64,000 bases of DNA from Clostridiales bacterium (GTDB lineage Bacteria; Bacillota; Clostridia; Christensenellales; Aristaeellaceae). How positions within the stretch are numbered: the stretch's first letter is position 1; each line of letters starts with the position of its first letter. The position numbers and the translations under genes are program-made. A model generated the notes under the pieces. The model worked only from the letters and a program-made list of their open reading frames with translations. It searched no databases and had not been told where the DNA came from. Location: contig JAIKWZ010000019.1 of assembly GCA_024684375.1 (NCBI GenBank), positions 164,356 to 228,355 of the forward strand, given 5' to 3'. Shown here in pieces: positions 1-64,000 of this stretch.

Positions 1-87
1 ATTTTCATGGCCAAAAAGAGCATGGATAAAATCGAGTACGAGTATACAGAAGGCCAGAACAGGCTGACGATCAGAAAGGCAATTTAA
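1..87 (+). CDS. C-terminal fragment of an anti-sigma regulatory factor / RsbW-like ATPase (truncated by window edge)
   Basis: Frame 1 reads IFMAKKSMDKIEYEYTEGQNRLTIRKAI* ; resembles the C-terminus of RsbW/HATPase anti-sigma proteins and is next to a SpoIIE-type phosphatase. Confidence 0.5.
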   Translation: MFMAKKSMDKIEYEYTEGQNRLTIRKAI

Positions 88-110
88 TAAAAAATCATCT
101 CCCCTACTTA

Positions 111-145
111 AAAACCCTTGCCATTTGGCAAGGGTTTTGTTTTTT
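111..145. terminator. Rho-independent terminator between convergent genes
   Basis: AAAACCCTTGCC (111-122) ATTT GGCAAGGGTTTT (127-138) followed by a T-rich run. Confidence 0.8.
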
Positions 146-159
146 CAGTTCAAATATCT

Positions 160-2079
160 TCAATCGTTTTGTACCTGCGGTCCGTGATACCTTAGGCAAA
201 GCATCGTCATGTCGTCAAACTGGGGTGCTTTTCCCACGAACCGGTCTACTTCGCTTCGGACCGCTTCGATTACCTCTTCGGGCGCGCCGTTATCCGCTTT
301 ACGCAGCGCGTCTATCATTCGCGCCGTGGTGAACAGCTGTTCATTGCTGTCGGTAGCTTCCGCTATGCCGTCTGTGTAGACAAACAGCTTGTCGCCGGGT
401 TCCAACTGTATCTGGTACTCCCTGTACCTCACTCCGTCCATCGCGCCTATCGCCACGCTGTGCTTGTCTTTCAGCAGTTCGAAGCTTCCGCTCCCCTGCT
501 TGAGCGCCGGGTATTCATGTCCCGCATTAGTCGCCATAAGCTTGCCGGTCGATATTTCCAGCACGCCCATCCACACAGTCACAAACATTTCTTCCGGATT
601 GCGTGAGCAGATCTGCCGGTTCACCAGCGTAAGCACCTTTGCCGGACTTGTTTCATTTATCGCCGCGTTGTGTATAAGGGCCGTAGCCACCATCATAAAC
701 AGCGCCGCGGGAATGCCTTTGCCTGAAACGTCTCCAATGACCATCGCCAGATGATCGTCGTCTATAAGGAAGAAGTCATACAGGTCTCCGCCCACCTCTT
801 TGGCGGGGTTCATGGACGCGTATATATCAAATTCATTCCTGTCCGGAAAAGGCGGGAATTCTTTGGGCAGAGAGCTGGTTTGAATGCGCGTCGCCAAAGA
901 CAGCTCCGCGGCATAACGCTCGTTTTCAAGCGCAAGGCGGTGTCTCTCCCTGGACGCCAGTATATAGTGGTACGCCAGTGCCAGCAAATACAGCACCAGC
1001 GTTCCCACCGGCAGCCACAGTACATGTACTATGAGACCGGCCATATAAAGCAGGTACGAGGCGGCAAAGCTGAGCAGTAGCACCCCGGCACAAACGATGC
1101 CGCCCAGGCCTACCCGCTTCAAAATAAACACTGATGCCGCGGCGGCGAGCAGTATAAGAATAGCAGCGAGCTGAACGCTGTCTTTTACATCTCTTTTCAG
1201 GTTTCCATCCAGCAGGGTTTGTATGACGTTGGCCTGGTATTCCACGCCGAACATCTTTAGGCCTTTGTTGGCAGCGGTAAAATAATCGTCTGACAGCGAA
1301 GTGGCGTAAGGCCCGATAAGCACGATCTTCCCTGCCCAGGCAGCGCTGGGGATCTCTCCCATAATAAGCCTGTATACTGAATATCCGTCGTTATAGGCGC
1401 CCGGTTTGCCAGCAAACGGCACATAATAGTTGCCGCCCGCGTCAACGGAAGGAAGGCTTAATTCAAGTTTTTTCGAGTCCGCGTACATAAGCGCCGTACG
1501 TACCGCCATCGAATATACCTGTTTCCCATCTGGCGTGTCCACAGAAAGCAGCGCATGACGGAGTATGCCGTCCTTATCCGTCATAGCATTGATATGGCCT
1601 TGAACGGTCACATCGCGCAGCGCTTTATACGGTTCCACATATTTGACCACCGCGGACCTCCGGCTCACCGCGTGCCCGTTTTCCCAGGTTATAACATCGC
1701 CGTATTCCGCCAGGGACGCAGTGACCACACAGCCCAGCTTCTCCGCGGCGCGGGCCAGTTTTTCGTCCGCCGAGGTGCCGCTCTCACCTTCATACAGCAC
1801 ATCTATCGCCACTGCAGCGGGCAGGTTCTCAGGGTCGGAAGCCAGCATTTCCAGCGCGTACGCCATCACGTTCCGGTAACTCGGTCCGTATGGGCCCAGT
1901 TCTTCCAGCGTTTCCTCGTCAATGCCTATCAGCACGATCTCACCCGAGGGAACGCCGCCCCTTTGATAGAGCAGGTCCTGCACCCATTTATCTACGCGGT
2001 TCAGCACGCCCGTAAACAGCACGGCTGTCACCGCCAGCGCTGCAGCCAAGGCTATAAGGATCTTTCGTATGTTTTTCAT
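160..2079 (-). CDS. CHASE2-domain sensor with SpoIIE/PP2C-type serine phosphatase domain
   Basis: N-terminal TM plus CHASE2-like region, three TM helices, then PP2C motifs EVGGDLYDFF, GDVSGKGIPAALFM, NAGHEYP, YTDGIAEA, FDDMTMLCLRY. Confidence 0.9.
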   Translation of the reverse strand: MKNIRKILIALAAALAVTAVLFTGVLNRVDKWVQDLLYQRGGVPSGEIVLIGIDEETLEELGPYGPSYRNVMAYALEMLASDPENLPAAVAIDVLYEGESGTSADEKLARAAEKLGCVVTASLAEYGDVITWENGHAVSRRSAVVKYVEPYKALRDVTVQGHINAMTDKDGILRHALLSVDTPDGKQVYSMAVRTALMYADSKKLELSLPSVDAGGNYYVPFAGKPGAYNDGYSVYRLIMGEIPSAAWAGKIVLIGPYATSLSDDYFTAANKGLKMFGVEYQANVIQTLLDGNLKRDVKDSVQLAAILILLAAAASVFILKRVGLGGIVCAGVLLLSFAASYLLYMAGLIVHVLWLPVGTLVLYLLALAYHYILASRERHRLALENERYAAELSLATRIQTSSLPKEFPPFPDRNEFDIYASMNPAKEVGGDLYDFFLIDDDHLAMVIGDVSGKGIPAALFMMVATALIHNAAINETSPAKVLTLVNRQICSRNPEEMFVTVWMGVLEISTGKLMATNAGHEYPALKQGSGSFELLKDKHSVAIGAMDGVRYREYQIQLEPGDKLFVYTDGIAEATDSNEQLFTTARMIDALRKADNGAPEEVIEAVRSEVDRFVGKAPQFDDMTMLCLRYHGPQVQND

Positions 2080-2274
2080 AAAAATCCCCGCAATCCGTGA
2101 TTACTAAAAACCAGCCATCGTGATAGAGAGATCGGTAAATGATCCCGCAGAGATTTTAACACCTCGCCACGCGAATTGTCAACGCCGCTTTACAGAACAG
2201 GGCTCCCGCCAAATAAGCGGAAGCCCCAAGACTGTATGCGTTGATGTTACGATGTGCGGACTCTTTCCACAGCG

Positions 2275-2835
2275 TTATTCCTGTACCCTTTGCGCGCCGT
2301 CCAGCAAGGGCGTTTTCAGGCCTTCCCCTGCCGCCAGCGCCTCCATTAACTGACCCACGATCTCAGTTTTAAGGTATAAATACCTGTCGCCGATCACCAT
2401 CGCGGGCACATACTGCCTTTCCGCCGGCACTTCGTATGTTTCATAGTAATCAGTGATGATCTTGAAGATATCCTCTTCCACTTTATTCAAGCAGATGAGC
2501 TTTACGTTGCTGGCCGTACCGTCCGGCAAAGTGATCTGCTTTGGCAAACCCGCAGTAAGCGGTTCAAGCTCGCGGCAGTACGGACAGTAATCCTTGTAGA
2601 AGTAGTATATCACGCTGTCAGAGGTTGAAACGGTTTCGCCAAACACACTGTCGCTCTTAGGATGATAAGGCTCCGGCGTGACAGCTGGCGTAACTTCAGG
2701 CTTAAGCTGCGGAAGTATCGGATACACTATATTCTGCTTTATCGACGGCCATACCTTGGGCATCACGCGCCAGCCCAGCATAAACACCGCGAGCAGCGCG
2801 AGTATCAGGCATAATACTTTGATACTTTTTTTCAT
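2275..2835 (-). CDS. Membrane-anchored thioredoxin-like protein
   Basis: N-terminal hydrophobic anchor; YYFYKDYCPYCRELEPL contains a CxxC thioredoxin motif. Confidence 0.75.
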   Translation of the reverse strand: MKKSIKVLCLILALLAVFMLGWRVMPKVWPSIKQNIVYPILPQLKPEVTPAVTPEPYHPKSDSVFGETVSTSDSVIYYFYKDYCPYCRELEPLTAGLPKQITLPDGTASNVKLICLNKVEEDIFKIITDYYETYEVPAERQYVPAMVIGDRYLYLKTEIVGQLMEALAAGEGLKTPLLDGAQRVQE

Positions 2836-2909
2836 ATATTGCCTCTATAATGCAACATAAGCCTGGCGAAAAATCCGCCAGGCGATGCATGTCAGTAGGG
2901 ATCTGTTAA

Positions 2910-3161
2910 TTACTTGAAGGGATTCCCGGGGCACTTGGTAGCATGCTTAGCGCCATCCTCGAACTGATACAAAATGATTGTTGCGCCGCAGCCAGGGCAA
3001 ACCCACGGAATGCCTTCCTTATTCTTTTTTTTCTTGGGTTTGTCATCATTACCACCGACAACCGCGTCCAGGTCGTCATCGTTGATCTCGCTGCGAAGCA
3101 TCTTCTTCATCGCATCGTACTCTTCCTGGGTAGTGGGGAACTTAAAATCGAAATCTGCCAT
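2910..3161 (-). CDS. Candidate RiPP precursor with double-glycine-type leader (83 aa)
   Basis: AAGGAGG SD (3170-3176) upstream of ATG at 3161; leader ...EINDDDLDAVVGG, then lysine-rich linker and CPGC...C core. Confidence 0.65.
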   Translation of the reverse strand: MADFDFKFPTTQEEYDAMKKMLRSEINDDDLDAVVGGNDDKPKKKKNKEGIPWVCPGCGATIILYQFEDGAKHATKCPGNPFK

Positions 3162-3318
3162 TGTTTTTTCCTCCTTATGTTTTTGATGATATCTTATCAT
3201 CTAATAGTATATACGTATCATTCTGCAAGTTGGCAGGGGTTCTCAAAAGCTTTTGGTGAAATAATTGGCACTAGCAGCTTTCTTCTTCCCAGAGATTCCT
3301 TCGGATGATCCAAACATA

Positions 3319-4170
3319 TCATTCTGAATAAAATGAAGTATCTTCTTTCACCTTCTTCAAAAACACTTCTGCTGCTTCCTGCATAGGAGCAAAGTCGAAT
3401 TCGTTTACCTTAAGCATGGAAATACACTTTATAATGTTCTCCTGCACTGTTTGCATCATGCATTTATCCCAATCTGGGACAAATGCATTGCTTAAGAACC
3501 GTATCACAGCTTCCCGGCCATCCAGCTCACGCCACTGATTTTCCTTTGCCTGTCCCAGGAAAACCACCCGGTTTACCCGGAATCGGTGATTCAAGCTTCT
3601 GCCCGACGATCCGCAAAAGGGCGTTGGTTCGAAGATTACACCATCTTCCGAAGGTGTCACCAGGGCGAAATCTCCGTTGATTATGATTGCATCACAATGC
3701 TTTTCAAGCAGTTTTGCCAGCGTCGTTTTACCTGTTCCGCTTGGTGCGGAACAAATAATGACCTCATTCCCGCACACTAATGTTACACCATGCAGACCAA
3801 AGCACTTTTGATAAAGTGCTGTCATCAGACCATATTGGATCCCAAGGCGTATTTTTTTTTCAGAATAGTTATCGACGTTAACCTTTATTTCATCCTTAGA
3901 CAAAGATTCTATGGCAAATAGAACCCTTTCATGTTGAGAATACACTGCTTGCCATCGTTCATGACTCCTTCTGAGAAACCATCCATTTTGTGTCCTTTCG
4001 TAGTCCCCGAAAGCACTTTTTTCAAGATTAATGGTGATCGTTTCAGAAGGTGACTGGAGCGTCTGGGCCTTGCCTATCCATTGTCCAGGAAAAAACTTGG
4101 AAATATCGCTGTCAGCAATAATTCGGCAAGTGTATTTTCCGCAAGAAAACCAATAGATTATGGGCACCAT
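3319..4170 (-). CDS. HPr-kinase/phosphorylase-like (HprK-like) ATPase
   Basis: Walker A CSAPSGTGKTTLAKLL and HprK-like C-terminal layout; located between putative precursor genes. Confidence 0.7.
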   Translation of the reverse strand: MVPIIYWFSCGKYTCRIIADSDISKFFPGQWIGKAQTLQSPSETITINLEKSAFGDYERTQNGWFLRRSHERWQAVYSQHERVLFAIESLSKDEIKVNVDNYSEKKIRLGIQYGLMTALYQKCFGLHGVTLVCGNEVIICSAPSGTGKTTLAKLLEKHCDAIIINGDFALVTPSEDGVIFEPTPFCGSSGRSLNHRFRVNRVVFLGQAKENQWRELDGREAVIRFLSNAFVPDWDKCMMQTVQENIIKCISMLKVNEFDFAPMQEAAEVFLKKVKEDTSFYSE

Positions 4171-4179
4171 CCTGCGTCA

Positions 4180-4392
4180 TTAACACCATGTATCATAAGC
4201 AGCAGTACCAGGCAGATAATTGCACCAATTATCTGTGTCTTCTGGATCTCGTGCACCGTAAGTTTCGCGGCAGCCGGCACAGTTCTGGTTGTTGTCAGGG
4301 TTGCCATTCTTGGTGGTATACCCCAATGATGCAATCATGGTGTCCGGAGCGAAGGAATCAACAATCAGTTCCGGGGCTTCGTACTTCTTCAT
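4180..4392 (-). CDS. Candidate Cys-containing RiPP precursor (70 aa)
   Basis: MKKYEAPELIVDSFAPDTMIASLG leader-like segment then NCAGC...NWC...DTWC C-terminus; SD upstream; directly downstream of radical SAM gene. Confidence 0.65.
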   Translation of the reverse strand: MKKYEAPELIVDSFAPDTMIASLGYTTKNGNPDNNQNCAGCRETYGARDPEDTDNWCNYLPGTAAYDTWC

Positions 4393-4435
4393 AAGTTATA
4401 TCTCCTTTCGATATTCCGTGTCCGGGCTTACTGCC

Positions 4436-5587
4436 TCAGGCACATGTAGGATCAGTTGGGATATCAGTCACTTCATGCCGGGCTCGGTACAGCCGCAGCA
4501 GGTAGGTGTACTGACAAGTGTATGGGTCAGGCTCGTGGGGCGAGCCCGTGCCTTCGTACCTACGCGCAGTGCAGTTTTGCAGGCAATCATTTTTCATGCT
4601 GCAAGCCTGACACACCGCAGGACGGCGAAAGGTCTCCTGAAATTGGTCTTTCAGCTGTGCCCATGCAGCTTCAAAACCGATTTCAAAAGGTTTTGCACAA
4701 CAATAACCATTCATCGAAATGCATGATTCCATATCTCCATTCCAATAGATGGCGCTGCTTACCATAGAACCAATACATACATCTGTTTCAGAGGGGAGCG
4801 CCTCTGCTGGCGCTTTGGGCATTTGGAAGTGTTTCAGTTCTTGTTCCAGTTCTTTGGCATTTTCCAAGGCCAGCGTTGCTTCCTCCGGCGGATGACAGGC
4901 GATGCAGGCCCGTTCAGCCGGGGTTAAGCGGCATTGCAGCGCGTCCGAAAAAGACGGATTATGCCGATGCCTGGTAATGTCTGTTATCAGCGTGTATGGA
5001 ATACCCAGCCCCTGACATAGCTTCCCTACTTTGAGATAATCCAGCGCGTTCTGTCGGATCATCGTAAAGTTCAATCCCACATTCACACGGATGGACTGCA
5101 AGAAGCGTATGTTCTCCATCACCTTATCTAAACCCCGCGGATCGCCGGTAACAGCAGCGTATGTCTCATTGCTGCCTCCGTATAGGGTTATGTCTACATT
5201 CGCGGGCGGATACCGCCGGAAAACTTCACGGATAGAGTCCGTATACGCTCCGGCGTTGCTCATAATCGTAATGCGGAAACCCATCAGCGCCAGCTGCTCA
5301 TACAGCTGCTCGAACCCCGGATACTGGGTGCATTCGCCGCCGGTCAGCGTCAGATACAGCACGCCGGCGTCCCGCATCTGCCTGGCCATATCCAGCCATT
5401 CTTCTACCGTGCGCAGCCTGCCGTACGGCGCTGCCTGCGAATCCGTCATACGGACGTAGCACATCCGGCAGCGGAAATTGCAGCGGTATGTAAGTTCCAT
5501 CGTGCAGCTCAGCGGCCTGCGCTGTTTTATTGCCTGCAGTTGGATCCGGTCAGTGACCTTTGTAAGGTCCCAGCGTTTTTCGATCAT
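4436..5587 (-). CDS. Radical SAM / SPASM-domain peptide maturase
   Basis: CNFRCRMC (CxxxCxxC) and C-terminal SPASM-like Cys cluster CQACSMKNDCLQNC...C. Confidence 0.88.
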   Translation of the reverse strand: MIEKRWDLTKVTDRIQLQAIKQRRPLSCTMELTYRCNFRCRMCYVRMTDSQAAPYGRLRTVEEWLDMARQMRDAGVLYLTLTGGECTQYPGFEQLYEQLALMGFRITIMSNAGAYTDSIREVFRRYPPANVDITLYGGSNETYAAVTGDPRGLDKVMENIRFLQSIRVNVGLNFTMIRQNALDYLKVGKLCQGLGIPYTLITDITRHRHNPSFSDALQCRLTPAERACIACHPPEEATLALENAKELEQELKHFQMPKAPAEALPSETDVCIGSMVSSAIYWNGDMESCISMNGYCCAKPFEIGFEAAWAQLKDQFQETFRRPAVCQACSMKNDCLQNCTARRYEGTGSPHEPDPYTCQYTYLLRLYRARHEVTDIPTDPTCA

Positions 5588-5850
5588 TCGGTTATCAACG
5601 ATCTTTCACGTAAGCTTGTGAGGAAAGCGTCCACATCTTTTTCGGCAGTCTCCGCGTCTACCTCGTACTCCTTCATCAGGCTGTCAAGCAGCTCGCTCTT
5701 CTCCGCGCCCGTCTCAAGCAGTTTCCACAAAAACGCGCCGGTTTCATTAAGGCTCATTATCTGGTTCGGAACATAGTTCTCGCTGCCTATCCCGATTACT
5801 AGGTATGTATCCATAACCTGGCGGACCACATAGCCGGTCTTTATTTTCAT
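5584..5850 (-). CDS. PqqD-like RiPP recognition element protein
   Basis: 88 aa with PqqD-like layout (SLNETGAFLWKLLETGAEKSELLDSLMKEYEVDAETAEKDVDAFLTSLRERSLI); start overlaps neighbouring genes. Confidence 0.8.
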   Translation of the reverse strand: MKIKTGYVVRQVMDTYLVIGIGSENYVPNQIMSLNETGAFLWKLLETGAEKSELLDSLMKEYEVDAETAEKDVDAFLTSLRERSLITE

Positions 5851-6365
5851 CAGGTCGTTCCTTTCTGCCCGGAAGGCTGTCTGTTACGGAAAGGTCTGCA
5901 GAGTATCCGAACCAGCTTCCATAAGTATATACGAGGAAATGTCAGCGCTGTCACCGTCAAAGCATAACCTTTTATAAAAACGTTTTTGCACGATAGCCTG
6001 CGGCCGTTACGGTCGATCGAAACGACTGTACCGAGTATCTGATCGTACGGCAAATCCTTTTCAAAATGCCATTGGTGATCGCCGGCCATGACAAACCCGT
6101 GCCTTCGTTTCCATATCACGCGGTGCAGCGCGTAACGCCTGTCACGTCTGTCGAAAAGCACGATGTCTCCCACCCGGACCTTTTCTGGCGGTATGATCAC
6201 CACACCGTCCCTGAGATGATGCAGCAGCGGCCACATGCTCATGCCAGTTACCCGAACATACGCATGCCCGGTCTCGGAAAGGGTCTGGCGAATCAACGAA
6301 AAGTACTTTTCCGTAGGAAGAATCTGTACTTTATTTGATTTATTCAAGTTCGTCTCTTCACCCAT
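5850..6365 (-). CDS. S24/S26-family signal-peptidase-like protein
   Basis: VTGMSMWPLL (Ser motif) and DIVLFDRRDRRYALHRVI (S26B-like His motif); C-terminal hydrophobic segment. Confidence 0.75.
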   Translation of the reverse strand: MGEETNLNKSNKVQILPTEKYFSLIRQTLSETGHAYVRVTGMSMWPLLHHLRDGVVIIPPEKVRVGDIVLFDRRDRRYALHRVIWKRRHGFVMAGDHQWHFEKDLPYDQILGTVVSIDRNGRRLSCKNVFIKGYALTVTALTFPRIYLWKLVRILCRPFRNRQPSGQKGTT

Positions 6366-6475
6366 CTATTCATACTGATTCTATCATTAGAAAAAAGCCA
6401 TGTCAAGTACCCTCTTTCCTTTTTTTGCGCAAATTGCTTTTTTGTATAGCAGGCAAGCCTTAAAATACAAATCGC

Positions 6476-7237
6476 TCAGGTATACACATTGTTGGCTGTT
6501 GCGAAACGGGCTTTTTTCTTTTCCTTTGCGCGTTTGCGCCTCTTATAAAACCATATAAGCTGAAATACGGCGCCTGCAAAAAACAGGGCGATCGCAACGA
6601 TATAAGTTAATGTCATCGCTACCGAATCGGTCGACGCGATCACGAAGCCGACTCCCGCCGCTCCTGCCGCCGCGGAAAACAGTATAAACAGATGATTATA
6701 AAACAGACAAAGCACCGCAAAGCTTACTGCCGCTATACATATTGAATAAAGCAAGACATGTTCCGACCGGAACATGAAAATGCTGGCAAAAGTATATATA
6801 AGTACACTCAGGCAGATCGGCACTGTGAACCTGTACAACAATGCGCCCAGGCATGCGCATGCCAAGCCCCCGATTATGTACAGTATCCACGTTTTGATGC
6901 CGCTGCCAGCTATAATAGACTTAAGATAGCCGCCGCCCAGTTCTTTTATCCTGTTAACGAGTTTTGTTATCTCGCTGTTCACTCTGTCAAGCGTTATTTT
7001 TCCTCCGCCTGCCACCAGATTTTTGACTATACAGCTGACCGCAAAACCGAAGGCAAGCCCTATAAAGAAAGGCAGCACACGCCTTAAATAGTGACCGAAG
7101 AAGCAAATAGTAAGGCCAATTATCACGATGGCAATAAGCCAGCATGCCTCTGTCTGTCTCAGCGCCTCAAGTATCATGTTGATTCGCCTCGTTGCTTTTG
7201 AGACAAACATATAGCGGATCATCTCAATATCAGACAT
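6476..7237 (-). CDS. Multi-pass membrane protein of unknown function
   Basis: Several strongly hydrophobic segments and a basic C-terminal tail. Confidence 0.55.
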   Translation of the reverse strand: MSDIEMIRYMFVSKATRRINMILEALRQTEACWLIAIVIIGLTICFFGHYLRRVLPFFIGLAFGFAVSCIVKNLVAGGGKITLDRVNSEITKLVNRIKELGGGYLKSIIAGSGIKTWILYIIGGLACACLGALLYRFTVPICLSVLIYTFASIFMFRSEHVLLYSICIAAVSFAVLCLFYNHLFILFSAAAGAAGVGFVIASTDSVAMTLTYIVAIALFFAGAVFQLIWFYKRRKRAKEKKKARFATANNVYT

Positions 7238-7255
7238 GTCAAACTCTCCCCTGTT

Positions 7256-7936
7256 TTAGGCAAATTCCAGACAGAACTGGCCGTCCTTAGCGATCAATGC
7301 TGTCAGTTTGCCGCCCTTTCCGCTTCCCGTGTCGATACAGATTATGCCGTTTTTAGGCAAATCACGCCAAGCACTGTAAAAAAGCTTCTCTGTCGTCTTG
7401 CCATCACCGGCAAAGTATGTGGGCTCTTCAATGGCAATGTGTCCTACTACGGTCAACGGGCCTTTGTACTTGTTTCTGAGAACCACTTCATGGTCATGGA
7501 TAAGTGTATTCATATCGTTGACTTCTATGGGATCGACCATGATACCCGCGTGAACGCACTGTATATCCTCTCCGCGCCAGGAGAGTTGGCAGTGATCTTT
7601 AAACCACGGGATTGCTTCTTCCATCCGGTTTCCGTGCGCTTTGAAACTCTTTACGGTCGCTCCCCTGCCTACTCTCTCCCACATCACGCGCTGGAAAAAA
7701 GTCAGCTTAGGCTGGAGCAGATAGTCCTCATGGTTGCCGCGAAGCAGAACAAAGCGCTCGCCCATATCGGCGGCAAGCTTTTGCGCTGTTTGAAAGACTT
7801 CCCACGATTCCGGTCCTCTGTCAAACAGATCACCCAGCAGTATCAGCGTATCCTCCTGCGCCAACTGGATCTTATCCAATAAACCGCGAAGCGCCCGGTC
7901 GCATCCATGGACATCGCCAATTATGATCGTCTTCAC
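7256..7936 (-). CDS. Metallophosphoesterase (Ser/Thr phosphatase-like)
   Basis: IIGDVHGCDRALRGLL, LLGDLFDRGPES, LLRGNHEDYLL motifs. Confidence 0.9.
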   Translation of the reverse strand: MKTIIIGDVHGCDRALRGLLDKIQLAQEDTLILLGDLFDRGPESWEVFQTAQKLAADMGERFVLLRGNHEDYLLQPKLTFFQRVMWERVGRGATVKSFKAHGNRMEEAIPWFKDHCQLSWRGEDIQCVHAGIMVDPIEVNDMNTLIHDHEVVLRNKYKGPLTVVGHIAIEEPTYFAGDGKTTEKLFYSAWRDLPKNGIICIDTGSGKGGKLTALIAKDGQFCLEFA

Positions 7937-9612
7937 TGCGCCGTTCCCTCTATACGCGTCATTCTGCCATTCTCGATATGCAGCTGATAATCACAGATAG
8001 CCAGCGCGGCGCGGCGGTGTGTAACGATTATTACTGTTTTGTCCCGCATTCCGGCTATATTTTTAAGCAGTCTTGCCTCAGTTTGTTCATCTAACGCGCT
8101 GGTTGCTTCGTCCAACAGCAAAATCGGCGAGTCAGAAAGCAAAGCACGTGCAATCGCCACACGCTGAGCCTGCCCCTCTGAAAGACCGATACCGCGCTCG
8201 CCAAGCCTTGCGTCCAACCCTACCTCGGCCACCACGTCGTCAAGACAAGCTGCCTGAATGGCTTTTACCATCATTTCTTCAGACGGATTGTCTGTAAAAG
8301 ACTCAATGTTTTCCCTGAGCGTCCCGCTCATAAGCGTATTGCCCTGTGGAACGTATGAGAATAAACGCCTTGTACCTTTGGATGCAGGCACCGCGTGCCC
8401 GCCTGAGATAAATGAAACGTTTCCGGACGTCGGCCTGTATATCCCCAGCAGCAGTTGGAACAAAGATGTCTTTCCGCCGCCGCTGATGCCTGTCAGCGCG
8501 ACAAAGTCGCCCCGTTTGATGCAGTCATCGATGTCAGAGAGCACGTCATCCGAGCTTTCATCGTACTGAAAGAACACATGCTCCAGGTTTATCTCGTCAA
8601 AAGTCTCCAGTTCAACCCCCGTAGCCTCATCCGGAAGGTCAATTATCTCCTGCAGGCGTTCTGCTGACGCAACGACCCCGTATGCCTGGCTCACAAGGTT
8701 CACAGCGTTAGCGATTGGCGCCTGTATACGCCCGACAAGCTGTATCAGCGCGGCAAGGCTGCCGTAAGTGAAGGTTCCCCTATATATTTTCACACAGCCC
8801 CATATTTGACACACAAGCCATGAAATATCGAAGATTGAACCCATGCCTTGGTTCATCAGTATCGACAGCCTGCCGTTTCTGAGCTGCTCGTTCACCAGCC
8901 TGGTTCTGTCTCCCTCTATCTGCCGCATCGCACGTTCTTCGGAAACGCTGGCTTTAACGATACGTATATTCTCGAATGTCTCCTGCGTTGACGAGCGCAG
9001 CGCGCCCTGGGCTTCCTGCACCCGTTTATGCCTCCGCTTCATCGGATCCCGGAACAATACGGCTATAAGCATTCCAACGCAGCTTGCTATGATTATTACC
9101 GGCACAAACCGCCAGTCCATGGTGATCAGGATAATCGCCGCGCCGACAAACGAGACCAGCATCTTCAGCAGTGACGGCAACAGTCCCATTATGCCGTTTT
9201 TTACAACACCCACGTCGGAGCTGACACGATTCAGCAGTTCCCCACTATGAAACGGTTTCAGGTAAGCATACTCTTTTCCTATCACCGAGGCCGTGACCAT
9301 CCGCTGCATCTCTGCCTGGAAACGCGCTGAAGCACGCACATTGATAGCGGAATTGGCAACAGACAGCAAACGCTCTGTCACTATCAGAGCCACCAGAGCT
9401 ATGCCCCAGCGCCACAGCGCGGATTCGTTTGCGCTGGTCGCTCCGTCAACCAGATTCTTTGTCACCAGCGTTACGCCTAAAGAAAGCAAAGAACCGGTCA
9501 CACCGATCAGGCTGATAAGCAGCACAGACCCGCGAACCGGCTTGCTCCAGCGCAAAACCGCCTTTAATGCCGTGCCGGAAAAAACATGTTTAATTTTACT
9601 CAGTTTGTCCAT
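7933..9612 (-). CDS. ABC transporter, fused permease and ATPase
   Basis: N-terminal six-TM exporter domain; Walker A GISGGGKTS, signature LSEGQAQR, Walker B ILLLDEATSALD. Confidence 0.92.
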   Translation of the reverse strand: MDKLSKIKHVFSGTALKAVLRWSKPVRGSVLLISLIGVTGSLLSLGVTLVTKNLVDGATSANESALWRWGIALVALIVTERLLSVANSAINVRASARFQAEMQRMVTASVIGKEYAYLKPFHSGELLNRVSSDVGVVKNGIMGLLPSLLKMLVSFVGAAIILITMDWRFVPVIIIASCVGMLIAVLFRDPMKRRHKRVQEAQGALRSSTQETFENIRIVKASVSEERAMRQIEGDRTRLVNEQLRNGRLSILMNQGMGSIFDISWLVCQIWGCVKIYRGTFTYGSLAALIQLVGRIQAPIANAVNLVSQAYGVVASAERLQEIIDLPDEATGVELETFDEINLEHVFFQYDESSDDVLSDIDDCIKRGDFVALTGISGGGKTSLFQLLLGIYRPTSGNVSFISGGHAVPASKGTRRLFSYVPQGNTLMSGTLRENIESFTDNPSEEMMVKAIQAACLDDVVAEVGLDARLGERGIGLSEGQAQRVAIARALLSDSPILLLDEATSALDEQTEARLLKNIAGMRDKTVIIVTHRRAALAICDYQLHIENGRMTRIEGTAQ

Positions 9613-9886
9613 TTGCTTCCTTTTTTATAAAAGCATTTCCTTACTCTGCGCCAAACTTCGCAACCTGCTTCCCACAGCAAGATTTATCGGACGGATCGAA
9701 AACAGATCGCGGTTCAGACACGCATACTGCTTTTAAATCCACTTAGTCGAACAGGCACTCTGCTATTACTTATAATACCCGCCGTAAAACGCGTACCTTT
9801 TTATACACGATGCGGTACTTGCATCAGCTCCAGTAAGTACTCTCTGAAAAGTTATTAAGTGCTGTCAGCGGCCAAATCAACTCAAC

Positions 9887-9919
9887 GCCCGGAGTTTGAA
9901 AAGTATCCAAGCTCCGGGC
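9887..9919. terminator. Hairpin downstream of the LCP-like gene
   Basis: GCCCGGAGTTTG (9887-9898) pairs with CAAGCTCCGGGC (9908-9919) with one wobble; no long U-run, so terminator function is uncertain. Confidence 0.35.
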
Positions 9920-9994
9920 ATAAGCTGAATCGTTATAGAGAATCCTGATGTTCCGCTAAACTACTGGAACAAATAAATCTTATTTAAGATTTGT

Positions 9995-11086
9995 TCAGTT
10001 GTCCTCCTTGAATAAGAATTCCGCAATCGCGGCAGAATTCGCTTCTTTATCCACAATATGGCCTTTCGCGCCTGCTATAATATCGTATTCCTGCGTGGCC
10101 TCCAGAGGAAGAACCATGTAATCCAGAGACTGCGAATCGAAAATGTTGACACCCTGCTTGGAAGCTTCGTATGCAACGCGCGCCAAAGCAAGGGATATCG
10201 AACGTATATCCTCCTCAGGCAAATTGTTGTACGACTTCCTGAAGATCGGGTCTATCTGTTCACGGATAAACGCATAGTCTTCTTCTGTAACGTCATCCAG
10301 ATTTATCAGCCGCTGACCGTTCAGATCGCCTTCCGGAACGCCGGTCTCGTTTGTATAGAAAGCAATCTTCTTGGAAATCGTCGCGCCGCAGCTTTTGAAA
10401 AGCCCGGCAATAACTTCCACTTCACGCTCACAGCAATTGTATACCGAGTCATACTGAAGCCAGCCAAACCCGACAGCCTGCAGTCCGTTCAGATGAGTGT
10501 CCGGGCCAAACTCCGTCAGGTAGTACTCCTCAGCCAGCATATCGATGACTGCCTGAGCCAGCAAACCGCTTCCTACGTTCGCTATAAGCTGGTTCTTTTT
10601 GGAACCCACCATCCCGTTAAGGGCATTGCGTTCGGCGCGGGAAACATCAACGTCGATCCCACCGTAATCATCGATCATTTCGGCGAGATTCAGATAGTTG
10701 AGCGACAGAAAATACTTGATGTTCGTACCAAAGTTGTAATTGAACACCTTCATAGCCTCTTCCGGCCCATTATTGCGGTAAGGCATGTCCAGCATCTGAG
10801 GAACATCGTATCCTTCATAATCTATGAAAGTATCCCAGGTGAACATAAGCAGCCTGATTTTGCCGCTCTCAGGGTTCATCGATACAACCATCAGAGTATT
10901 TCCTGCATTACCCTTGTCGTTGTTCATGCCTTCATTGCAAATCAGCAGGAAATCCACCCAGCTATCGGACACAGCACTCTCTTCTGCAACTGCAAATGAC
11001 GGCAGGAAGCAGAGCACAAGCGCTATGGCGATGAGTTTTATCAGTCCTCGAATCGAATGGAGATTATGAATACTGGTTCTATTCAT
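9995..11086 (-). CDS. LytR-CpsA-Psr (LCP) family-like protein, likely catalytically degenerate
   Basis: LCP layout (GNTLMVVSMNPESGKIRLLMFTWDTF...FNYNFGTNIKYFLSLNYLNLAEMIDDYGGIDVDV...HLNGLQAVGFGWLQYDSVYNCCEREVEVI); ATG at 11086 fits SD AAGGAGG (11097-11103) better than ORF-track TTG at 11092. Confidence 0.75.
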   Translation of the reverse strand: MNRTSIHNLHSIRGLIKLIAIALVLCFLPSFAVAEESAVSDSWVDFLLICNEGMNNDKGNAGNTLMVVSMNPESGKIRLLMFTWDTFIDYEGYDVPQMLDMPYRNNGPEEAMKVFNYNFGTNIKYFLSLNYLNLAEMIDDYGGIDVDVSRAERNALNGMVGSKKNQLIANVGSGLLAQAVIDMLAEEYYLTEFGPDTHLNGLQAVGFGWLQYDSVYNCCEREVEVIAGLFKSCGATISKKIAFYTNETGVPEGDLNGQRLINLDDVTEEDYAFIREQIDPIFRKSYNNLPEEDIRSISLALARVAYEASKQGVNIFDSQSLDYMVLPLEATQEYDIIAGAKGHIVDKEANSAAIAEFLFKEDN

Positions 11087-11101
11087 AGTCAAAGCCCTCC
11101 T

Positions 11102-14100
11102 TTACTGCTTTTCTGCAGATACGGCATTGCGATCCTTGTCGTATTTGTTAGTAATGACGAGGATCCCGTCCGCTGTGTAGTAGCCGTTCCAACCCGCCAC
11201 GCCTTCTGTGTTGTTGGTCAGCTTGTTGTATCTGTCGAGATAACGCTCGGAGATCAGCCTGCCTTCGCTGTCATAGCCGCGTTCAACGCTGGAATAGCCT
11301 TCAGCGCAATTTACGCGAGCTTTGACGCTGTCATAGTAGCCTTCCCAGGTAATGTTACCGTTTTCGTCAAGTTCATATTCGAATATGGCGTAGCCATCAG
11401 TCGTTACGACCGGTTTGCCCGATTCGTCCAGGAAGGTCACTTCATGCACGCGTGTCACAGGGTAGTAGATCTGACTGATACCCCATGCGCCGTTAACGGC
11501 AGCACAGCGCTCACCACTCTCATCCAAGTAGCAGCAGAAGTACTTCTCAACTGTACTGGAGTTGCTAAGATCATATTCATATACAACACTTGCGTAACCG
11601 TTTACAGTCTTTGCAGGATTACCGTCCGCATCAAGCCATGTCTCCTTTACAAGCTTGGCAAACGACGAGTATTCATAGCGTATACCGCAGACGCCGTTCA
11701 CAGCGAATGGAACATCGTTTTCATCATAATAGAGTTCCTTGGTGACCTGACCGCGACTGTTGTATTCCCTGGTTACGGTATTGCATCCCTCTGCCCCTAT
11801 TGCCGCATTGTCCTGCGCGTCCACGTATTTGGCCTTTATCGGATTGCCATATCGGTCATAAGTCTGCACAGAAGCAATGTAAGCGTCCTTATCCACTGTC
11901 TCGTCCATGAGCCGCATCACATAAGTATGATCCTCTTCATTCTCAGAGACGATCACGCGTCTGCTGTAACCGTTTACTGCCATTGGCTTAAGGCTGCTGT
12001 CCAGATAGCTTTCTTCAGCTATATGGCCGCTTTCCGTATAGGATATGTAATGGGCAGCATAGCCGTCTTTGCAGGGAGCATATTCGTTAATCTCATCAAA
12101 GAACTCCTCGCTGATAAGGCGACCTTCTTTGTCATAATCCATGACGGCATAAGCATAAGGCAGGCTCTGCGGCTTCACTCCCAGGGATTCGGCATCGAGA
12201 TATTTCTCCGAAGTCATATTCCCCAATTCGTCATACGTGTACACTGCTTTGGCATAGCCCAAAATGGTGTCGGTCAGTTCTCCGTCAGTATCGAAGTAAG
12301 CTTCTTCAGTCACATCGCCTAAAGCGTTGTACGCAGTCGTTTTCCTGGCGTATCCCTGAAGATTCGACTTCGGTTTACCTGCCTTATCAAAGAAGCTGAC
12401 AGACGTTTCGCGTCCGGCCAAATCATATGTATACCTGAGTTCAGAGTAGTCGTTTGCATAAGCCGTTGGATTTCCGGCTATGTCATAGTACTTGACTGAA
12501 AGGATGCGTCCATCCGCATCTACCTTCCGGCTAAGAGAGGAGTAACGGCCGGAAGTGTGGATCGCCGGCTGTCCCTTGGTGTTGAGCAGTCTTTCTTCTA
12601 CGCAGTAATTACGCCCGTCGTACTTGAGCACGACCTCGCTGTAACCGTATTGGCACCAGGTAAGGGCGCCTTTAGCGTTGTAATAAGACTGTCTCGTTAC
12701 ATTGTTGCTGTTGTCGTACTCATAAACAATAGTAGAGTATCCGCTGCTGAGTATCGCGGGCTGGCCGTCTTCCTTAAGGAACTCGCGTTTCACCAGGCGC
12801 TGACGGGCATCCCATGTATTGCGCAAAACAGCATAGCCGCCGGAACACAGCACAGGGTTATTCTCCCCGTCCAGATATGTCTCGGTCAGGATATCGCCAT
12901 TCTTATCCACCGTACGCAGTATGGCAGCATAGCCGGCGCTTATATAAGTACTCTCATACTTGTCATCCAGATAAGTTATGCTTATCAGATTCAAGTTCTC
13001 ATCGTACAGGTTTTCTTCCGCAGCGTAGCCATCCTTGAACAGTGTTGGCTGTCCAAAAGTGTTAACGTAAGTGGTACGCCATACCTTACCCTGATCGCTG
13101 TACTCAAAACGTTTTCCGGAATAACCGGCAGAGATCATGGTGTTAAGTCCGCTCGTGTTCAGGTAATCCTCGCTGACCCTGCGGTCCTGCGCGTCGTAAG
13201 CGTAAATGATCGAGGCATACCCAAACTGGGTCTCAACAGGCTGCATTCCGGCGTTCAGATAGTCGATACGCAGCAGATTGCCGCGCGCGTCGTAAAGCCT
13301 GTGAGTCGAAGGAGCTCTCTCAGTCAGCGAGGCAATGCGCTCGTGCTCGTCGAGATACTGTTCAAGTATCACATGCCCATACTGATCATATTCTCTTTGC
13401 CATACGCTGAAGCCTTCAGGCAGACGGACAAGTTTGTCACCTTCGTCCAGATAACGGACCTGCAGCTTACGCCCGGCATTGTCGTAGAGATACTCGATAG
13501 CGGAATATCCAAGTTTGACCGTCACGCGGTTCATGGCTTCGTCAAGGTATATCTCCTTGGTGCAGCGGCCACGGCCATCATATTCGTATTCCGCGGCGGC
13601 ATAACCGCCCTCCGTCATTGTGACGCTGCCGTTTGCGTACCAGGCAGAACGGATAATGTTGCCGGCTGTGTCACGTTCATAGGTAACTCGGTCATATCCG
13701 TCCGGCAAGACAGCCGGGATCCCGTCTGCGCTGAACCAGGCTTTTTCCGTGCAACGTCCGTTGACATCCAACTGATAGGTTATATAACTGTATCCGCCGT
13801 CCTGGAGAATGTACTCCCCGTCGGCCCCATAATACGCTTCGCCGGTCATGAAGCCATGGGAATTCCAGGTCTGAACCTTTCGGGCATACCCGGAGGTCTG
13901 CACGATCAGTTTGCCGGAGGCGTCAAAGTATTCTTCAGAAAGCATATGGGCAACGTCGTCATAAACGCAGACTTTCTGTGCGAAACCCTTGGAGGAAACG
14001 ACCTGAGAACCGTCTGTTCCGTAATAGGTTTCTGTCAGAATGTCGCCGCGCCCGTCGTATGTGAATTCCACAGCCGCATAATCACCGCGAAGCATGTATA

Positions 14101-16954
14101 GATCGCCGTTTTCGTCGAAATAACGCTCACTCAGAAGCTGATCTTTTTCATCATATTCACGAACGATCTCAGCAGCGCCGGCGTTTACGCTGGTTATCTG
14201 CCCGTCTGAACCATAGTACACTTCACGTATCAGATTTCCTCTTAGATCATACTCACATTCGAAAGACGCATACCCATCCGGACACTCGGTTGGCATGCCG
14301 TTCGCATCAAAGTATGATTCTGTCAGCATCTGTCCTTCCGTGTCCCAGGTATACACAACGCTGTGGTAGCCATCATGGACCATGGCAGGCTGCCCAGTTG
14401 CATCAAAATAACTCTCGCTCAAGACATAGCCCGCATGATTTTTGACCGTTTTGCTGATCGCATAGCCAAATGAAGTATCTACCGGCTGACGGTCGGCTCC
14501 GAGATAAGTCAAAGTCTCTGTATCGTTCTCGTCATCGTATACCGTGCTCTTGACGGCATATTTGTCACGGTTGACCTTAAGACTGCCATCCGCTTCGTAA
14601 TACGCTTCTTCACACACGCGGTTATGCTCATCCAGCTTTCTTTCAAACCACGCATATCCGGCAGAAGCCGGCACGACTGGTTTGCCTGTTTCGTCATAAT
14701 ACGCGCGTCTTAATAGATTTCCGGAAATATCATACGCCGATTCGTAAGACGCATAGCCGGCTGCCAGCAGCACGGGATTCCCTTCCGTATCCAGATATTC
14801 GACCTTTGTATTAATGCCGGTGACAGGGTCATACTCCATCCTGCGTGCGGAATATCCCTGGCTAATCAGCGTAGGTTCAAGATCGGCGCCGAAGTTTGCC
14901 TCATATACCATATGATGCTTAGCGTCATATTCTCTCTCTACCCTGGCACTGCCGGACACAAGAGCGGGCTTATCTTCCGCATTCATATAGTTGATAACTA
15001 TGATGTTGCCGTGTGAATCATATTCGTATGTGACAGACGCGTAACCGGCGGCCTGAGCTAAAGCCGTGCCGTCGGCACCGAAGAACTTTTCACCGGTATG
15101 ATGGTTAGCGTAGTCATAGGAATGCACCTGAACCGCGCCCTGACCGCCGTTTGAGACAAGCTTGCCCTCAGCGTCGAACGTAGCCTGCCACAGCAGTCTG
15201 CCGTTACGGTCATACTCCCTTTGCATAGCGGAAACGCCGAGCCTGTCATCACAAGGGTTCCCGTTTACATCATAGTAGCGCACTGATGTCTGCAGCAGTT
15301 TCCCATCAAAGCCATAAACAACGCGATGCGCGCCGTTGGAAGTATTTGTGTCTTTAGCTCCTTCTGCGGTAAAAAACGCTTCCTCAAACAGCAGATCCTG
15401 CTTCGGACCGCCGTAAACCATGCTCCTGGCATAAGACCCGCTCAGGGATTCGCAGGGAATGCCGTTTTCATCGAAGTACGCCTCATATACTGCAGGTTCT
15501 GCCGGATCCGTCCCCTTATATTCATATTTTACGCTTGCCAGCTGGCGTTCATTGTTTCTTACAGGCAGCCATTTATCGCTCATGTATACCGTGCTCGACA
15601 CCTGATGGTTTTCGTTATATTCGTTGACGATACCCGCATATCCGGCTTTGATCTGTATGAGCTCCATATCGGTACCGAAGAAACGCTCACGTTCTACAGC
15701 TGTAGGATTAATTACCCACAGTTCCTGCCCGTCATCGTCGATTGACCTCTCTCTATGGTACCTGTATTCATGGCGGGCAAATCCGCCGTTGGACATGGTA
15801 TACTCGTCAACGACGTCGTAGTACGTTTCACGGTAATCGAAGTCTTCGCCGTCATATTCCCTTTCTTCCATGGAAACATGCGTTGTGGTCATCGTACGGT
15901 TGCCGTCGGCGCCGAAATAGCGCAGATAATGCACTCGATCGGAATCGCCATAGTATTCATAGGTCAGCTTGGCGTACCCGTTGATCATTTTTATAAGCTG
16001 GCCTTCTCTTCCCAAATAATCGGTTTCAATCACTCGATCCAGCTCATCGTAAACATTGATGATGGAGGCGTAACCTTTATCGGAAATAATCGGCTCGTCA
16101 TCCACGTCAAAATAGTCTACCCTGATAAGGTTGTCCCTTTCATCATAGGTATTGACCATGGTATGCCAACGGCCGGAGCCAAGGGATTTACTGCCGTCCT
16201 GAGCATAGATCTTTGTGGATTGGAGTTTCCATTTTTTAACTGTGTCGTCCCTGCGTGTTCCGGGATCCTCCTGCATGCCTTCCATGCTCTGTTCGATCTC
16301 TTCGTCAATGGGTTTGGCAGTATTTGTCGTATATACCGATACAACAACAGCGCCCCCCTCCGTTCCGATCAGAGGAGTCCCGTCAGCGTCAAGATAACGC
16401 TTGGTGACAGTTTTAGTGTCCCCATTTATATCGACATCGCATATGATTTGAGCGAATCCTCCGACCGGCCGTACCAGGTTGCCCTTTGCATCAAAGTATT
16501 CACTTGAAAGGATCTGGTCTCCGTCCCAGGCATCCCGGCGGAAACTGTAGCTCCCGGGGATCTCAGCGCGGCTGCCGTCAACGGCGTATCGGTCTTCTGT
16601 CAGCGTATAGCTTCTGCCGTTAGACTGCTTTCCGTAAGTATATTCCGCATAAGCATATCCGCCATCCGAAATGACAGGTTCGCCGCTCAGGCCAAAGAAC
16701 GCTTCTGTCAGCAGATTGCCATAGGCATCCCACGTATATTCCGCCCTGGCAAACCCTCTGCTGTTCAGAGCAGGCGCTCCGTTCAGGTTATGAGCCGTTT
16801 CGCTTATCAGGTTTCCCTGCGCATCCCAGACACAATCCGTTTGCGTAAACTCCGGCATGGACAGCGTCTTTGCGCTTTCGGCCTGTGCTGCAGTTAATGC
16901 CACCGACAAAGCTATGGCAAACAACAATACAACCCATTTATTCACTTGTCTCAC
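11102..16954 (-). CDS. Giant secreted tandem-repeat protein (about 1,950 aa; YD/RHS-like repeats of about 32-33 aa)
   Basis: GTG at 16954 preceded by GGAGG (16963-16967) gives signal peptide VRQVNKWVVLLFAIALSVALTAAQAES; the ORF-track ATG at 17020 overlaps the upstream gene. Consensus about Y-x-YD-xx-GN-xxx-E-x-Y-x-D-x-x-G-x-P-V-xxxx-GYA repeated through the protein. Confidence 0.88.
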   Translation of the reverse strand: MRQVNKWVVLLFAIALSVALTAAQAESAKTLSMPEFTQTDCVWDAQGNLISETAHNLNGAPALNSRGFARAEYTWDAYGNLLTEAFFGLSGEPVISDGGYAYAEYTYGKQSNGRSYTLTEDRYAVDGSRAEIPGSYSFRRDAWDGDQILSSEYFDAKGNLVRPVGGFAQIICDVDINGDTKTVTKRYLDADGTPLIGTEGGAVVVSVYTTNTAKPIDEEIEQSMEGMQEDPGTRRDDTVKKWKLQSTKIYAQDGSKSLGSGRWHTMVNTYDERDNLIRVDYFDVDDEPIISDKGYASIINVYDELDRVIETDYLGREGQLIKMINGYAKLTYEYYGDSDRVHYLRYFGADGNRTMTTTHVSMEEREYDGEDFDYRETYYDVVDEYTMSNGGFARHEYRYHRERSIDDDGQELWVINPTAVERERFFGTDMELIQIKAGYAGIVNEYNENHQVSSTVYMSDKWLPVRNNERQLASVKYEYKGTDPAEPAVYEAYFDENGIPCESLSGSYARSMVYGGPKQDLLFEEAFFTAEGAKDTNTSNGAHRVVYGFDGKLLQTSVRYYDVNGNPCDDRLGVSAMQREYDRNGRLLWQATFDAEGKLVSNGGQGAVQVHSYDYANHHTGEKFFGADGTALAQAAGYASVTYEYDSHGNIIVINYMNAEDKPALVSGSARVEREYDAKHHMVYEANFGADLEPTLISQGYSARRMEYDPVTGINTKVEYLDTEGNPVLLAAGYASYESAYDISGNLLRRAYYDETGKPVVPASAGYAWFERKLDEHNRVCEEAYYEADGSLKVNRDKYAVKSTVYDDENDTETLTYLGADRQPVDTSFGYAISKTVKNHAGYVLSESYFDATGQPAMVHDGYHSVVYTWDTEGQMLTESYFDANGMPTECPDGYASFECEYDLRGNLIREVYYGSDGQITSVNAGAAEIVREYDEKDQLLSERYFDENGDLYMLRGDYAAVEFTYDGRGDILTETYYGTDGSQVVSSKGFAQKVCVYDDVAHMLSEEYFDASGKLIVQTSGYARKVQTWNSHGFMTGEAYYGADGEYILQDGGYSYITYQLDVNGRCTEKAWFSADGIPAVLPDGYDRVTYERDTAGNIIRSAWYANGSVTMTEGGYAAAEYEYDGRGRCTKEIYLDEAMNRVTVKLGYSAIEYLYDNAGRKLQVRYLDEGDKLVRLPEGFSVWQREYDQYGHVILEQYLDEHERIASLTERAPSTHRLYDARGNLLRIDYLNAGMQPVETQFGYASIIYAYDAQDRRVSEDYLNTSGLNTMISAGYSGKRFEYSDQGKVWRTTYVNTFGQPTLFKDGYAAEENLYDENLNLISITYLDDKYESTYISAGYAAILRTVDKNGDILTETYLDGENNPVLCSGGYAVLRNTWDARQRLVKREFLKEDGQPAILSSGYSTIVYEYDNSNNVTRQSYYNAKGALTWCQYGYSEVVLKYDGRNYCVEERLLNTKGQPAIHTSGRYSSLSRKVDADGRILSVKYYDIAGNPTAYANDYSELRYTYDLAGRETSVSFFDKAGKPKSNLQGYARKTTAYNALGDVTEEAYFDTDGELTDTILGYAKAVYTYDELGNMTSEKYLDAESLGVKPQSLPYAYAVMDYDKEGRLISEEFFDEINEYAPCKDGYAAHYISYTESGHIAEESYLDSSLKPMAVNGYSRRVIVSENEEDHTYVMRLMDETVDKDAYIASVQTYDRYGNPIKAKYVDAQDNAAIGAEGCNTVTREYNSRGQVTKELYYDENDVPFAVNGVCGIRYEYSSFAKLVKETWLDADGNPAKTVNGYASVVYEYDLSNSSTVEKYFCCYLDESGERCAAVNGAWGISQIYYPVTRVHEVTFLDESGKPVVTTDGYAIFEYELDENGNITWEGYYDSVKARVNCAEGYSSVERGYDSEGRLISERYLDRYNKLTNNTEGVAGWNGYYTADGILVITNKYDKDRNAVSAEKQ

Positions 16955-16967
16955 AGCGCGCTCCTCC

Positions 16968-18422
16968 CTATTTCTTCTTGCTCTTCCGGCGATTGGATCC
17001 CTCTGTCTTCCTGGTGTCATAATTGCGATAGTACTTATTATAATACCTGTAATAACCGTAACGGCCGGAATGTTCTATTTTTTCACCATAGAATACAAAG
17101 CCCAGAACATCGAGGCCAGCCATCTCCGCCTGATTCAGCGCCTTCTGTATCTCGCGATGATCTGAAAAGTTCTGGCGAACCACGAAAAGCCCGCCCGCGA
17201 CCTCGGCGGATAAGGCCAATGCGTCCGCGACTATGTTTATCGGCGGCACATCCAGGATGATTATATCGTATGCTTTCTCAAGCTGGAGGAATAATTCATG
17301 CATCGCATTCGAACCCAGCATTTCCGTCGGATTCGGCGGTGTTCGTCCGGCCGGCAATATATCTAAAGTACTGTAATCAGTCGTCAGCACAGTGCTTTCC
17401 CATTTATTGAATCCGGCCAATACTTCAGAAAGGCCGCTGGATTTAGCCTTATAATTGAATATGCTGTTCTGGCAGGACCTTCGCACGTCGGCATCGATCA
17501 GCAAAACATGCTTATCGCTTAAGGCAAGGGATATTGCCAGGTTAGCAGCGATTGTCGATTTTCCTTCGCCTGATACCGCGCTGGTAACAACAACAGAATG
17601 TTTATCCTTGCCTGCCAGCACATAAAGCAGGTTCATTCGCAGTTTCGCATATTCCTCAACCTGATCTATCGGAGCGTTATTGTTGAGGCGGAACGCGCTG
17701 CGTTCCTTATTGTCATCACCGACGATACGCCTTAGTGATGAGAGCACCGGCGGAGTATATTTTTCTTTCAACTCCTTTGTATCGTGCACTTTATTATTCA
17801 GGAAGAAGAAAATCAGCAGGATCCCTCCGGCGATCGCAGCGCCCGCAAACGCGCCGATCATGAACCCGTTTGAAGATGCATACCTGTCCGGCGAAAAAGG
17901 AACCGTTGCATAGTCAATGATTTCAATACTTCCGGCGCTTACCACACGGATGATTTCAGCCGGCGCTACATCCAGAACGGCATTGCAGATGTCAGCAGAT
18001 TTCTGAGGTTGATTCGTTCTGCAGCTCACCCTCACTACGCCCGTTTCAGACACTGAACCCATAGAAAGAGTCGCGCCGATATATGCAGGTGTTATGCCCG
18101 GGTACTTAGCAGACAGCCTCTCGGCTATAACGTCGAGCACCTTGTTGCTTCTCACAACGACCATATATGTATCCAACAGCTGAACGGCGCTGTTCAGGTC
18201 AGAAGAACTCGTGTAGCCGTAATTGATAAGGTTCGGATTGCCGTTGTATACGTACATCGTGCCGGAAGCCGTGTAAGTATCTGCTTTAGTCTCCGGAGCA
18301 TTAAAATATACATATGCCACGCCTATCGCTGCGCATAACACTATAAGCCAGCAGCGCTTAAGGACGTACTTTAACAATTTGAAAAGATCAACGCTTGCCT
18401 CGCGGTTTCTTACATAGGCCAT
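16968..18422 (-). CDS. Fused Wzz/CpsC-like and CpsD-like BY-kinase
   Basis: Wzz-type N-terminus with two TM segments; VVVTSAVSGEGKSTIAANLA Walker A, VLLIDADVRR, IIILDVPP; C-terminal tyrosine cluster YGYYRYYNKYYRNYD. Confidence 0.9.
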   Translation of the reverse strand: MAYVRNREASVDLFKLLKYVLKRCWLIVLCAAIGVAYVYFNAPETKADTYTASGTMYVYNGNPNLINYGYTSSSDLNSAVQLLDTYMVVVRSNKVLDVIAERLSAKYPGITPAYIGATLSMGSVSETGVVRVSCRTNQPQKSADICNAVLDVAPAEIIRVVSAGSIEIIDYATVPFSPDRYASSNGFMIGAFAGAAIAGGILLIFFFLNNKVHDTKELKEKYTPPVLSSLRRIVGDDNKERSAFRLNNNAPIDQVEEYAKLRMNLLYVLAGKDKHSVVVTSAVSGEGKSTIAANLAISLALSDKHVLLIDADVRRSCQNSIFNYKAKSSGLSEVLAGFNKWESTVLTTDYSTLDILPAGRTPPNPTEMLGSNAMHELFLQLEKAYDIIILDVPPINIVADALALSAEVAGGLFVVRQNFSDHREIQKALNQAEMAGLDVLGFVFYGEKIEHSGRYGYYRYYNKYYRNYDTRKTEGSNRRKSKKK

Positions 18423-18576
18423 ATCTGTTTTAAATTCTCCTTATCAGTTCAGCTAAACCAGGTTTTTCTTGTAAGCCGCTTTCGCTGTTTTATTACAATA
18501 TCGTATAATGAATATTCATCCAGTCATGCATGACCCGATATATTAGATAATAAACCCAAACACCAACTCACCTTAT

Positions 18577-18605
18577 ATTATACGTATGCGCAATACACAA
18601 GTCAA
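18577..18605 (-). promoter_or_regulatory. Sigma-A-type promoter for the BY-kinase/repeat/LCP operon
   Basis: Minus strand TTGACT (18605-18600), 17-nt spacer, TATAAT (18582-18577). Confidence 0.7.
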
Positions 18606-18650
18606 ACGTTTTTTCACGATAATTGAACTTATCATAGAATAATTATTTAA

Positions 18651-18675
18651 AAAAACGGCACTGATGTGCCGTTTT
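18651..18675. terminator. Terminator downstream of sigma-factor gene
   Basis: AAAAACGGCAC (18651-18661) TGAT GTGCCGTTTTT (18666-18675); U-run on the minus strand. Confidence 0.8.
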
Positions 18676-18820
18676 TAAGACAGTTCATTCAGCCTGTCAG
18701 ACGTTTGCTTTATGGACAAATGATTATTTGCTTCTCGGATCGGTTCGGCAGCGCCCGTAACCTCAGTATTCCGCCGGCAGCCGCTGCCCTGTTTCGCCTT
18801 CTCCTGCCGCGGGCATCCTC

Positions 18821-19300
18821 TTATCCCATATACTGTCTGAGTGCAGACAGCGCTTTCTGGTGTCGGATCTTGACTGCGCCGTAGCTCAGGTTCATCAGCC
18901 GCGCGATCTCGGTCATTGGTTTCTTATCGTAATAAAGCATTACGATTATGTCCCGCTGTTCCTGATCCAGTCTGTTCAGCGCGTCCGCCAGTTCGTCAAG
19001 CGTCTCCCTTTCCAGCATGGGCGTTTCCACAGACATGTCCGACGGTATTTCTTCGCTGATCTCCTCCGAAGGCCTGAACTTTCGGAAATGGTCTATCAGA
19101 GTGTTTCGGGTTATCGTAAAGATCCAGGTGCTCACGGATGCCTTAGTCTCGTCAAAATCGTTGATTCTCCGTAAAACCTTTTCAAAGACATCCTCGCACA
19201 GATCCTCGGCTTCAGCCCGTCGCTGCACCCGGGTCATGATGTATCTCATCACTTTGCCGCTGTACGTGGCGTAGATCTTTCCCACATCAGGAGAAGTCAT
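18821..19300 (-). CDS. ECF-type sigma-70 family RNA polymerase sigma factor
   Basis: Sigma region 2 (AEDLCEDVFEKVLRRINDFDETKASVSTWIFTITRNTLIDHFRK) and region 4 (LDQEQRDIIVMLYYDKKPMTEIARLMNLSYGAVKIRHQKALSALR). Confidence 0.9.
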   Translation of the reverse strand: MTSPDVGKIYATYSGKVMRYIMTRVQRRAEAEDLCEDVFEKVLRRINDFDETKASVSTWIFTITRNTLIDHFRKFRPSEEISEEIPSDMSVETPMLERETLDELADALNRLDQEQRDIIVMLYYDKKPMTEIARLMNLSYGAVKIRHQKALSALRQYMG

Positions 19301-19487
19301 TTTCTTGCTTGGGTGTTTTTTGCTTTAATGCTGTTTCCGGCTGCCCCGCCGCCGCCACGAGCTCCGCTTCGTCGTCAGTCAGCTGCCGCGCGGCGTAACG
19401 AGCGTGCACTCTGTCAATAACCGCCTGCAGCTTGTCGCTCTTTTCATAATCCTGAAAATCGAAGAATAAACTAAGCTTTTTCTCCAA
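19287..19487 (-). CDS. Small hypothetical protein coupled to the sigma factor
   Basis: TTG at 19487 with AAAGGAGG upstream gives MEKKLSLFFDFQDYEKSDKLQAVIDRVHARYAARQLTDDEAELVAAAGQPETALKQKTPKQENDFS; overlaps sigma start by 14 nt. Confidence 0.6.
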   Translation of the reverse strand: MEKKLSLFFDFQDYEKSDKLQAVIDRVHARYAARQLTDDEAELVAAAGQPETALKQKTPKQENDFS

Positions 19488-19722
19488 ACTGCTCCTCCTT
19501 TCTATCCATTGTGAAGTGCTTTTTTGAAGTACTTCCTGATTATATACGTGCATTCTGATAAGATGGCAGCTGTTCCGCAAAGATCGTCAGTGTATTTCCG
19601 GGGCCTCAGACCCATGCGGTCATCTTATACATATATTCTATCACAAACGCTTCCGACTGTCTATGGCAGTAACTAACGCGTCATCGCGCATCAGCGTGAG
19701 AGTACCGGCTTCGGCAGCTCGT

Positions 19723-22700
19723 TTACGGCGAACCGGTATCACTTGTTGAGAGCTTTACCACCATCGTGCATCCGCTGGCCGCAGACAGGTCGTAATTGCC
19801 GCTTGAACCGCTGGTTACGGATCTTTCAGGCGCAGGTATGGTATATGTACCCGGTTCCGAACCGGTACCGTTCACTTTGACAGTTATCACGTCGCCTGTA
19901 AACAATCTGTACCTAAGTGTCCAGACCCCACCGGAAACCTGTCCTTCGTCTATAGGATTTATCTGCCTTCCGAAATAATGCTCGTCTCCGCCCAGGTAGC
20001 TCACTTTGACGTCCGGGAAAAACGTCTCACCCTCAGACCACGAAACCTCATAGCCGGACAGCGCGACTTTTATCCTGAGCTTCTCTACCGTAAGGCTGCC
20101 GTCCACTGTCTTAACATTCGTAAAATAGGATGTCACATTATTTTCTTCCGCGTCCCAGATCGTATATTGGGATATATGGCTCGCGCTTGTCCCGGCATTG
20201 GTCTGGCTCCCCGTAACACCTCCTATCGTAACAAAGAAGTCGTCGCTGGGAAGTCCTGAATATGTGTAATCTTCTTCATCTCCAACGATAGGCGTGCCGT
20301 CGTAGTCCTTGCTCTGGGAACCAAGAGTGATAGTGACCTGAGTTGTATTTTTGCTCACCGTAAGCGTACCCAGCTGCTCGTTTACAGTGTAGTTCGCGCT
20401 GTTTGTACTGCCCCAGTTTATGGTATAGGTGTTTGAAGTACTGCCGACATTGGTTATCGTGCCTTTCGCGGTAACGGTCGCTGTGTCATACCCCTTAAGC
20501 CCGGTAAGCTCCGCCCCGTCAGTCTTGGTCAGCGCGGTGCCGTCATACATTTTACTCGCTGAGCCGGTCTTCACAGTCAGCTGAGCCTTGGATATCGTTA
20601 CAGTGCAGCCTGATACCGTTATATCGTAGTTGCCCGTTGTTCCGCTTACGGAACAGGTCGGATTATATGTATGTTCACCCACACCGGGGCCGCACATGGG
20701 TCCTCTGACGGTAAGCGTATCTCCCGTATTCAATTTATAATAATACAAGTGATAATTGCCGTCCGCACCGGCGTCTGTCAAACTCAGCGTTGCGCCGCTG
20801 GAAGGGCCGTTTGCGTAAGCTACGGTAGAAGACGCCCATACCCCTGATCCCATATACTCGATCGTCCTGGATTGTGCTGAAACCGTGATACGGAGCGGTT
20901 CGACAGTAAGCGTGCCTTTGTTTTTCGTAAGGTTGGTCAGTTTTGAAGTCACATCCTCCGAGCCGTAGAAGAATTTGCACTCGCTTACGACATTGTCGCT
21001 GCTGCCAGCGTTCGTCTGGCTGCCCGTGACGGCGATCGAATACGTAAACCATGACGGCGCTCCGCTTACGGTATAACCGTTTTCGGTAAGCGCGGTGCCG
21101 TCATACACCTTGCTGGCGGATTTGGCGGTGACCGTTATCGGAGCAGAGTAATCAGGCGTGACTTCGAGCGTGCCAAGAGATGGCGTGACAGTATAATTGC
21201 CTGAGCTGACGCCGCCCCAGTTTATTGAGTAAGTGTTGGCTGTACTGCCCGGATTTGTTATGGTGCCCGTCGCGGTGACGGTCACCTTGTCCGTGTCTGT
21301 TGCGGCAAGTCCCAAGCCGCCAAACGTGACGCTGCTGTTTGTCAGCGGCGTTCCGTCATAGACCTTCGAGCCGGAGCCCGTTGTGATCGTCAGCGGTCTT
21401 GGATCCACCTTGAAAGATCCGTTTGTTATGCTGGCGCTGTAGTTGGAGGACAGTGTGTCTGAGAAAATATCTACCTCGGATAGATAACCGGTCAGCGTAT
21501 GAGTTCCGGCCTGCGCATTGTATCCGGAGATAGACAGCCCAAACCCTTCGCCTTCCACAGGGGAATTATATACGTAGAGCGCACTGTTAACATTTTCTGA
21601 TGTTCCGTTAAACTGACGGCTCCTGTACGAGATCGTTTCACCCGCGACGACCAGCGTGGGCTCCGGCCAGATTGTAAATATAGAAGGAGGAACGCTCCCC
21701 GAGTATGTCATGTACGCGTTATCGCCGATTGTGAATTTGAGCTGCAGCGGCGTGACCTCAAGCGTTCCAAGTTTTTCCGTGATCGTATAGTTTTCCTCGG
21801 AAGCATCATCCCATTCTATAGTATAGGTGTTCTGCGATTTTCCTGCATTTTTTCTTTTGCCCGTAGCAGTCACGCTGACTCTCATTTGATCTTCGGCTGA
21901 CAGCCCTGTTACACTTTTGATCCCGGCTGTCAAGTCTGTACCGTCGTACACCTTGCTGGCGGAATCTGTGACAATAGTGAGCTGAGCAGGCTTAACTATC
22001 AGTTTGCCGAGAGTCTCAGATGAAATGTAGTAGTTCTCCGGGTTCGTCTTGCCCCAGGATATATCGTAGGTGTTCTCGGTGCTTCCTACGTTGATTATGC
22101 TGCCATCGGGCTTAACAGTTATTTTGTCATTGCCCTTCAGACCGCTTACGCTTGCTTTGTTGGATTTAAGCTCTGTCCCGTCATAATTCCTGCTTGCGGA
22201 GCCTGTCTTGATGGTGATAGGCGCGGGTTCGACATACACGGGAAATGTCTTTAAAGCGGAGCCCGAGAACTCAAAGTTGGATGAAGATCCCGATACGCTT
22301 ACAGCGCCTTTTAAGTTATAATTGCCTACATTGGTTCCGGCGCCTTTCATGGTAACACGAACGGTATCCCCGGTAAAGAGTTCAAATTCAAATACCGCTC
22401 CTTTGGTGTCGACGCGCTTTCCCTTTACTTTCGAGCCTGAGTGTTCACCGTTCAGGAATGTAAGGGTAGGAGTCGGCGCGGCGGCGGTCCCTGAGTAAAC
22501 GAGGGTAATGTCATCCGGAACATCGATCCTGACTTTCAGCGGCTCAACTTTTAGAGAGCCCAGATCCGCGCTGATCTTGTAGTTGCTTTCTTTCGCGTTT
22601 GTCCATTTGACGGAATAGCCGTTGCTGGTTTTGCCCGCGTTTTTGATCCGGCCAGTTGAAGAAACATCCGCTTTCTCACCGTCAACGAAACCTGTAATTG

Positions 22701-24795
22701 TCGCCTTACTGTTAGAAAGATTCTTTCCGTTATACACCCTGCTGGCAGATCCTGTCGTGACCTTAAGCGTTGCAGGGTTTATTTTAAGAGTGCCCGCCAC
22801 GAGCTTGAGATCCGGATAGTATTCCGTAACATCTTCTCCGTTTTCGTCGAAAACCTGATATCCTGTGACCCTGCTGCTGACAGTGCCGGCATCCGTCGCT
22901 TTTCCTGCCACTTTCGCGGTCAGAGTATAACCTTTTGCAAGCCCGGTAACAGTCACGCCTTTCGCGTTAAGAGGCTTGCCGTCATAGACTTTCGTTGCCG
23001 ATCGCGCGGTCACTGTGACATCGGTCAAAGCGGGAAGCACCTTTAATGTGCCCAAGTCCTCGGTGATAATGAAATTTTTCTGGTTTTCGTTGCCCCAGTC
23101 GATAGTGTAAGTGTTCTTACTTTCGCCTTGCGCAGTTCGGCTGCCGGTAGCTGTCACTTTGACGGAGTCATCTATCCTGACTTCCTTAAATTTAGCTTCT
23201 TGCGCACTAAGCGCCCTGCCGTTATAGTCTGTTATGTCTGAGTCTATGTTTATATGAGCATTTGTGAGCTCGCGCATGAGGCCGCCCGCATATTTTATGC
23301 TTACTGTCAGGCCGTCCTTAACGGTCGTCTCTTCGTCCTTGCTGGGCAGCTGACTGATTCGCTCAAGCACTTTAGCCTTATCCCAGCCGGTGTCCGCGCA
23401 TGCCTGGTCCAGCAGCTCCGGGTTATCCGCGTACAGCCGCAGGATTTGTTTTGGAATCTCGTCCTCACTGATTTTATCTACGCTGAAGGTTATGCTGTCC
23501 GCATCGTTCTCGTCGCTCAGAAGTACAGTCAGCTTTTCGCCCGCAGCCAACACGATCTGGCTGGTCTTACCGGTCAGTGGGTTCGTGCCGTGTACGATCA
23601 GTTCGCCGCTTAAACCGTAGAGGGTCTCTCCTTCCCGCTCGGACAATACCATGGATGTATTGCGCCACGGCTCCTGTTCCGTCTTACCTGAAATCACATT
23701 AAAACCGGCTTCATTGCAAGTCAGCGGTTTGCCGTCATATCTTTTCGTCGCCGAGCCGGTCCATACGGTCATGGGCGCGGGGTCAACGACCAGCTTTCCT
23801 GGAACGGTCTCAATGATGTTGAAGTGACTGGTCACGTTTTCGCCATTTTTATTGTAGATCGCGTAGGAACCGATGGGGTTCTCCACAGTTCCTGCATTGG
23901 TGACGGATCCAACGGCTGACGCGTTGATGTCAAACATTTCCGGAAGGTTATAAACCAGTATATCTCCCGGTCTGGTCAGAGGAGTTCCGTCATACAGTTT
24001 ACTCGCGCTCTGCGCAATAATCATAACCTTGCCGGTAAACTCCCAGTCGCCGTCTGCCGGGAAGTCATAGTCTTCGAACAGCTTGGGGCAAGCCGTCATG
24101 ACTCGCGTTGCCGTATTGTTATCCTCAAATTGATCCTGTAGAAACGGCGTAAGGTTTCTTTTATTTATACCGGCTATAACGGTATCCTGACCTACAACAG
24201 CGATCTGTCCAGCGTGCACTGCAAATTTCTGGCCGTTTTTCTGTGTTACTGCTGCGCTGCCTTCGAGAACCCCGAACACCGTGACTTTTTCACTCGCATT
24301 CGTCGGTGTTTGACGCGGAGTCAGTCCGTATGTTTTTGCCGCCTGCGCCGCGGGAAGGACCGATACAACGGTGATAGTCCCACGGATACCTACGGTCATG
24401 GTTGAGGTCGTTATGTCCAGGCTCTCGTTCTCATCAAGCTTTTCACGGACATCAAGGAAAAGTGTGCCTTCATTCAGCGTCAGCACCATATGGTTATCAT
24501 TCTTTTCGAATTTTACGGTGCTGTTTTGGTCTATTGACAGGATCTTCGTGCTGTCAAGGCTCACGGAAGCGGTAGACTCCGCGCCCGTACGCATAGTCTC
24601 GCCGTTTGCAAAGCGGACGTTTTCCATCACGAAGCGCGGGCTGCCCGATGCATCGAGGATCTCCACATTCCCGTCGTATCTAAGCAGGCGTATTGTTTCT
24701 GCGCTGTAACTGTCTCCCAAAGCATAAGGGAGCAAGAAGAGCACGGCGAATACAACTGCCAAAGCTAAAATGCCTTTTTGCAAACGATGCTCCAA
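19723..24795 (-). CDS. Large secreted FecR-domain protein with MBG/YDG-type repeat modules
   Basis: TTG start with GGAGGAG SD; signal peptide; FecR-like N-terminus (GNVEILDASGSPRFVMENVRFANGETMRTGAESTASVSLDSTKILSIDQNSTVKF); many SASKxYDGTxL...NYTV...LGTLxV modules. Confidence 0.85.
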   Translation of the reverse strand: MEHRLQKGILALAVVFAVLFLLPYALGDSYSAETIRLLRYDGNVEILDASGSPRFVMENVRFANGETMRTGAESTASVSLDSTKILSIDQNSTVKFEKNDNHMVLTLNEGTLFLDVREKLDENESLDITTSTMTVGIRGTITVVSVLPAAQAAKTYGLTPRQTPTNASEKVTVFGVLEGSAAVTQKNGQKFAVHAGQIAVVGQDTVIAGINKRNLTPFLQDQFEDNNTATRVMTACPKLFEDYDFPADGDWEFTGKVMIIAQSASKLYDGTPLTRPGDILVYNLPEMFDINASAVGSVTNAGTVENPIGSYAIYNKNGENVTSHFNIIETVPGKLVVDPAPMTVWTGSATKRYDGKPLTCNEAGFNVISGKTEQEPWRNTSMVLSEREGETLYGLSGELIVHGTNPLTGKTSQIVLAAGEKLTVLLSDENDADSITFSVDKISEDEIPKQILRLYADNPELLDQACADTGWDKAKVLERISQLPSKDEETTVKDGLTVSIKYAGGLMRELTNAHINIDSDITDYNGRALSAQEAKFKEVRIDDSVKVTATGSRTAQGESKNTYTIDWGNENQKNFIITEDLGTLKVLPALTDVTVTARSATKVYDGKPLNAKGVTVTGLAKGYTLTAKVAGKATDAGTVSSRVTGYQVFDENGEDVTEYYPDLKLVAGTLKINPATLKVTTGSASRVYNGKNLSNSKATITGFVDGEKADVSSTGRIKNAGKTSNGYSVKWTNAKESNYKISADLGSLKVEPLKVRIDVPDDITLVYSGTAAAPTPTLTFLNGEHSGSKVKGKRVDTKGAVFEFELFTGDTVRVTMKGAGTNVGNYNLKGAVSVSGSSSNFEFSGSALKTFPVYVEPAPITIKTGSASRNYDGTELKSNKASVSGLKGNDKITVKPDGSIINVGSTENTYDISWGKTNPENYYISSETLGKLIVKPAQLTIVTDSASKVYDGTDLTAGIKSVTGLSAEDQMRVSVTATGKRKNAGKSQNTYTIEWDDASEENYTITEKLGTLEVTPLQLKFTIGDNAYMTYSGSVPPSIFTIWPEPTLVVAGETISYRSRQFNGTSENVNSALYVYNSPVEGEGFGLSISGYNAQAGTHTLTGYLSEVDIFSDTLSSNYSASITNGSFKVDPRPLTITTGSGSKVYDGTPLTNSSVTFGGLGLAATDTDKVTVTATGTITNPGSTANTYSINWGGVSSGNYTVTPSLGTLEVTPDYSAPITVTAKSASKVYDGTALTENGYTVSGAPSWFTYSIAVTGSQTNAGSSDNVVSECKFFYGSEDVTSKLTNLTKNKGTLTVEPLRITVSAQSRTIEYMGSGVWASSTVAYANGPSSGATLSLTDAGADGNYHLYYYKLNTGDTLTVRGPMCGPGVGEHTYNPTCSVSGTTGNYDITVSGCTVTISKAQLTVKTGSASKMYDGTALTKTDGAELTGLKGYDTATVTAKGTITNVGSTSNTYTINWGSTNSANYTVNEQLGTLTVSKNTTQVTITLGSQSKDYDGTPIVGDEEDYTYSGLPSDDFFVTIGGVTGSQTNAGTSASHISQYTIWDAEENNVTSYFTNVKTVDGSLTVEKLRIKVALSGYEVSWSEGETFFPDVKVSYLGGDEHYFGRQINPIDEGQVSGGVWTLRYRLFTGDVITVKVNGTGSEPGTYTIPAPERSVTSGSSGNYDLSAASGCTMVVKLSTSDTGSP

Positions 24796-25052
24796 GATAA
24801 CTCCTCCTTCTGGCGGCGTTCCGCGGTAGGTATGGCTGAAAATATTTCGATAATAATTATACCATATGATTATACGATGTTACAATGCCGGTTGGCCAGA
24901 ATATTTTTATTTGTCGTGATACTGAACACGTTCATTCACAGTATGTGGCCACGGTCATCTTCACCATACCGCGCTTGTTTTGACCCATCCTGCCGGTTTC
25001 CAGCTTTGGCATGTTAAAATCAGAAAAACCGCCTTATTGAATGCGCAATCAA

Positions 25053-25081
25053 TTTACTACAGTGTTCAGCTATGCTATAAT
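25053..25081 (+). promoter_or_regulatory. Sigma-A-like promoter upstream of the 25163 ORF
   Basis: TTTACT (25053-25058), 17 nt, TATAAT (25076-25081). Confidence 0.5.
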
Positions 25082-25162
25082 GTTCACGGAATTAAAACAG
25101 CGACGGTTTCAAGCAAAAATTCGGATAGGAGAAGCACGTTGTCCGGCGCGATATGACCGAAC

Positions 25163-26080
25163 GTGCGGCATTCAATGAGTATATATCAGAAAAATCTGCG
25201 CAGGCTGGGTTTTATCCTGACAGGCGTTGCGGTACTTGATTTGATACTGGAGCTAGCCCTTTACAGGTACCTGCTCGCTTCATCTGCTACGTTCAAAAAA
25301 CAGATCCTGTCTCCCCTGGGCATTTGCCTTAAAGACGGTATCGGCCTGGCGATAGGTCTGTCGGCATGGTTCATATATTATCACAAGGATCAGGCCGGAT
25401 GGATTATCAAAGTCGAGATTTTGCTTTTTCTGGCCGCCTTTCCCGCAATCCTGATCAGCGCAAACGGCAAAGCATCGAGCCGTATCGACTGCCTGATCAA
25501 CGCGACCATGATACTGTCGGCTATGGCAGTATACACCGCGCTGCAGCTTAAGCGGAGCGATCGCAACTGGCAGCGCGTATGCAACGCAAAAGCTTCCATG
25601 CTGGATCTTAAACTTCCCGGTTTCAATCAATGGTTCAATTCAATAGAGATCGGACCGAAGCTGGAACTGAATCAGGAGATATCTTCCGTCGTCGACCGTT
25701 TCCTTGAAACATCAAAGGAAGCACGGCCTCTTGAAATCACAATCCACTGTCCCCGCGAAAGCTCCGAAGCCCTGCGCAACACCATGCAGGAAGTGTTCCA
25801 GATGCATTATGAAGATGAGGAGCGGAGCATAAACAGTTACCTGGAAAAGCGCTATATCCGTGTTATGGCCCTGGTGATCATAAGCATCATTCTTGTATCC
25901 GTCTGGATCAATTTCGCGCCGTCAGGAGATGAAGGCGTGACGTGGACGATACTCAGCAATTTTGCCGCATTCAGCCTCTGGCAAATCGGCGGCACATATT
26001 TTGAGCGTTCTGACGGTTACGGCAAACTGCTCCGCGCGCAGATCGCTAAACAGGCAAAGCTGCACTTCTGGGCAGATTAA
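25163..26080 (+). CDS. Membrane protein of unknown function
   Basis: 305 aa ORF with several TM segments at both ends and a soluble middle region; start codon uncertain. Confidence 0.6.
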   Translation: MRHSMSIYQKNLRRLGFILTGVAVLDLILELALYRYLLASSATFKKQILSPLGICLKDGIGLAIGLSAWFIYYHKDQAGWIIKVEILLFLAAFPAILISANGKASSRIDCLINATMILSAMAVYTALQLKRSDRNWQRVCNAKASMLDLKLPGFNQWFNSIEIGPKLELNQEISSVVDRFLETSKEARPLEITIHCPRESSEALRNTMQEVFQMHYEDEERSINSYLEKRYIRVMALVIISIILVSVWINFAPSGDEGVTWTILSNFAAFSLWQIGGTYFERSDGYGKLLRAQIAKQAKLHFWAD

Positions 26081-26369
26081 GATAATCAAACGTTTTTTTG
26101 TTTCCCGCCGCCTTGTAAAACTGATCGAAGCAGGAAACAGTATTAACATATCATAATAAGCTCGAACGCGGTGCGATCGCAGCGACCCATTGATAATACA
26201 TGCTCACGCGACAAGCGCCAGGCGCGACCGGCAGGCTCAATAAAAAAGCAGAAAGTCAAGCCGCGAAAAACAGCCAGCAACTGACTTCGAATGAAGATCC
26301 GGATATCCTTAAGATAAGAAGAAGCAGTATATTCGGGAAACGTTTCTTATAATTCCAAAACGCAGGCTT

Positions 26370-26840
26370 TCAATTCCCATGTTTTTGCGTTTTACGTTTT
26401 GCGACTATGAGCAGTATGGCAAAAGCCATAAGTATTCCTGTGATCGAACCGCCTGCGTCTATCAGCGTGTCCTGCCACATTCCTGCCCTCCCCGCTATAA
26501 ACGTCTGGTGAAATTCGTCAGCTATTGCGCTTATAACCGTAACAGGCAACGCCAGAAATGCATAAAACGGCTTCTGATACGGAGCAAACGCAAAGCCAAG
26601 CGACAGCCCCAGAAGAATGAACAAACCGAAATGCGCAGCCTTTCTGACTATGTATCCCGCCCTCGCAAGATTGTCCTCGGAAGCTTCAATGCCAAAAAGC
26701 CGCAGCAGGAAGCCAGTCACCGATCCGCTCAGCCGGCTCGATTCATCTCCGTTTTGAGACGAGAAAAACCACATCGCGACTAACAGCGCAACCGCGATAA
26801 CAAAGCAGCTTATTCGGAATACCATATATCTTTTATTCAT
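26370..26840 (-). CDS. VanZ-family membrane protein
   Basis: KAAHFGLFILLGLSLGFAF, ISAIADEFHQTFIAGRAGMWQDTLIDAGGSITGIL. Confidence 0.88.
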   Translation of the reverse strand: MNKRYMVFRISCFVIAVALLVAMWFFSSQNGDESSRLSGSVTGFLLRLFGIEASEDNLARAGYIVRKAAHFGLFILLGLSLGFAFAPYQKPFYAFLALPVTVISAIADEFHQTFIAGRAGMWQDTLIDAGGSITGILMAFAILLIVAKRKTQKHGN

Positions 26841-27347
26841 AATCAGAAGTCAAGGACGATAGCTCTTGATTCACCGCATTTATCTGTATCTGGCAGTTGA
26901 TCCAGCATTTGACTGACATGTCGCCCTGTTTGTTTCATTTTACTCAGTGTTTCCGGTCTTATTTCAGTCCTTTGTATGCCATAATTACCTGTCCGGCCGG
27001 CGCATCGGTACCTTCCCAAAGTGTAACTGAAACACATCTAAGGTCCCCGGAGCGCCTGCACGGATTATTAGCCCGTTAACGCAAAAGGCGCGCAGTGGTC
27101 GCGTCAGATATATCCTCAACGCATAAATGGGCTTTACGCCGATGGCCTTCACATATCTTATAATACACCGCGAATTGTCTTTTGACAGTATATTACCATA
27201 AACATGAAATAAAGAAAAGCATCAGCGGTTCGTTTTTTACCCATAAGCAGATCTCTTCATGCTGTATGCTGTGGGTTCGATATAAACCTGCGATCATATT
27301 GTAAATGTCCCAGAGATTACACTTTTCACAGTGCCGCAATGGCAAAA

Positions 27348-27379
27348 CAGGACCGTTCACTGTTCAATGAACGATCCTG
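27348..27379 (-). terminator. Terminator of the 27436-27792 gene
   Basis: Minus strand CAGGATCGTTCA...TGAACGGTCCTG followed by TTTT. Confidence 0.55.
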
Positions 27380-27435
27380 CCGCACTGCATGTGAAGTATC
27401 GCCTTAAAAGCTCGGATATGATCCCTGTTCCCGGC

Positions 27436-27792
27436 TTAATACTCGCAAAGAGCGCCAAAGTCGAAATCAGCGATACTTAGTACCTCCACGCTGCCGTCCA
27501 GTTTCTCATACAGGAACACCAGCTTGTAAGATGGCTGCGCGTCAGGCACCACTACCTTGGCCTGAGCCAGGAAGCAGTGGTTAGTCCCTGCGACGACCTG
27601 AGAACCGAGATAAGCCACGGGCACATATTCGACACCTAAAAGCTTTTCAGTTCCTTTTTCAAACAGCGCATTGTTCTCTTCAGTGATCTCATATGATTCG
27701 GAAGCTGTCCAGCCGCCCATAATAGGCGCCTCAGCGAAAGCGGTGAAAGCTATAAGCATGATTGCGATAACGACGCACAGAGTTTTTTTCAT
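27436..27792 (-). CDS. Small secreted protein of unknown function
   Basis: Signal peptide MKKTLCVVIAIMLIAFTAFA; upstream purine-rich SD. Confidence 0.65.
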   Translation of the reverse strand: MKKTLCVVIAIMLIAFTAFAEAPIMGGWTASESYEITEENNALFEKGTEKLLGVEYVPVAYLGSQVVAGTNHCFLAQAKVVVPDAQPSYKLVFLYEKLDGSVEVLSIADFDFGALCEY

Positions 27793-28137
27793 ATTTGTGT
27801 ACTTCCTTTCTTTATCGTACTGTCTTTTGTTATTGTTTTTACGTCCCGGTTTTTTCGCGGTGACAATAGTTTATACGTTTCTCATGCAGAGATGGCAACC
27901 GTTTATTTGTTAATATTATGGAATTTCCCAAACCTCCTGCGGCACCCGGCAGTTTTGCCAGTCCCAACGGCAGGAAGGATATGGGGTGCTTTCATGTAAA
28001 GATTCACCGGCAGTCAAGAAGCATAAGCCGGTACAAAAACCGGAATGGTTGAAAGCGTGCTCATTATTCTACAATCAAGCGGCGTCTGTATGCCGCCTTG
28101 CTTATTTGACGGTCAGTCATTAATCAGAATCCAAAGA

Positions 28138-29018
28138 CTATCCGGCGTCCTTAAGCTTTTCGCTGATAACGCCAATTATCATCAATGCTCCCAAAATGCC
28201 AGGCACGCTCAGCGGCTCATTCAGTAAAAGCGCGGAAAACAACAGTGCGGATACAGGATCGATGTAACTCAGTATGGCTATTGTCTGCGTTTTTAGCCCG
28301 TCTATGCTGCCGAAATACAAAACATAGGCAATGCCGGTATGGACGATTCCCATTATAAGCAGAAGTATAACTGTGCCTGTATTAAAGTCTTCATTGCCGA
28401 GTCCGCCCGTCAAAAGCATGTATGGGATCATTGTAATCCCGGCAAATAAAAGCTGAACGATCGTTTTTTGATAAGCGTCCACTCCGCTTATGCGCTTATT
28501 GATGATCACGACAGAAGAATAGAAAACCGCGGCTCCCAGTCCCATGAAAACGCCTTGTATATTGGTTTTGGGCAAGTCTCCGCTTCCGGTCACACCGGAC
28601 ACCAGAACCATACCGACTATCGCCACAGCTGCGCAGGCCGCTTTTTTTGCCGTCAGTTTTTCGCTGAAGATTAACGGCGAAAGAATCACCACGATCGTAG
28701 GCTGCATATAATAGCACAAGGTCGCGACAGCGACCGTCGTATAGTTGTATGCTTCAAAAAGCAGGATCCAGTTTATCCCCATAAGCGCACCTGAAAGCGC
28801 AAGCCAGGTGGCAGACCGAAGCTGCAATCTTGCCGGTGCTTTTTTCTTTTCAATTGCTTAAAAGCCAAGATAAACAAACAGCCGAGTATTCCGCGCGAGA
28901 AAGCCAGAAACGCGGAAGGCAGCGGGACCGATCTGCGGAAAACACCTATCGTTCCGAAGATCAGCATGGAAGAAATGATCATTAATACGGATCTGCGATC
29001 ATTCCCTTTCTTATCCAT
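28138..29018 (-). CDS. EamA/DMT-family transporter split over two frames (programmed frameshift, mutation or assembly indel)
   Basis: N-terminal ORF 28773-29018 and C-terminal ORF 28138-28827 join at a -1 shift at 28839-28845 to give a continuous ~293-aa ten-TM DMT-type protein. Confidence 0.75.
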
Positions 29019-29200
29019 GCTGTCCCTTCCCCCATATCCTTACAGTCAAAAGCTATTGATTTCGTTTTGCTATCTGCGTTCAGCGCACTGCCGATCCACA
29101 GCCCAAGTTCTGACCCTGCTGCCGCTTGCGGAATGGCAAAACATGATTTCACCCGGCATAACAGCATTTGCGAACAAGACATCCATAATTCATGACATTT

Positions 29201-29749
29201 TCAATCATTCGCAACCACGTATTCTACCCAGGTGGAGATCGTCTGTTTGTCAAATCTGAACTCCACTTTCATCCTGTGTTTTCTGCGTTCGACTTTTAAA
29301 ATCCGGGCATCGGTTCCCAAGTCGCTGTTCGAAGCCAGCGAAAGAATACCGTCAGCTTCATTTACAGCGGTCTTGCCCAGCACTCCGTTATTCTTCAGCA
29401 GCATCATCGCGAAAGCAAGATCATTGCCCGCGAGCCTGAAACCGTTTTTTTCGTCTCCCAACAGCTTTAACACGTTCGGAACACTCCGGCGTATGGTCGT
29501 ATCGATTTCATCATCCGTAAATATAAAAACATAACCCGGCAAGAGTTTATGCACCAGATCGATCATTTTGCCGTCTTTGAAAGTATGCTGGATCTGTTTG
29601 GGGCAAAACGCTGTCCCGCCATAGAGTTGGCAGGCCATTTTTGCAACATCGTCCGAAAACTGGCTGCGGCAAAAAACACAGTAAACATTCGTCGCGCTTA
29701 ACGCCTGTTCATTAGCCCTGTCTTCGCTCATGCATAGCCTCACGTTCAT
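29201..29749 (-). CDS. NusG-paralogue transcription elongation/antitermination protein (LoaP-like)
   Basis: NGN-domain-like VYCVFCRSQFSDDVAKMACQLYGGTAFCPKQIQ...LLPGYVFIFTDDE and C-terminal KOW-like segment. Confidence 0.75.
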   Translation of the reverse strand: MNVRLCMSEDRANEQALSATNVYCVFCRSQFSDDVAKMACQLYGGTAFCPKQIQHTFKDGKMIDLVHKLLPGYVFIFTDDEIDTTIRRSVPNVLKLLGDEKNGFRLAGNDLAFAMMLLKNNGVLGKTAVNEADGILSLASNSDLGTDARILKVERRKHRMKVEFRFDKQTISTWVEYVVAND

Positions 29750-29965
29750 TCCAGTTTTGCAATACTTTTAACGCCGATATCTTATCAGTAAGCCGCATGT
29801 TTATCAAGACAATATCTGTAAATATGCCAAATTAACTCAACAGCCAAAAAAGTCCGCCGAACGTCGCAGTTCCGACGGCATCGGCGATCGGCAGCGAGAC
29901 GAGATATTTCGGGGGCTCAGGTCCTTGACATGTGTGTTTTTTTGTGGCATTCTTAATAATGGAAA

Positions 29966-30009
29966 AGGTGTATGTTTTTTTGTTTTGACGGTCGATCAAT
30001 CATACACCT
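29966..30009 (+). promoter_or_regulatory. Leader inverted repeat upstream of glycan-export operon
   Basis: AGGTGTATG (29966-29974) and CATACACCT (30001-30009), perfect 9-bp arms, 26-nt loop. Confidence 0.5.
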
Positions 30010-30078
30010 CAGACCGGGAAAACATCCGATAATGTGGAAGCATTTCGCTTTTTCCCTGTCAGAAAGGCCGAATGAAAC

Positions 30079-31278
30079 ATGTCAAGCGATAAAAATGCGA
30101 TCTTCACAGATCTTCGCCTCTTCAAGGTACTGAAATCATTTATCTGGAATATCCTTCGCCTGATCCGTCACTCTGTACAGATCTTGCGCGCCTTGAGATA
30201 TCTGTTTTTGAAAAGGACGAAGGATAGAAAGACAGTTTTTTTTATTGCAAATTCCATTACCGGCGGCGGCGCAGAGCGCGTCGCGGCAATTTTGGCTTCA
30301 GAGCTTTCATCATGTTATCATGCCATCGTCATATGCTCCGTAAAAAGTCCCTCTAAAAGCCGCTATCCCCTATCCCCAAACGTTGACTTGATTTATCTTC
30401 CGTTTTATATACTGAATGATAATACCCCGAACAGATTTCTTTCCGGATTTACCAGACTGATAAAGCGGCGGCAGAACGCCTTTGCGTCGGTCTCGCTTGT
30501 TTTCAATTCAAACGCGCTGAATATCAGTTCCAGGGCGAACGATAAAGTGATCTGCTGTGAAAGAAACAATCCTCTCAAGCACGAGAGGGATAAGGAGCGT
30601 TTCGAACTGATACAATCCATTTACGAACGCGCCGATCATGTTGTTTTTCAATCATCTATCGTCCGGGATCTGTTCAGCGAGAAGGTCCGGGAGCATTGCT
30701 CCATCCTTCCCAATCCGATCAGCGTGACCTGCTGCCGGAAAGCCGAGACCAGACACCGTATCGTGACCTGCGGCCGGCTGCATGCTCAGAAAAACCACCC
30801 CATGCTGATCCGCGCTTTTCACAGGTTTAGCCGCATTCATCCGGAATATACGCTTTCTATATATGGAAAAGGCTTCATGCAGTCTGAGCTGCAGGAGCTT
30901 ATCGATTCGTTGAGCCTTCAAAACTCTGTATTTTTGGAAGGGCGTTCCACTCACATCCATGAAGACATCGCGGATGCCGAACTGTTTGTGCTCTCAAGCG
31001 ATTATGAAGGTCTTTCAAACGCTTTGCTTGAAGCTATGATGATGGGCTTCCCCTGTATCTCCACAGATTGCGAAGGGTCAACGGATGTCATAGAAAACGG
31101 CGTCAACGGGCTGCTTGTCTCCCGCGGGTCAGAGGAAGAGCTGCTCTCAGCCATGCTTTATATGGCAGAACATGAAACGCTCAGGGAAGAAATGGGCCAA
31201 AAAGCCATGCAGACCGCGCAGCGGTTTAAAAGGGAAAAGGTCGCGGAAGAATGGAAAAACATGATCGAGACAGTATAA
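30079..31278 (+). CDS. Glycosyltransferase family 4-like
   Basis: ITGGGAERVAAILASELS, GRLHAQKNHPMLIRAF, LFVLSSDYEGLSNALLEAMMMGFPCISTDCEGSTDVI. Confidence 0.92.
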   Translation: MSSDKNAIFTDLRLFKVLKSFIWNILRLIRHSVQILRALRYLFLKRTKDRKTVFFIANSITGGGAERVAAILASELSSCYHAIVICSVKSPSKSRYPLSPNVDLIYLPFYILNDNTPNRFLSGFTRLIKRRQNAFASVSLVFNSNALNISSRANDKVICCERNNPLKHERDKERFELIQSIYERADHVVFQSSIVRDLFSEKVREHCSILPNPISVTCCRKAETRHRIVTCGRLHAQKNHPMLIRAFHRFSRIHPEYTLSIYGKGFMQSELQELIDSLSLQNSVFLEGRSTHIHEDIADAELFVLSSDYEGLSNALLEAMMMGFPCISTDCEGSTDVIENGVNGLLVSRGSEEELLSAMLYMAEHETLREEMGQKAMQTAQRFKREKVAEEWKNMIETV

Positions 31279-32537
31279 TGATCCGACTGTCGAATGTTGA
31301 CAAAAAGTATCGTTTGGGAGAGATCGGAAGCGGGACTCTGTACCGCGATATTCAGTCATGGATAGCAGCCCGAAAAGGCCTTCCGGATCCCAACAGCAAG
31401 ATAGGACACGAGAATTTTGTCCCTGGCGAGTCGTTCTACGCATTAAGAAATATCAGTCTGTCTGTAAAAAAGGGTGAACGTCTCGGGATCATCGGCGGGA
31501 ACGGAGCCGGCAAAAGCACACTGCTTAAACTGATCTCAAGAGTGACCACGCCTTCCGCCGGAGAGATAGACCTGTACGGCAGAGTAACTTCCATGCTCGA
31601 AGTCGGCACCGGTTTTCACAGTGAGATGACCGGGCGGGAGAATATCTATCTCAACGGCGCCATCCTTGGCATGAGCAAAAAAGAGATCGACAATGTCCTG
31701 GAACAGATCATCGATTTTTCCGAGGTCAGAGAATTCATCGACACACCGGTAAAAAGGTATTCCAGCGGCATGTACGTCAAGCTCGCGTTTTCCGTTGCCG
31801 CTCACCTGAACAGCGAGATCGTGATCATGGACGAAGTGCTCGCCGTGGGCGATATCGCCTTTCAGAAAAAGTGCATACAGAAAATGCAGCAGGCAGCTCT
31901 TAATGAAGGCCGGACCATACTGTACGTCAGCCACAATATGAACACGATCCGGGAATTGTGCGACAGATGCATCGTTCTGGATCGGGGAAAACTGGTTTAT
32001 GACGGCGATGTGGAACAGGCCGTATCTCATTACAGCAAAACGCTTTTGGAAAGTCCGGATTACCGCATCGATTATTCCTCCTATTCCCGCAGAAATCAGG
32101 GATTGTCAGGCATCTGCAGGATCGAGGAAATAATCGCGAAAGAAAAAACAGTCCAAATGGGCGGCGTTCTGCCCTTCTCAGTCCGGTTTTCTGCCCGGGA
32201 AGCAAAGGAAATCAGGCTGAGGATCATGGCAGTCATGCCCTCAGGCCATATCGTCGGGATGACTTATTCCGACCCGGTAAGCCTTCCGGAAGGCAGCAGC
32301 GAAGCGGAGTTTGGGTTTGATACGGCATTCCTGGCTGCGGATGTCTATTCTCTGGATATCGCCGTCTCAAGCTACGAAAAGGATGTCGAGATACGGCACG
32401 ACTTTATCAGCCGTGCGCTTTCATTCTCGGTAGACGAAAGCGTTCGCTACTTCGGAAAGCATTGGGAAAGCCGTGCCTGGGGAAACGTGAAGCTTCCCGC
32501 TGTGAAAGTTACCGAGGTGCATATCGATGAACGGTAG
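31278..32537 (+). CDS. Polysaccharide ABC exporter ATPase with Wzt-type C-terminal domain
   Basis: GGNGAGKSTLLKLI, KRYSSGMYVKLAFS, IVIMDEVLAVGD; long C-terminal beta domain; ATG overlaps upstream stop. Confidence 0.9.
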   Translation: MIRLSNVDKKYRLGEIGSGTLYRDIQSWIAARKGLPDPNSKIGHENFVPGESFYALRNISLSVKKGERLGIIGGNGAGKSTLLKLISRVTTPSAGEIDLYGRVTSMLEVGTGFHSEMTGRENIYLNGAILGMSKKEIDNVLEQIIDFSEVREFIDTPVKRYSSGMYVKLAFSVAAHLNSEIVIMDEVLAVGDIAFQKKCIQKMQQAALNEGRTILYVSHNMNTIRELCDRCIVLDRGKLVYDGDVEQAVSHYSKTLLESPDYRIDYSSYSRRNQGLSGICRIEEIIAKEKTVQMGGVLPFSVRFSAREAKEIRLRIMAVMPSGHIVGMTYSDPVSLPEGSSEAEFGFDTAFLAADVYSLDIAVSSYEKDVEIRHDFISRALSFSVDESVRYFGKHWESRAWGNVKLPAVKVTEVHIDER

Positions 32538-34344
32538 CAGAAAAAAGCAGCCCTCCCCCGGTATATATCGTTTCGAAGACCTTAGCTGGAAAAAGGAACG
32601 CCTGGCGCGTACGTCGTTCCGCAGCAAGCAGGAAGCTCATTCACTGAAGCGCAGCATCAAGCACAGCGTCATGTCAGTCCTGCGCCGGAGACAGGACCGC
32701 TTCATAAGTCCCGTCCTTCTGTCGACAGCTGATGGCGGAGGTAAAATAACCGACTGCGGATACGATATGTTTGACTGCCTCTTCACAAAAATTCCCTGCT
32801 CCTGTGACATGGTTTTTTCCGCGGATATATCGGTCTGTTCTTTCCTCGAGCCCGGGCACATCACCTATCAGGAAGGTTTCGGTCTGTTCCTGAGGGATAC
32901 CATGGAGCTTGATCCGGAGACCGGATTCCCGTATTCCAACATGATGGCTGTCGGGGGATACTACGGAGGATGGAATTGCTTCGGGCGGAGCGGTGTGCTC
33001 GAAAACGATATAGATAATATAAAAAACTGTTTCCTTTACGGCAGGCAAAGCTGCTGCGATCCTTTTCAGGTCTTCCCCGATTCTCCCCGCGCTTTGCATC
33101 TGACGCTCGAACGGAGAGGGTCCGGGATACGTGCGGACATGACGGATGGATCAGGCCGGCATCTTCTGTGTCCCGATGGCACCAGAACACCCGGAACGGG
33201 CGGGTTCTCTCTTCCCGGCGACGGTAGCTGCCTGCTCCACGTTTCGGATACGCTGTTCTTCCAAAGAGATCCCAAATATCTTTACCTTGGTTTCTTTGCC
33301 GCCGGCTGCAGGATATCCGTCGATTTAGGTTCCGTGGAACTGACCCTGACCGAAAGACCCTCATCCTCCGGAGTAAAGGCGCCCTTATTCGCTTCCCCGG
33401 ATGGGAGCTGTATGGGCTTTGGCACGAGGGAAGCTCCATATGATCTGGCCACGGCGATCCGGCAGTGCCGGGAAGGGCAGGAGGTCCGTGCCCTTCCGGG
33501 ACGCTACCTGCTGAAAGAAGACCTGATCATCGAAAAAACGAACCGCGGAACCAGAGACTGCCCGAAAACCCTTAAAGGCCCGAAGAAAGGTAAGGCCGTT
33601 CTGGATTTCGGAGGTTCTCCGCACGCGCTTTATGTTCTGGGAAGTTTCTGGATAATTGACGGGCTGACGGTAACGCACGGGTTCGGCATAAGGATACAGG
33701 GAGATCACAATCATATCGTAAACTGCACGGCGGAAAACAATCTTGAGACCGGCATTCTGATACGGCATGAACGAAACGATTCTCCAAAGGAAGAATGGCC
33801 CTCCTACAATACTGTCGAGGAATGCGTGTCCCGATTCAACTGTGACGCTGCCGGCTGCAACGCGGACGGTTTTGCCTGCAAAGTGGCGTCGGGTAAAGGA
33901 AACCGATTTGTTAACTGCGTTTCCTACATGAACGCCGACGATGGGTTCGATCTGTTTACAAAAAACCGCAAGATAGGACCCGTTGAACTGATCGGATGCA
34001 AAAGCTTTCTTAACGGGTACGACCATGTCAATGGAGCTTCCCTGCATCCGTCCAACGGGAACGGGAACGGCTTCAAGCTGGGCGGCAGCGGGCTTGCGGT
34101 TAACCATTGCGTAATCCGCTGTGAGGCTTTCGGCAATAAAGGCAGCGGTTTTACAAGCAATTCCAATCCGCAGATGAATCTTCTTTGCTGCAGATCGGAA
34201 GACAACATGGGGCCGAATTATTTGTTTGACTTTTCCGGCAGAAACTCGGCGGTAAAGTACTCACTGACGGATTGTACGGATAAAAACACGGAAGGCTTTG
34301 ACCCTTTGGCATTGTTGGAGAAAATCAGCCGAAATGAAGAATAA
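32527..34344 (+). CDS. PL9-like parallel beta-helix lyase domain protein without recognizable signal peptide
   Basis: NADGFACK and NADDGFDLF motifs as in PL9 pectate lyases; N-terminal beta-sandwich-like region; basic hydrophilic N-terminus. Confidence 0.75.
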   Translation: MNGSRKKQPSPGIYRFEDLSWKKERLARTSFRSKQEAHSLKRSIKHSVMSVLRRRQDRFISPVLLSTADGGGKITDCGYDMFDCLFTKIPCSCDMVFSADISVCSFLEPGHITYQEGFGLFLRDTMELDPETGFPYSNMMAVGGYYGGWNCFGRSGVLENDIDNIKNCFLYGRQSCCDPFQVFPDSPRALHLTLERRGSGIRADMTDGSGRHLLCPDGTRTPGTGGFSLPGDGSCLLHVSDTLFFQRDPKYLYLGFFAAGCRISVDLGSVELTLTERPSSSGVKAPLFASPDGSCMGFGTREAPYDLATAIRQCREGQEVRALPGRYLLKEDLIIEKTNRGTRDCPKTLKGPKKGKAVLDFGGSPHALYVLGSFWIIDGLTVTHGFGIRIQGDHNHIVNCTAENNLETGILIRHERNDSPKEEWPSYNTVEECVSRFNCDAAGCNADGFACKVASGKGNRFVNCVSYMNADDGFDLFTKNRKIGPVELIGCKSFLNGYDHVNGASLHPSNGNGNGFKLGGSGLAVNHCVIRCEAFGNKGSGFTSNSNPQMNLLCCRSEDNMGPNYLFDFSGRNSAVKYSLTDCTDKNTEGFDPLALLEKISRNEE

Positions 34345-35185
34345 TACTGCGTATCATGTCCGCATCACAGCTGACCAGAGTCCGATCTCTTTGAACCTTC
34401 GGGAGGTATGGAAGTACCGGGACCTGATCATGCTTCTGACAAAGCGTTCATTCACTCTTATCTATAAGCAGACTATCCTTGGTCCCGCCTGGGTAGTGCT
34501 GACGCCTTTTCTGACAAGTATCGTTTATACCGTTGTTTTCGGCAATATGGCAGGTCTCAGCACGGCAGGAGTCCCAAAGCTGCTGTTCTATTTGTGCAGT
34601 CACTCTCTGTGGTCTTTCTTTGCGGAATGCGTCACCCGAAACTCCTCTACCTTTATTGCCAATGCCAATGTTTTCGGGAAGGTCTATTTCCCGCGGCTGA
34701 CCGTGCCTATCTCCTCTATGCTTTTTGCCGGGATCCAGTTTCTGGTCCAGCTGTTCATGGTCATTGCTCTTATCGTTTTTCACGTATTCCAGGGGGCTGT
34801 CCATCCGCGCCCGGAGCTGATCCCGCTGATAGTGCCCGTCATTCTGATCACCGGACTTATGGGACTGTCCATGGGCATCCTTATCTCAAGCGTAACGACC
34901 AAATACAGGGATCTCCAGCTCCTGGTCAGTTTCGGGATCCATCTGTTTATGTACGTCACTCCAGTTATCTTTCCTGTCTCACAGCTAAGCGACGGGATCT
35001 GGAAAACACTGCTTTTGCTCAATCCCATGACAGCGCCGATGGAACTGTTCAGGACAGTGCTTCTCGGCACGGGAACGGTTCGCTCGGTCTCGCTTTTGTC
35101 AAACGGGATCTTTGCAGTAATCATCATCCCTCTCAGCGTCCTTATCTTCAACAGAGTCGAAAGAAACTTTATAGACACAGTATGA
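34334..35185 (+). CDS. ABC-2 type polysaccharide export permease (Wzm/TagG-like)
   Basis: REVWKYRDLIMLLTKRSFTLIYKQTILGPAWVVLTPF and later TM segments; ATG at 34334 overlaps the preceding gene. Confidence 0.88.
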   Translation: MKNNTAYHVRITADQSPISLNLREVWKYRDLIMLLTKRSFTLIYKQTILGPAWVVLTPFLTSIVYTVVFGNMAGLSTAGVPKLLFYLCSHSLWSFFAECVTRNSSTFIANANVFGKVYFPRLTVPISSMLFAGIQFLVQLFMVIALIVFHVFQGAVHPRPELIPLIVPVILITGLMGLSMGILISSVTTKYRDLQLLVSFGIHLFMYVTPVIFPVSQLSDGIWKTLLLLNPMTAPMELFRTVLLGTGTVRSVSLLSNGIFAVIIIPLSVLIFNRVERNFIDTV

Positions 35186-35322
35186 GCTTGGAAAACAGGG
35201 AGAGCAGGCAAATCTTCGAGCGGGAAGCACAGTATACTGATGCCCCTGAATACCCTATAAATGATATTACTGCGAAAGCGGGCAAAGCGCCGCGCGGAAC
35301 AATTAACATACGGGAGGCTTGA
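35182..35322 (+). CDS. Possible 46-aa small ORF coupled to the permease stop
   Basis: ATGA overlap at 35182-35185; MSLENRESRQIFEREAQYTDAPEYPINDITAKAGKAPRGTINIREA. Confidence 0.3.
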   Translation: MSLENRESRQIFEREAQYTDAPEYPINDITAKAGKAPRGTINIREA

Positions 35323-35337
35323 CCAGGCCGATTTATG

Positions 35338-35362
35338 TATGATACAATATATTTGTATCATA
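35338..35362 (+). promoter_or_regulatory. Likely OhrR/MarR operator
   Basis: Perfect inverted repeat TATGATACAA-TATAT-TTGTATCATA just upstream of the regulator gene. Confidence 0.75.
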
Positions 35363-35381
35363 TGCAGTATTGGAGAGTGCC

Positions 35382-35855
35382 ATGGATCAGGATTACCATG
35401 ATGCGATGAAGCTGGCCAATCAGCTGTGCTTTCCCCTGTATGCCGCAGCGCGCAATGTGACGGGACTGTACACGCCCTGGCTCAAGCCTTTGGGCCTGAC
35501 ATACACCCAGTATATCGTGCTGCTGGTGCTGTGGGAAAAGGACGGCGTTTCCGTCACCGAGATAGGTGAAAGGCTCATGCTTGACAACGGCACCCTGTCT
35601 CCCCTGCTCAAGAAAATGGAGCAGGCGGGTCTCGTCTCAAGACGCCGCGACCGGGATGACGACCGCGTGGTCGAGATCACACTCACCCAGTCAGGAAGAG
35701 CCTTGCAGCAAAAAGCCAGGGACGTCCCCCGGCAGGTAGCCGCGTGCATAGATCTTCCTGCCGAAAAAGCGCTTGAGCTGCGCGCGCTGCTGGCAGAGCT
35801 GCTGGAAAACCAGGAAAAACGCGCGGACATGAACAGGAAAGGAGCAAACAAATGA
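35382..35855 (+). CDS. ohrR: MarR-family regulator, OhrR-like
   Basis: NQLCFPLYAAARNVTGLYTPWLKPLGLTYTQYIVLLVLWEKDGVSVTEIGERLMLDNGTLSPLLKKMEQAGLVSRRRDRDDDR including N-terminal reactive-Cys context. Confidence 0.85.
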   Translation: MDQDYHDAMKLANQLCFPLYAAARNVTGLYTPWLKPLGLTYTQYIVLLVLWEKDGVSVTEIGERLMLDNGTLSPLLKKMEQAGLVSRRRDRDDDRVVEITLTQSGRALQQKARDVPRQVAACIDLPAEKALELRALLAELLENQEKRADMNRKGANK

Positions 35856-36403
35856 ACACAGTTTACGATTTCACGGTCAAGGATCGCATGGGCAGAGAAG
35901 TGAGTCTGTCTGAGTATAAGGGCAAAGTGCTGCTTATCGTCAATACAGCCACCGGCTGCGGTTTCACACCCCACTACGAACCGCTTGAAGCGATGTACAG
36001 AGAGCTTCATAACAGCGGTTTTGAAATACTGGATTTTCCCTGCAACCAGTTCGCGGGCCAGGCTCCCGGCAGCGATGAAGAGATCCATCAGTTCTGCACG
36101 CTTAAGTTCGGCACGGAATTTCCACAGTTTGCGAAGATCGACGTTAACGGCGAAACTGCCGACCCCCTGTTCGCGTTCCTTGCATCCAAAAAGCCGTTTG
36201 CCGGCTTCGGCAAGGGGATCAAGAACGCGATGCTCAACAAATTCGCGGCAATGAACAACAAAAAGTTCGGGGAAAAGACCTATATCGGCTGGAACTTCAC
36301 CAAGTTCCTGATCGACCGCGAGGGTAAAGTGATCGCCCGCTTCGAGCCCACCGATGACATGGATAAGGTCTCAGCCGCGGTCGAAGCGGCGCTGCAGAAC
36401 TGA
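35852..36403 (+). CDS. Glutathione peroxidase family protein (Cys form)
   Basis: LLIVNTATGCGFTPHYEPLEAMY, ILDFPCNQFAGQAPGSDEEI, YIGWNFTKFLIDREGKVIARFEP. Confidence 0.92.
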   Translation: MNTVYDFTVKDRMGREVSLSEYKGKVLLIVNTATGCGFTPHYEPLEAMYRELHNSGFEILDFPCNQFAGQAPGSDEEIHQFCTLKFGTEFPQFAKIDVNGETADPLFAFLASKKPFAGFGKGIKNAMLNKFAAMNNKKFGEKTYIGWNFTKFLIDREGKVIARFEPTDDMDKVSAAVEAALQN

Positions 36404-36462
36404 CGCGGGAGCCCGCAGGCAGTCCAAAGATATAATCAGCAACGCACAAACGAAGGAGCCAT

Positions 36463-37587
36463 ATGAAAAATACGGATGTAACACGCGAAAAGACGATCGT
36501 CAGGACCAGCGTGATCGGTATCATCGCCAACGTTTTCCTGGCAGGCTTTAAGGCAGTCATAGGCCTTATGACCAACTCCATAGCCATAGTGCTTGACGCC
36601 GTCAACAACATCTCGGACGCGGGCAGCTCCCTGATCACCATCGTGGGGACGAAGCTGGCAGGCAGGGAACCTGACAAAAAGCACCCTTTCGGCTACGGAC
36701 GCATAGAATACCTGAGCGCCATGGTCATCTCAGTGATCGTGCTGTACGCGGGCATCACCTCCTTTGTGGAATCCGTAAAGCAGATCATTCACCCGGAAAC
36801 GCCTGACTACAACGCCGTTTCCCTTATCATCGTGGGTGTGGCAGTGATAGTCAAGATCCTGCTTGGACGCTATGTCAAGCGGGTCGGCATAAATGTGAAT
36901 TCGGATTCCCTCATCAATTCAGGCGAGGACGCTACACTAGATTCCGTCATCTCAGCTTCTACGCTCGTGGCTGCCGCCGTATTCATGATATTCGGCCTGT
37001 CTCTTGAAGCCTGGCTTGGCGCGATCATCTCCCTGGTGATAATCAAATCCGGAATTGAAATGCTCCGCGATACGATCTCCCAGATCCTCGGCGAACGGAA
37101 TGATACGGAGCTTGCAAAAGCCATCCACGCGACCGTAACAAGTTTCCCGGATGTTCAGGGCGCTTACGATCTCGTTTTGAACAATTACGGTCCCGACACA
37201 TGGAACGGCTCCATCCATATCGAGGTGCCTGACACATATTCAGCTGCGCAGTTGGATCAGCTGATCCGTGAGATCACCCTCAAAGTGCTTCATGAGCATC
37301 ACGTGATCCTGACAGCCATCGGAGTATACTCAGTAAACACCAAGGATGAGGATATCATCGAGGCGCAGAAAAAGGTCCGCGAGATCGTCCTTGCGCACGA
37401 GCACGTCAGGCAGATACACGGTTTTTACCTGCTGAAGGAAAAAAAGACCATGCGTTTTGATATCGTGGTCAGCTTCGACGCGAAAGACCGCAGGGCAGTC
37501 TGCAACCAGGTCGTGGCCGACGTTCAGAAGGCATACCCTGAGTACGAGCTGCAGGTGGCAATGGATACTGATTTCGCGGAGGAATAA
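36463..37587 (+). CDS. Cation diffusion facilitator transporter
   Basis: CDF TM architecture; IAIVLDAVNNISDAGSSLITIVGTKLAGREPDKKHPFGYGRIEYLSA. Confidence 0.92.
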   Translation: MKNTDVTREKTIVRTSVIGIIANVFLAGFKAVIGLMTNSIAIVLDAVNNISDAGSSLITIVGTKLAGREPDKKHPFGYGRIEYLSAMVISVIVLYAGITSFVESVKQIIHPETPDYNAVSLIIVGVAVIVKILLGRYVKRVGINVNSDSLINSGEDATLDSVISASTLVAAAVFMIFGLSLEAWLGAIISLVIIKSGIEMLRDTISQILGERNDTELAKAIHATVTSFPDVQGAYDLVLNNYGPDTWNGSIHIEVPDTYSAAQLDQLIREITLKVLHEHHVILTAIGVYSVNTKDEDIIEAQKKVREIVLAHEHVRQIHGFYLLKEKKTMRFDIVVSFDAKDRRAVCNQVVADVQKAYPEYELQVAMDTDFAEE

Positions 37588-37896
37588 GCTTCGACACGTC
37601 CGTAGATGATACTTTCCGGATCATTTTGTCACTGTCCACTCCGTTTCGGGGGGCAACGAAAGCATTAGGTGGGCTGCCGTGCAGCCCCTTTTTTATTATG
37701 AGCTTCCGGCGGGCGGATATGCACGAAAAGCTCCTGCAAGTGGGATGTTTACGCACTCTGTCCCGTAGGAGCCTGGGGTCTTGCCTCCACAGGCACGTTT
37801 CAAGGCACCGATCTCACTTGGTCATTCAAAAAAGCGATTGCATTTACCGCGGCGCGGATGTTATAATCGTTCCATCAGGAATATGGGGGTCGCACC

Positions 37897-40146
37897 ATGA
37901 AATTCACCAACGGCTACTGGCTCACCCGCCCCGAATACCGCTTCGATTACGCTTCCCACTGCGTGCGCAGGGAGGTCGAAAACGGCGAATTGCGGCTTTT
38001 GGTCGCCTGCCGTCCCGTTTCAAACCGGGGAGCGGTCATAGGCTGCCCCACCCTTACCGTCTGCTTAAGCGCTCCCCGAGAAAACATAATCCGGGTGTCC
38101 GTGACCCACTTTGCCGGAGAGTCTCTCAAAGTGCCCCGGTTCGAGACGTTTGATGAGCCGGCGCAGCCCGTCATCCGCTTCGAGGACAGCTGCACGCTGT
38201 TCACCAGCGGCGGGCTTACCGCCCGCGCCTGCATGGATGAAGGCGGCTGGAAGCTGGAGTTCCTGGACAGAGACGGGCATCTGCTCACATCCAGCGGCTT
38301 CAGGGCTCTGGCCCACGCCGTAAAGGAGGAGGGCGAGACCGCTTCCCTGCAAAGGAACGGGCCTTCTTACATGATAGACTCCCTTGACCTCGCCGTGGGC
38401 GAAACCGTGTACGGGCTGGGCGAAAGATTCACTGCTTATGTAAAAAACGGACAGACGGTGGATATATGGAACTCCGACGGCGGGACCGCCAGCGAGCGCG
38501 CCTACAAAAACGTGCCCTTTTACATGACGAACATGGGCTACGGAGTGTTCGTGGAGGATCCCACCGAGGTCTCCTTTGAGGTCGCCAGCGAGAAGGTCGA
38601 GCGGGTGCAGTTTTCACTGCCCGGCGAGCGTCTCACCTACGATATCATTTACGGCGGCAGCCCAAAAAAGACCCTGAGCCTCTATACCGCCCTGACGGGA
38701 CGGCCTCCCCTGCTCCCCGCCTGGAGTTTCGGGCTGTGGCTGTCCACCTCCTTCACCACCAGCTACGATCAGCAGACGGTCACGTCGATGATAAACGGCA
38801 TGCGCGAAAGAGGCATCCCCCTGAGCGTGTTCCATTTCGACTGCTTCTGGATGCGCGGCTTCAACTGGTGCGATTTCGAATGGGACCCCGAGGTGTTCCC
38901 GGATCCCGAAGCCATGCTCAAAGCGTATCACGCCATGGGGCTTAAACTGTGCTGCTGGATAAATCCTTACATCGCCCAGGCCTCCCCCCTGTTCGCGGAG
39001 GGTATGCGCGAAGGGTATCTCATCAAAAAGACGGACGGCTCCGTGTGGCAGACGGACGCCTGGCAAGCCGGCATGGGCATACTGGACGTTACCAATCCGG
39101 CGGCGCGGAGCTGGTACTGTTCCAAGCTCAGGCAGCTGTTAAGGCAGGGAGTGGACTGTTTTAAGACCGACTTCGGCGAAAGGATCCCCGTTAAGGATAT
39201 ACGCTATTTCGACGGTTCCGACCCTCTGAGGATGCACAACTTCTACTCCTTCTTGTATAACAAAATGGTGTATGAGCTGCTTGAGCAGGAAAAGGGAAAG
39301 GGGCAGGCGATAGTGTTCGCCAGGAGCGCCACCGCCGGCTGCCAGCGTTTCCCCGTGCACTGGGGAGGAGACAACAGCGCCACCTACCCGTCCATGGCAG
39401 AGACCCTGAGAGCCGGCCTCAGCCTGAGCCACAGCGGCTTCGGTTTCTGGAGCCACGACATCTCCGGCTTTGAAAGCACCGCCCCTGCCCACGTTTACAA
39501 GCGCTGGGCCGCCTTCGGTCTGCTCTCAAGCCACAGCAGGCTGCACGGTTCGTCCAGTTACCGCGTGCCATGGCTGTTCGACGAGGAGAGCGTGGACGTG
39601 GTACGCTTTTTTGCCCGCCTGAAATGCCGCCTTATGCCCTATCTGTACCAAACGGCTGTGGAAGCCCATGAAAGCGGCGTGCCCATGCTTCGCCCCATGC
39701 TGCTCGAATTCCCAGATGACCGGGCGTGCGAATACCTGGACAGGCAGTACATGCTTGGCGACCGGCTGCTGGTAGCGCCCGTGTTCGACGAGGAAGGCTG
39801 GGTGGACTATTACCTGCCACGGGGAACCTGGTACAGCCTGATAAGCGGCGAACGCGTCGAGGGCGGCTGCTGGCGCAGGGAAAAACACGGTTTCCTGAGC
39901 CTGCCTCTTATGGTGAGAGGCGGCACGGTGCTGCCGATGGGCAAATGCGATATGTCCACCGAATATGACTACGCGGAAGGGATAGAATTGCGCGCTTACG
40001 GGCTTAAGGACGGGGAAAGCTATTCCCTCACCGTTCCCTCGGTGAACGGAGACAGCTCCTGCGAGTTTACCCTCTCCGTCGAAAAAGGGCAGGCGAGAGT
40101 GACCTCCTCCTGTGAAAAAACCTACAGCGTGAAACTGTTTGACTGA
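37897..40146 (+). CDS. GH31 alpha-glycosidase, probably alpha-xylosidase
   Basis: VYGLGERFTAYVKNGQTVDIWNSDGGT, GVDCFKTDFGERIP, WGGDNSATYPSM. Confidence 0.9.
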   Translation: MKFTNGYWLTRPEYRFDYASHCVRREVENGELRLLVACRPVSNRGAVIGCPTLTVCLSAPRENIIRVSVTHFAGESLKVPRFETFDEPAQPVIRFEDSCTLFTSGGLTARACMDEGGWKLEFLDRDGHLLTSSGFRALAHAVKEEGETASLQRNGPSYMIDSLDLAVGETVYGLGERFTAYVKNGQTVDIWNSDGGTASERAYKNVPFYMTNMGYGVFVEDPTEVSFEVASEKVERVQFSLPGERLTYDIIYGGSPKKTLSLYTALTGRPPLLPAWSFGLWLSTSFTTSYDQQTVTSMINGMRERGIPLSVFHFDCFWMRGFNWCDFEWDPEVFPDPEAMLKAYHAMGLKLCCWINPYIAQASPLFAEGMREGYLIKKTDGSVWQTDAWQAGMGILDVTNPAARSWYCSKLRQLLRQGVDCFKTDFGERIPVKDIRYFDGSDPLRMHNFYSFLYNKMVYELLEQEKGKGQAIVFARSATAGCQRFPVHWGGDNSATYPSMAETLRAGLSLSHSGFGFWSHDISGFESTAPAHVYKRWAAFGLLSSHSRLHGSSSYRVPWLFDEESVDVVRFFARLKCRLMPYLYQTAVEAHESGVPMLRPMLLEFPDDRACEYLDRQYMLGDRLLVAPVFDEEGWVDYYLPRGTWYSLISGERVEGGCWRREKHGFLSLPLMVRGGTVLPMGKCDMSTEYDYAEGIELRAYGLKDGESYSLTVPSVNGDSSCEFTLSVEKGQARVTSSCEKTYSVKLFD

Positions 40147-40166
40147 ACCGCCCCGGAGATATCTGC

Positions 40167-41210
40167 ATGGAAATGAAGCGTTTTGATCCCCTTGATTTTA
40201 CCCTTCCGGGCAGGCAGGAAGCCTCGCCCGGATGCTGCCGGCTGTGGTGGACGGGCAGCGGGATAAGCTTTTCGGCCGCCTGTACCCGGATAGATATAGA
40301 TGCGGAGGCTTTCACATCCGAGCACGCGGTGTGGCTGGCTGTGCTGGCGGGAGACGCCGTGATCGCCCGCTTTCCCCTGGCTCCTGGCCGGCGGACTTAC
40401 ACCGCCCTCGCGGGCATGGACACGGCGTTTACACACGAAATCAGCGTGGTCCGTGACACGCAGCCCCTTCCGGACGAGCCTCGTCCGCCGGTGATCCACT
40501 CCGTGTTTTCCGACGGCGAGCTTATGCCAGCCCGTCCCAGGGAACGCCTTATCGAGTTCATCGGTGACAGCCTCACCGTAGGCGAGGGCTGCGCGGGCCC
40601 AGTTTACGCCTCCGACTGGCGCATGGCCTGGATGAGCGGAGTGGGCGCGTTCCCCCACAGGGTCGCTTCACGCCTGGGCGCCCATAGGCGCGTGATCGCC
40701 ATGAGCGGCTGGGGCGTATGGAAAAGCTGGGACGCGGACGCAAGCCATCGGCTCGGACTGATCTATGACAGGCTGTGCGCTCCCATCCCATCGGGAGATG
40801 TCCCCTACGCGTTTGACAGCAGGCAGGCGGACTGGGCAGTCATAAACCTGGGCACCAACGACTCCAACGCAATAAAGCAGGAGCAGGAGCCCGACAGCGC
40901 CGCCGCTGAGTTCACCGATCGCGTCTGTGAGCTGATCAGAATCGTGCGCGCCCGCCAGAACCGGGCATACATCCTCTGGGCTTACGGACTGTGCGGGAAT
41001 AGTATGGAAAGATACATTCTCTCCGCCATGGAAAAGATAAAGGCGGAGGGTGATGAGCGGGTCGGCTATCTGAGACTGAGCGACTGCAGCGGTGACCTGG
41101 GTTCACGCATGCACCCCAGCCGCGCCGCCCACGAAGTCGCAGCGCGGGAGATCTGCGCATATATAGAACGAACAGAAACACTCAATACATCCAAGGAGGT
41201 GGAAAAATGA
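40167..41210 (+). CDS. SGNH/GDSL carbohydrate esterase (CE2-like layout)
   Basis: FIGDSLTVGEGC, NLGTNDSN, HPSRAAHEVAA; N-terminal beta-rich domain. Confidence 0.8.
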   Translation: MEMKRFDPLDFTLPGRQEASPGCCRLWWTGSGISFSAACTRIDIDAEAFTSEHAVWLAVLAGDAVIARFPLAPGRRTYTALAGMDTAFTHEISVVRDTQPLPDEPRPPVIHSVFSDGELMPARPRERLIEFIGDSLTVGEGCAGPVYASDWRMAWMSGVGAFPHRVASRLGAHRRVIAMSGWGVWKSWDADASHRLGLIYDRLCAPIPSGDVPYAFDSRQADWAVINLGTNDSNAIKQEQEPDSAAAEFTDRVCELIRIVRARQNRAYILWAYGLCGNSMERYILSAMEKIKAEGDERVGYLRLSDCSGDLGSRMHPSRAAHEVAAREICAYIERTETLNTSKEVEK

Positions 41211-42406
41211 AGGGACTGTGCTGTGTTTTAGCGCTTATACTGCTCACGCTGAGCCTGACTCCCACGCTGGCTCAGGGGAAAGGAGAAAAAGTGGAAGTGC
41301 CCGTCATCGAAACAAAAACCTATGAAGTGCCCGACAACGAGGCTATGGCGTTCCTCGACCGCATGGGCGTAGGCTGGAACCTCGGCAACACCTTCGACGC
41401 TTACGCCGAAGGGCTGCCCGCCTACCGGGAAATGGAGCTGGAAAGCCTGTGGTGCGGCTTCAAGACCACAGAAAAGACCATCAAAGCGGTAGCCTCGGCC
41501 GGCTTCAGCACCATAAGGATACCCGTGTCCTGGCACAACCACGTGGACGCGGATTTCGTGATAAGCGAAAAGTGGCTCGACCGCGTGCAGCAGGTGGTCG
41601 ACTGGGCGTATGGACAGGGACTGTACGTGATAATCAACACACATCACGACGAAGGCTTCGACTATCTATATCCTGACTCGGAACACTATGAGACTTCAGA
41701 AAAATACATCCGCTCCATCTGGGCGCAGCTGAGCGCGCGCTTTGCCGAATACGATGAGAAGCTGATATTCGAGTCAATGAACGAGCCGCGTCTCAAGGGC
41801 AACGCCGCGTACGAATGGGTCTTTGACGGAAACAGCGCTCAGTGCAGGGACTCGGCCGAATGCATCAACCGCCTGAATCAGGTCTTTGTGGACACGGTGC
41901 GCGCATCCGGCGGCAACAATGCCTTACGCTACCTTATGGTGCCCGCCTACGACGCGGCCCCCGGCAACGCGGTCACCGCGCTGTTCACCCTGCCGCAGGA
42001 CAGCGCCGACAATCGGATAATCGTGTCCGCCCACGCCTATACTCCCTACAATTTCGCCTTGAGCGCGGGAGGCACGAACAGCTTCAGTCTGAAGTCTTCC
42101 CGCTTTACCGGTGAGATCGACAGTTTCATGAATTCGCTCTACCGCAAATACATTTCCAAGGGCATCCCGGTAGTCATCGGCGAGTTCGGAGCCCGGGACA
42201 AGGGCGGCAACCTGACGGACCGTGTGGCCTTTACGGCTTATTACGTAGCCGCTTCCACATCACGCCACATGCCCTGCTGCTGGTGGGACAACAATTCCTT
42301 CAGCGGCGACGGCGAAAACTTCGGCCTGCTGACCAGATATAAATCTGCCTGGCAGTATCCCGAAATAGTGGAGGCCATGCTGATAAACTGCGCCCTTGGC
42401 AAATAA
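41207..42406 (+). CDS. GH5 endoglucanase-like cellulase, secreted
   Basis: MGVGWNLGNTFDA, IFESMNEPRLKG, VVIGEFGARDKGG; signal peptide. Confidence 0.9.
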   Translation: MKGLCCVLALILLTLSLTPTLAQGKGEKVEVPVIETKTYEVPDNEAMAFLDRMGVGWNLGNTFDAYAEGLPAYREMELESLWCGFKTTEKTIKAVASAGFSTIRIPVSWHNHVDADFVISEKWLDRVQQVVDWAYGQGLYVIINTHHDEGFDYLYPDSEHYETSEKYIRSIWAQLSARFAEYDEKLIFESMNEPRLKGNAAYEWVFDGNSAQCRDSAECINRLNQVFVDTVRASGGNNALRYLMVPAYDAAPGNAVTALFTLPQDSADNRIIVSAHAYTPYNFALSAGGTNSFSLKSSRFTGEIDSFMNSLYRKYISKGIPVVIGEFGARDKGGNLTDRVAFTAYYVAASTSRHMPCCWWDNNSFSGDGENFGLLTRYKSAWQYPEIVEAMLINCALGK

Positions 42407-42431
42407 AAAGGTCTGTCCCTCATTTCCGCGC

Positions 42432-42462
42432 GGATCCGGCGTTTCGGCCGGATCCTTTTTTT
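42432..42462 (+). terminator. Rho-independent terminator
   Basis: GGATCCGGC (42432-42440) GTTTCG GCCGGATCC (42447-42455) TTTTTTT. Confidence 0.85.
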
Positions 42463-42729
42463 ATTCTTGCGGACCGCTCCCCTGTTCCCCTGTTTCAAAA
42501 TAATCAATTAAGCCCCTTTGTGCAGAAATACTCACTTTATTTTGTCTGAAAAGTAGACTTTATTGACCGGATATGGTAGAATATGGAATAAGACTGTTAT
42601 GATTGGATAAACAGGTTTATTGTACTGTTTCCCGCGCGGCCGACACTTACCCACACAGCGGCGGTAAAAACTGCCTCAGTCCCGGCAGGGCGGCGCGGAG
42701 CGGTATCACTACGCTATACAGGGAGCGGG

Positions 42730-45723
42730 ATGCGAGCCATGAAAAGAGGATTGCTTTTCATTCTGATATTCGTCATTGCGTGTTCGGCGCTTGGCGCCGA
42801 CGCGGTGACTCAAAAAACCGTGGACGAATACGAAAAGATCGTAAGCACCTATTCCATAGACAAGAGCATCCCGACCTACGAGTCATATAAGGCCGCTCAT
42901 ACGGGACCGCGTCCTGAAAACGAAATAGTCATCCAGGCCGCTTCACCCGTAAGGTACGCGGAGGATGGCTCAGATGAGGCGCAAATATTCACCGACTTCG
43001 GCGGCAGCGAAGGGCTTTCCCTTCTCACAGGCGAGGAAGCGCTGGCGGAGTGGGAATTCGATGTGGAAGAACCGGGCTGGTATGATCTGGAGATCGAATA
43101 CTACCCCTATCCGGGCAAAAACTCCGAGATCCAGAGGGCTTTTTTCCTGGACGGCCTGCTCCCTTACAGAGAGCTGTCGCTGATCTCGTTTTCACGCATC
43201 TGGCGCAACGACGCAAACCCCGGCGTCACGAGGCTGACGGACGAAAACGGCGTTTCTGAGATAGCCTGGGTCAAGGACAATCAGGGCAACGACCTGCGTC
43301 CATCTCCCCAGGAGGATCCCCGGTGGCTGACCACCTTCGTGTATGATTCAAACGGCTATATTTCCGAGAGCCTGAGTTTTTACCTTGAGAGCGGACGGCA
43401 TACGCTGGGCATGCTTTCCCTAAGAGAGCCGATGCTCGTCAAACGCCTAAGCTTCAAAAACGACGCGCGCATCGCCTCATATTCTGAGCTCCGCCGCGGC
43501 GAAGGCTGCGCAGAAGGCATCTGCGTGAGGATCGAGGGCGAGACCGCCCAATACACCTCCTCACAGATGCTCTATCCCGTGCAGGACCAGGCTTCCTCCG
43601 CCGTGTATCCCGCTTCCGCCCGATACCTGCTCAACAACACTATCGGCGGTTATCCCTGGCGTCTCGCGGGCCAATGGATAGAATGGACGTTCCAGGTGCC
43701 TGAGGAAGGCGACTACTGCCTCACCTTCTTCGACAAGCAGAACTTTGTGCGCGGCGTGGACGTGTACAGGAAGATCTACGTCGACGGAAAGGTCCCCTTT
43801 TCCGAGTTTGACGCGCTGCCTTTTTCTTACTCCTCCGGCTGGCGCATGGAGACCGCGCAGGACGAGAACGAGGTCCCGTATCTTATACACCTGACCGGCG
43901 GAACCCACACCCTGCGCATGGAAGTCGTGCTGGGCAGGATGGCCGAGATAATCAGCCGGGTGCAGCAGTGTGTGCTTGATCTGAACGGAATATACCGTCA
44001 GGTGCTCTACATCACCGGCGTATCACCCGACCAGTACCGCGACTACCAGATCGAGCGCAGTCTTCCCGGGCTCAAGCAGGAGCTGGAGCACGTGAAAAGC
44101 GAGCTGGAGATCGCCATAAGCGACCTGGAAAGGACTGCCGGGCATTCCAGCGACAAGCTCACAGTGCTCAAGACCATGAACGACCAGCTCACTTCGCTCA
44201 TCAAGGATCAGGAGCGCTTTACCAAAGTGCTTTCTTCCTTCAAAACCAACGTGCGCGCCTGCGGCAACTGGATAACCCAGGTGCTCATCCAGCCCCTGCA
44301 GATCGACAGGATATACGTCCACACTCCGGACGTGAGCCCCAAGACCGAAGGCGGCGGTTTCTTCGCGGGGCTGGGCCACGAATCCCAGAGGTTATACAAC
44401 TCCTTCATAATCGACTACAACCAGGTAGGCAACGTGGCCGCTGACGACGGCGAAACAAAGGTCATCACCCTGTGGATAGGCACCGGCCGAGATCAGGCCA
44501 ACGTCATCAAGGCGCTTATCGACGACAGCTTCACGCCTCAGACAGGCATCAGCGTGAACGTGCAGCTGGTGGACATGAACACGCTTCTCAGAGCCACCCT
44601 GTCCGGGCAGGGCCCCGACGTGGCCATACAGGTCGCCAATACCAACGGTCTTGCCGGCGCGGTGATGAACACAGGCAACGACACGCCCGTCAATTACGGC
44701 CTTCGCCACGCGGTCATGGATCTGACCGCGTTTGACGACTTTGGCGAAGTCGCGGATCGGTTCATGCCCAGCGCGCTTGTGCCCTTCTCGTTTAATGGCG
44801 CCACCTACGCCCTGCCCGACACCCAGACCTTCCCCATGCTGTTCTACCGCAAGGATATCCTGGCCGAGATCGGGCTTGAAGTGCCCGAGACCTGGGACGA
44901 CGTCAAGGTGGCAATGAGCGTGCTTTCCAAAAACCAGATGGAGTTCGGCATGCTCCCCGGAGAACAGACTTTCGCCATGCTTCTTTACCAGGCGGGCGGC
45001 AGCTATTACACCGAAAACGGCGACGCCTCCGCCCTGGACAGCGACACTGCCATAAACACCTTCCGCCGCTACTGTGAGTTTTATACGGACTACCGTCTGG
45101 ACAAGGCTACCAGCGTGGAAGAACGCTTCCGTACGGGCGAATGTCCGATCATCATAGCCGACTACACCACTTACAACAACCTGCAGGTCTCCGCCCCCGA
45201 CATCAGGGGCCTGTGGGACTTTACCCACGTGCCCGGGACGGTCCGGGAAGACGGGAGCATCGACACCACCACCGGCTGCAGCGGCCTTGCTGACATAATC
45301 ATGAGCGCCACCAAGGAGCCCGAGGCCAGCTGGGAATTCCTCAAATGGTGGACCAGCGCCCAGACGCAGACGCTTTACGGACGTGAAATGGAATCCCTTA
45401 TGGGCTCTTCCGCCCGCGTCGCCACCGCGAATATGGAAGCGCTGGCGAACCTGTCCTGGCCGGTCAGAGATTACAAGGTGCTTTCGGAGCAGTTCAAACA
45501 GGTCAGGGGCATCCCCCAGGTGCCCGGTGGATACTACACCTGGAGAAACGTCAACAACGCATTTTACGCCGTCACCACCGACAACGCGAGCAAGGGGCGC
45601 AACGAGTCCGGCAACACTCCCAGAGAAGAGTTGATGGACAAGATCTACTATATCAACGCTGAGATCAACTACAAGCGCACGGAATTCGGTCTGCCTCTGG
45701 CGGGCGAAGGCAAGGAGGACTGA
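42730..45723 (+). CDS. Extracellular solute-binding protein fused to N-terminal carbohydrate-binding-like modules
   Basis: Lipobox-like FVIACS; two beta-sandwich-like regions, coiled region, then SBP domain KVITLWIGTGRDQANVIKALIDDSFTPQTGISVNVQLVD...PMLFYRKDILAEIGLEVPETWDDV. Confidence 0.85.
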   Translation: MRAMKRGLLFILIFVIACSALGADAVTQKTVDEYEKIVSTYSIDKSIPTYESYKAAHTGPRPENEIVIQAASPVRYAEDGSDEAQIFTDFGGSEGLSLLTGEEALAEWEFDVEEPGWYDLEIEYYPYPGKNSEIQRAFFLDGLLPYRELSLISFSRIWRNDANPGVTRLTDENGVSEIAWVKDNQGNDLRPSPQEDPRWLTTFVYDSNGYISESLSFYLESGRHTLGMLSLREPMLVKRLSFKNDARIASYSELRRGEGCAEGICVRIEGETAQYTSSQMLYPVQDQASSAVYPASARYLLNNTIGGYPWRLAGQWIEWTFQVPEEGDYCLTFFDKQNFVRGVDVYRKIYVDGKVPFSEFDALPFSYSSGWRMETAQDENEVPYLIHLTGGTHTLRMEVVLGRMAEIISRVQQCVLDLNGIYRQVLYITGVSPDQYRDYQIERSLPGLKQELEHVKSELEIAISDLERTAGHSSDKLTVLKTMNDQLTSLIKDQERFTKVLSSFKTNVRACGNWITQVLIQPLQIDRIYVHTPDVSPKTEGGGFFAGLGHESQRLYNSFIIDYNQVGNVAADDGETKVITLWIGTGRDQANVIKALIDDSFTPQTGISVNVQLVDMNTLLRATLSGQGPDVAIQVANTNGLAGAVMNTGNDTPVNYGLRHAVMDLTAFDDFGEVADRFMPSALVPFSFNGATYALPDTQTFPMLFYRKDILAEIGLEVPETWDDVKVAMSVLSKNQMEFGMLPGEQTFAMLLYQAGGSYYTENGDASALDSDTAINTFRRYCEFYTDYRLDKATSVEERFRTGECPIIIADYTTYNNLQVSAPDIRGLWDFTHVPGTVREDGSIDTTTGCSGLADIIMSATKEPEASWEFLKWWTSAQTQTLYGREMESLMGSSARVATANMEALANLSWPVRDYKVLSEQFKQVRGIPQVPGGYYTWRNVNNAFYAVTTDNASKGRNESGNTPREELMDKIYYINAEINYKRTEFGLPLAGEGKED

Positions 45724-45729
45724 GGAGGC

Positions 45730-46662
45730 ATGAACGCAGTCAAGACCAAGCGAGCCGGCAGGGTCCGCGCTTACAGCCTCAGGCACGAAATATGGAAAAA
45801 CAGGGCTTCATACATGCTTATGGCGCCGTATTTCATACTGTTTTTCCTGTTTACGGTCGTGCCTGTGCTTATGTCCATATACCTGTCTTTCACCTACTTC
45901 AACATGCTGGAGGCGCCCCGGCTCATCGGCTGGACGAACTACGTGAAGCTGCTGCTGGAAGACGACATTTTTACCATCTCCCTGCGCAACACGCTTTTGT
46001 TCGCAGTCATCACGGGCCCGATAAGCTACATGCTGTGCCTGCTGTTCGCCTGGATAATCAACGAGTTCAAGCCCAAGGTCAGGGCGCTGCTCACTCTGGT
46101 GTTCTACGCCCCCTCCATCTGCGGCAACGCCTACATGGTATGGAACCTGATCCTGACCGGCGACCGCTACGGCTACCTTAACGGCATCCTGCTTAAGCTC
46201 GACCTCATCAACAACCCGATACTGTGGATGCAGACGGAAAAATACGTCATGCCCGTGCTCATAATCGTGCAGTTGTGGCTGAGCCTGGGCACCGGCTTCC
46301 TCGCGTTCATAGCGGGTCTTCAGACCATAGACAAAGGCATGTACGAGGCGGCGGCCATCGACGGAGTAAAGAATCGCTGGCAGGAATTATGGTACGTGAC
46401 CCTGCCCGCGATGCGCCCCCAGCTGCTTTTCGGCGCGGTGATGCAGATCACCCAGTCCTTCGCTGTGGCGGACATATCCATATGGCTGGCGGGCAACCCC
46501 TCAGTCAACTACGCCGGAGCCACGGTGGTCACGCACCTGCTGGATTACGGCTCAACGCGGCTTGACATGGGCTATGCCTCCGCCATAGCCACCATACTGT
46601 TCCTGCTGATGGTGGGCACCAACAAGCTGGTGCAGCGCCTGCTCAGAAGGGTAGGTGAATAG
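45730..46662 (+). CDS. Sugar ABC transporter permease (UgpA/LplB type)
   Basis: MalF-like TM pattern; EAAAIDGVKNRWQELWYVTLPAMRP EAA loop. Confidence 0.92.
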   Translation: MNAVKTKRAGRVRAYSLRHEIWKNRASYMLMAPYFILFFLFTVVPVLMSIYLSFTYFNMLEAPRLIGWTNYVKLLLEDDIFTISLRNTLLFAVITGPISYMLCLLFAWIINEFKPKVRALLTLVFYAPSICGNAYMVWNLILTGDRYGYLNGILLKLDLINNPILWMQTEKYVMPVLIIVQLWLSLGTGFLAFIAGLQTIDKGMYEAAAIDGVKNRWQELWYVTLPAMRPQLLFGAVMQITQSFAVADISIWLAGNPSVNYAGATVVTHLLDYGSTRLDMGYASAIATILFLLMVGTNKLVQRLLRRVGE

Positions 46663-46663
46663 C

Positions 46664-47617
46664 ATGGCACGAAAAGATCCCAACCAGACCGTAAAGGTGT
46701 CCATGCGCAAAGTCGTGGACAACCGCCCCGAAAAGATCAAAAAGCTGGAGCGCAAAATGAAGCGCCGCTCCGGCGAAAAGAAGCTGAACCGTTCTGTGGC
46801 CGGCAATACGCTGCTGTTTTTGCTGATGGGCATCTGCGGCGTATTCATGGTGCTGCCTCTGGTAATGATAGTCAATAACGCCCTTAAGCCGCTGGACGAG
46901 ATCTACCAGTTCCCGCCCAGGATATTCGTCCGCAATCCATCGCTGAGCAATTTCAGCGACCTGTTCGTGCTGATGAACGAAAGCTGGGTGCCTTTCTCAA
47001 GGTACGTGCTCAACACCATCATCATCACCTTAGGCGGCATGGCGGGGCACGTGATAGTGGCGTCGCTGGCAGCCTATCCCCTGGCCAAGCACAAATTCCC
47101 CGGCAAGACGCTGCTGTTTTCCATGGTGGTGCTCTCCCTCATGTTCTCATGGACGGTCACCCAGATACCCCAGTACCTGATAATCAGCTGGCTTGGCATA
47201 AACAATACGTATCTGGCGCTGGTCCTACCCGCCTGGAGCTTCGGCATGGGCCTTTACCTCATGAAGCAGTTCATGGAGCAGCTGCCCGACTCCCTTATGG
47301 AGAGTGCCCGGCTGCAGGGAGCGAACGAATGGATCATCTTCTGGAAGATAGTGATGCCCAACGTGCGGCCTGCCTGGCTGACGCTGGCCATATTCCAGTT
47401 TCAGCAGATGTGGGGCAATACGGGCGGAATGTTCCTCAGGAGCGAGGAATTAAAGCCCCTGCAGTACGCGCTGCAGCAGATCACATCCGGCGGCGTCAGC
47501 AGGGCTGGCGCGGGCGCGGCGGTCACGTTCATCATAGCCGCCATACCCATAACCTTCTTCCTGATCTGCCAGAGCTCCATTCTCGAAACCATGACCACCT
47601 CCGGCATGAAGGACTGA
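46664..47617 (+). CDS. Carbohydrate ABC transporter permease (UgpE type)
   Basis: MalG-like TM pattern; LMESARLQGANEWIIFWKIVMPNVRPA. Confidence 0.92.
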   Translation: MARKDPNQTVKVSMRKVVDNRPEKIKKLERKMKRRSGEKKLNRSVAGNTLLFLLMGICGVFMVLPLVMIVNNALKPLDEIYQFPPRIFVRNPSLSNFSDLFVLMNESWVPFSRYVLNTIIITLGGMAGHVIVASLAAYPLAKHKFPGKTLLFSMVVLSLMFSWTVTQIPQYLIISWLGINNTYLALVLPAWSFGMGLYLMKQFMEQLPDSLMESARLQGANEWIIFWKIVMPNVRPAWLTLAIFQFQQMWGNTGGMFLRSEELKPLQYALQQITSGGVSRAGAGAAVTFIIAAIPITFFLICQSSILETMTTSGMKD

Positions 47618-47629
47618 GGAGGCGCGGGT

Positions 47630-49756
47630 ATGAAAAAGACAGTATTCGCTTACAGATTCATATGCGCCCTGCTGGTGCTCTGCGCGCTGCTGCCCTGCGC
47701 GCTGGCAGACTCTTCCCAGCCCTTCGATACCTACAATTACGACCACTGGAACAACATCCTGTACACTCCCTCCCCCTATACGCTGGACTTCAGCGTGTCA
47801 GGGGCGACCCTCGTGTGGCAGGGTACCGCTTTGGGCGTGCTTAAGGCGCCAAGGGATTTTTGCTTTGACGAGGACGGCCGGCTGTACATCGCCGACACGG
47901 GCAACAACAGGGTCGTGATAGTGGCTGACGACCTGAAAACCGTCCTTGCCATAATCGACAGTTTTGATTCTCCCGGCGGGCCGCAGACCTTCAGCGCCCC
48001 TTACGGTGTGGCGGTGTCCCAGAACGGGCAGCTCTATGTCGCGGACTCCCAGAACCACAGGATAGTTGTGCTTGAAAAGGACGGGACCTTTGTCAAGTAC
48101 GTTATGGACCCCAAGGGCGACGTACTGGACGAAAAGTTCGTGTTCACTCCCCTGCGCGTATCTGTGGACTACGCCGACAGGGTGTACTGCGTGGCTCAGA
48201 ACATCTTCCAGGGCATAATGGTTTTCTCATCCGACGGGGACTTTACCGGCTTTTTCGGCACCATAAACGTAAAGATCAGCCTGTGGGAGAAGATCTGGCG
48301 CAGGCTCTCCACCAAGGAAGAGCGCTCCAAGCAGCAGCTGTTCATTCCTACCGAGTTTACGGGCATAGATGTGGACTCCGAGGGCTTCGTTTATGCCTCC
48401 AACAAAGACACCGACGGCATACAGGCTGTCCGCAGGCTGAATCCCAAGGGCGAAGACGTCATTCTCAGAGGATCCAAAGAAAATCTGGGCGGCGACATGG
48501 TGTACGGACAGGTGGGCAATTACTCCGGCCCCAGCCAGATAGTCGACGTGGTGTACAGAAACCACGGCATCTATTCCCTGCTCGACGCCCGGCGCGGACG
48601 CATATTCACTTATGACCATGAGGGCAATCTTCTGTACATCTTCGGAGGCATGGGGACCCAGGAAGGCACCTTCCGCGCGCCCGTGGCCATAGAGCATGCC
48701 GATGGACGCCTGCTGGTGCTGGACAACCTGCAGGGCAGCATAAGCGTGTTCGCCGAGACCGAATACGGCTCCCTCATCAACCGGGCGGTCGCATTGCGCT
48801 ACGACGGCGACGAAAGCCTCGCCGTACCTCTGTGGCAGGAGGTCCTGCGGCTGGACGAGAACAACGAACTGGCCAACTCGGGCATAGGCAAGGCATACCT
48901 TTCCGCCGGTGACAACGATAATGCGCTTGTTTACCTGCGCCGCGGCATGAACCGAACCTACTACTCGGTGGCCTTCAAGCGCTGGAGGAACGAGGTGCTC
49001 AGCAGCAACATCAGCTGGGTGCTTACCGGCGTCGTGCTCTTTGTGGTGCTGATCGTGGTCTGGAAAAAGCTGCTGTCACCCAGGCTGCTGAAAAAGCAAA
49101 AGAAGGACATAAACGAAAAGGCTCGCAGAGAACTGCCCGTAAATGCCCGCTGGCGTTACCTGTTCTACACTGTTTTCCATCCCAACGAGGGCTTTTACTG
49201 GATCCGTCATCAGGAAAGGGGCAGCCTGTGGATCGCCGTGCTGATGGTGTTCCTATACGCTGTCGCGTTTTCCTGCAACCGCATTTACGCCAGCTTCGTG
49301 GTAAACGACATAGAGCCCCGCAGCGTGAACCTGATCGCCGAAATGGCAGGAGTACTGCTGCTTTATGTCATACTCTGCGTGGGCAACTGGTCGGTCACAT
49401 GCCTTATGGAAGGCGAAGGCCGCTTTAAGGACATACTCACCGTCATCGGCTATTCGCTCGTGCCCATGATATTCACTACCGTGCTGGCTACGGTCGTTTC
49501 TCAGGCGGTCGCTGAAAACGAGGAAGCGTTCTATTACATACTTATGGGCCTGGGCATGGCCTACAGCCTGATACTCATGCTTATTGGCATAATGCAGGTG
49601 CATAACTATACCTTGGGCAAAACGTTGATCACGCTGTTTATTACGGTCGTGGCGGTGTTCATTATCATATTCCTGGCGATGCTGGTACTGAATTTCGTTA
49701 CCCAGGTATACAGCTTCCTGCGCAACATCTACACCGAACTGATATTCCGCACGTGA
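47630..49756 (+). CDS. NHL-repeat beta-propeller / YIP1-type membrane domain fusion
   Basis: Signal peptide; NHL-like repeats (APRDFCFDEDGRLYIADTGNNRVVIV; APYGVAVSQNGQLYVADSQNHRIVVL); TPR-like segment; TM; YIP1-like multi-TM C-terminus. Confidence 0.8.
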   Translation: MKKTVFAYRFICALLVLCALLPCALADSSQPFDTYNYDHWNNILYTPSPYTLDFSVSGATLVWQGTALGVLKAPRDFCFDEDGRLYIADTGNNRVVIVADDLKTVLAIIDSFDSPGGPQTFSAPYGVAVSQNGQLYVADSQNHRIVVLEKDGTFVKYVMDPKGDVLDEKFVFTPLRVSVDYADRVYCVAQNIFQGIMVFSSDGDFTGFFGTINVKISLWEKIWRRLSTKEERSKQQLFIPTEFTGIDVDSEGFVYASNKDTDGIQAVRRLNPKGEDVILRGSKENLGGDMVYGQVGNYSGPSQIVDVVYRNHGIYSLLDARRGRIFTYDHEGNLLYIFGGMGTQEGTFRAPVAIEHADGRLLVLDNLQGSISVFAETEYGSLINRAVALRYDGDESLAVPLWQEVLRLDENNELANSGIGKAYLSAGDNDNALVYLRRGMNRTYYSVAFKRWRNEVLSSNISWVLTGVVLFVVLIVVWKKLLSPRLLKKQKKDINEKARRELPVNARWRYLFYTVFHPNEGFYWIRHQERGSLWIAVLMVFLYAVAFSCNRIYASFVVNDIEPRSVNLIAEMAGVLLLYVILCVGNWSVTCLMEGEGRFKDILTVIGYSLVPMIFTTVLATVVSQAVAENEEAFYYILMGLGMAYSLILMLIGIMQVHNYTLGKTLITLFITVVAVFIIIFLAMLVLNFVTQVYSFLRNIYTELIFRT

Positions 49757-49769
49757 GGGGGGCAGATTT

Positions 49770-52358
49770 ATGCAGAATCAGGAAGAAGTAAGGACGCTTT
49801 CCCCACGCGCAAAAAAGATCATCGCCATCATACTGGCTGTGGCGATACTGGCCGGCGGCGCTCAGCTGTGGTGGTTCCTGGCGAGATACCGTTTTTATTC
49901 CGCGTATAAGGATATAGTCATTCCTCCGGACGAATACGTTGAAGGTCAGGCTTTCGTCCCTGCCGAAGATACGCTCAAGGCGGTGCCGGGGTTCACGCTC
50001 GCGGCAATAAACGACAGCATGGCCCTTTACGTAAAACAGGACACGGCAGAAGTGGCCGTCTATGACAGGCGCAGCGGGAAGACCGTTTACTCCAACCCGT
50101 CCGACGCCTCGAAAGACCCCATAGCCAGGACCGCCAATCAGGAAAACCTGAAAAGCCAGTTCATACTCAGCTACATGGATTCCAACGCCAAGGAAGGCAC
50201 CGCCTGGAGCAGCTACGCCAAGGCAGTCGCCAACGGACAGGTGGAGTACGAGTCCATTCCGGGCGGCGTCAGGGTCATATACAACCTGTCAAACGAAAGG
50301 CTGCTTTTGGTGCCGGACGTGCTCACAAAGGAATGGTACGACATCCTGTCCGTGACCGGCCGTAAAATGACGGCAAGGTCTTATGATCTTGATGAGGAAA
50401 GCGGGCTGTATATCATCAAAACTCAGGGAGTCACCCTGAGAAATAAGCAAATGATCGACCAGGATGCCCGTACCGCAGGCTTTTCGCTGGAAGATTATGA
50501 GGAAATGCAGGCGCTGAGGATAAGCGAAGGCGAGGAAAAAGCCGAATCGCTCTCCTTCACGGTGGCTCTGGAATGGCGTCTGACCGAAGACGGCGTTGAA
50601 GTGTGCGTCCCCTACGGCGGCATACACGAATTCGGAGGCGGAAAAGTCAGGACCATTCAGTTGCTGCCCTTTCTCGGGGCGGGCGGCAGCCAGGAAAGCG
50701 GATATATAGTGCTTCCCGAAGGCAGCGGCGCTCTCATGCGTTTCAATAACGGCAAAAGCTCTTTCCCCCAGTACAACAAAAACGTATACGACCTTGACCT
50801 CGTAGACAGCGACTTTACAGCCATCCAGTACGCCGAGACCGCGCGGATGGCGATGTTCGGCATAGTACACGACGGCCTGGGCATCCTCGCTACCTGTGAG
50901 CGGGGCGCTTCCCTGGCAAACATCGTGGCGGACGTGGCAGGCCGCAACAACAGCTACAATTTCGCTTACTTCAGCTTCACCCTGCGCAGGTCAGATACCC
51001 TAATGATCACCAACGAGGAAGTGAACGTTGCGGAAAAAGACCTGTATCCCGTGGACTGCAAAGTGAGATACGCTCTTCTGGCAGGTGAAAACACCGGTTA
51101 CGACGCGCTTGCCGCCGCTTACAGGCAGCGTCTCATCCGCGAAGGCGCCCTGACTGCCGCTGTGGACGAGGGCGACATACCTTTCTACTCAGACATTATC
51201 GGCGGCGTAAAGGAGACTGCCCACTTTATGGGGATCCAGTACCTGCGCGTGCTACCCATGACCACATTCAAAAACGCCGGGGATATCATCCAGGCACTGG
51301 ATGAGGCAGGCGTAAAGAACCAGCGCATCAATCTGCAGGGCTGGATGAACGGCGGGTACTACCACAATCCCGTAAGCAAGCTCAGCGTTCTGAGCAAGCT
51401 GGGCGGCAAAAGCGGGCTTAGTGAACTGAACCGGAAGGCGGAAGCATTGGGCGCAAAAGTGTACCCCGACGCAGCCGTTCAGCTGGTAACCGACATCGCG
51501 AAAGGCTTTAAGCCCAGCCAGGAAGCCTCACGGTATTACGCTGAGGGCTACGTGGTGAAGCTTGGCGTGATAAACCCGGTCACCCTGCGCAGGACCGGAG
51601 TGGTGGGTTACAACGAAAGGGCTTATATGCTGCTTTCGCCCAAATTCCTGCCCAGGTATGCCGCTTCCCTCGCCTCCGGCGCGGAAAAACTGGGTCTGAA
51701 CAGTCTGAGCCTCAGGGACCTTGCCAGCGAAGTGCACGCCGACAAGCGCCGCACCAACGTCATCAACCGCGAATACGCGCTGGACCTGGTGAAGGACGCG
51801 TTCAGTACGATCAAGGGCAGCAGCAGGGAGCTGATGGTGTCCGGCGGCAACGATTATTCCTTCCCCTACGCCAGCCACGTTATCAATGCGCCGCTTAACC
51901 GCACCCCGTACCCCATACTGGACGAAGAGATCCCTCTCTGGGAAATGATCGTTCACGGCTCAATCGAATACTGCGGCAAGGCGCTGAACCTTTCCCAGAC
52001 CGATGACAGGCGCGCTCAGCTACTCCACCTTGTGGAATACGGCGCTTCGGTGCACTACACGTTCACCTGGAAAGACGCGGCGGAAATGAAATACACCGGC
52101 CTGAACGAAAACTTCGCCACCACCTTTTCGTCCTGGAAAGACGCCGCGGCGGAAGACTACGCTTACGTGAACGGCGCGCTCAAACACGTGCGCGGGGCTC
52201 AGATGAGCTCTTTCGAGCGGCTTTCGGACACCCTGTCACGGACATGTTACTCAAACGGTACGGAAATATACATCAACTACGCAGACGAACCGGCCCAGGC
52301 GGGCACTTACAGCGTGCCCGCGCGGGACTATCTGGTAGTGGGAGGTGACGCAAAGTGA
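49770..52358 (+). CDS. DUF5696-like membrane-anchored protein
   Basis: N-terminal TM anchor, long extracellular region; family call by resemblance and by neighbourhood with ABC sugar permeases. Confidence 0.65.
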   Translation: MQNQEEVRTLSPRAKKIIAIILAVAILAGGAQLWWFLARYRFYSAYKDIVIPPDEYVEGQAFVPAEDTLKAVPGFTLAAINDSMALYVKQDTAEVAVYDRRSGKTVYSNPSDASKDPIARTANQENLKSQFILSYMDSNAKEGTAWSSYAKAVANGQVEYESIPGGVRVIYNLSNERLLLVPDVLTKEWYDILSVTGRKMTARSYDLDEESGLYIIKTQGVTLRNKQMIDQDARTAGFSLEDYEEMQALRISEGEEKAESLSFTVALEWRLTEDGVEVCVPYGGIHEFGGGKVRTIQLLPFLGAGGSQESGYIVLPEGSGALMRFNNGKSSFPQYNKNVYDLDLVDSDFTAIQYAETARMAMFGIVHDGLGILATCERGASLANIVADVAGRNNSYNFAYFSFTLRRSDTLMITNEEVNVAEKDLYPVDCKVRYALLAGENTGYDALAAAYRQRLIREGALTAAVDEGDIPFYSDIIGGVKETAHFMGIQYLRVLPMTTFKNAGDIIQALDEAGVKNQRINLQGWMNGGYYHNPVSKLSVLSKLGGKSGLSELNRKAEALGAKVYPDAAVQLVTDIAKGFKPSQEASRYYAEGYVVKLGVINPVTLRRTGVVGYNERAYMLLSPKFLPRYAASLASGAEKLGLNSLSLRDLASEVHADKRRTNVINREYALDLVKDAFSTIKGSSRELMVSGGNDYSFPYASHVINAPLNRTPYPILDEEIPLWEMIVHGSIEYCGKALNLSQTDDRRAQLLHLVEYGASVHYTFTWKDAAEMKYTGLNENFATTFSSWKDAAAEDYAYVNGALKHVRGAQMSSFERLSDTLSRTCYSNGTEIYINYADEPAQAGTYSVPARDYLVVGGDAK

Positions 52359-53278
52359 ACACTGCGGCAAAAAAACGGCGTTTCCGCCTGAACTATGAGC
52401 AGAGGAACGCCCTGCGCGGCTATTCCTTCATACTCCCGTGGCTGATCGGCTTTCTGGTGTTCTACGTGGGGTGTCTGATACAGCTGGGACAATTCAGCCT
52501 GCTTGAGATCAAGATCGACGCCGGCACCGGCACGCGTCAGGACATTTTCGTGAAGTTCCAGAACTTCGTGGATGCGTTCACCTCACACGCAAGCTTCAAG
52601 CAGGTGCTCACATCGTCCGTGATGGACATGCTCATCGACCTGCCCATGATAATCTTCTTCAGCCTGTTCGTAGCGCTGCTGCTCAACCGCAAATTCAAGG
52701 GGCGGGCGCTGGTGCGCGCCATCTTCTTCCTGCCCATAATCCTGAGTTCCTCCGCCGTGGGCGACGCCATCAACCGCGCCACCGCGATGATGACTACGGG
52801 CGTAGCCTCCTCCACCGCCGAGATCGCCGAGACCGGCACCGTTTCCGTGTCCTACTACATACAGCTGTTCGGTGACCTGGCGCTGCCTCCCACCGTGCTT
52901 GAGTACGTGGTGGGCGCGGTCAACCGCATAGCCTCCATCATCAAAGGCTCCGGCGTGCAGATCATCCTGTTCATCGCGGCGCTGCAGTCGATACCCGGCT
53001 CGCTGTACGAGGTGGCAAAGATAGAGGGCGCGACCGGATACGAGACCCTGTGGAAGGTCACCATTCCCATGGTGATGCCCCACATCATCACCAACACGAT
53101 CTACACGGTGGTGGACAGGTTTACCACCAGCGATATCGTGGCTTTGGCCGCCGATACCTACCAGAAGTACAACTACGGGCTGTCCGCCGTATTCTCGCTT
53201 ACGTCCACAGTGATCACCTGCCTGATACTTGCCCTGATAGTGTACCTGCTCAACAAACGCGCGTTCTATTACAACTGA
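52355..53278 (+). CDS. Sugar ABC transporter permease
   Basis: LYEVAKIEGATGYETLWKVTIPMVMPHI EAA loop. Confidence 0.92.
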   Translation: MNTAAKKRRFRLNYEQRNALRGYSFILPWLIGFLVFYVGCLIQLGQFSLLEIKIDAGTGTRQDIFVKFQNFVDAFTSHASFKQVLTSSVMDMLIDLPMIIFFSLFVALLLNRKFKGRALVRAIFFLPIILSSSAVGDAINRATAMMTTGVASSTAEIAETGTVSVSYYIQLFGDLALPPTVLEYVVGAVNRIASIIKGSGVQIILFIAALQSIPGSLYEVAKIEGATGYETLWKVTIPMVMPHIITNTIYTVVDRFTTSDIVALAADTYQKYNYGLSAVFSLTSTVITCLILALIVYLLNKRAFYYN

Positions 53279-53301
53279 TACAACTGAGGAGGCACGGCCA
53301 G

Positions 53302-54273
53302 ATGGTATATGTTCGCAAAAAAACCGAAGAATTGCGCAAAATACGCGCCTCGGCTCTGTATTTGGACAGGAAGAGCAAGGCTCTGAACACAGTGAAGGGG
53401 TTTCTGCTGGGCCTGTTCAGGGCAGCAGTGATCATAGGCATAAGCTATGTGATACTCGCCCCTGTGATAGGCATTGTCTCCAGCTCGTTTTTCTCCACCC
53501 AGGACTCGATCAACCCCATGGTGTTCACCATACCCATAAGCCCGACCATTGAAAGGTACACCATGGCGATAAAGTACATGGACTATCTGCCCATACTGGG
53601 CCGGACGCTGCTGTACACCGGCGGAGTCACGCTTTTGCAGCTGCTGATCTGCTCCATGGCGGGCTACGGTTTCGCCAGGTACAATTTCCCGCTCAAAAAG
53701 CTATGGTTCGGCTGCATAGTTGTCATGATCGTCGTGCCGCTCAACACCATCCAGTTCCCGCTGTACATGACGTTCAGGTACTTCGGTATAGGCAGCCATG
53801 TGACGAACCTGCACAAGACGGCGTGGCCCACGTTCATTCTCACCGCCTTCGGCTGCGGGCTGAAAAGCGGGCTGTACATTTACATTTTTACCCAGTTCTT
53901 CAGGGGCCTGCCAAAGGAGATCGAGGAGGCCGCGCTGGTGGACGGCGCCAATTCCTGGTACACCTACTTCAGGATAATGATGCCCAACGCCTCTCCCGCG
54001 ATCATCACCGTGGCAGTGTTTTCCATAGTCTGGCAATACAACGACGCCTTCTTCGCCAACACCTTCAACATGCCCGCCACGCTGCTGATCACCCGCAAAC
54101 TCGACTCGCTTGTAGACGTTATCGCGAACGCCGAAAGGATCAACAGCCTGCGCGAGCTTCAGCTCTACTTCGACGCGGGCGTGGTGCTGGTGCTGATCCC
54201 CGTGGTAGTGATCTACATAATCCTGCAGCGCCGCTTCATAGAAGGCGTGGAGCGCAGCGGCATAGTCGGCTAA
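53302..54273 (+). CDS. Carbohydrate ABC transporter permease
   Basis: IEEAALVDGANSWYTYFRIMMPNASPA EAA loop; ATG 53302 with GAGGAGG upstream, unlike the ORF-track start at 53050. Confidence 0.92.
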   Translation: MVYVRKKTEELRKIRASALYLDRKSKALNTVKGFLLGLFRAAVIIGISYVILAPVIGIVSSSFFSTQDSINPMVFTIPISPTIERYTMAIKYMDYLPILGRTLLYTGGVTLLQLLICSMAGYGFARYNFPLKKLWFGCIVVMIVVPLNTIQFPLYMTFRYFGIGSHVTNLHKTAWPTFILTAFGCGLKSGLYIYIFTQFFRGLPKEIEEAALVDGANSWYTYFRIMMPNASPAIITVAVFSIVWQYNDAFFANTFNMPATLLITRKLDSLVDVIANAERINSLRELQLYFDAGVVLVLIPVVVIYIILQRRFIEGVERSGIVG

Positions 54274-54338
54274 ACGCCGAAAAACCAAATCACGTTAATT
54301 GTGCCTTACTTCGGGCATAATAATAAAGGAGGTATATC

Positions 54339-56072
54339 ATGAAGAAATTCGTTTCCTGGTTGCTGATCGTCGTGATGGCGCTCGGCATGTGCTCGTTCGC
54401 GAGCGCTGAGGAAACTGCCGCCCCGGTCGACGTGATCGACTTTGAAGACGGCGCATTCGGTTTCCTGGGCCTGTACAAGGGCAAGGCGAACGCGGACGCC
54501 AGCACCATCGAGGTGGCTGAGTTCGCTGGTTCAAAAGCTCTTAAGGTCACCCTCTCCCCCGACGCCAAGGTGCCCTACATAGCCTTCAACATCGAAGGCC
54601 TGCTGGGTGAGCGTCTGGCGGACGTGGCGGCGGTCAGCGTAGACTTCGGCCTGGATCTGGGTTCCGATGGCAAGTTCCATGCAGTATCCGGCAAGTTCTA
54701 CGACTACACCGGCGAAGACAACAAAGAAGCCACCGCGGATTGGTCCGTGTATCTGCAGAAGAAGAACCCCCGCACCATAGTTCACAAGTTCGCGGGCGCT
54801 TTCCTGCCCGAAGCCGGCAACTTCTTCGCCATTTCACGCGAGGATCAGGCGGGCGGCGACCCCGTGGCCTTCTATCTGGACAACATCAAGTTCCTTGACA
54901 AGGACGGCAACGCCATCGCTCTGGATCTCACCGCCGAGTACGTAGCTCCCGATTCCGGCAGAGACCTCAGCAATCTGGTGGCGCTCACCAATGTTGTTGA
55001 ATTCCCGAACTTCAAGACCTCCGCAGGCGCTTGGGCGCAGAGCGGCTTTGAGATGCCTCAGGAATTCATCGACGCCCTGGTGCCCGGCAGCGTGATCGAA
55101 GTTGACTACGAAAGCGCCGACGGCTCCATGTGGATCGTGTTCCCCTGGGCGGCCGCGGGCTGGATGCGCGTGGGCGGCTGCGGCAACGGCGTTGACGCCC
55201 GCAACAACAGCCACACCATCGCTCAGATCCCCTACGAGATGATAGAGCAGTTCTGCGGTGAGGACAAGAGCACCTGGAACGTGAAACTGGAATGCGAAGC
55301 CGGCAGCGAATGGACCGTGTTCGGCGTGCGCGTAGGTCAGAGAGCCAATCAGATAGTGCTGAAGAACGCTGTGGAACTTCCCGGCTTTGCCGTTTCCGGC
55401 GCCGCCTGGGCACAGACCGGCATCGAGATGACTCAGGAGTTCATCGACGCGCTGGTACCCGGCAGCGTGATCGAAGTAGCCTTTGAGTCCGAAGACAACA
55501 ATATCTGGCTGGTATTCCCCTGGGCCGCCGCCGGCTGGAGCCGCGTCGCTCAGAACGAAGCCCTTATCATCGGCGACAAGGCCTATATCACCTATGAGCA
55601 GATCGAGGCGGTATGCGGCGAAGACAAGGCGACCTGGAATGTGATGCTGCAGGCAGAAGGTTCCAGCCCCTGGACCGTGTACAGTGTCCGCGTAGGCCAG
55701 AAAGCCGAGCTTTACGGTCTGACCAACCTGATCGAGTTCCCCGGCTTCGCCACTTCCGCGGGCGCATGGGCTCAGAGCGGCTTCGAGATGCCTCAGGACT
55801 TCATCGATGCCCTGGTGCCCGGCAGCGTGATAACCGTTTCCTATGAGTGCGAAGGCGGCGACGTATGGATCGTGCTGCCCTGGGCGGCCGCCGGCTGGAG
55901 CCGCGTAGGCAACGACGGCAAAGCCGCCAGCGACGGAAAGATCGCCCAGATCACCTACGAGCAGATCGTTGAAGTATGCGGCGAGGACAAGGCGACCTGG
56001 AACGTCAAGCTCGAGTGCGAAGGTTCCCAGCCCTGGACCGTGTTCAGCGTAGCCGTAGGCACGGCCATGTAA
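54339..56072 (+). CDS. Secreted protein with three ~120-aa repeat modules, probably carbohydrate-binding
   Basis: Signal peptide MKKFVSWLLIVVMALGMCSFASA; modules beginning near 54984, 55359 and 55719 share GAWAQSGFEMPQ-FIDALVPGSVI and PWAAAGWSRV and CGEDKATWNV motifs. Confidence 0.8.
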   Translation: MKKFVSWLLIVVMALGMCSFASAEETAAPVDVIDFEDGAFGFLGLYKGKANADASTIEVAEFAGSKALKVTLSPDAKVPYIAFNIEGLLGERLADVAAVSVDFGLDLGSDGKFHAVSGKFYDYTGEDNKEATADWSVYLQKKNPRTIVHKFAGAFLPEAGNFFAISREDQAGGDPVAFYLDNIKFLDKDGNAIALDLTAEYVAPDSGRDLSNLVALTNVVEFPNFKTSAGAWAQSGFEMPQEFIDALVPGSVIEVDYESADGSMWIVFPWAAAGWMRVGGCGNGVDARNNSHTIAQIPYEMIEQFCGEDKSTWNVKLECEAGSEWTVFGVRVGQRANQIVLKNAVELPGFAVSGAAWAQTGIEMTQEFIDALVPGSVIEVAFESEDNNIWLVFPWAAAGWSRVAQNEALIIGDKAYITYEQIEAVCGEDKATWNVMLQAEGSSPWTVYSVRVGQKAELYGLTNLIEFPGFATSAGAWAQSGFEMPQDFIDALVPGSVITVSYECEGGDVWIVLPWAAAGWSRVGNDGKAASDGKIAQITYEQIVEVCGEDKATWNVKLECEGSQPWTVFSVAVGTAM

Positions 56073-56123
56073 GCTCGAAAAGCTCTGCATTATCACAAAA
56101 CAGCAATAGGAGGATCTGAATTT

Positions 56124-57479
56124 ATGAAGCGTTTATTGGCCCTGATTCTGGTGGCGCTGATGGTTGTTTCCATGCTGTCCGCGTTTGCCGACGAAGAGCC
56201 CCGCGACATCACGCTTGCCGTGTGGTGGGATATGTATTATGATTCCGACGACGAGAGTTGGGAAGCCGACCCCAGCGCCACCGGCAAAGAGACCGATATA
56301 ATGAGATTCGATAACGTAAAGACCATCGAGGACACTTACAACGTGACCTTCGAGTTTGTCAACCCCACTTACGCGGGCACCATCGATTCCCTGAACAACT
56401 CCATACTGGCCGGCGAGCCCGACTTCGACATCTATACAGTGGAGCTGGGCTGGGGCGTTCCCGCCGTTATGAACGGCCTGGCCTGCGACCTGAGGGACGT
56501 ACTGGATCCCGACGATCCGATGCTGAGCCATGAAGATCCCATCCTGAACTACGTTGACCTGAGCAACGGCGCCGTGTCTCTGCTCTACGCTCAGGGCGCA
56601 GCTAACCAGGTGGACCACGTGTACAACCTGGCCTTCAACCTCCAGATGATCCAGGAAGCCAACCTTGAGGATCCCCGCGACCTCGTGGCGCGCGGCGAAT
56701 GGACCTGGGACAAGTTCCGCGAATACTGCTTCGCGCTGACCAAGGACATCGACGGCGACGGCGTGACCGACGTGTACGGCTACGGCGGATGGCTGGGCGA
56801 TTTCCTGCCCTACTGGTTCATGTCCAACGGCACTTACGTGGCGGCTACCGCTACAGAGAACCTCTCTTCTCCCGAAGTCGGCGAGACCCTTAAGTTCCTC
56901 CAGGATCTGTACATCACCGACAAGGTAGCCTACCCCATCCCCGAGGAGAGCGGCTGGGACATCTGCCGCTGGCTGTACAGGGACAAGAAGGTCGCCTTCT
57001 GCACCACCACTACCTGGATACTCGACAACTATAAGGATTACACTACAGCCGATCCCAACCTGGACTTCGACATGGTGTTCATCCCCTACCCCATCGGCCC
57101 CAGCGGCAACGCGGAGACCAACTCCACCCAGCTGGCCAACTCCAACTACTGGCTGATCCCCTCCAACGTGGAAGATCCCAAGCTGGTGTACAACGTGCTG
57201 CGCCAGTACGTGAACTGGTTCCAGGGCGACACCGAGCTGCGCGACGATCCGCTGGAGCTTGAGTGGCACTATGTGTCCACCAGCAACAAGTTCGAGCTCC
57301 AGGAGGAGAACTTTGAGGTCATGATGGAGTACGGTTCCCGTACCATGGTCGACTTCCTGAACATATTCATCAACGATATCCCGTTCCGTCAGTTCCTGGA
57401 CGGCGAATATACTCCCGCCCAGCTGCAGGAACAGTACAAGCAGGTCGTGCAGAACGCCCTGGATGATCTGTTCGGCTGA
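56124..57479 (+). CDS. Extracellular solute-binding protein (carbohydrate ABC)
   Basis: DITLAVWWDMYYDSDDESWEADPS...VKTIEDTYNVTFEFVNPTYAGTIDSLNNSILAGEPDFDIYTV; signal peptide without lipobox. Confidence 0.88.
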   Translation: MKRLLALILVALMVVSMLSAFADEEPRDITLAVWWDMYYDSDDESWEADPSATGKETDIMRFDNVKTIEDTYNVTFEFVNPTYAGTIDSLNNSILAGEPDFDIYTVELGWGVPAVMNGLACDLRDVLDPDDPMLSHEDPILNYVDLSNGAVSLLYAQGAANQVDHVYNLAFNLQMIQEANLEDPRDLVARGEWTWDKFREYCFALTKDIDGDGVTDVYGYGGWLGDFLPYWFMSNGTYVAATATENLSSPEVGETLKFLQDLYITDKVAYPIPEESGWDICRWLYRDKKVAFCTTTTWILDNYKDYTTADPNLDFDMVFIPYPIGPSGNAETNSTQLANSNYWLIPSNVEDPKLVYNVLRQYVNWFQGDTELRDDPLELEWHYVSTSNKFELQEENFEVMMEYGSRTMVDFLNIFINDIPFRQFLDGEYTPAQLQEQYKQVVQNALDDLFG

Positions 57480-57503
57480 TAGACTTTCGCGGCTTAAACA
57501 AGC

Positions 57504-57541
57504 CCGGGGCGCGCTCTTAAGAGCGCGCCCCGGTTTTTTTG
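57504..57541. terminator. Rho-independent terminator between convergent genes
   Basis: Perfect 30-nt palindrome CCGGGGCGCGCTCTT/AAGAGCGCGCCCCGG (57504-57533) then T-run. Confidence 0.9.
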
Positions 57542-57564
57542 TTTGTCCGGACGGTCTCCTGCCG

Positions 57565-59130
57565 CTACTTTACCGAGTCAGGGTCAAGCACTGCCCAGAA
57601 GGCGGGCTTCGGGTAGCCTTTGGCGCTGAACAAAAGCGGATATTCGCTCCTTCTCCAGCTGTTTGAGTCCGTGATCCCCCACACCTGCACCGCTTCAAGC
57701 GAATCCGAATAGCTGAGCAGCAGCTTGATTATCCTGGCATACGCAAGCGCCTGCGCCTCGAACTCGCTTTGGGTGTTCTTCGTAACGCCTATGTCCAGCT
57801 CGCTCACGCGTATCCTGAGCCCCAGGGCTGTGATCTTCTTTAGCGCGTTGTTTATCTGGAGCAGCGAGGGGTAGGACGTCTTATAGTGCATCTGGAAGCC
57901 GTAGCCGTCTATCGTTCCGTCGGGCATGACCTCTTCCAGCAGGCGGATTATCCCCCTGAGCTTAATCGTTTCGGGCGTATTGTAGTCGTTGTAATACAGT
58001 TTGACGCCTTCAGGCGCGTATTTGCGTGCGATCCTGAACGCCTGGTTCACGAAGTCGTCGCCCACGACTTTTTTCCAGTCGGAGTCCCTGAGCCAGCCCG
58101 TGCCGTCGTCTATCGCTTCGTTCACCACGTCCCAGGACACCACCACGCCCGGATAGTCCCGCTCTATCCCTTCCATAACGAGGCGTATGTAGTTGTCCAG
58201 CCTTGCCAGCATGACTTCGCGGCTCACATAAGGCCTGTTCACGTCGTAGCCCTCATGAAAAAACGCCTTGGGCGTCTGGCTGTGCCATACAAGCACGTGC
58301 CCGTGCACCTTGATGCCGTTCTTTGAAGCGAAGGTGAGCAGCGGCTTGGCGGCGGTCAGTCTGACAGCGACGGCGGTCTCGTCTTCCGCGGCCAGCTTCT
58401 TTGAAGCCTCAACATCCAGCACGCTGTCCGGCTTTAGCTCGTTTTCCGGAGTCAGTATCGAGCACTGCTGCGCCAGCAGATTCCTGAGTGTAAAATTATT
58501 GAGCTCACGGGGGCCTGCCGCCATGCCGAAGTCAAACACGCCGGCGTACGCCTCTTTTATCGAGGGCACGTCTTTTACTTCCTCTATCACCATGGGAGGC
58601 TCGGTGGGCTGCGGCGTAGGCGCGCCCAAAGGCGCCGTCAAGCGGAAATCTCTCATTTCGAAAGACAGCTGCGGAGAGCCTGTGGTCTCCACGTACAGCA
58701 CATAGGAATCATATTTCCCTGCCTTCCAGCTGCCCTCTATCTTTGTCCATTCGCCCTTTTTCGCAGTGCCCCGGGCGAGATTCTCGTAGCTTTCCACGCC
58801 GTTTAGCGAGTGGGCGACTGAGATCATGAACACGGCCGCATCGGCATCATCCTGTAGTATCTCCGCGCTGAGTGTATACTCGACGCCCGCCGCGAGCTCG
58901 AAATTGCGCCCGGGCGAATGCCAGTCCGATTCCCTTCCCGTGACCTTCAGCGTAGCCTGAGTAGTCCTGTACACCTGCTGCGCGCCTCGGGCATACCAGC
59001 CGTCCATGCCCGCGATAAACGATGACGAATACACCGTGTTTCCTCCTTCCGCCGCGGCATTGACTCCGCAGCACGCAATTGCCAGCGCCAGCAGCGCACA
59101 AAGCGCGCACGTGCGCATTCCTGTTTTCAT
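57565..59130 (-). CDS. GH10 endo-1,4-beta-xylanase with N-terminal carbohydrate-binding module
   Basis: GHVLVWHSQTPKAFF, VSWDVVNEAIDDG, RVSELDIGV; CBM4/9/22-like N-terminal domain; signal peptide. Confidence 0.93.
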   Translation of the reverse strand: MKTGMRTCALCALLALAIACCGVNAAAEGGNTVYSSSFIAGMDGWYARGAQQVYRTTQATLKVTGRESDWHSPGRNFELAAGVEYTLSAEILQDDADAAVFMISVAHSLNGVESYENLARGTAKKGEWTKIEGSWKAGKYDSYVLYVETTGSPQLSFEMRDFRLTAPLGAPTPQPTEPPMVIEEVKDVPSIKEAYAGVFDFGMAAGPRELNNFTLRNLLAQQCSILTPENELKPDSVLDVEASKKLAAEDETAVAVRLTAAKPLLTFASKNGIKVHGHVLVWHSQTPKAFFHEGYDVNRPYVSREVMLARLDNYIRLVMEGIERDYPGVVVSWDVVNEAIDDGTGWLRDSDWKKVVGDDFVNQAFRIARKYAPEGVKLYYNDYNTPETIKLRGIIRLLEEVMPDGTIDGYGFQMHYKTSYPSLLQINNALKKITALGLRIRVSELDIGVTKNTQSEFEAQALAYARIIKLLLSYSDSLEAVQVWGITDSNSWRRSEYPLLFSAKGYPKPAFWAVLDPDSVK

Positions 59131-59317
59131 GTATATGCCCCTCCTTTGTTTTCGGCCATATTATAGCGCGTTTCGCGGCCCGTGTCTATTGCCTGTATTT
59201 CAAAGCCATATTTCAAAACCGGCTTTTTACACTGTTTATTGCGCAGGTTTATGCCGCTGTGATATAATCTGAGCGCAATAGATTATCCGGCGCGGCTTCC
59301 GCCTCAAGGAGAACACT

Positions 59318-59863
59318 ATGATAGAGAAGATCAATGTTTTTGACTATTCCGAACACATAATGAAGGCTCTGAGCAAGGGCATCCTCCTCAACACCAACGG
59401 TGAGAAGTTCAACTCCATGGTCATTGGCTGGGGGCACCTGGGCGTGATATGGGGCCAGCCCACATTCGCGGTATATGTGCGCGAACACCGCTACACCAAG
59501 CCCCAGCTTGACAAGACCCGTGAATTCACTGTAAGCATACCCCTTGGCGATCCTGACGCCCAGATCAACCGCGTGTGCGGCCTTGAGTCCGGGCGCGATA
59601 TCGACAAGGCGGAAAAAGCGCGCCTGACTCTCGTGCCCGCCCGCACTGTAAACACCCCGGCGGTAAAACAGTATCCCCTAACGCTGGAGTGCCGCGTACT
59701 GTACTCACAGAAGCAGGATCTTGCGCTGCTGCCCGAGGATATACGCCGCAGGGCGTACCCTTCCGACGTTAACTGGGATGCGCCCCTGGCTAATCAGGAC
59801 GCGCACACGTCCTATATCGGGCAGATCGTGGACGCATACATAATCAGGGACGACGAAGCGTGA
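59318..59863 (+). CDS. Flavin reductase-like domain protein
   Basis: KFNSMVIGWGHLGVIWGQPTFAVYVREHRYTKPQLDKTREFTVSIP. Confidence 0.88.
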   Translation: MIEKINVFDYSEHIMKALSKGILLNTNGEKFNSMVIGWGHLGVIWGQPTFAVYVREHRYTKPQLDKTREFTVSIPLGDPDAQINRVCGLESGRDIDKAEKARLTLVPARTVNTPAVKQYPLTLECRVLYSQKQDLALLPEDIRRRAYPSDVNWDAPLANQDAHTSYIGQIVDAYIIRDDEA

Positions 59864-60579
59864 GGAACGTAAGCAGACCCCGTCTGGCAGAGCTGGAGCT
59901 CAACCGTACCCCCGGCGCTATAATGATCAACATGCTCATCGCGGCGGTCAGCCTGTTCGTGAACGGGTTTGGGGTATACCTGACCATACAGGCGGATATC
60001 GGCGCCGCGCCCTGGGACATTCTGAATTTGGGCATCTCCAAATCGCTGGGCATACTGTACGGCACTGCATCCATAGCCGTGTCGCTCACGATACTTCTGA
60101 TCGACATATTGATGAGAGAGCCCATCGGACTCGCCATGTTCATAGACTCAGTGGTGGTAGGCAAGGCAGTCGATTTCTTTAACTGGATTAACGCTGTACC
60201 CAAATGCGCGTCCCTGCTCACGGGCATACCAGTTATGATAGTGGGGCTGTTCATCATCGCCTATACCCAGTTCACCTACATGAAGGCGGCGCTGGGCTGC
60301 GGCCCGAGGGACACGCTGCTGGTGGGAGCAGCCAAACGCCTGAAAAAGCTGCCAATAGGAGCGGTCAGCATCGGCATACTCTCACTTGCCACGCTGACAG
60401 GCTGGCTGCTGGGCGGGCCTGCGGGCGTAGGTACGCTGATCTGCGCGTTCGCTACAGGGCCGATAATGCAGTTTTCGTTCAAAACCGTGCATTTCGACGC
60501 CACCCGGATAAAGCACCAGCACCTGGGTGATTCCATCAGGGTCTTCCTGCGCAAAAGCCCTTATCAGAAAGGAGCATGA
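59860..60579 (+). CDS. YitT/YczE-family membrane protein
   Basis: GVYLTIQADIGAAPWDILNLGISKSLGILYGTASIAVSLTILLIDILMREPIGLAMFID; GTG start in ATGA-type overlap. Confidence 0.85.
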   Translation: MRNVSRPRLAELELNRTPGAIMINMLIAAVSLFVNGFGVYLTIQADIGAAPWDILNLGISKSLGILYGTASIAVSLTILLIDILMREPIGLAMFIDSVVVGKAVDFFNWINAVPKCASLLTGIPVMIVGLFIIAYTQFTYMKAALGCGPRDTLLVGAAKRLKKLPIGAVSIGILSLATLTGWLLGGPAGVGTLICAFATGPIMQFSFKTVHFDATRIKHQHLGDSIRVFLRKSPYQKGA

Positions 60580-60581
60580 CC

Positions 60582-61556
60582 ATGCCGATTTTCCGTTTCG
60601 CAATTATGGGTGCGGGCAAGATCGCCCGCAAGTTCTGCGACGCCGTCGCCCTGACCGAAGGCTGCTGCGTGTGCGCCGTGGCCAGCAAATCCATGGACAG
60701 AGCCAGGGCGCTCGCCTCGGAAAAAGGCATCCCCGCCGCCTACGACAGCTATGAGCAGATGCTTGAACAGGAAAAGCCCGACTGCGTGTACATTTCCGCT
60801 ACCTGCGACGCGCACTACGCTCTGTCCATGCTCTGCGCGGAGCATGGCGTTTCCGTGCTGTGCGAGAAGGCCATGTTTACCTGCCTCTCGGACGCCGAAC
60901 GTTTTTTCAGCTTTGCGGAGGAAAAGGGGATCTTCTCGATGGAAGCGCTCTGGAGCCGCTTTCTGCCCGCTGTCAGGACAGCGCGCAAATGGGTGTCCGA
61001 CGGTGAGATCGGCATTCCCGTCGCGGCGGAAATGGGTATAGGTTTCGCCGCTAAGAACGACCCTGATAACCGCTATTTCAGCCCCAGACTGGGCGGAGGC
61101 GCGGCTAACGACCTGACCGTGTACGGTATACAGCTGCTCACCTGGGTGCTTGACCGCCCAATCACCCGCGCTTCCGCGGAGGTCATACCTGCCTTTACGG
61201 GCGTGGACGCCACCTCGATGGTGCTTATGCTTCTGGGAGACGACGTGCCCGCGCTGGTAAGAAGCAGCCTTTTGGCAAACGTGGATCAACAGCTCGTCGT
61301 GTACGGCACCGACGGCAAGATTATGATCCCGCGCCCCCATTTCGGCGCCGAAGCGTTCCTGATAAAACCTGATGAAACGCACAACGTTCACTTCAGGGAC
61401 GAAACGACCGTAAACGGTTTCACCTATGAGATAGAAGAGACCATGCGCTGCGTAAACTCCGGCTTTACCGAGAGCCCGGTAGTGCCCCATTCCTCCACCC
61501 TCGCCTGTTGCAGGGTGTTTGACCTGATCTCTGCCCGCCTTAACAAAGGTCAATGA
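60582..61556 (+). CDS. Gfo/Idh/MocA-family oxidoreductase
   Basis: FRFAIMGAGKIARKFCDAV...VAVASKSMDRARALA...CEKAMFTCLSDAERFFSFAEEKGIF. Confidence 0.92.
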   Translation: MPIFRFAIMGAGKIARKFCDAVALTEGCCVCAVASKSMDRARALASEKGIPAAYDSYEQMLEQEKPDCVYISATCDAHYALSMLCAEHGVSVLCEKAMFTCLSDAERFFSFAEEKGIFSMEALWSRFLPAVRTARKWVSDGEIGIPVAAEMGIGFAAKNDPDNRYFSPRLGGGAANDLTVYGIQLLTWVLDRPITRASAEVIPAFTGVDATSMVLMLLGDDVPALVRSSLLANVDQQLVVYGTDGKIMIPRPHFGAEAFLIKPDETHNVHFRDETTVNGFTYEIEETMRCVNSGFTESPVVPHSSTLACCRVFDLISARLNKGQ

Positions 61557-61576
61557 GGCAGCCATTGTAATACAGG

Positions 61577-61705
61577 CATATCGGCGGCACAGACCCGCCG
61601 CTGTCCTTCCTCTCCTACGGCGTTATCGCCCTGGCGCTCATACTCTATGCCTGGCGCAGCGTACAGCAGAAAAAGAGCAACTTGCTTGAACAGGCGAATA
61701 AATAA
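61577..61705 (+). pseudogene. Possible C-terminal remnant of a membrane protein gene
   Basis: Open frame YRHIGGTDPPLSFLSYGVIALALILYAWRSVQQKKSNLLEQANK* preceded by TAA, with no start codon or SD. Confidence 0.35.
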
Positions 61706-61718
61706 ACCGCCAAAACTT

Positions 61719-61750
61719 ATCGGAGCCGCAGTATGTACTGCGGCTCCGAT
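61719..61750. terminator. Perfect hairpin between convergent units
   Basis: ATCGGAGCCGCAGTA-TG-TACTGCGGCTCCGAT; short T-run only on the minus strand. Confidence 0.6.
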
Positions 61751-61845
61751 CATTTGGATCGGCATGAAGGCATTTGGATTTTCCCTTATCCCGAAACGCT
61801 GCGGAAGGTATTCCCTGTCCGGAGAAAAACAGTATGACCTGTCAC

Positions 61846-62448
61846 TTAAATGTCTTTTATGTGCCCGTCCATGTTTGCCTTTACCACATAGGTCCCCTGC
61901 TCAGTGACCTCCCATACATGTATCCCGGTATCGGATGTGCAGAAAAACGAACTGTCCCCCACCGGCGTGTGAAGCAAAGTCCCGTACAGCTGGTTGATCA
62001 TTCCGCCGTGCGTCACGACAGCGATCACGTCGTCCGATGCGTTTTCGGAGATCAGCCTGCCCATTACTCTTTCAGCCCTGCCGCGGAATTCTTTTTTCGA
62101 TTCCTGACCGTATACCGCCCGGTCAACAGGCAAGTCTTTCACTTTGGGATAGAGCCGGTCCGCCTCGTCGTACGGAAGCCCCGCCAGCAATCCGTTGTTG
62201 AATTCCATCAGATCCGGATCAAACTCGATCCCAACGCCGGTCTCATCTGAGAGGCGCTTCGCGGTCTGCGCTGCCCTTTTAAGCGTGCTCGCATAGATTT
62301 TGGTGATCCTGTATCTCTGCGCTACAAACTTCGCCATGACAGCTGCCTGCTTCTGTCCCCTTTCCGTCAGTTCAAAGTCCGCCCGCCCTTCATGTACATT
62401 AAGGATATCCGCTTCAGATTCGCCGTGACGGATCACTAAAACAGTCAT
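61846..62448 (-). CDS. Histidine phosphatase family (phosphoglycerate mutase-like) protein
   Basis: TVLVIRHGESEADIL, LTERGQKQAAVMAKFV, VVTHGGMINQL. Confidence 0.92.
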   Translation of the reverse strand: MTVLVIRHGESEADILNVHEGRADFELTERGQKQAAVMAKFVAQRYRITKIYASTLKRAAQTAKRLSDETGVGIEFDPDLMEFNNGLLAGLPYDEADRLYPKVKDLPVDRAVYGQESKKEFRGRAERVMGRLISENASDDVIAVVTHGGMINQLYGTLLHTPVGDSSFFCTSDTGIHVWEVTEQGTYVVKANMDGHIKDI

Positions 62449-62638
62449 CTTTGTGTCCTTTCTTCCGGAAACCGGCGCGCAAAAAAGCCTGCCATTTCAT
62501 TTCTTACGCCGTGCATTGTACCACACGCGCTCCGCCATGTAAATCCTTTGCCCAAAGCGCTTGCGCGTTTGCGGGTTTTATTATACAATTGCCGTGTGTG
62601 AAAATGCCCGTCCCATCTTTCGTCCGAAGGAGGATAAT

Positions 62639-63487
62639 ATGCTTAAGACCTGCGATATCAACATCCGCGATCCATTCGTGCTTCTTCATAACGGCACCTA
62701 CTGCATGTACGGCACCCGGGGCGCCACCTGCTGGGGCGCCGCCAGCGGCTTTGACGTGTACACCAGCACAGATCTTGATACCTGGGAGGGCCCGTTCGTG
62801 TGCTTCGAGAATGATGGCAGCTTCTGGGCCGACCGCAACTACTGGGCGCCTGAAGTGCATATGTGGAACAGCGCGTTCTATATGTTCGCCAGCTTCAAGA
62901 ATGAGACTCGCTGCCGCGGCACCGCGATACTCAAGGCCGATTCCCCTCTGGGTCCCTTTGCTCCATGGTCGGACGGCCCTGTCACGCCTGAGGACTGGGA
63001 GTGCCTGGACGGCACATTTTACGCAGACAAGGCAGGAAAGCCATACATGGTTTTCTGCCACGAGTGGGTGCAGGTAGGCGACGGCGAGGTGTGCGCTTTG
63101 CCTCTGAAGGACGACCTTTCCGCCCCGGACGGTGAGCCCCGGCTGCTTTTTAAAGCATCCCAGGCGGATTGGGTGAGAACGGTGCACCATTCCTCGGGTA
63201 TGAAAGGCTTCGTAACTGACGGCCCGTTCATGTGGCGTGACAAGGCAGGCAGGCTGCTGTGCCTGTGGTCCTCACTCTCAGCCAGCGGCTACACCCAGGG
63301 GCTGGCAGTGTCTGACAACGGCGAGATAGACGGCCATTTCACCCAGCTTGAGCCGCTGTTCACGGGCGACGGCGGACACGGTATGCTGTTCAAGACCGCC
63401 TGCGGAAAGACCCTGCTCACCCTTCATTCACCCAACTCACATTTGAACGAGAGGCCGCTTTTCCTCCCCGCACCTGAATTCCTGTGA
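62639..63487 (+). CDS. GH43-like family glycosidase (xylosidase/arabinofuranosidase type)
   Basis: INIRDPFVLLHNGTYCMYGT, YWAPEVHMWNSAFYMFAS, CLDGTFYADKAGKPYMVFCHEW; SD GAAGGAGG. Confidence 0.88.
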   Translation: MLKTCDINIRDPFVLLHNGTYCMYGTRGATCWGAASGFDVYTSTDLDTWEGPFVCFENDGSFWADRNYWAPEVHMWNSAFYMFASFKNETRCRGTAILKADSPLGPFAPWSDGPVTPEDWECLDGTFYADKAGKPYMVFCHEWVQVGDGEVCALPLKDDLSAPDGEPRLLFKASQADWVRTVHHSSGMKGFVTDGPFMWRDKAGRLLCLWSSLSASGYTQGLAVSDNGEIDGHFTQLEPLFTGDGGHGMLFKTACGKTLLTLHSPNSHLNERPLFLPAPEFL

Positions 63488-63600
63488 GCATTAATCATTG
63501 ACAAAATACACATTTGATTGTATAATCAAACTGTCTAAGATTGCGCCCTTCCCGAAAGCGGCGCGGTCGGACGTCATTCTTTTTGGGAGGTTCTTTTTAA

Positions 63601-64000
63601 TGAAGAAATTCATGACCTACCTGCTGCTGGCCGCCATGCTGCTGTGCTCAGCTGCCATTCCCGCCATGGCCGAAGACAAGGCTGAAGGCTGGAACAACGT
63701 AAACGCCGAGGGTTACGTGTTCCCGGATTACACCGGCGAGACCCTGACCTTCATGTGGTGGGGGTCCAACACCCGCGCTGAGATCACCGAAAAAGTGGTC
63801 CATCTGTGGGAACAGCACACCGGCGCCAAGGTCGAGTTCGAGTGGTACGACGGCGGCACCTACTGGACCCAGTTCCAGGCCAAGATGGAAGCCGGCACCC
63901 TGCCCGACGTGTTCCAGATGGGCAACAACTGGCTGACCTACTACAAGACCATCCAGCCCCTTAACGAGTTCATCGAGGACGGCACCATCGACACCACCGC
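63601..64000 (+). CDS. Extracellular solute-binding protein, N-terminal part (runs off window)
   Basis: MKKFMTYLLLAAMLLCSAAIPAMAEDKAEGWNNVNAEGYVFPDYTGETLTFMWWGSNTRAEITEKVVHLWEQHTGAKVEFEWYDGGTYWTQFQAKMEAGTLPDVFQMGNNW; SD GGGAGG; absent from ORF track because truncated. Confidence 0.85.

Follow-up and report, generated by a model that had tools for sequence, protein, structure and literature searches.

A conserved operon of BY-kinase, giant repeat protein and degenerate LCP-fold protein as a probable front end of Wzx/Wzy-type exopolysaccharide pathways in Clostridia

Wzx/Wzy capsule and exopolysaccharide (EPS) loci of Firmicutes, of the CapAB/Cps2A-D type, combine a Wzz protein and BY-kinase, a family whose role is established, with an LCP-fold gene, a priming sugar transferase, glycosyltransferases (GTs), Wzy and a flippase; a LoaP-like antiterminator and horizontal exchange of the locus are further features (PMC12220298). 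The operon described here resembles these loci but departs from them in carrying a 1,950-aa secreted repeat protein (REP) between kinase and LCP, in the loss of the LCP active site, and in a front end which is separable from the synthesis genes. Its LCP-like protein likewise has the fold, and the place in a polysaccharide operon, of the transferases TagT/U/V, Cps2A and LcpA (PMC7831098), although catalytic Arg and Asp have given way to Trp, Cys, Val and Asn in 37/37 orthologues and the N-terminus resembles a putative signal peptide with a cleavage site more than a simple membrane anchor. With its tandem beta-hairpin repeats, YD..G motifs and predicted continuous sheet, REP recalls the YD-repeat shells of Rhs proteins, teneurins and Tc toxins (PDB 7PQ5, 8QJA, 6FB3), from which it differs in its period of 32 aa, its low global superposition, its Sec signal peptide, and the absence of a PxxxxDPxG autoprotease, toxin, plug or PAAR. 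Its local fold is also akin to the single-layer beta-sheets of MORN-repeat proteins and OspA. Such sheets are known elsewhere, as in Borrelia OspA and giant-virus MORN proteins, and we know of no link between them and EPS operons. Within the open-licence literature we found neither an Rhs/YD protein in an EPS operon nor an LCP pseudoenzyme.

The three genes form a real, conserved and horizontally shared unit, and capsule assembly is not known to involve either a giant secreted repeat protein of fixed length such as REP or an LCP with lost catalytic residues. A conserved gene order, linkage to EPS genes, an intact kinase, a frozen beta-type array and the loss of LCP residues together suggest to us that the operon is probably the front end, regulatory and extracytoplasmic, of a Wzx/Wzy-type EPS pathway. 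Its features within the window (the whole stretch of 64,000 nucleotides analysed) are collected in Table 1, the kinase gene being followed by those for REP and the LCP-fold protein, all on the minus strand.

Table 1. Features of the three-gene operon and its upstream signals, in window positions.
Feature	Position	Strand	Remarks
Wzz/BY-kinase gene (single-chain polysaccharide co-polymerase and tyrosine autokinase), 484 aa	18422..16968	-	Walker A, A', B and Tyr-rich tail kept
REP, giant secreted repeat protein, 1,950 aa, GTG start	11102..16954	-	Signal peptide and ~60 repeats of 32 aa
Degenerate LCP-fold protein, 363 aa, putative AxA-type signal peptide	9995..11086	-	LCP fold; most active-site Arg/Asp replaced
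Operon promoter, sigma-70-type, TTGACT-17 nt-TATAAT	18577..18605	-	11/12 consensus matches
Terminator-like hairpin and T run, AAAAACGGCAC-ATCA-GTGCCGTTTTTTT	18649..18676	-	Read by eye; absent from scan output

The listed reading frame of REP begins at 17020, within the kinase gene; the GTG at 16954, preceded by GGAGG and separated from the kinase stop by 13 nt, is its likely start. The LCP-like gene likely starts at the ATG at 11086, leaving a gap of 15 nt to the stop of the repeat gene, immediately 3' of which stands AGGAGG. The promoter sits 154 nt 5' of the kinase gene, and the hairpin between it and an upstream ECF sigma gene. Promoter-like sites were no commoner in our scan than in shuffled sequence (9 observed, 12.4 expected), and this one is therefore notable only by its score and position; most orthologous kinase genes have an upstream promoter-like site scoring 9-12 of 12. 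An Rfam search of window positions 9,000-30,500 for an RNA element in the leader gave no match. Directly upstream of the operon (18821-24795) lie the ECF sigma factor gene and that of a 1,690-aa secreted FecR/MBG-repeat protein, so that here too a regulator adjoins a giant repeat protein that is secreted.

Orthologues of the LCP-like protein (E <1e-50) occurred in 37 of 300 genomes of the same family and in 12 of the 50 genera sampled, counting the window's own genome. Neighbourhoods were compared in the other 36; these relatives are largely MAGs, mostly of rumen and gut Clostridia. Wherever the full set was recovered (30/30 relatives), kinase, REP and LCP genes kept the same order on one strand, which rules out the REP gene as a random insertion between its neighbours. 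In four of the remaining six (L065, L073, L080, L089) a contig end truncates the REP gene and/or the kinase. The other two, G224 (L082), with REP and LCP but no adjacent kinase and with no signal peptide on REP, and G209 (L066), with LCP but no REP gene and only a distant kinase match, may illustrate how the module decays.

The kinase matches both the Wzz domain (Pfam, E 5e-6) and the BY-kinase domain (TIGR01007, 173 bits against a cut-off of 108), finds its closest PDB match in CapAB, and ends in the Tyr cluster YGYYRYYNKYYRNY. Walker A is kept in 29/30 relatives, and in 28/30 the last 80 residues hold 5-16 Tyr. By sequence it is an intact BY-kinase and PCP-2 polysaccharide co-polymerase, for which autophosphorylation and control of polymer length are predicted. 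It is the sole BY-kinase over the cut-off in its own genome, as represented by an assembly that is 77% complete.

REP carries a signal peptide ending AQA-ES, after which self-comparison (autocorrelation) peaks at 32, 64 and 96 aa. We count 50 strict repeat units which, with gaps of about one unit each, bring the total to roughly 60, and only ~32 aa follow the last of them. The length is 1,953 +/- 13 aa among 31 full orthologues, constant to 0.7%, and a central part of 616 aa is equally long in nearly all of them. Repeats share 61% identity with the orthologous repeat against 26% with other repeats, and 528/540 match best the repeat at the same position in the orthologue. Since the repeats keep positional identity, the array is old and frozen, which suggests that its size and geometry are under selection. 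An AlphaFold2 model of residues 886-1501 (616 of 1,950 residues; pLDDT 91.8) has regular paired strands. In Foldseek, Rhs, teneurin and Tc shells ranked first for this model, with E to 1e-22, but with TM-scores of only ~0.1-0.4 and rmsd >11 A; MORN proteins among viral models matched as well. The modelled local fold thus resembles an Rhs/teneurin/MORN single-layer beta-sheet, its global superposition being poor, and Pfam RHS_repeat reached 18.5 bits, under its cut-off of 22.

Rhs proteins are marked by a PxxxxDPxG motif together with a toxin tail (PMC8765631). The autoprotease motif occurs in 0 of 36 REP sequences, and REP has no variable C-terminal toxin domain. Family searches gave no enzymatic domain in REP and no glycan-binding domain was recognised in it, the REP sequences showed neither a wall anchor nor an LPxTG motif, and no T6SS or PAAR part was seen adjoining the gene. 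A search of the PDB by sequence (phmmer) returned no match, and one by profile returned two, the better of which (E 0.005, to a radical SAM protein) we took as chance. The 32-aa repeat, which no Pfam family describes well, is also present in shorter proteins of other Clostridia (L161, L162, L164, L165, L166, L167). By eye, their N-terminal regions appear TIR-like in L162 and Ser/Thr kinase-like in L164, and their neighbours include an FHA-ABC transporter gene (L165) and Polysacc_synt_2 and DUF6077 genes (L161, L166).

The LCP-like protein scores 48 bits against Pfam LCP (cut-off 24.6), and its fold is assigned by 33 LCP structures matched in Foldseek and an hhalign probability of 99.9. Its orthologues retain only D139 and R262 of the conserved catalytic Arg/Asp set; none of the 37 has R115, D117, R138, R249, R251, D256 or R259, each being replaced or missing, which leaves a single conserved active-site Arg in each orthologue, while 12/12 canonical LCP paralogues keep the whole set. 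R138, which like R249 has become Trp, would by our numbering match correspond to R149, essential in Actinomyces oris LcpA (PMC6381275), and to R118 of the transferase TagT (PMC7831098). The orthologues show 64% mean column identity, with the new invariant residues W84, W209, Q211, C218 and C219, and because conservation is so high despite the lost catalytic residues, the protein counts by known criteria as a pseudoenzyme rather than the product of a decaying gene. As read from the alignment, a hydrophobic stretch followed by an AxA-type cleavage site forms the N-terminus of most orthologues. A plasmid collection searched with this protein yielded distant canonical LCPs only.

In its anatomy the locus is thus much as the earlier note had it: tightly spaced genes (13 and 15 nt) behind a near-consensus promoter, a Wzz/BY-kinase with a C-terminal Tyr cluster, and a secreted protein of ~1,950 aa made almost entirely of repeats. 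The gene order, whose conservation it had put forward as a check, is kept, and the degeneracy it ascribed to the LCP goes beyond what its reader could see, with seven catalytic positions lost throughout the orthologues. The kinase and the LCP-like protein may, as that note suggested, control or anchor REP; in the Lachnospiraceae version, which lacks the LCP, any such part of the LCP cannot be essential.

Linkage to polysaccharide synthesis was gauged in the downstream DNA of the 30 relatives, 5-20 kb each, scanned in all frames with profiles built for this analysis. In 22/30 a priming sugar transferase lies no more than 10 kb away on the same strand, most often together with glycosyltransferases; some EPS gene follows in 24/30, and an antiterminator gene stands within ~0.4 kb after LCP in 18/30. 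Matches to LoaP family NF033641 (52 and 42 bits) fall below the curated cut-off of 125, and we therefore call such genes LoaP-like only; LoaP genes often adjoin polysaccharide operons (PMC12691694). Pfam assignments for examples and for 106 downstream proteins agree (DegT, Bac_transf, GT2, GT4, ATP-grasp). By our estimate, if a 2.9 Mb genome has ~3 priming transferases, chance would place one in a same-strand stretch of 20 kb ~1% of the time. The window's own genome has a same-strand cluster downstream, past the window's left edge, whose Bac_transf gene lies 17.4 kb from the LCP stop and which also holds three GT4, Wzy and Wzx; NHLP-type bacteriocin exporters stand in between. In 6/30 relatives no EPS gene was recognised in the downstream DNA examined (11-20 kb). 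These six, and the distance of the own cluster behind unrelated genes, indicate a detachable module.

The earlier note had remarked that no glycosyltransferases are adjacent. This stands for the immediate flanks but not beyond them, as GT4, Wzt and ABC-2 permease genes lie inside the window at 30.1-35.2 kb and the Wzx/Wzy cluster begins just past its left edge; the missing glycosyltransferases reflect where that edge falls and the fact that the front end has become detached in this lineage. The accompanying proposal of a surface system separate from capsule or EPS is contradicted by the same-strand priming transferases of 22 relatives and by the cluster in the own genome, and the kinase and REP of Lachnospiraceae-labelled genomes sit in the kind of capsule cluster which the note had held to count against it, adjoining DegT, Bac_transf and PglD. 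At 29201-35185, genes for glycosyltransferase, Wzt-like ATPase, Pel9A-like beta-helix protein and ABC-2 permease adjoin a LoaP-like gene and possibly form an ABC-dependent glycan export cluster.

Four Lachnospiraceae-labelled loci carry the kinase (54-56%) and REP (48-53%), and their genomes hold no LCP orthologue at E <1e-30. The LCP is therefore not essential there, which makes it the dispensable part of the module. DegT aminotransferase directly follows REP in 3/3 of these loci whose contig continues, and is itself followed by Bac_transf and PglD in L110 and by PglD in L121. Three more distant proteins with the REP-type repeat adjoin Polysacc_synt_2 genes at three further loci. In an rpoB tree, three Lachnospiraceae-labelled and two Blautia-labelled hosts group in family f58; the REP tree disagrees, the repeat proteins of those hosts nesting inside the copies of family f1. 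The trees argue for horizontal exchange of the module, of the kind seen in capsule loci, with host labels taken from the record titles of MAGs in which mis-binning of single contigs is possible.

As the front end of an EPS pathway, the operon might work as follows. The Wzz/BY-kinase would set EPS polymerisation and chain length by cycling its Tyr tail between phosphorylated and unphosphorylated states, as in Wzc/CapAB. REP, exported by Sec, would fold on the outer face into a Rhs/teneurin-like shell or ribbon of beta type and fixed size and, together with the Wzz loops, provide a scaffold or conduit for the emerging chain, as a monoderm stand-in for OPX or Wzi. The degenerate LCP, presumably unable to cleave the lipid pyrophosphate, would therefore bind glycan on its lipid carrier but not join it to peptidoglycan, so that EPS stays wall-free or passes to REP. 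We infer the scaffold or conduit role of REP and the non-catalytic binding by the LCP from association and anatomy, and for REP it is genetic association that points to glycan. More tentatively, REP may found a new class of monoderm extracellular polysaccharide-assembly protein, a giant beta shell or ribbon of fixed size that would dock on Wzz/BY-kinase and conduct, measure or hold the growing EPS chain, while a pseudoenzyme LCP would bind the polymer on its lipid and leave it unattached to the wall.

Other readings of REP deserve consideration. It could be a surface adhesin or biofilm-matrix scaffold, co-regulated with EPS and binding EPS or the rumen surface, outside polymer assembly; a secreted and repetitive protein without an enzymatic domain, found in gut and rumen MAGs, would suit such a role, and beta-ribbon folds such as teneurin are adhesive (PMC8765631). 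In adhesin arrays copy number and domain are usually variable, whereas REP holds its length and the positional identity of its repeats, on which ground we rejected a variable adhesin array as the simplest reading. Given also the missing wall anchor and a tie that is closest to the kinase, the sole partner kept in Lachnospiraceae, we consider an adhesin unlikely. That REP is a toxin-delivery Rhs protein, whether a polymorphic toxin or a Tc-like shell, and present in EPS loci by coincidence, is barely credible: Rhs and Tc-toxin shells are its best structural matches, but the period of 32 aa, the sub-cut-off RHS_repeat score and the neighbourhood, where T6SS and PAAR were not seen, all speak against it, and we rejected this reading for want of the autoprotease motif and of a toxin tail in the ~32 aa past the last repeat.

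The LCP-like protein, for its part, might still be a ligase whose altered active site uses, for instance, the two invariant Cys or the Arg221 that remains, and which transfers glycan onto REP rather than peptidoglycan. Its strong conservation with new invariant residues and the gene order REP-LCP are compatible with this, as is the precedent of A. oris LcpA, which glycosylates a surface protein (PMC6381275). Trp at the position matching R149 in 37/37, the loss of R249, R251, R259, D256 and D117, and the persistence of REP without LCP in Lachnospiraceae make such a ligase distinctly improbable in our judgement.

To our knowledge, Gram-positive EPS and capsule assembly has no counterpart of the Gram-negative outer parts. 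Should the operon be an EPS front end, REP, being conserved, horizontally spread, of fixed length and tied to a BY-kinase, would be a candidate for a Gram-positive outer part. The conserved pseudo-LCP, if true, would mean that this fold also serves in non-catalytic roles, and would suggest a testable explanation of why some Gram-positive EPS is not ligated to peptidoglycan. In rumen and gut Clostridia, surface polysaccharides can shape adhesion and phage sensitivity.

Two further loci in the window merit mention. A RiPP-like cassette at 3319-6365 encodes HPr-kinase-like (by eye), radical SAM/SPASM, PqqD-like and signal-peptidase-like proteins; a cassette of similar appearance, again by eye, is found in G000 (C32:127912-129813; L177:1913-3814) with an 81-aa GG-leader-like peptide, and NHLP-type bacteriocin exporters lie near RiPP-like cassettes and adjoin the three-gene module in many relatives. 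At 37897-59130 stands a locus for plant-polysaccharide use, with GH31, GH5, GH10, CBM65, DUF5696 and sugar ABC transporters.
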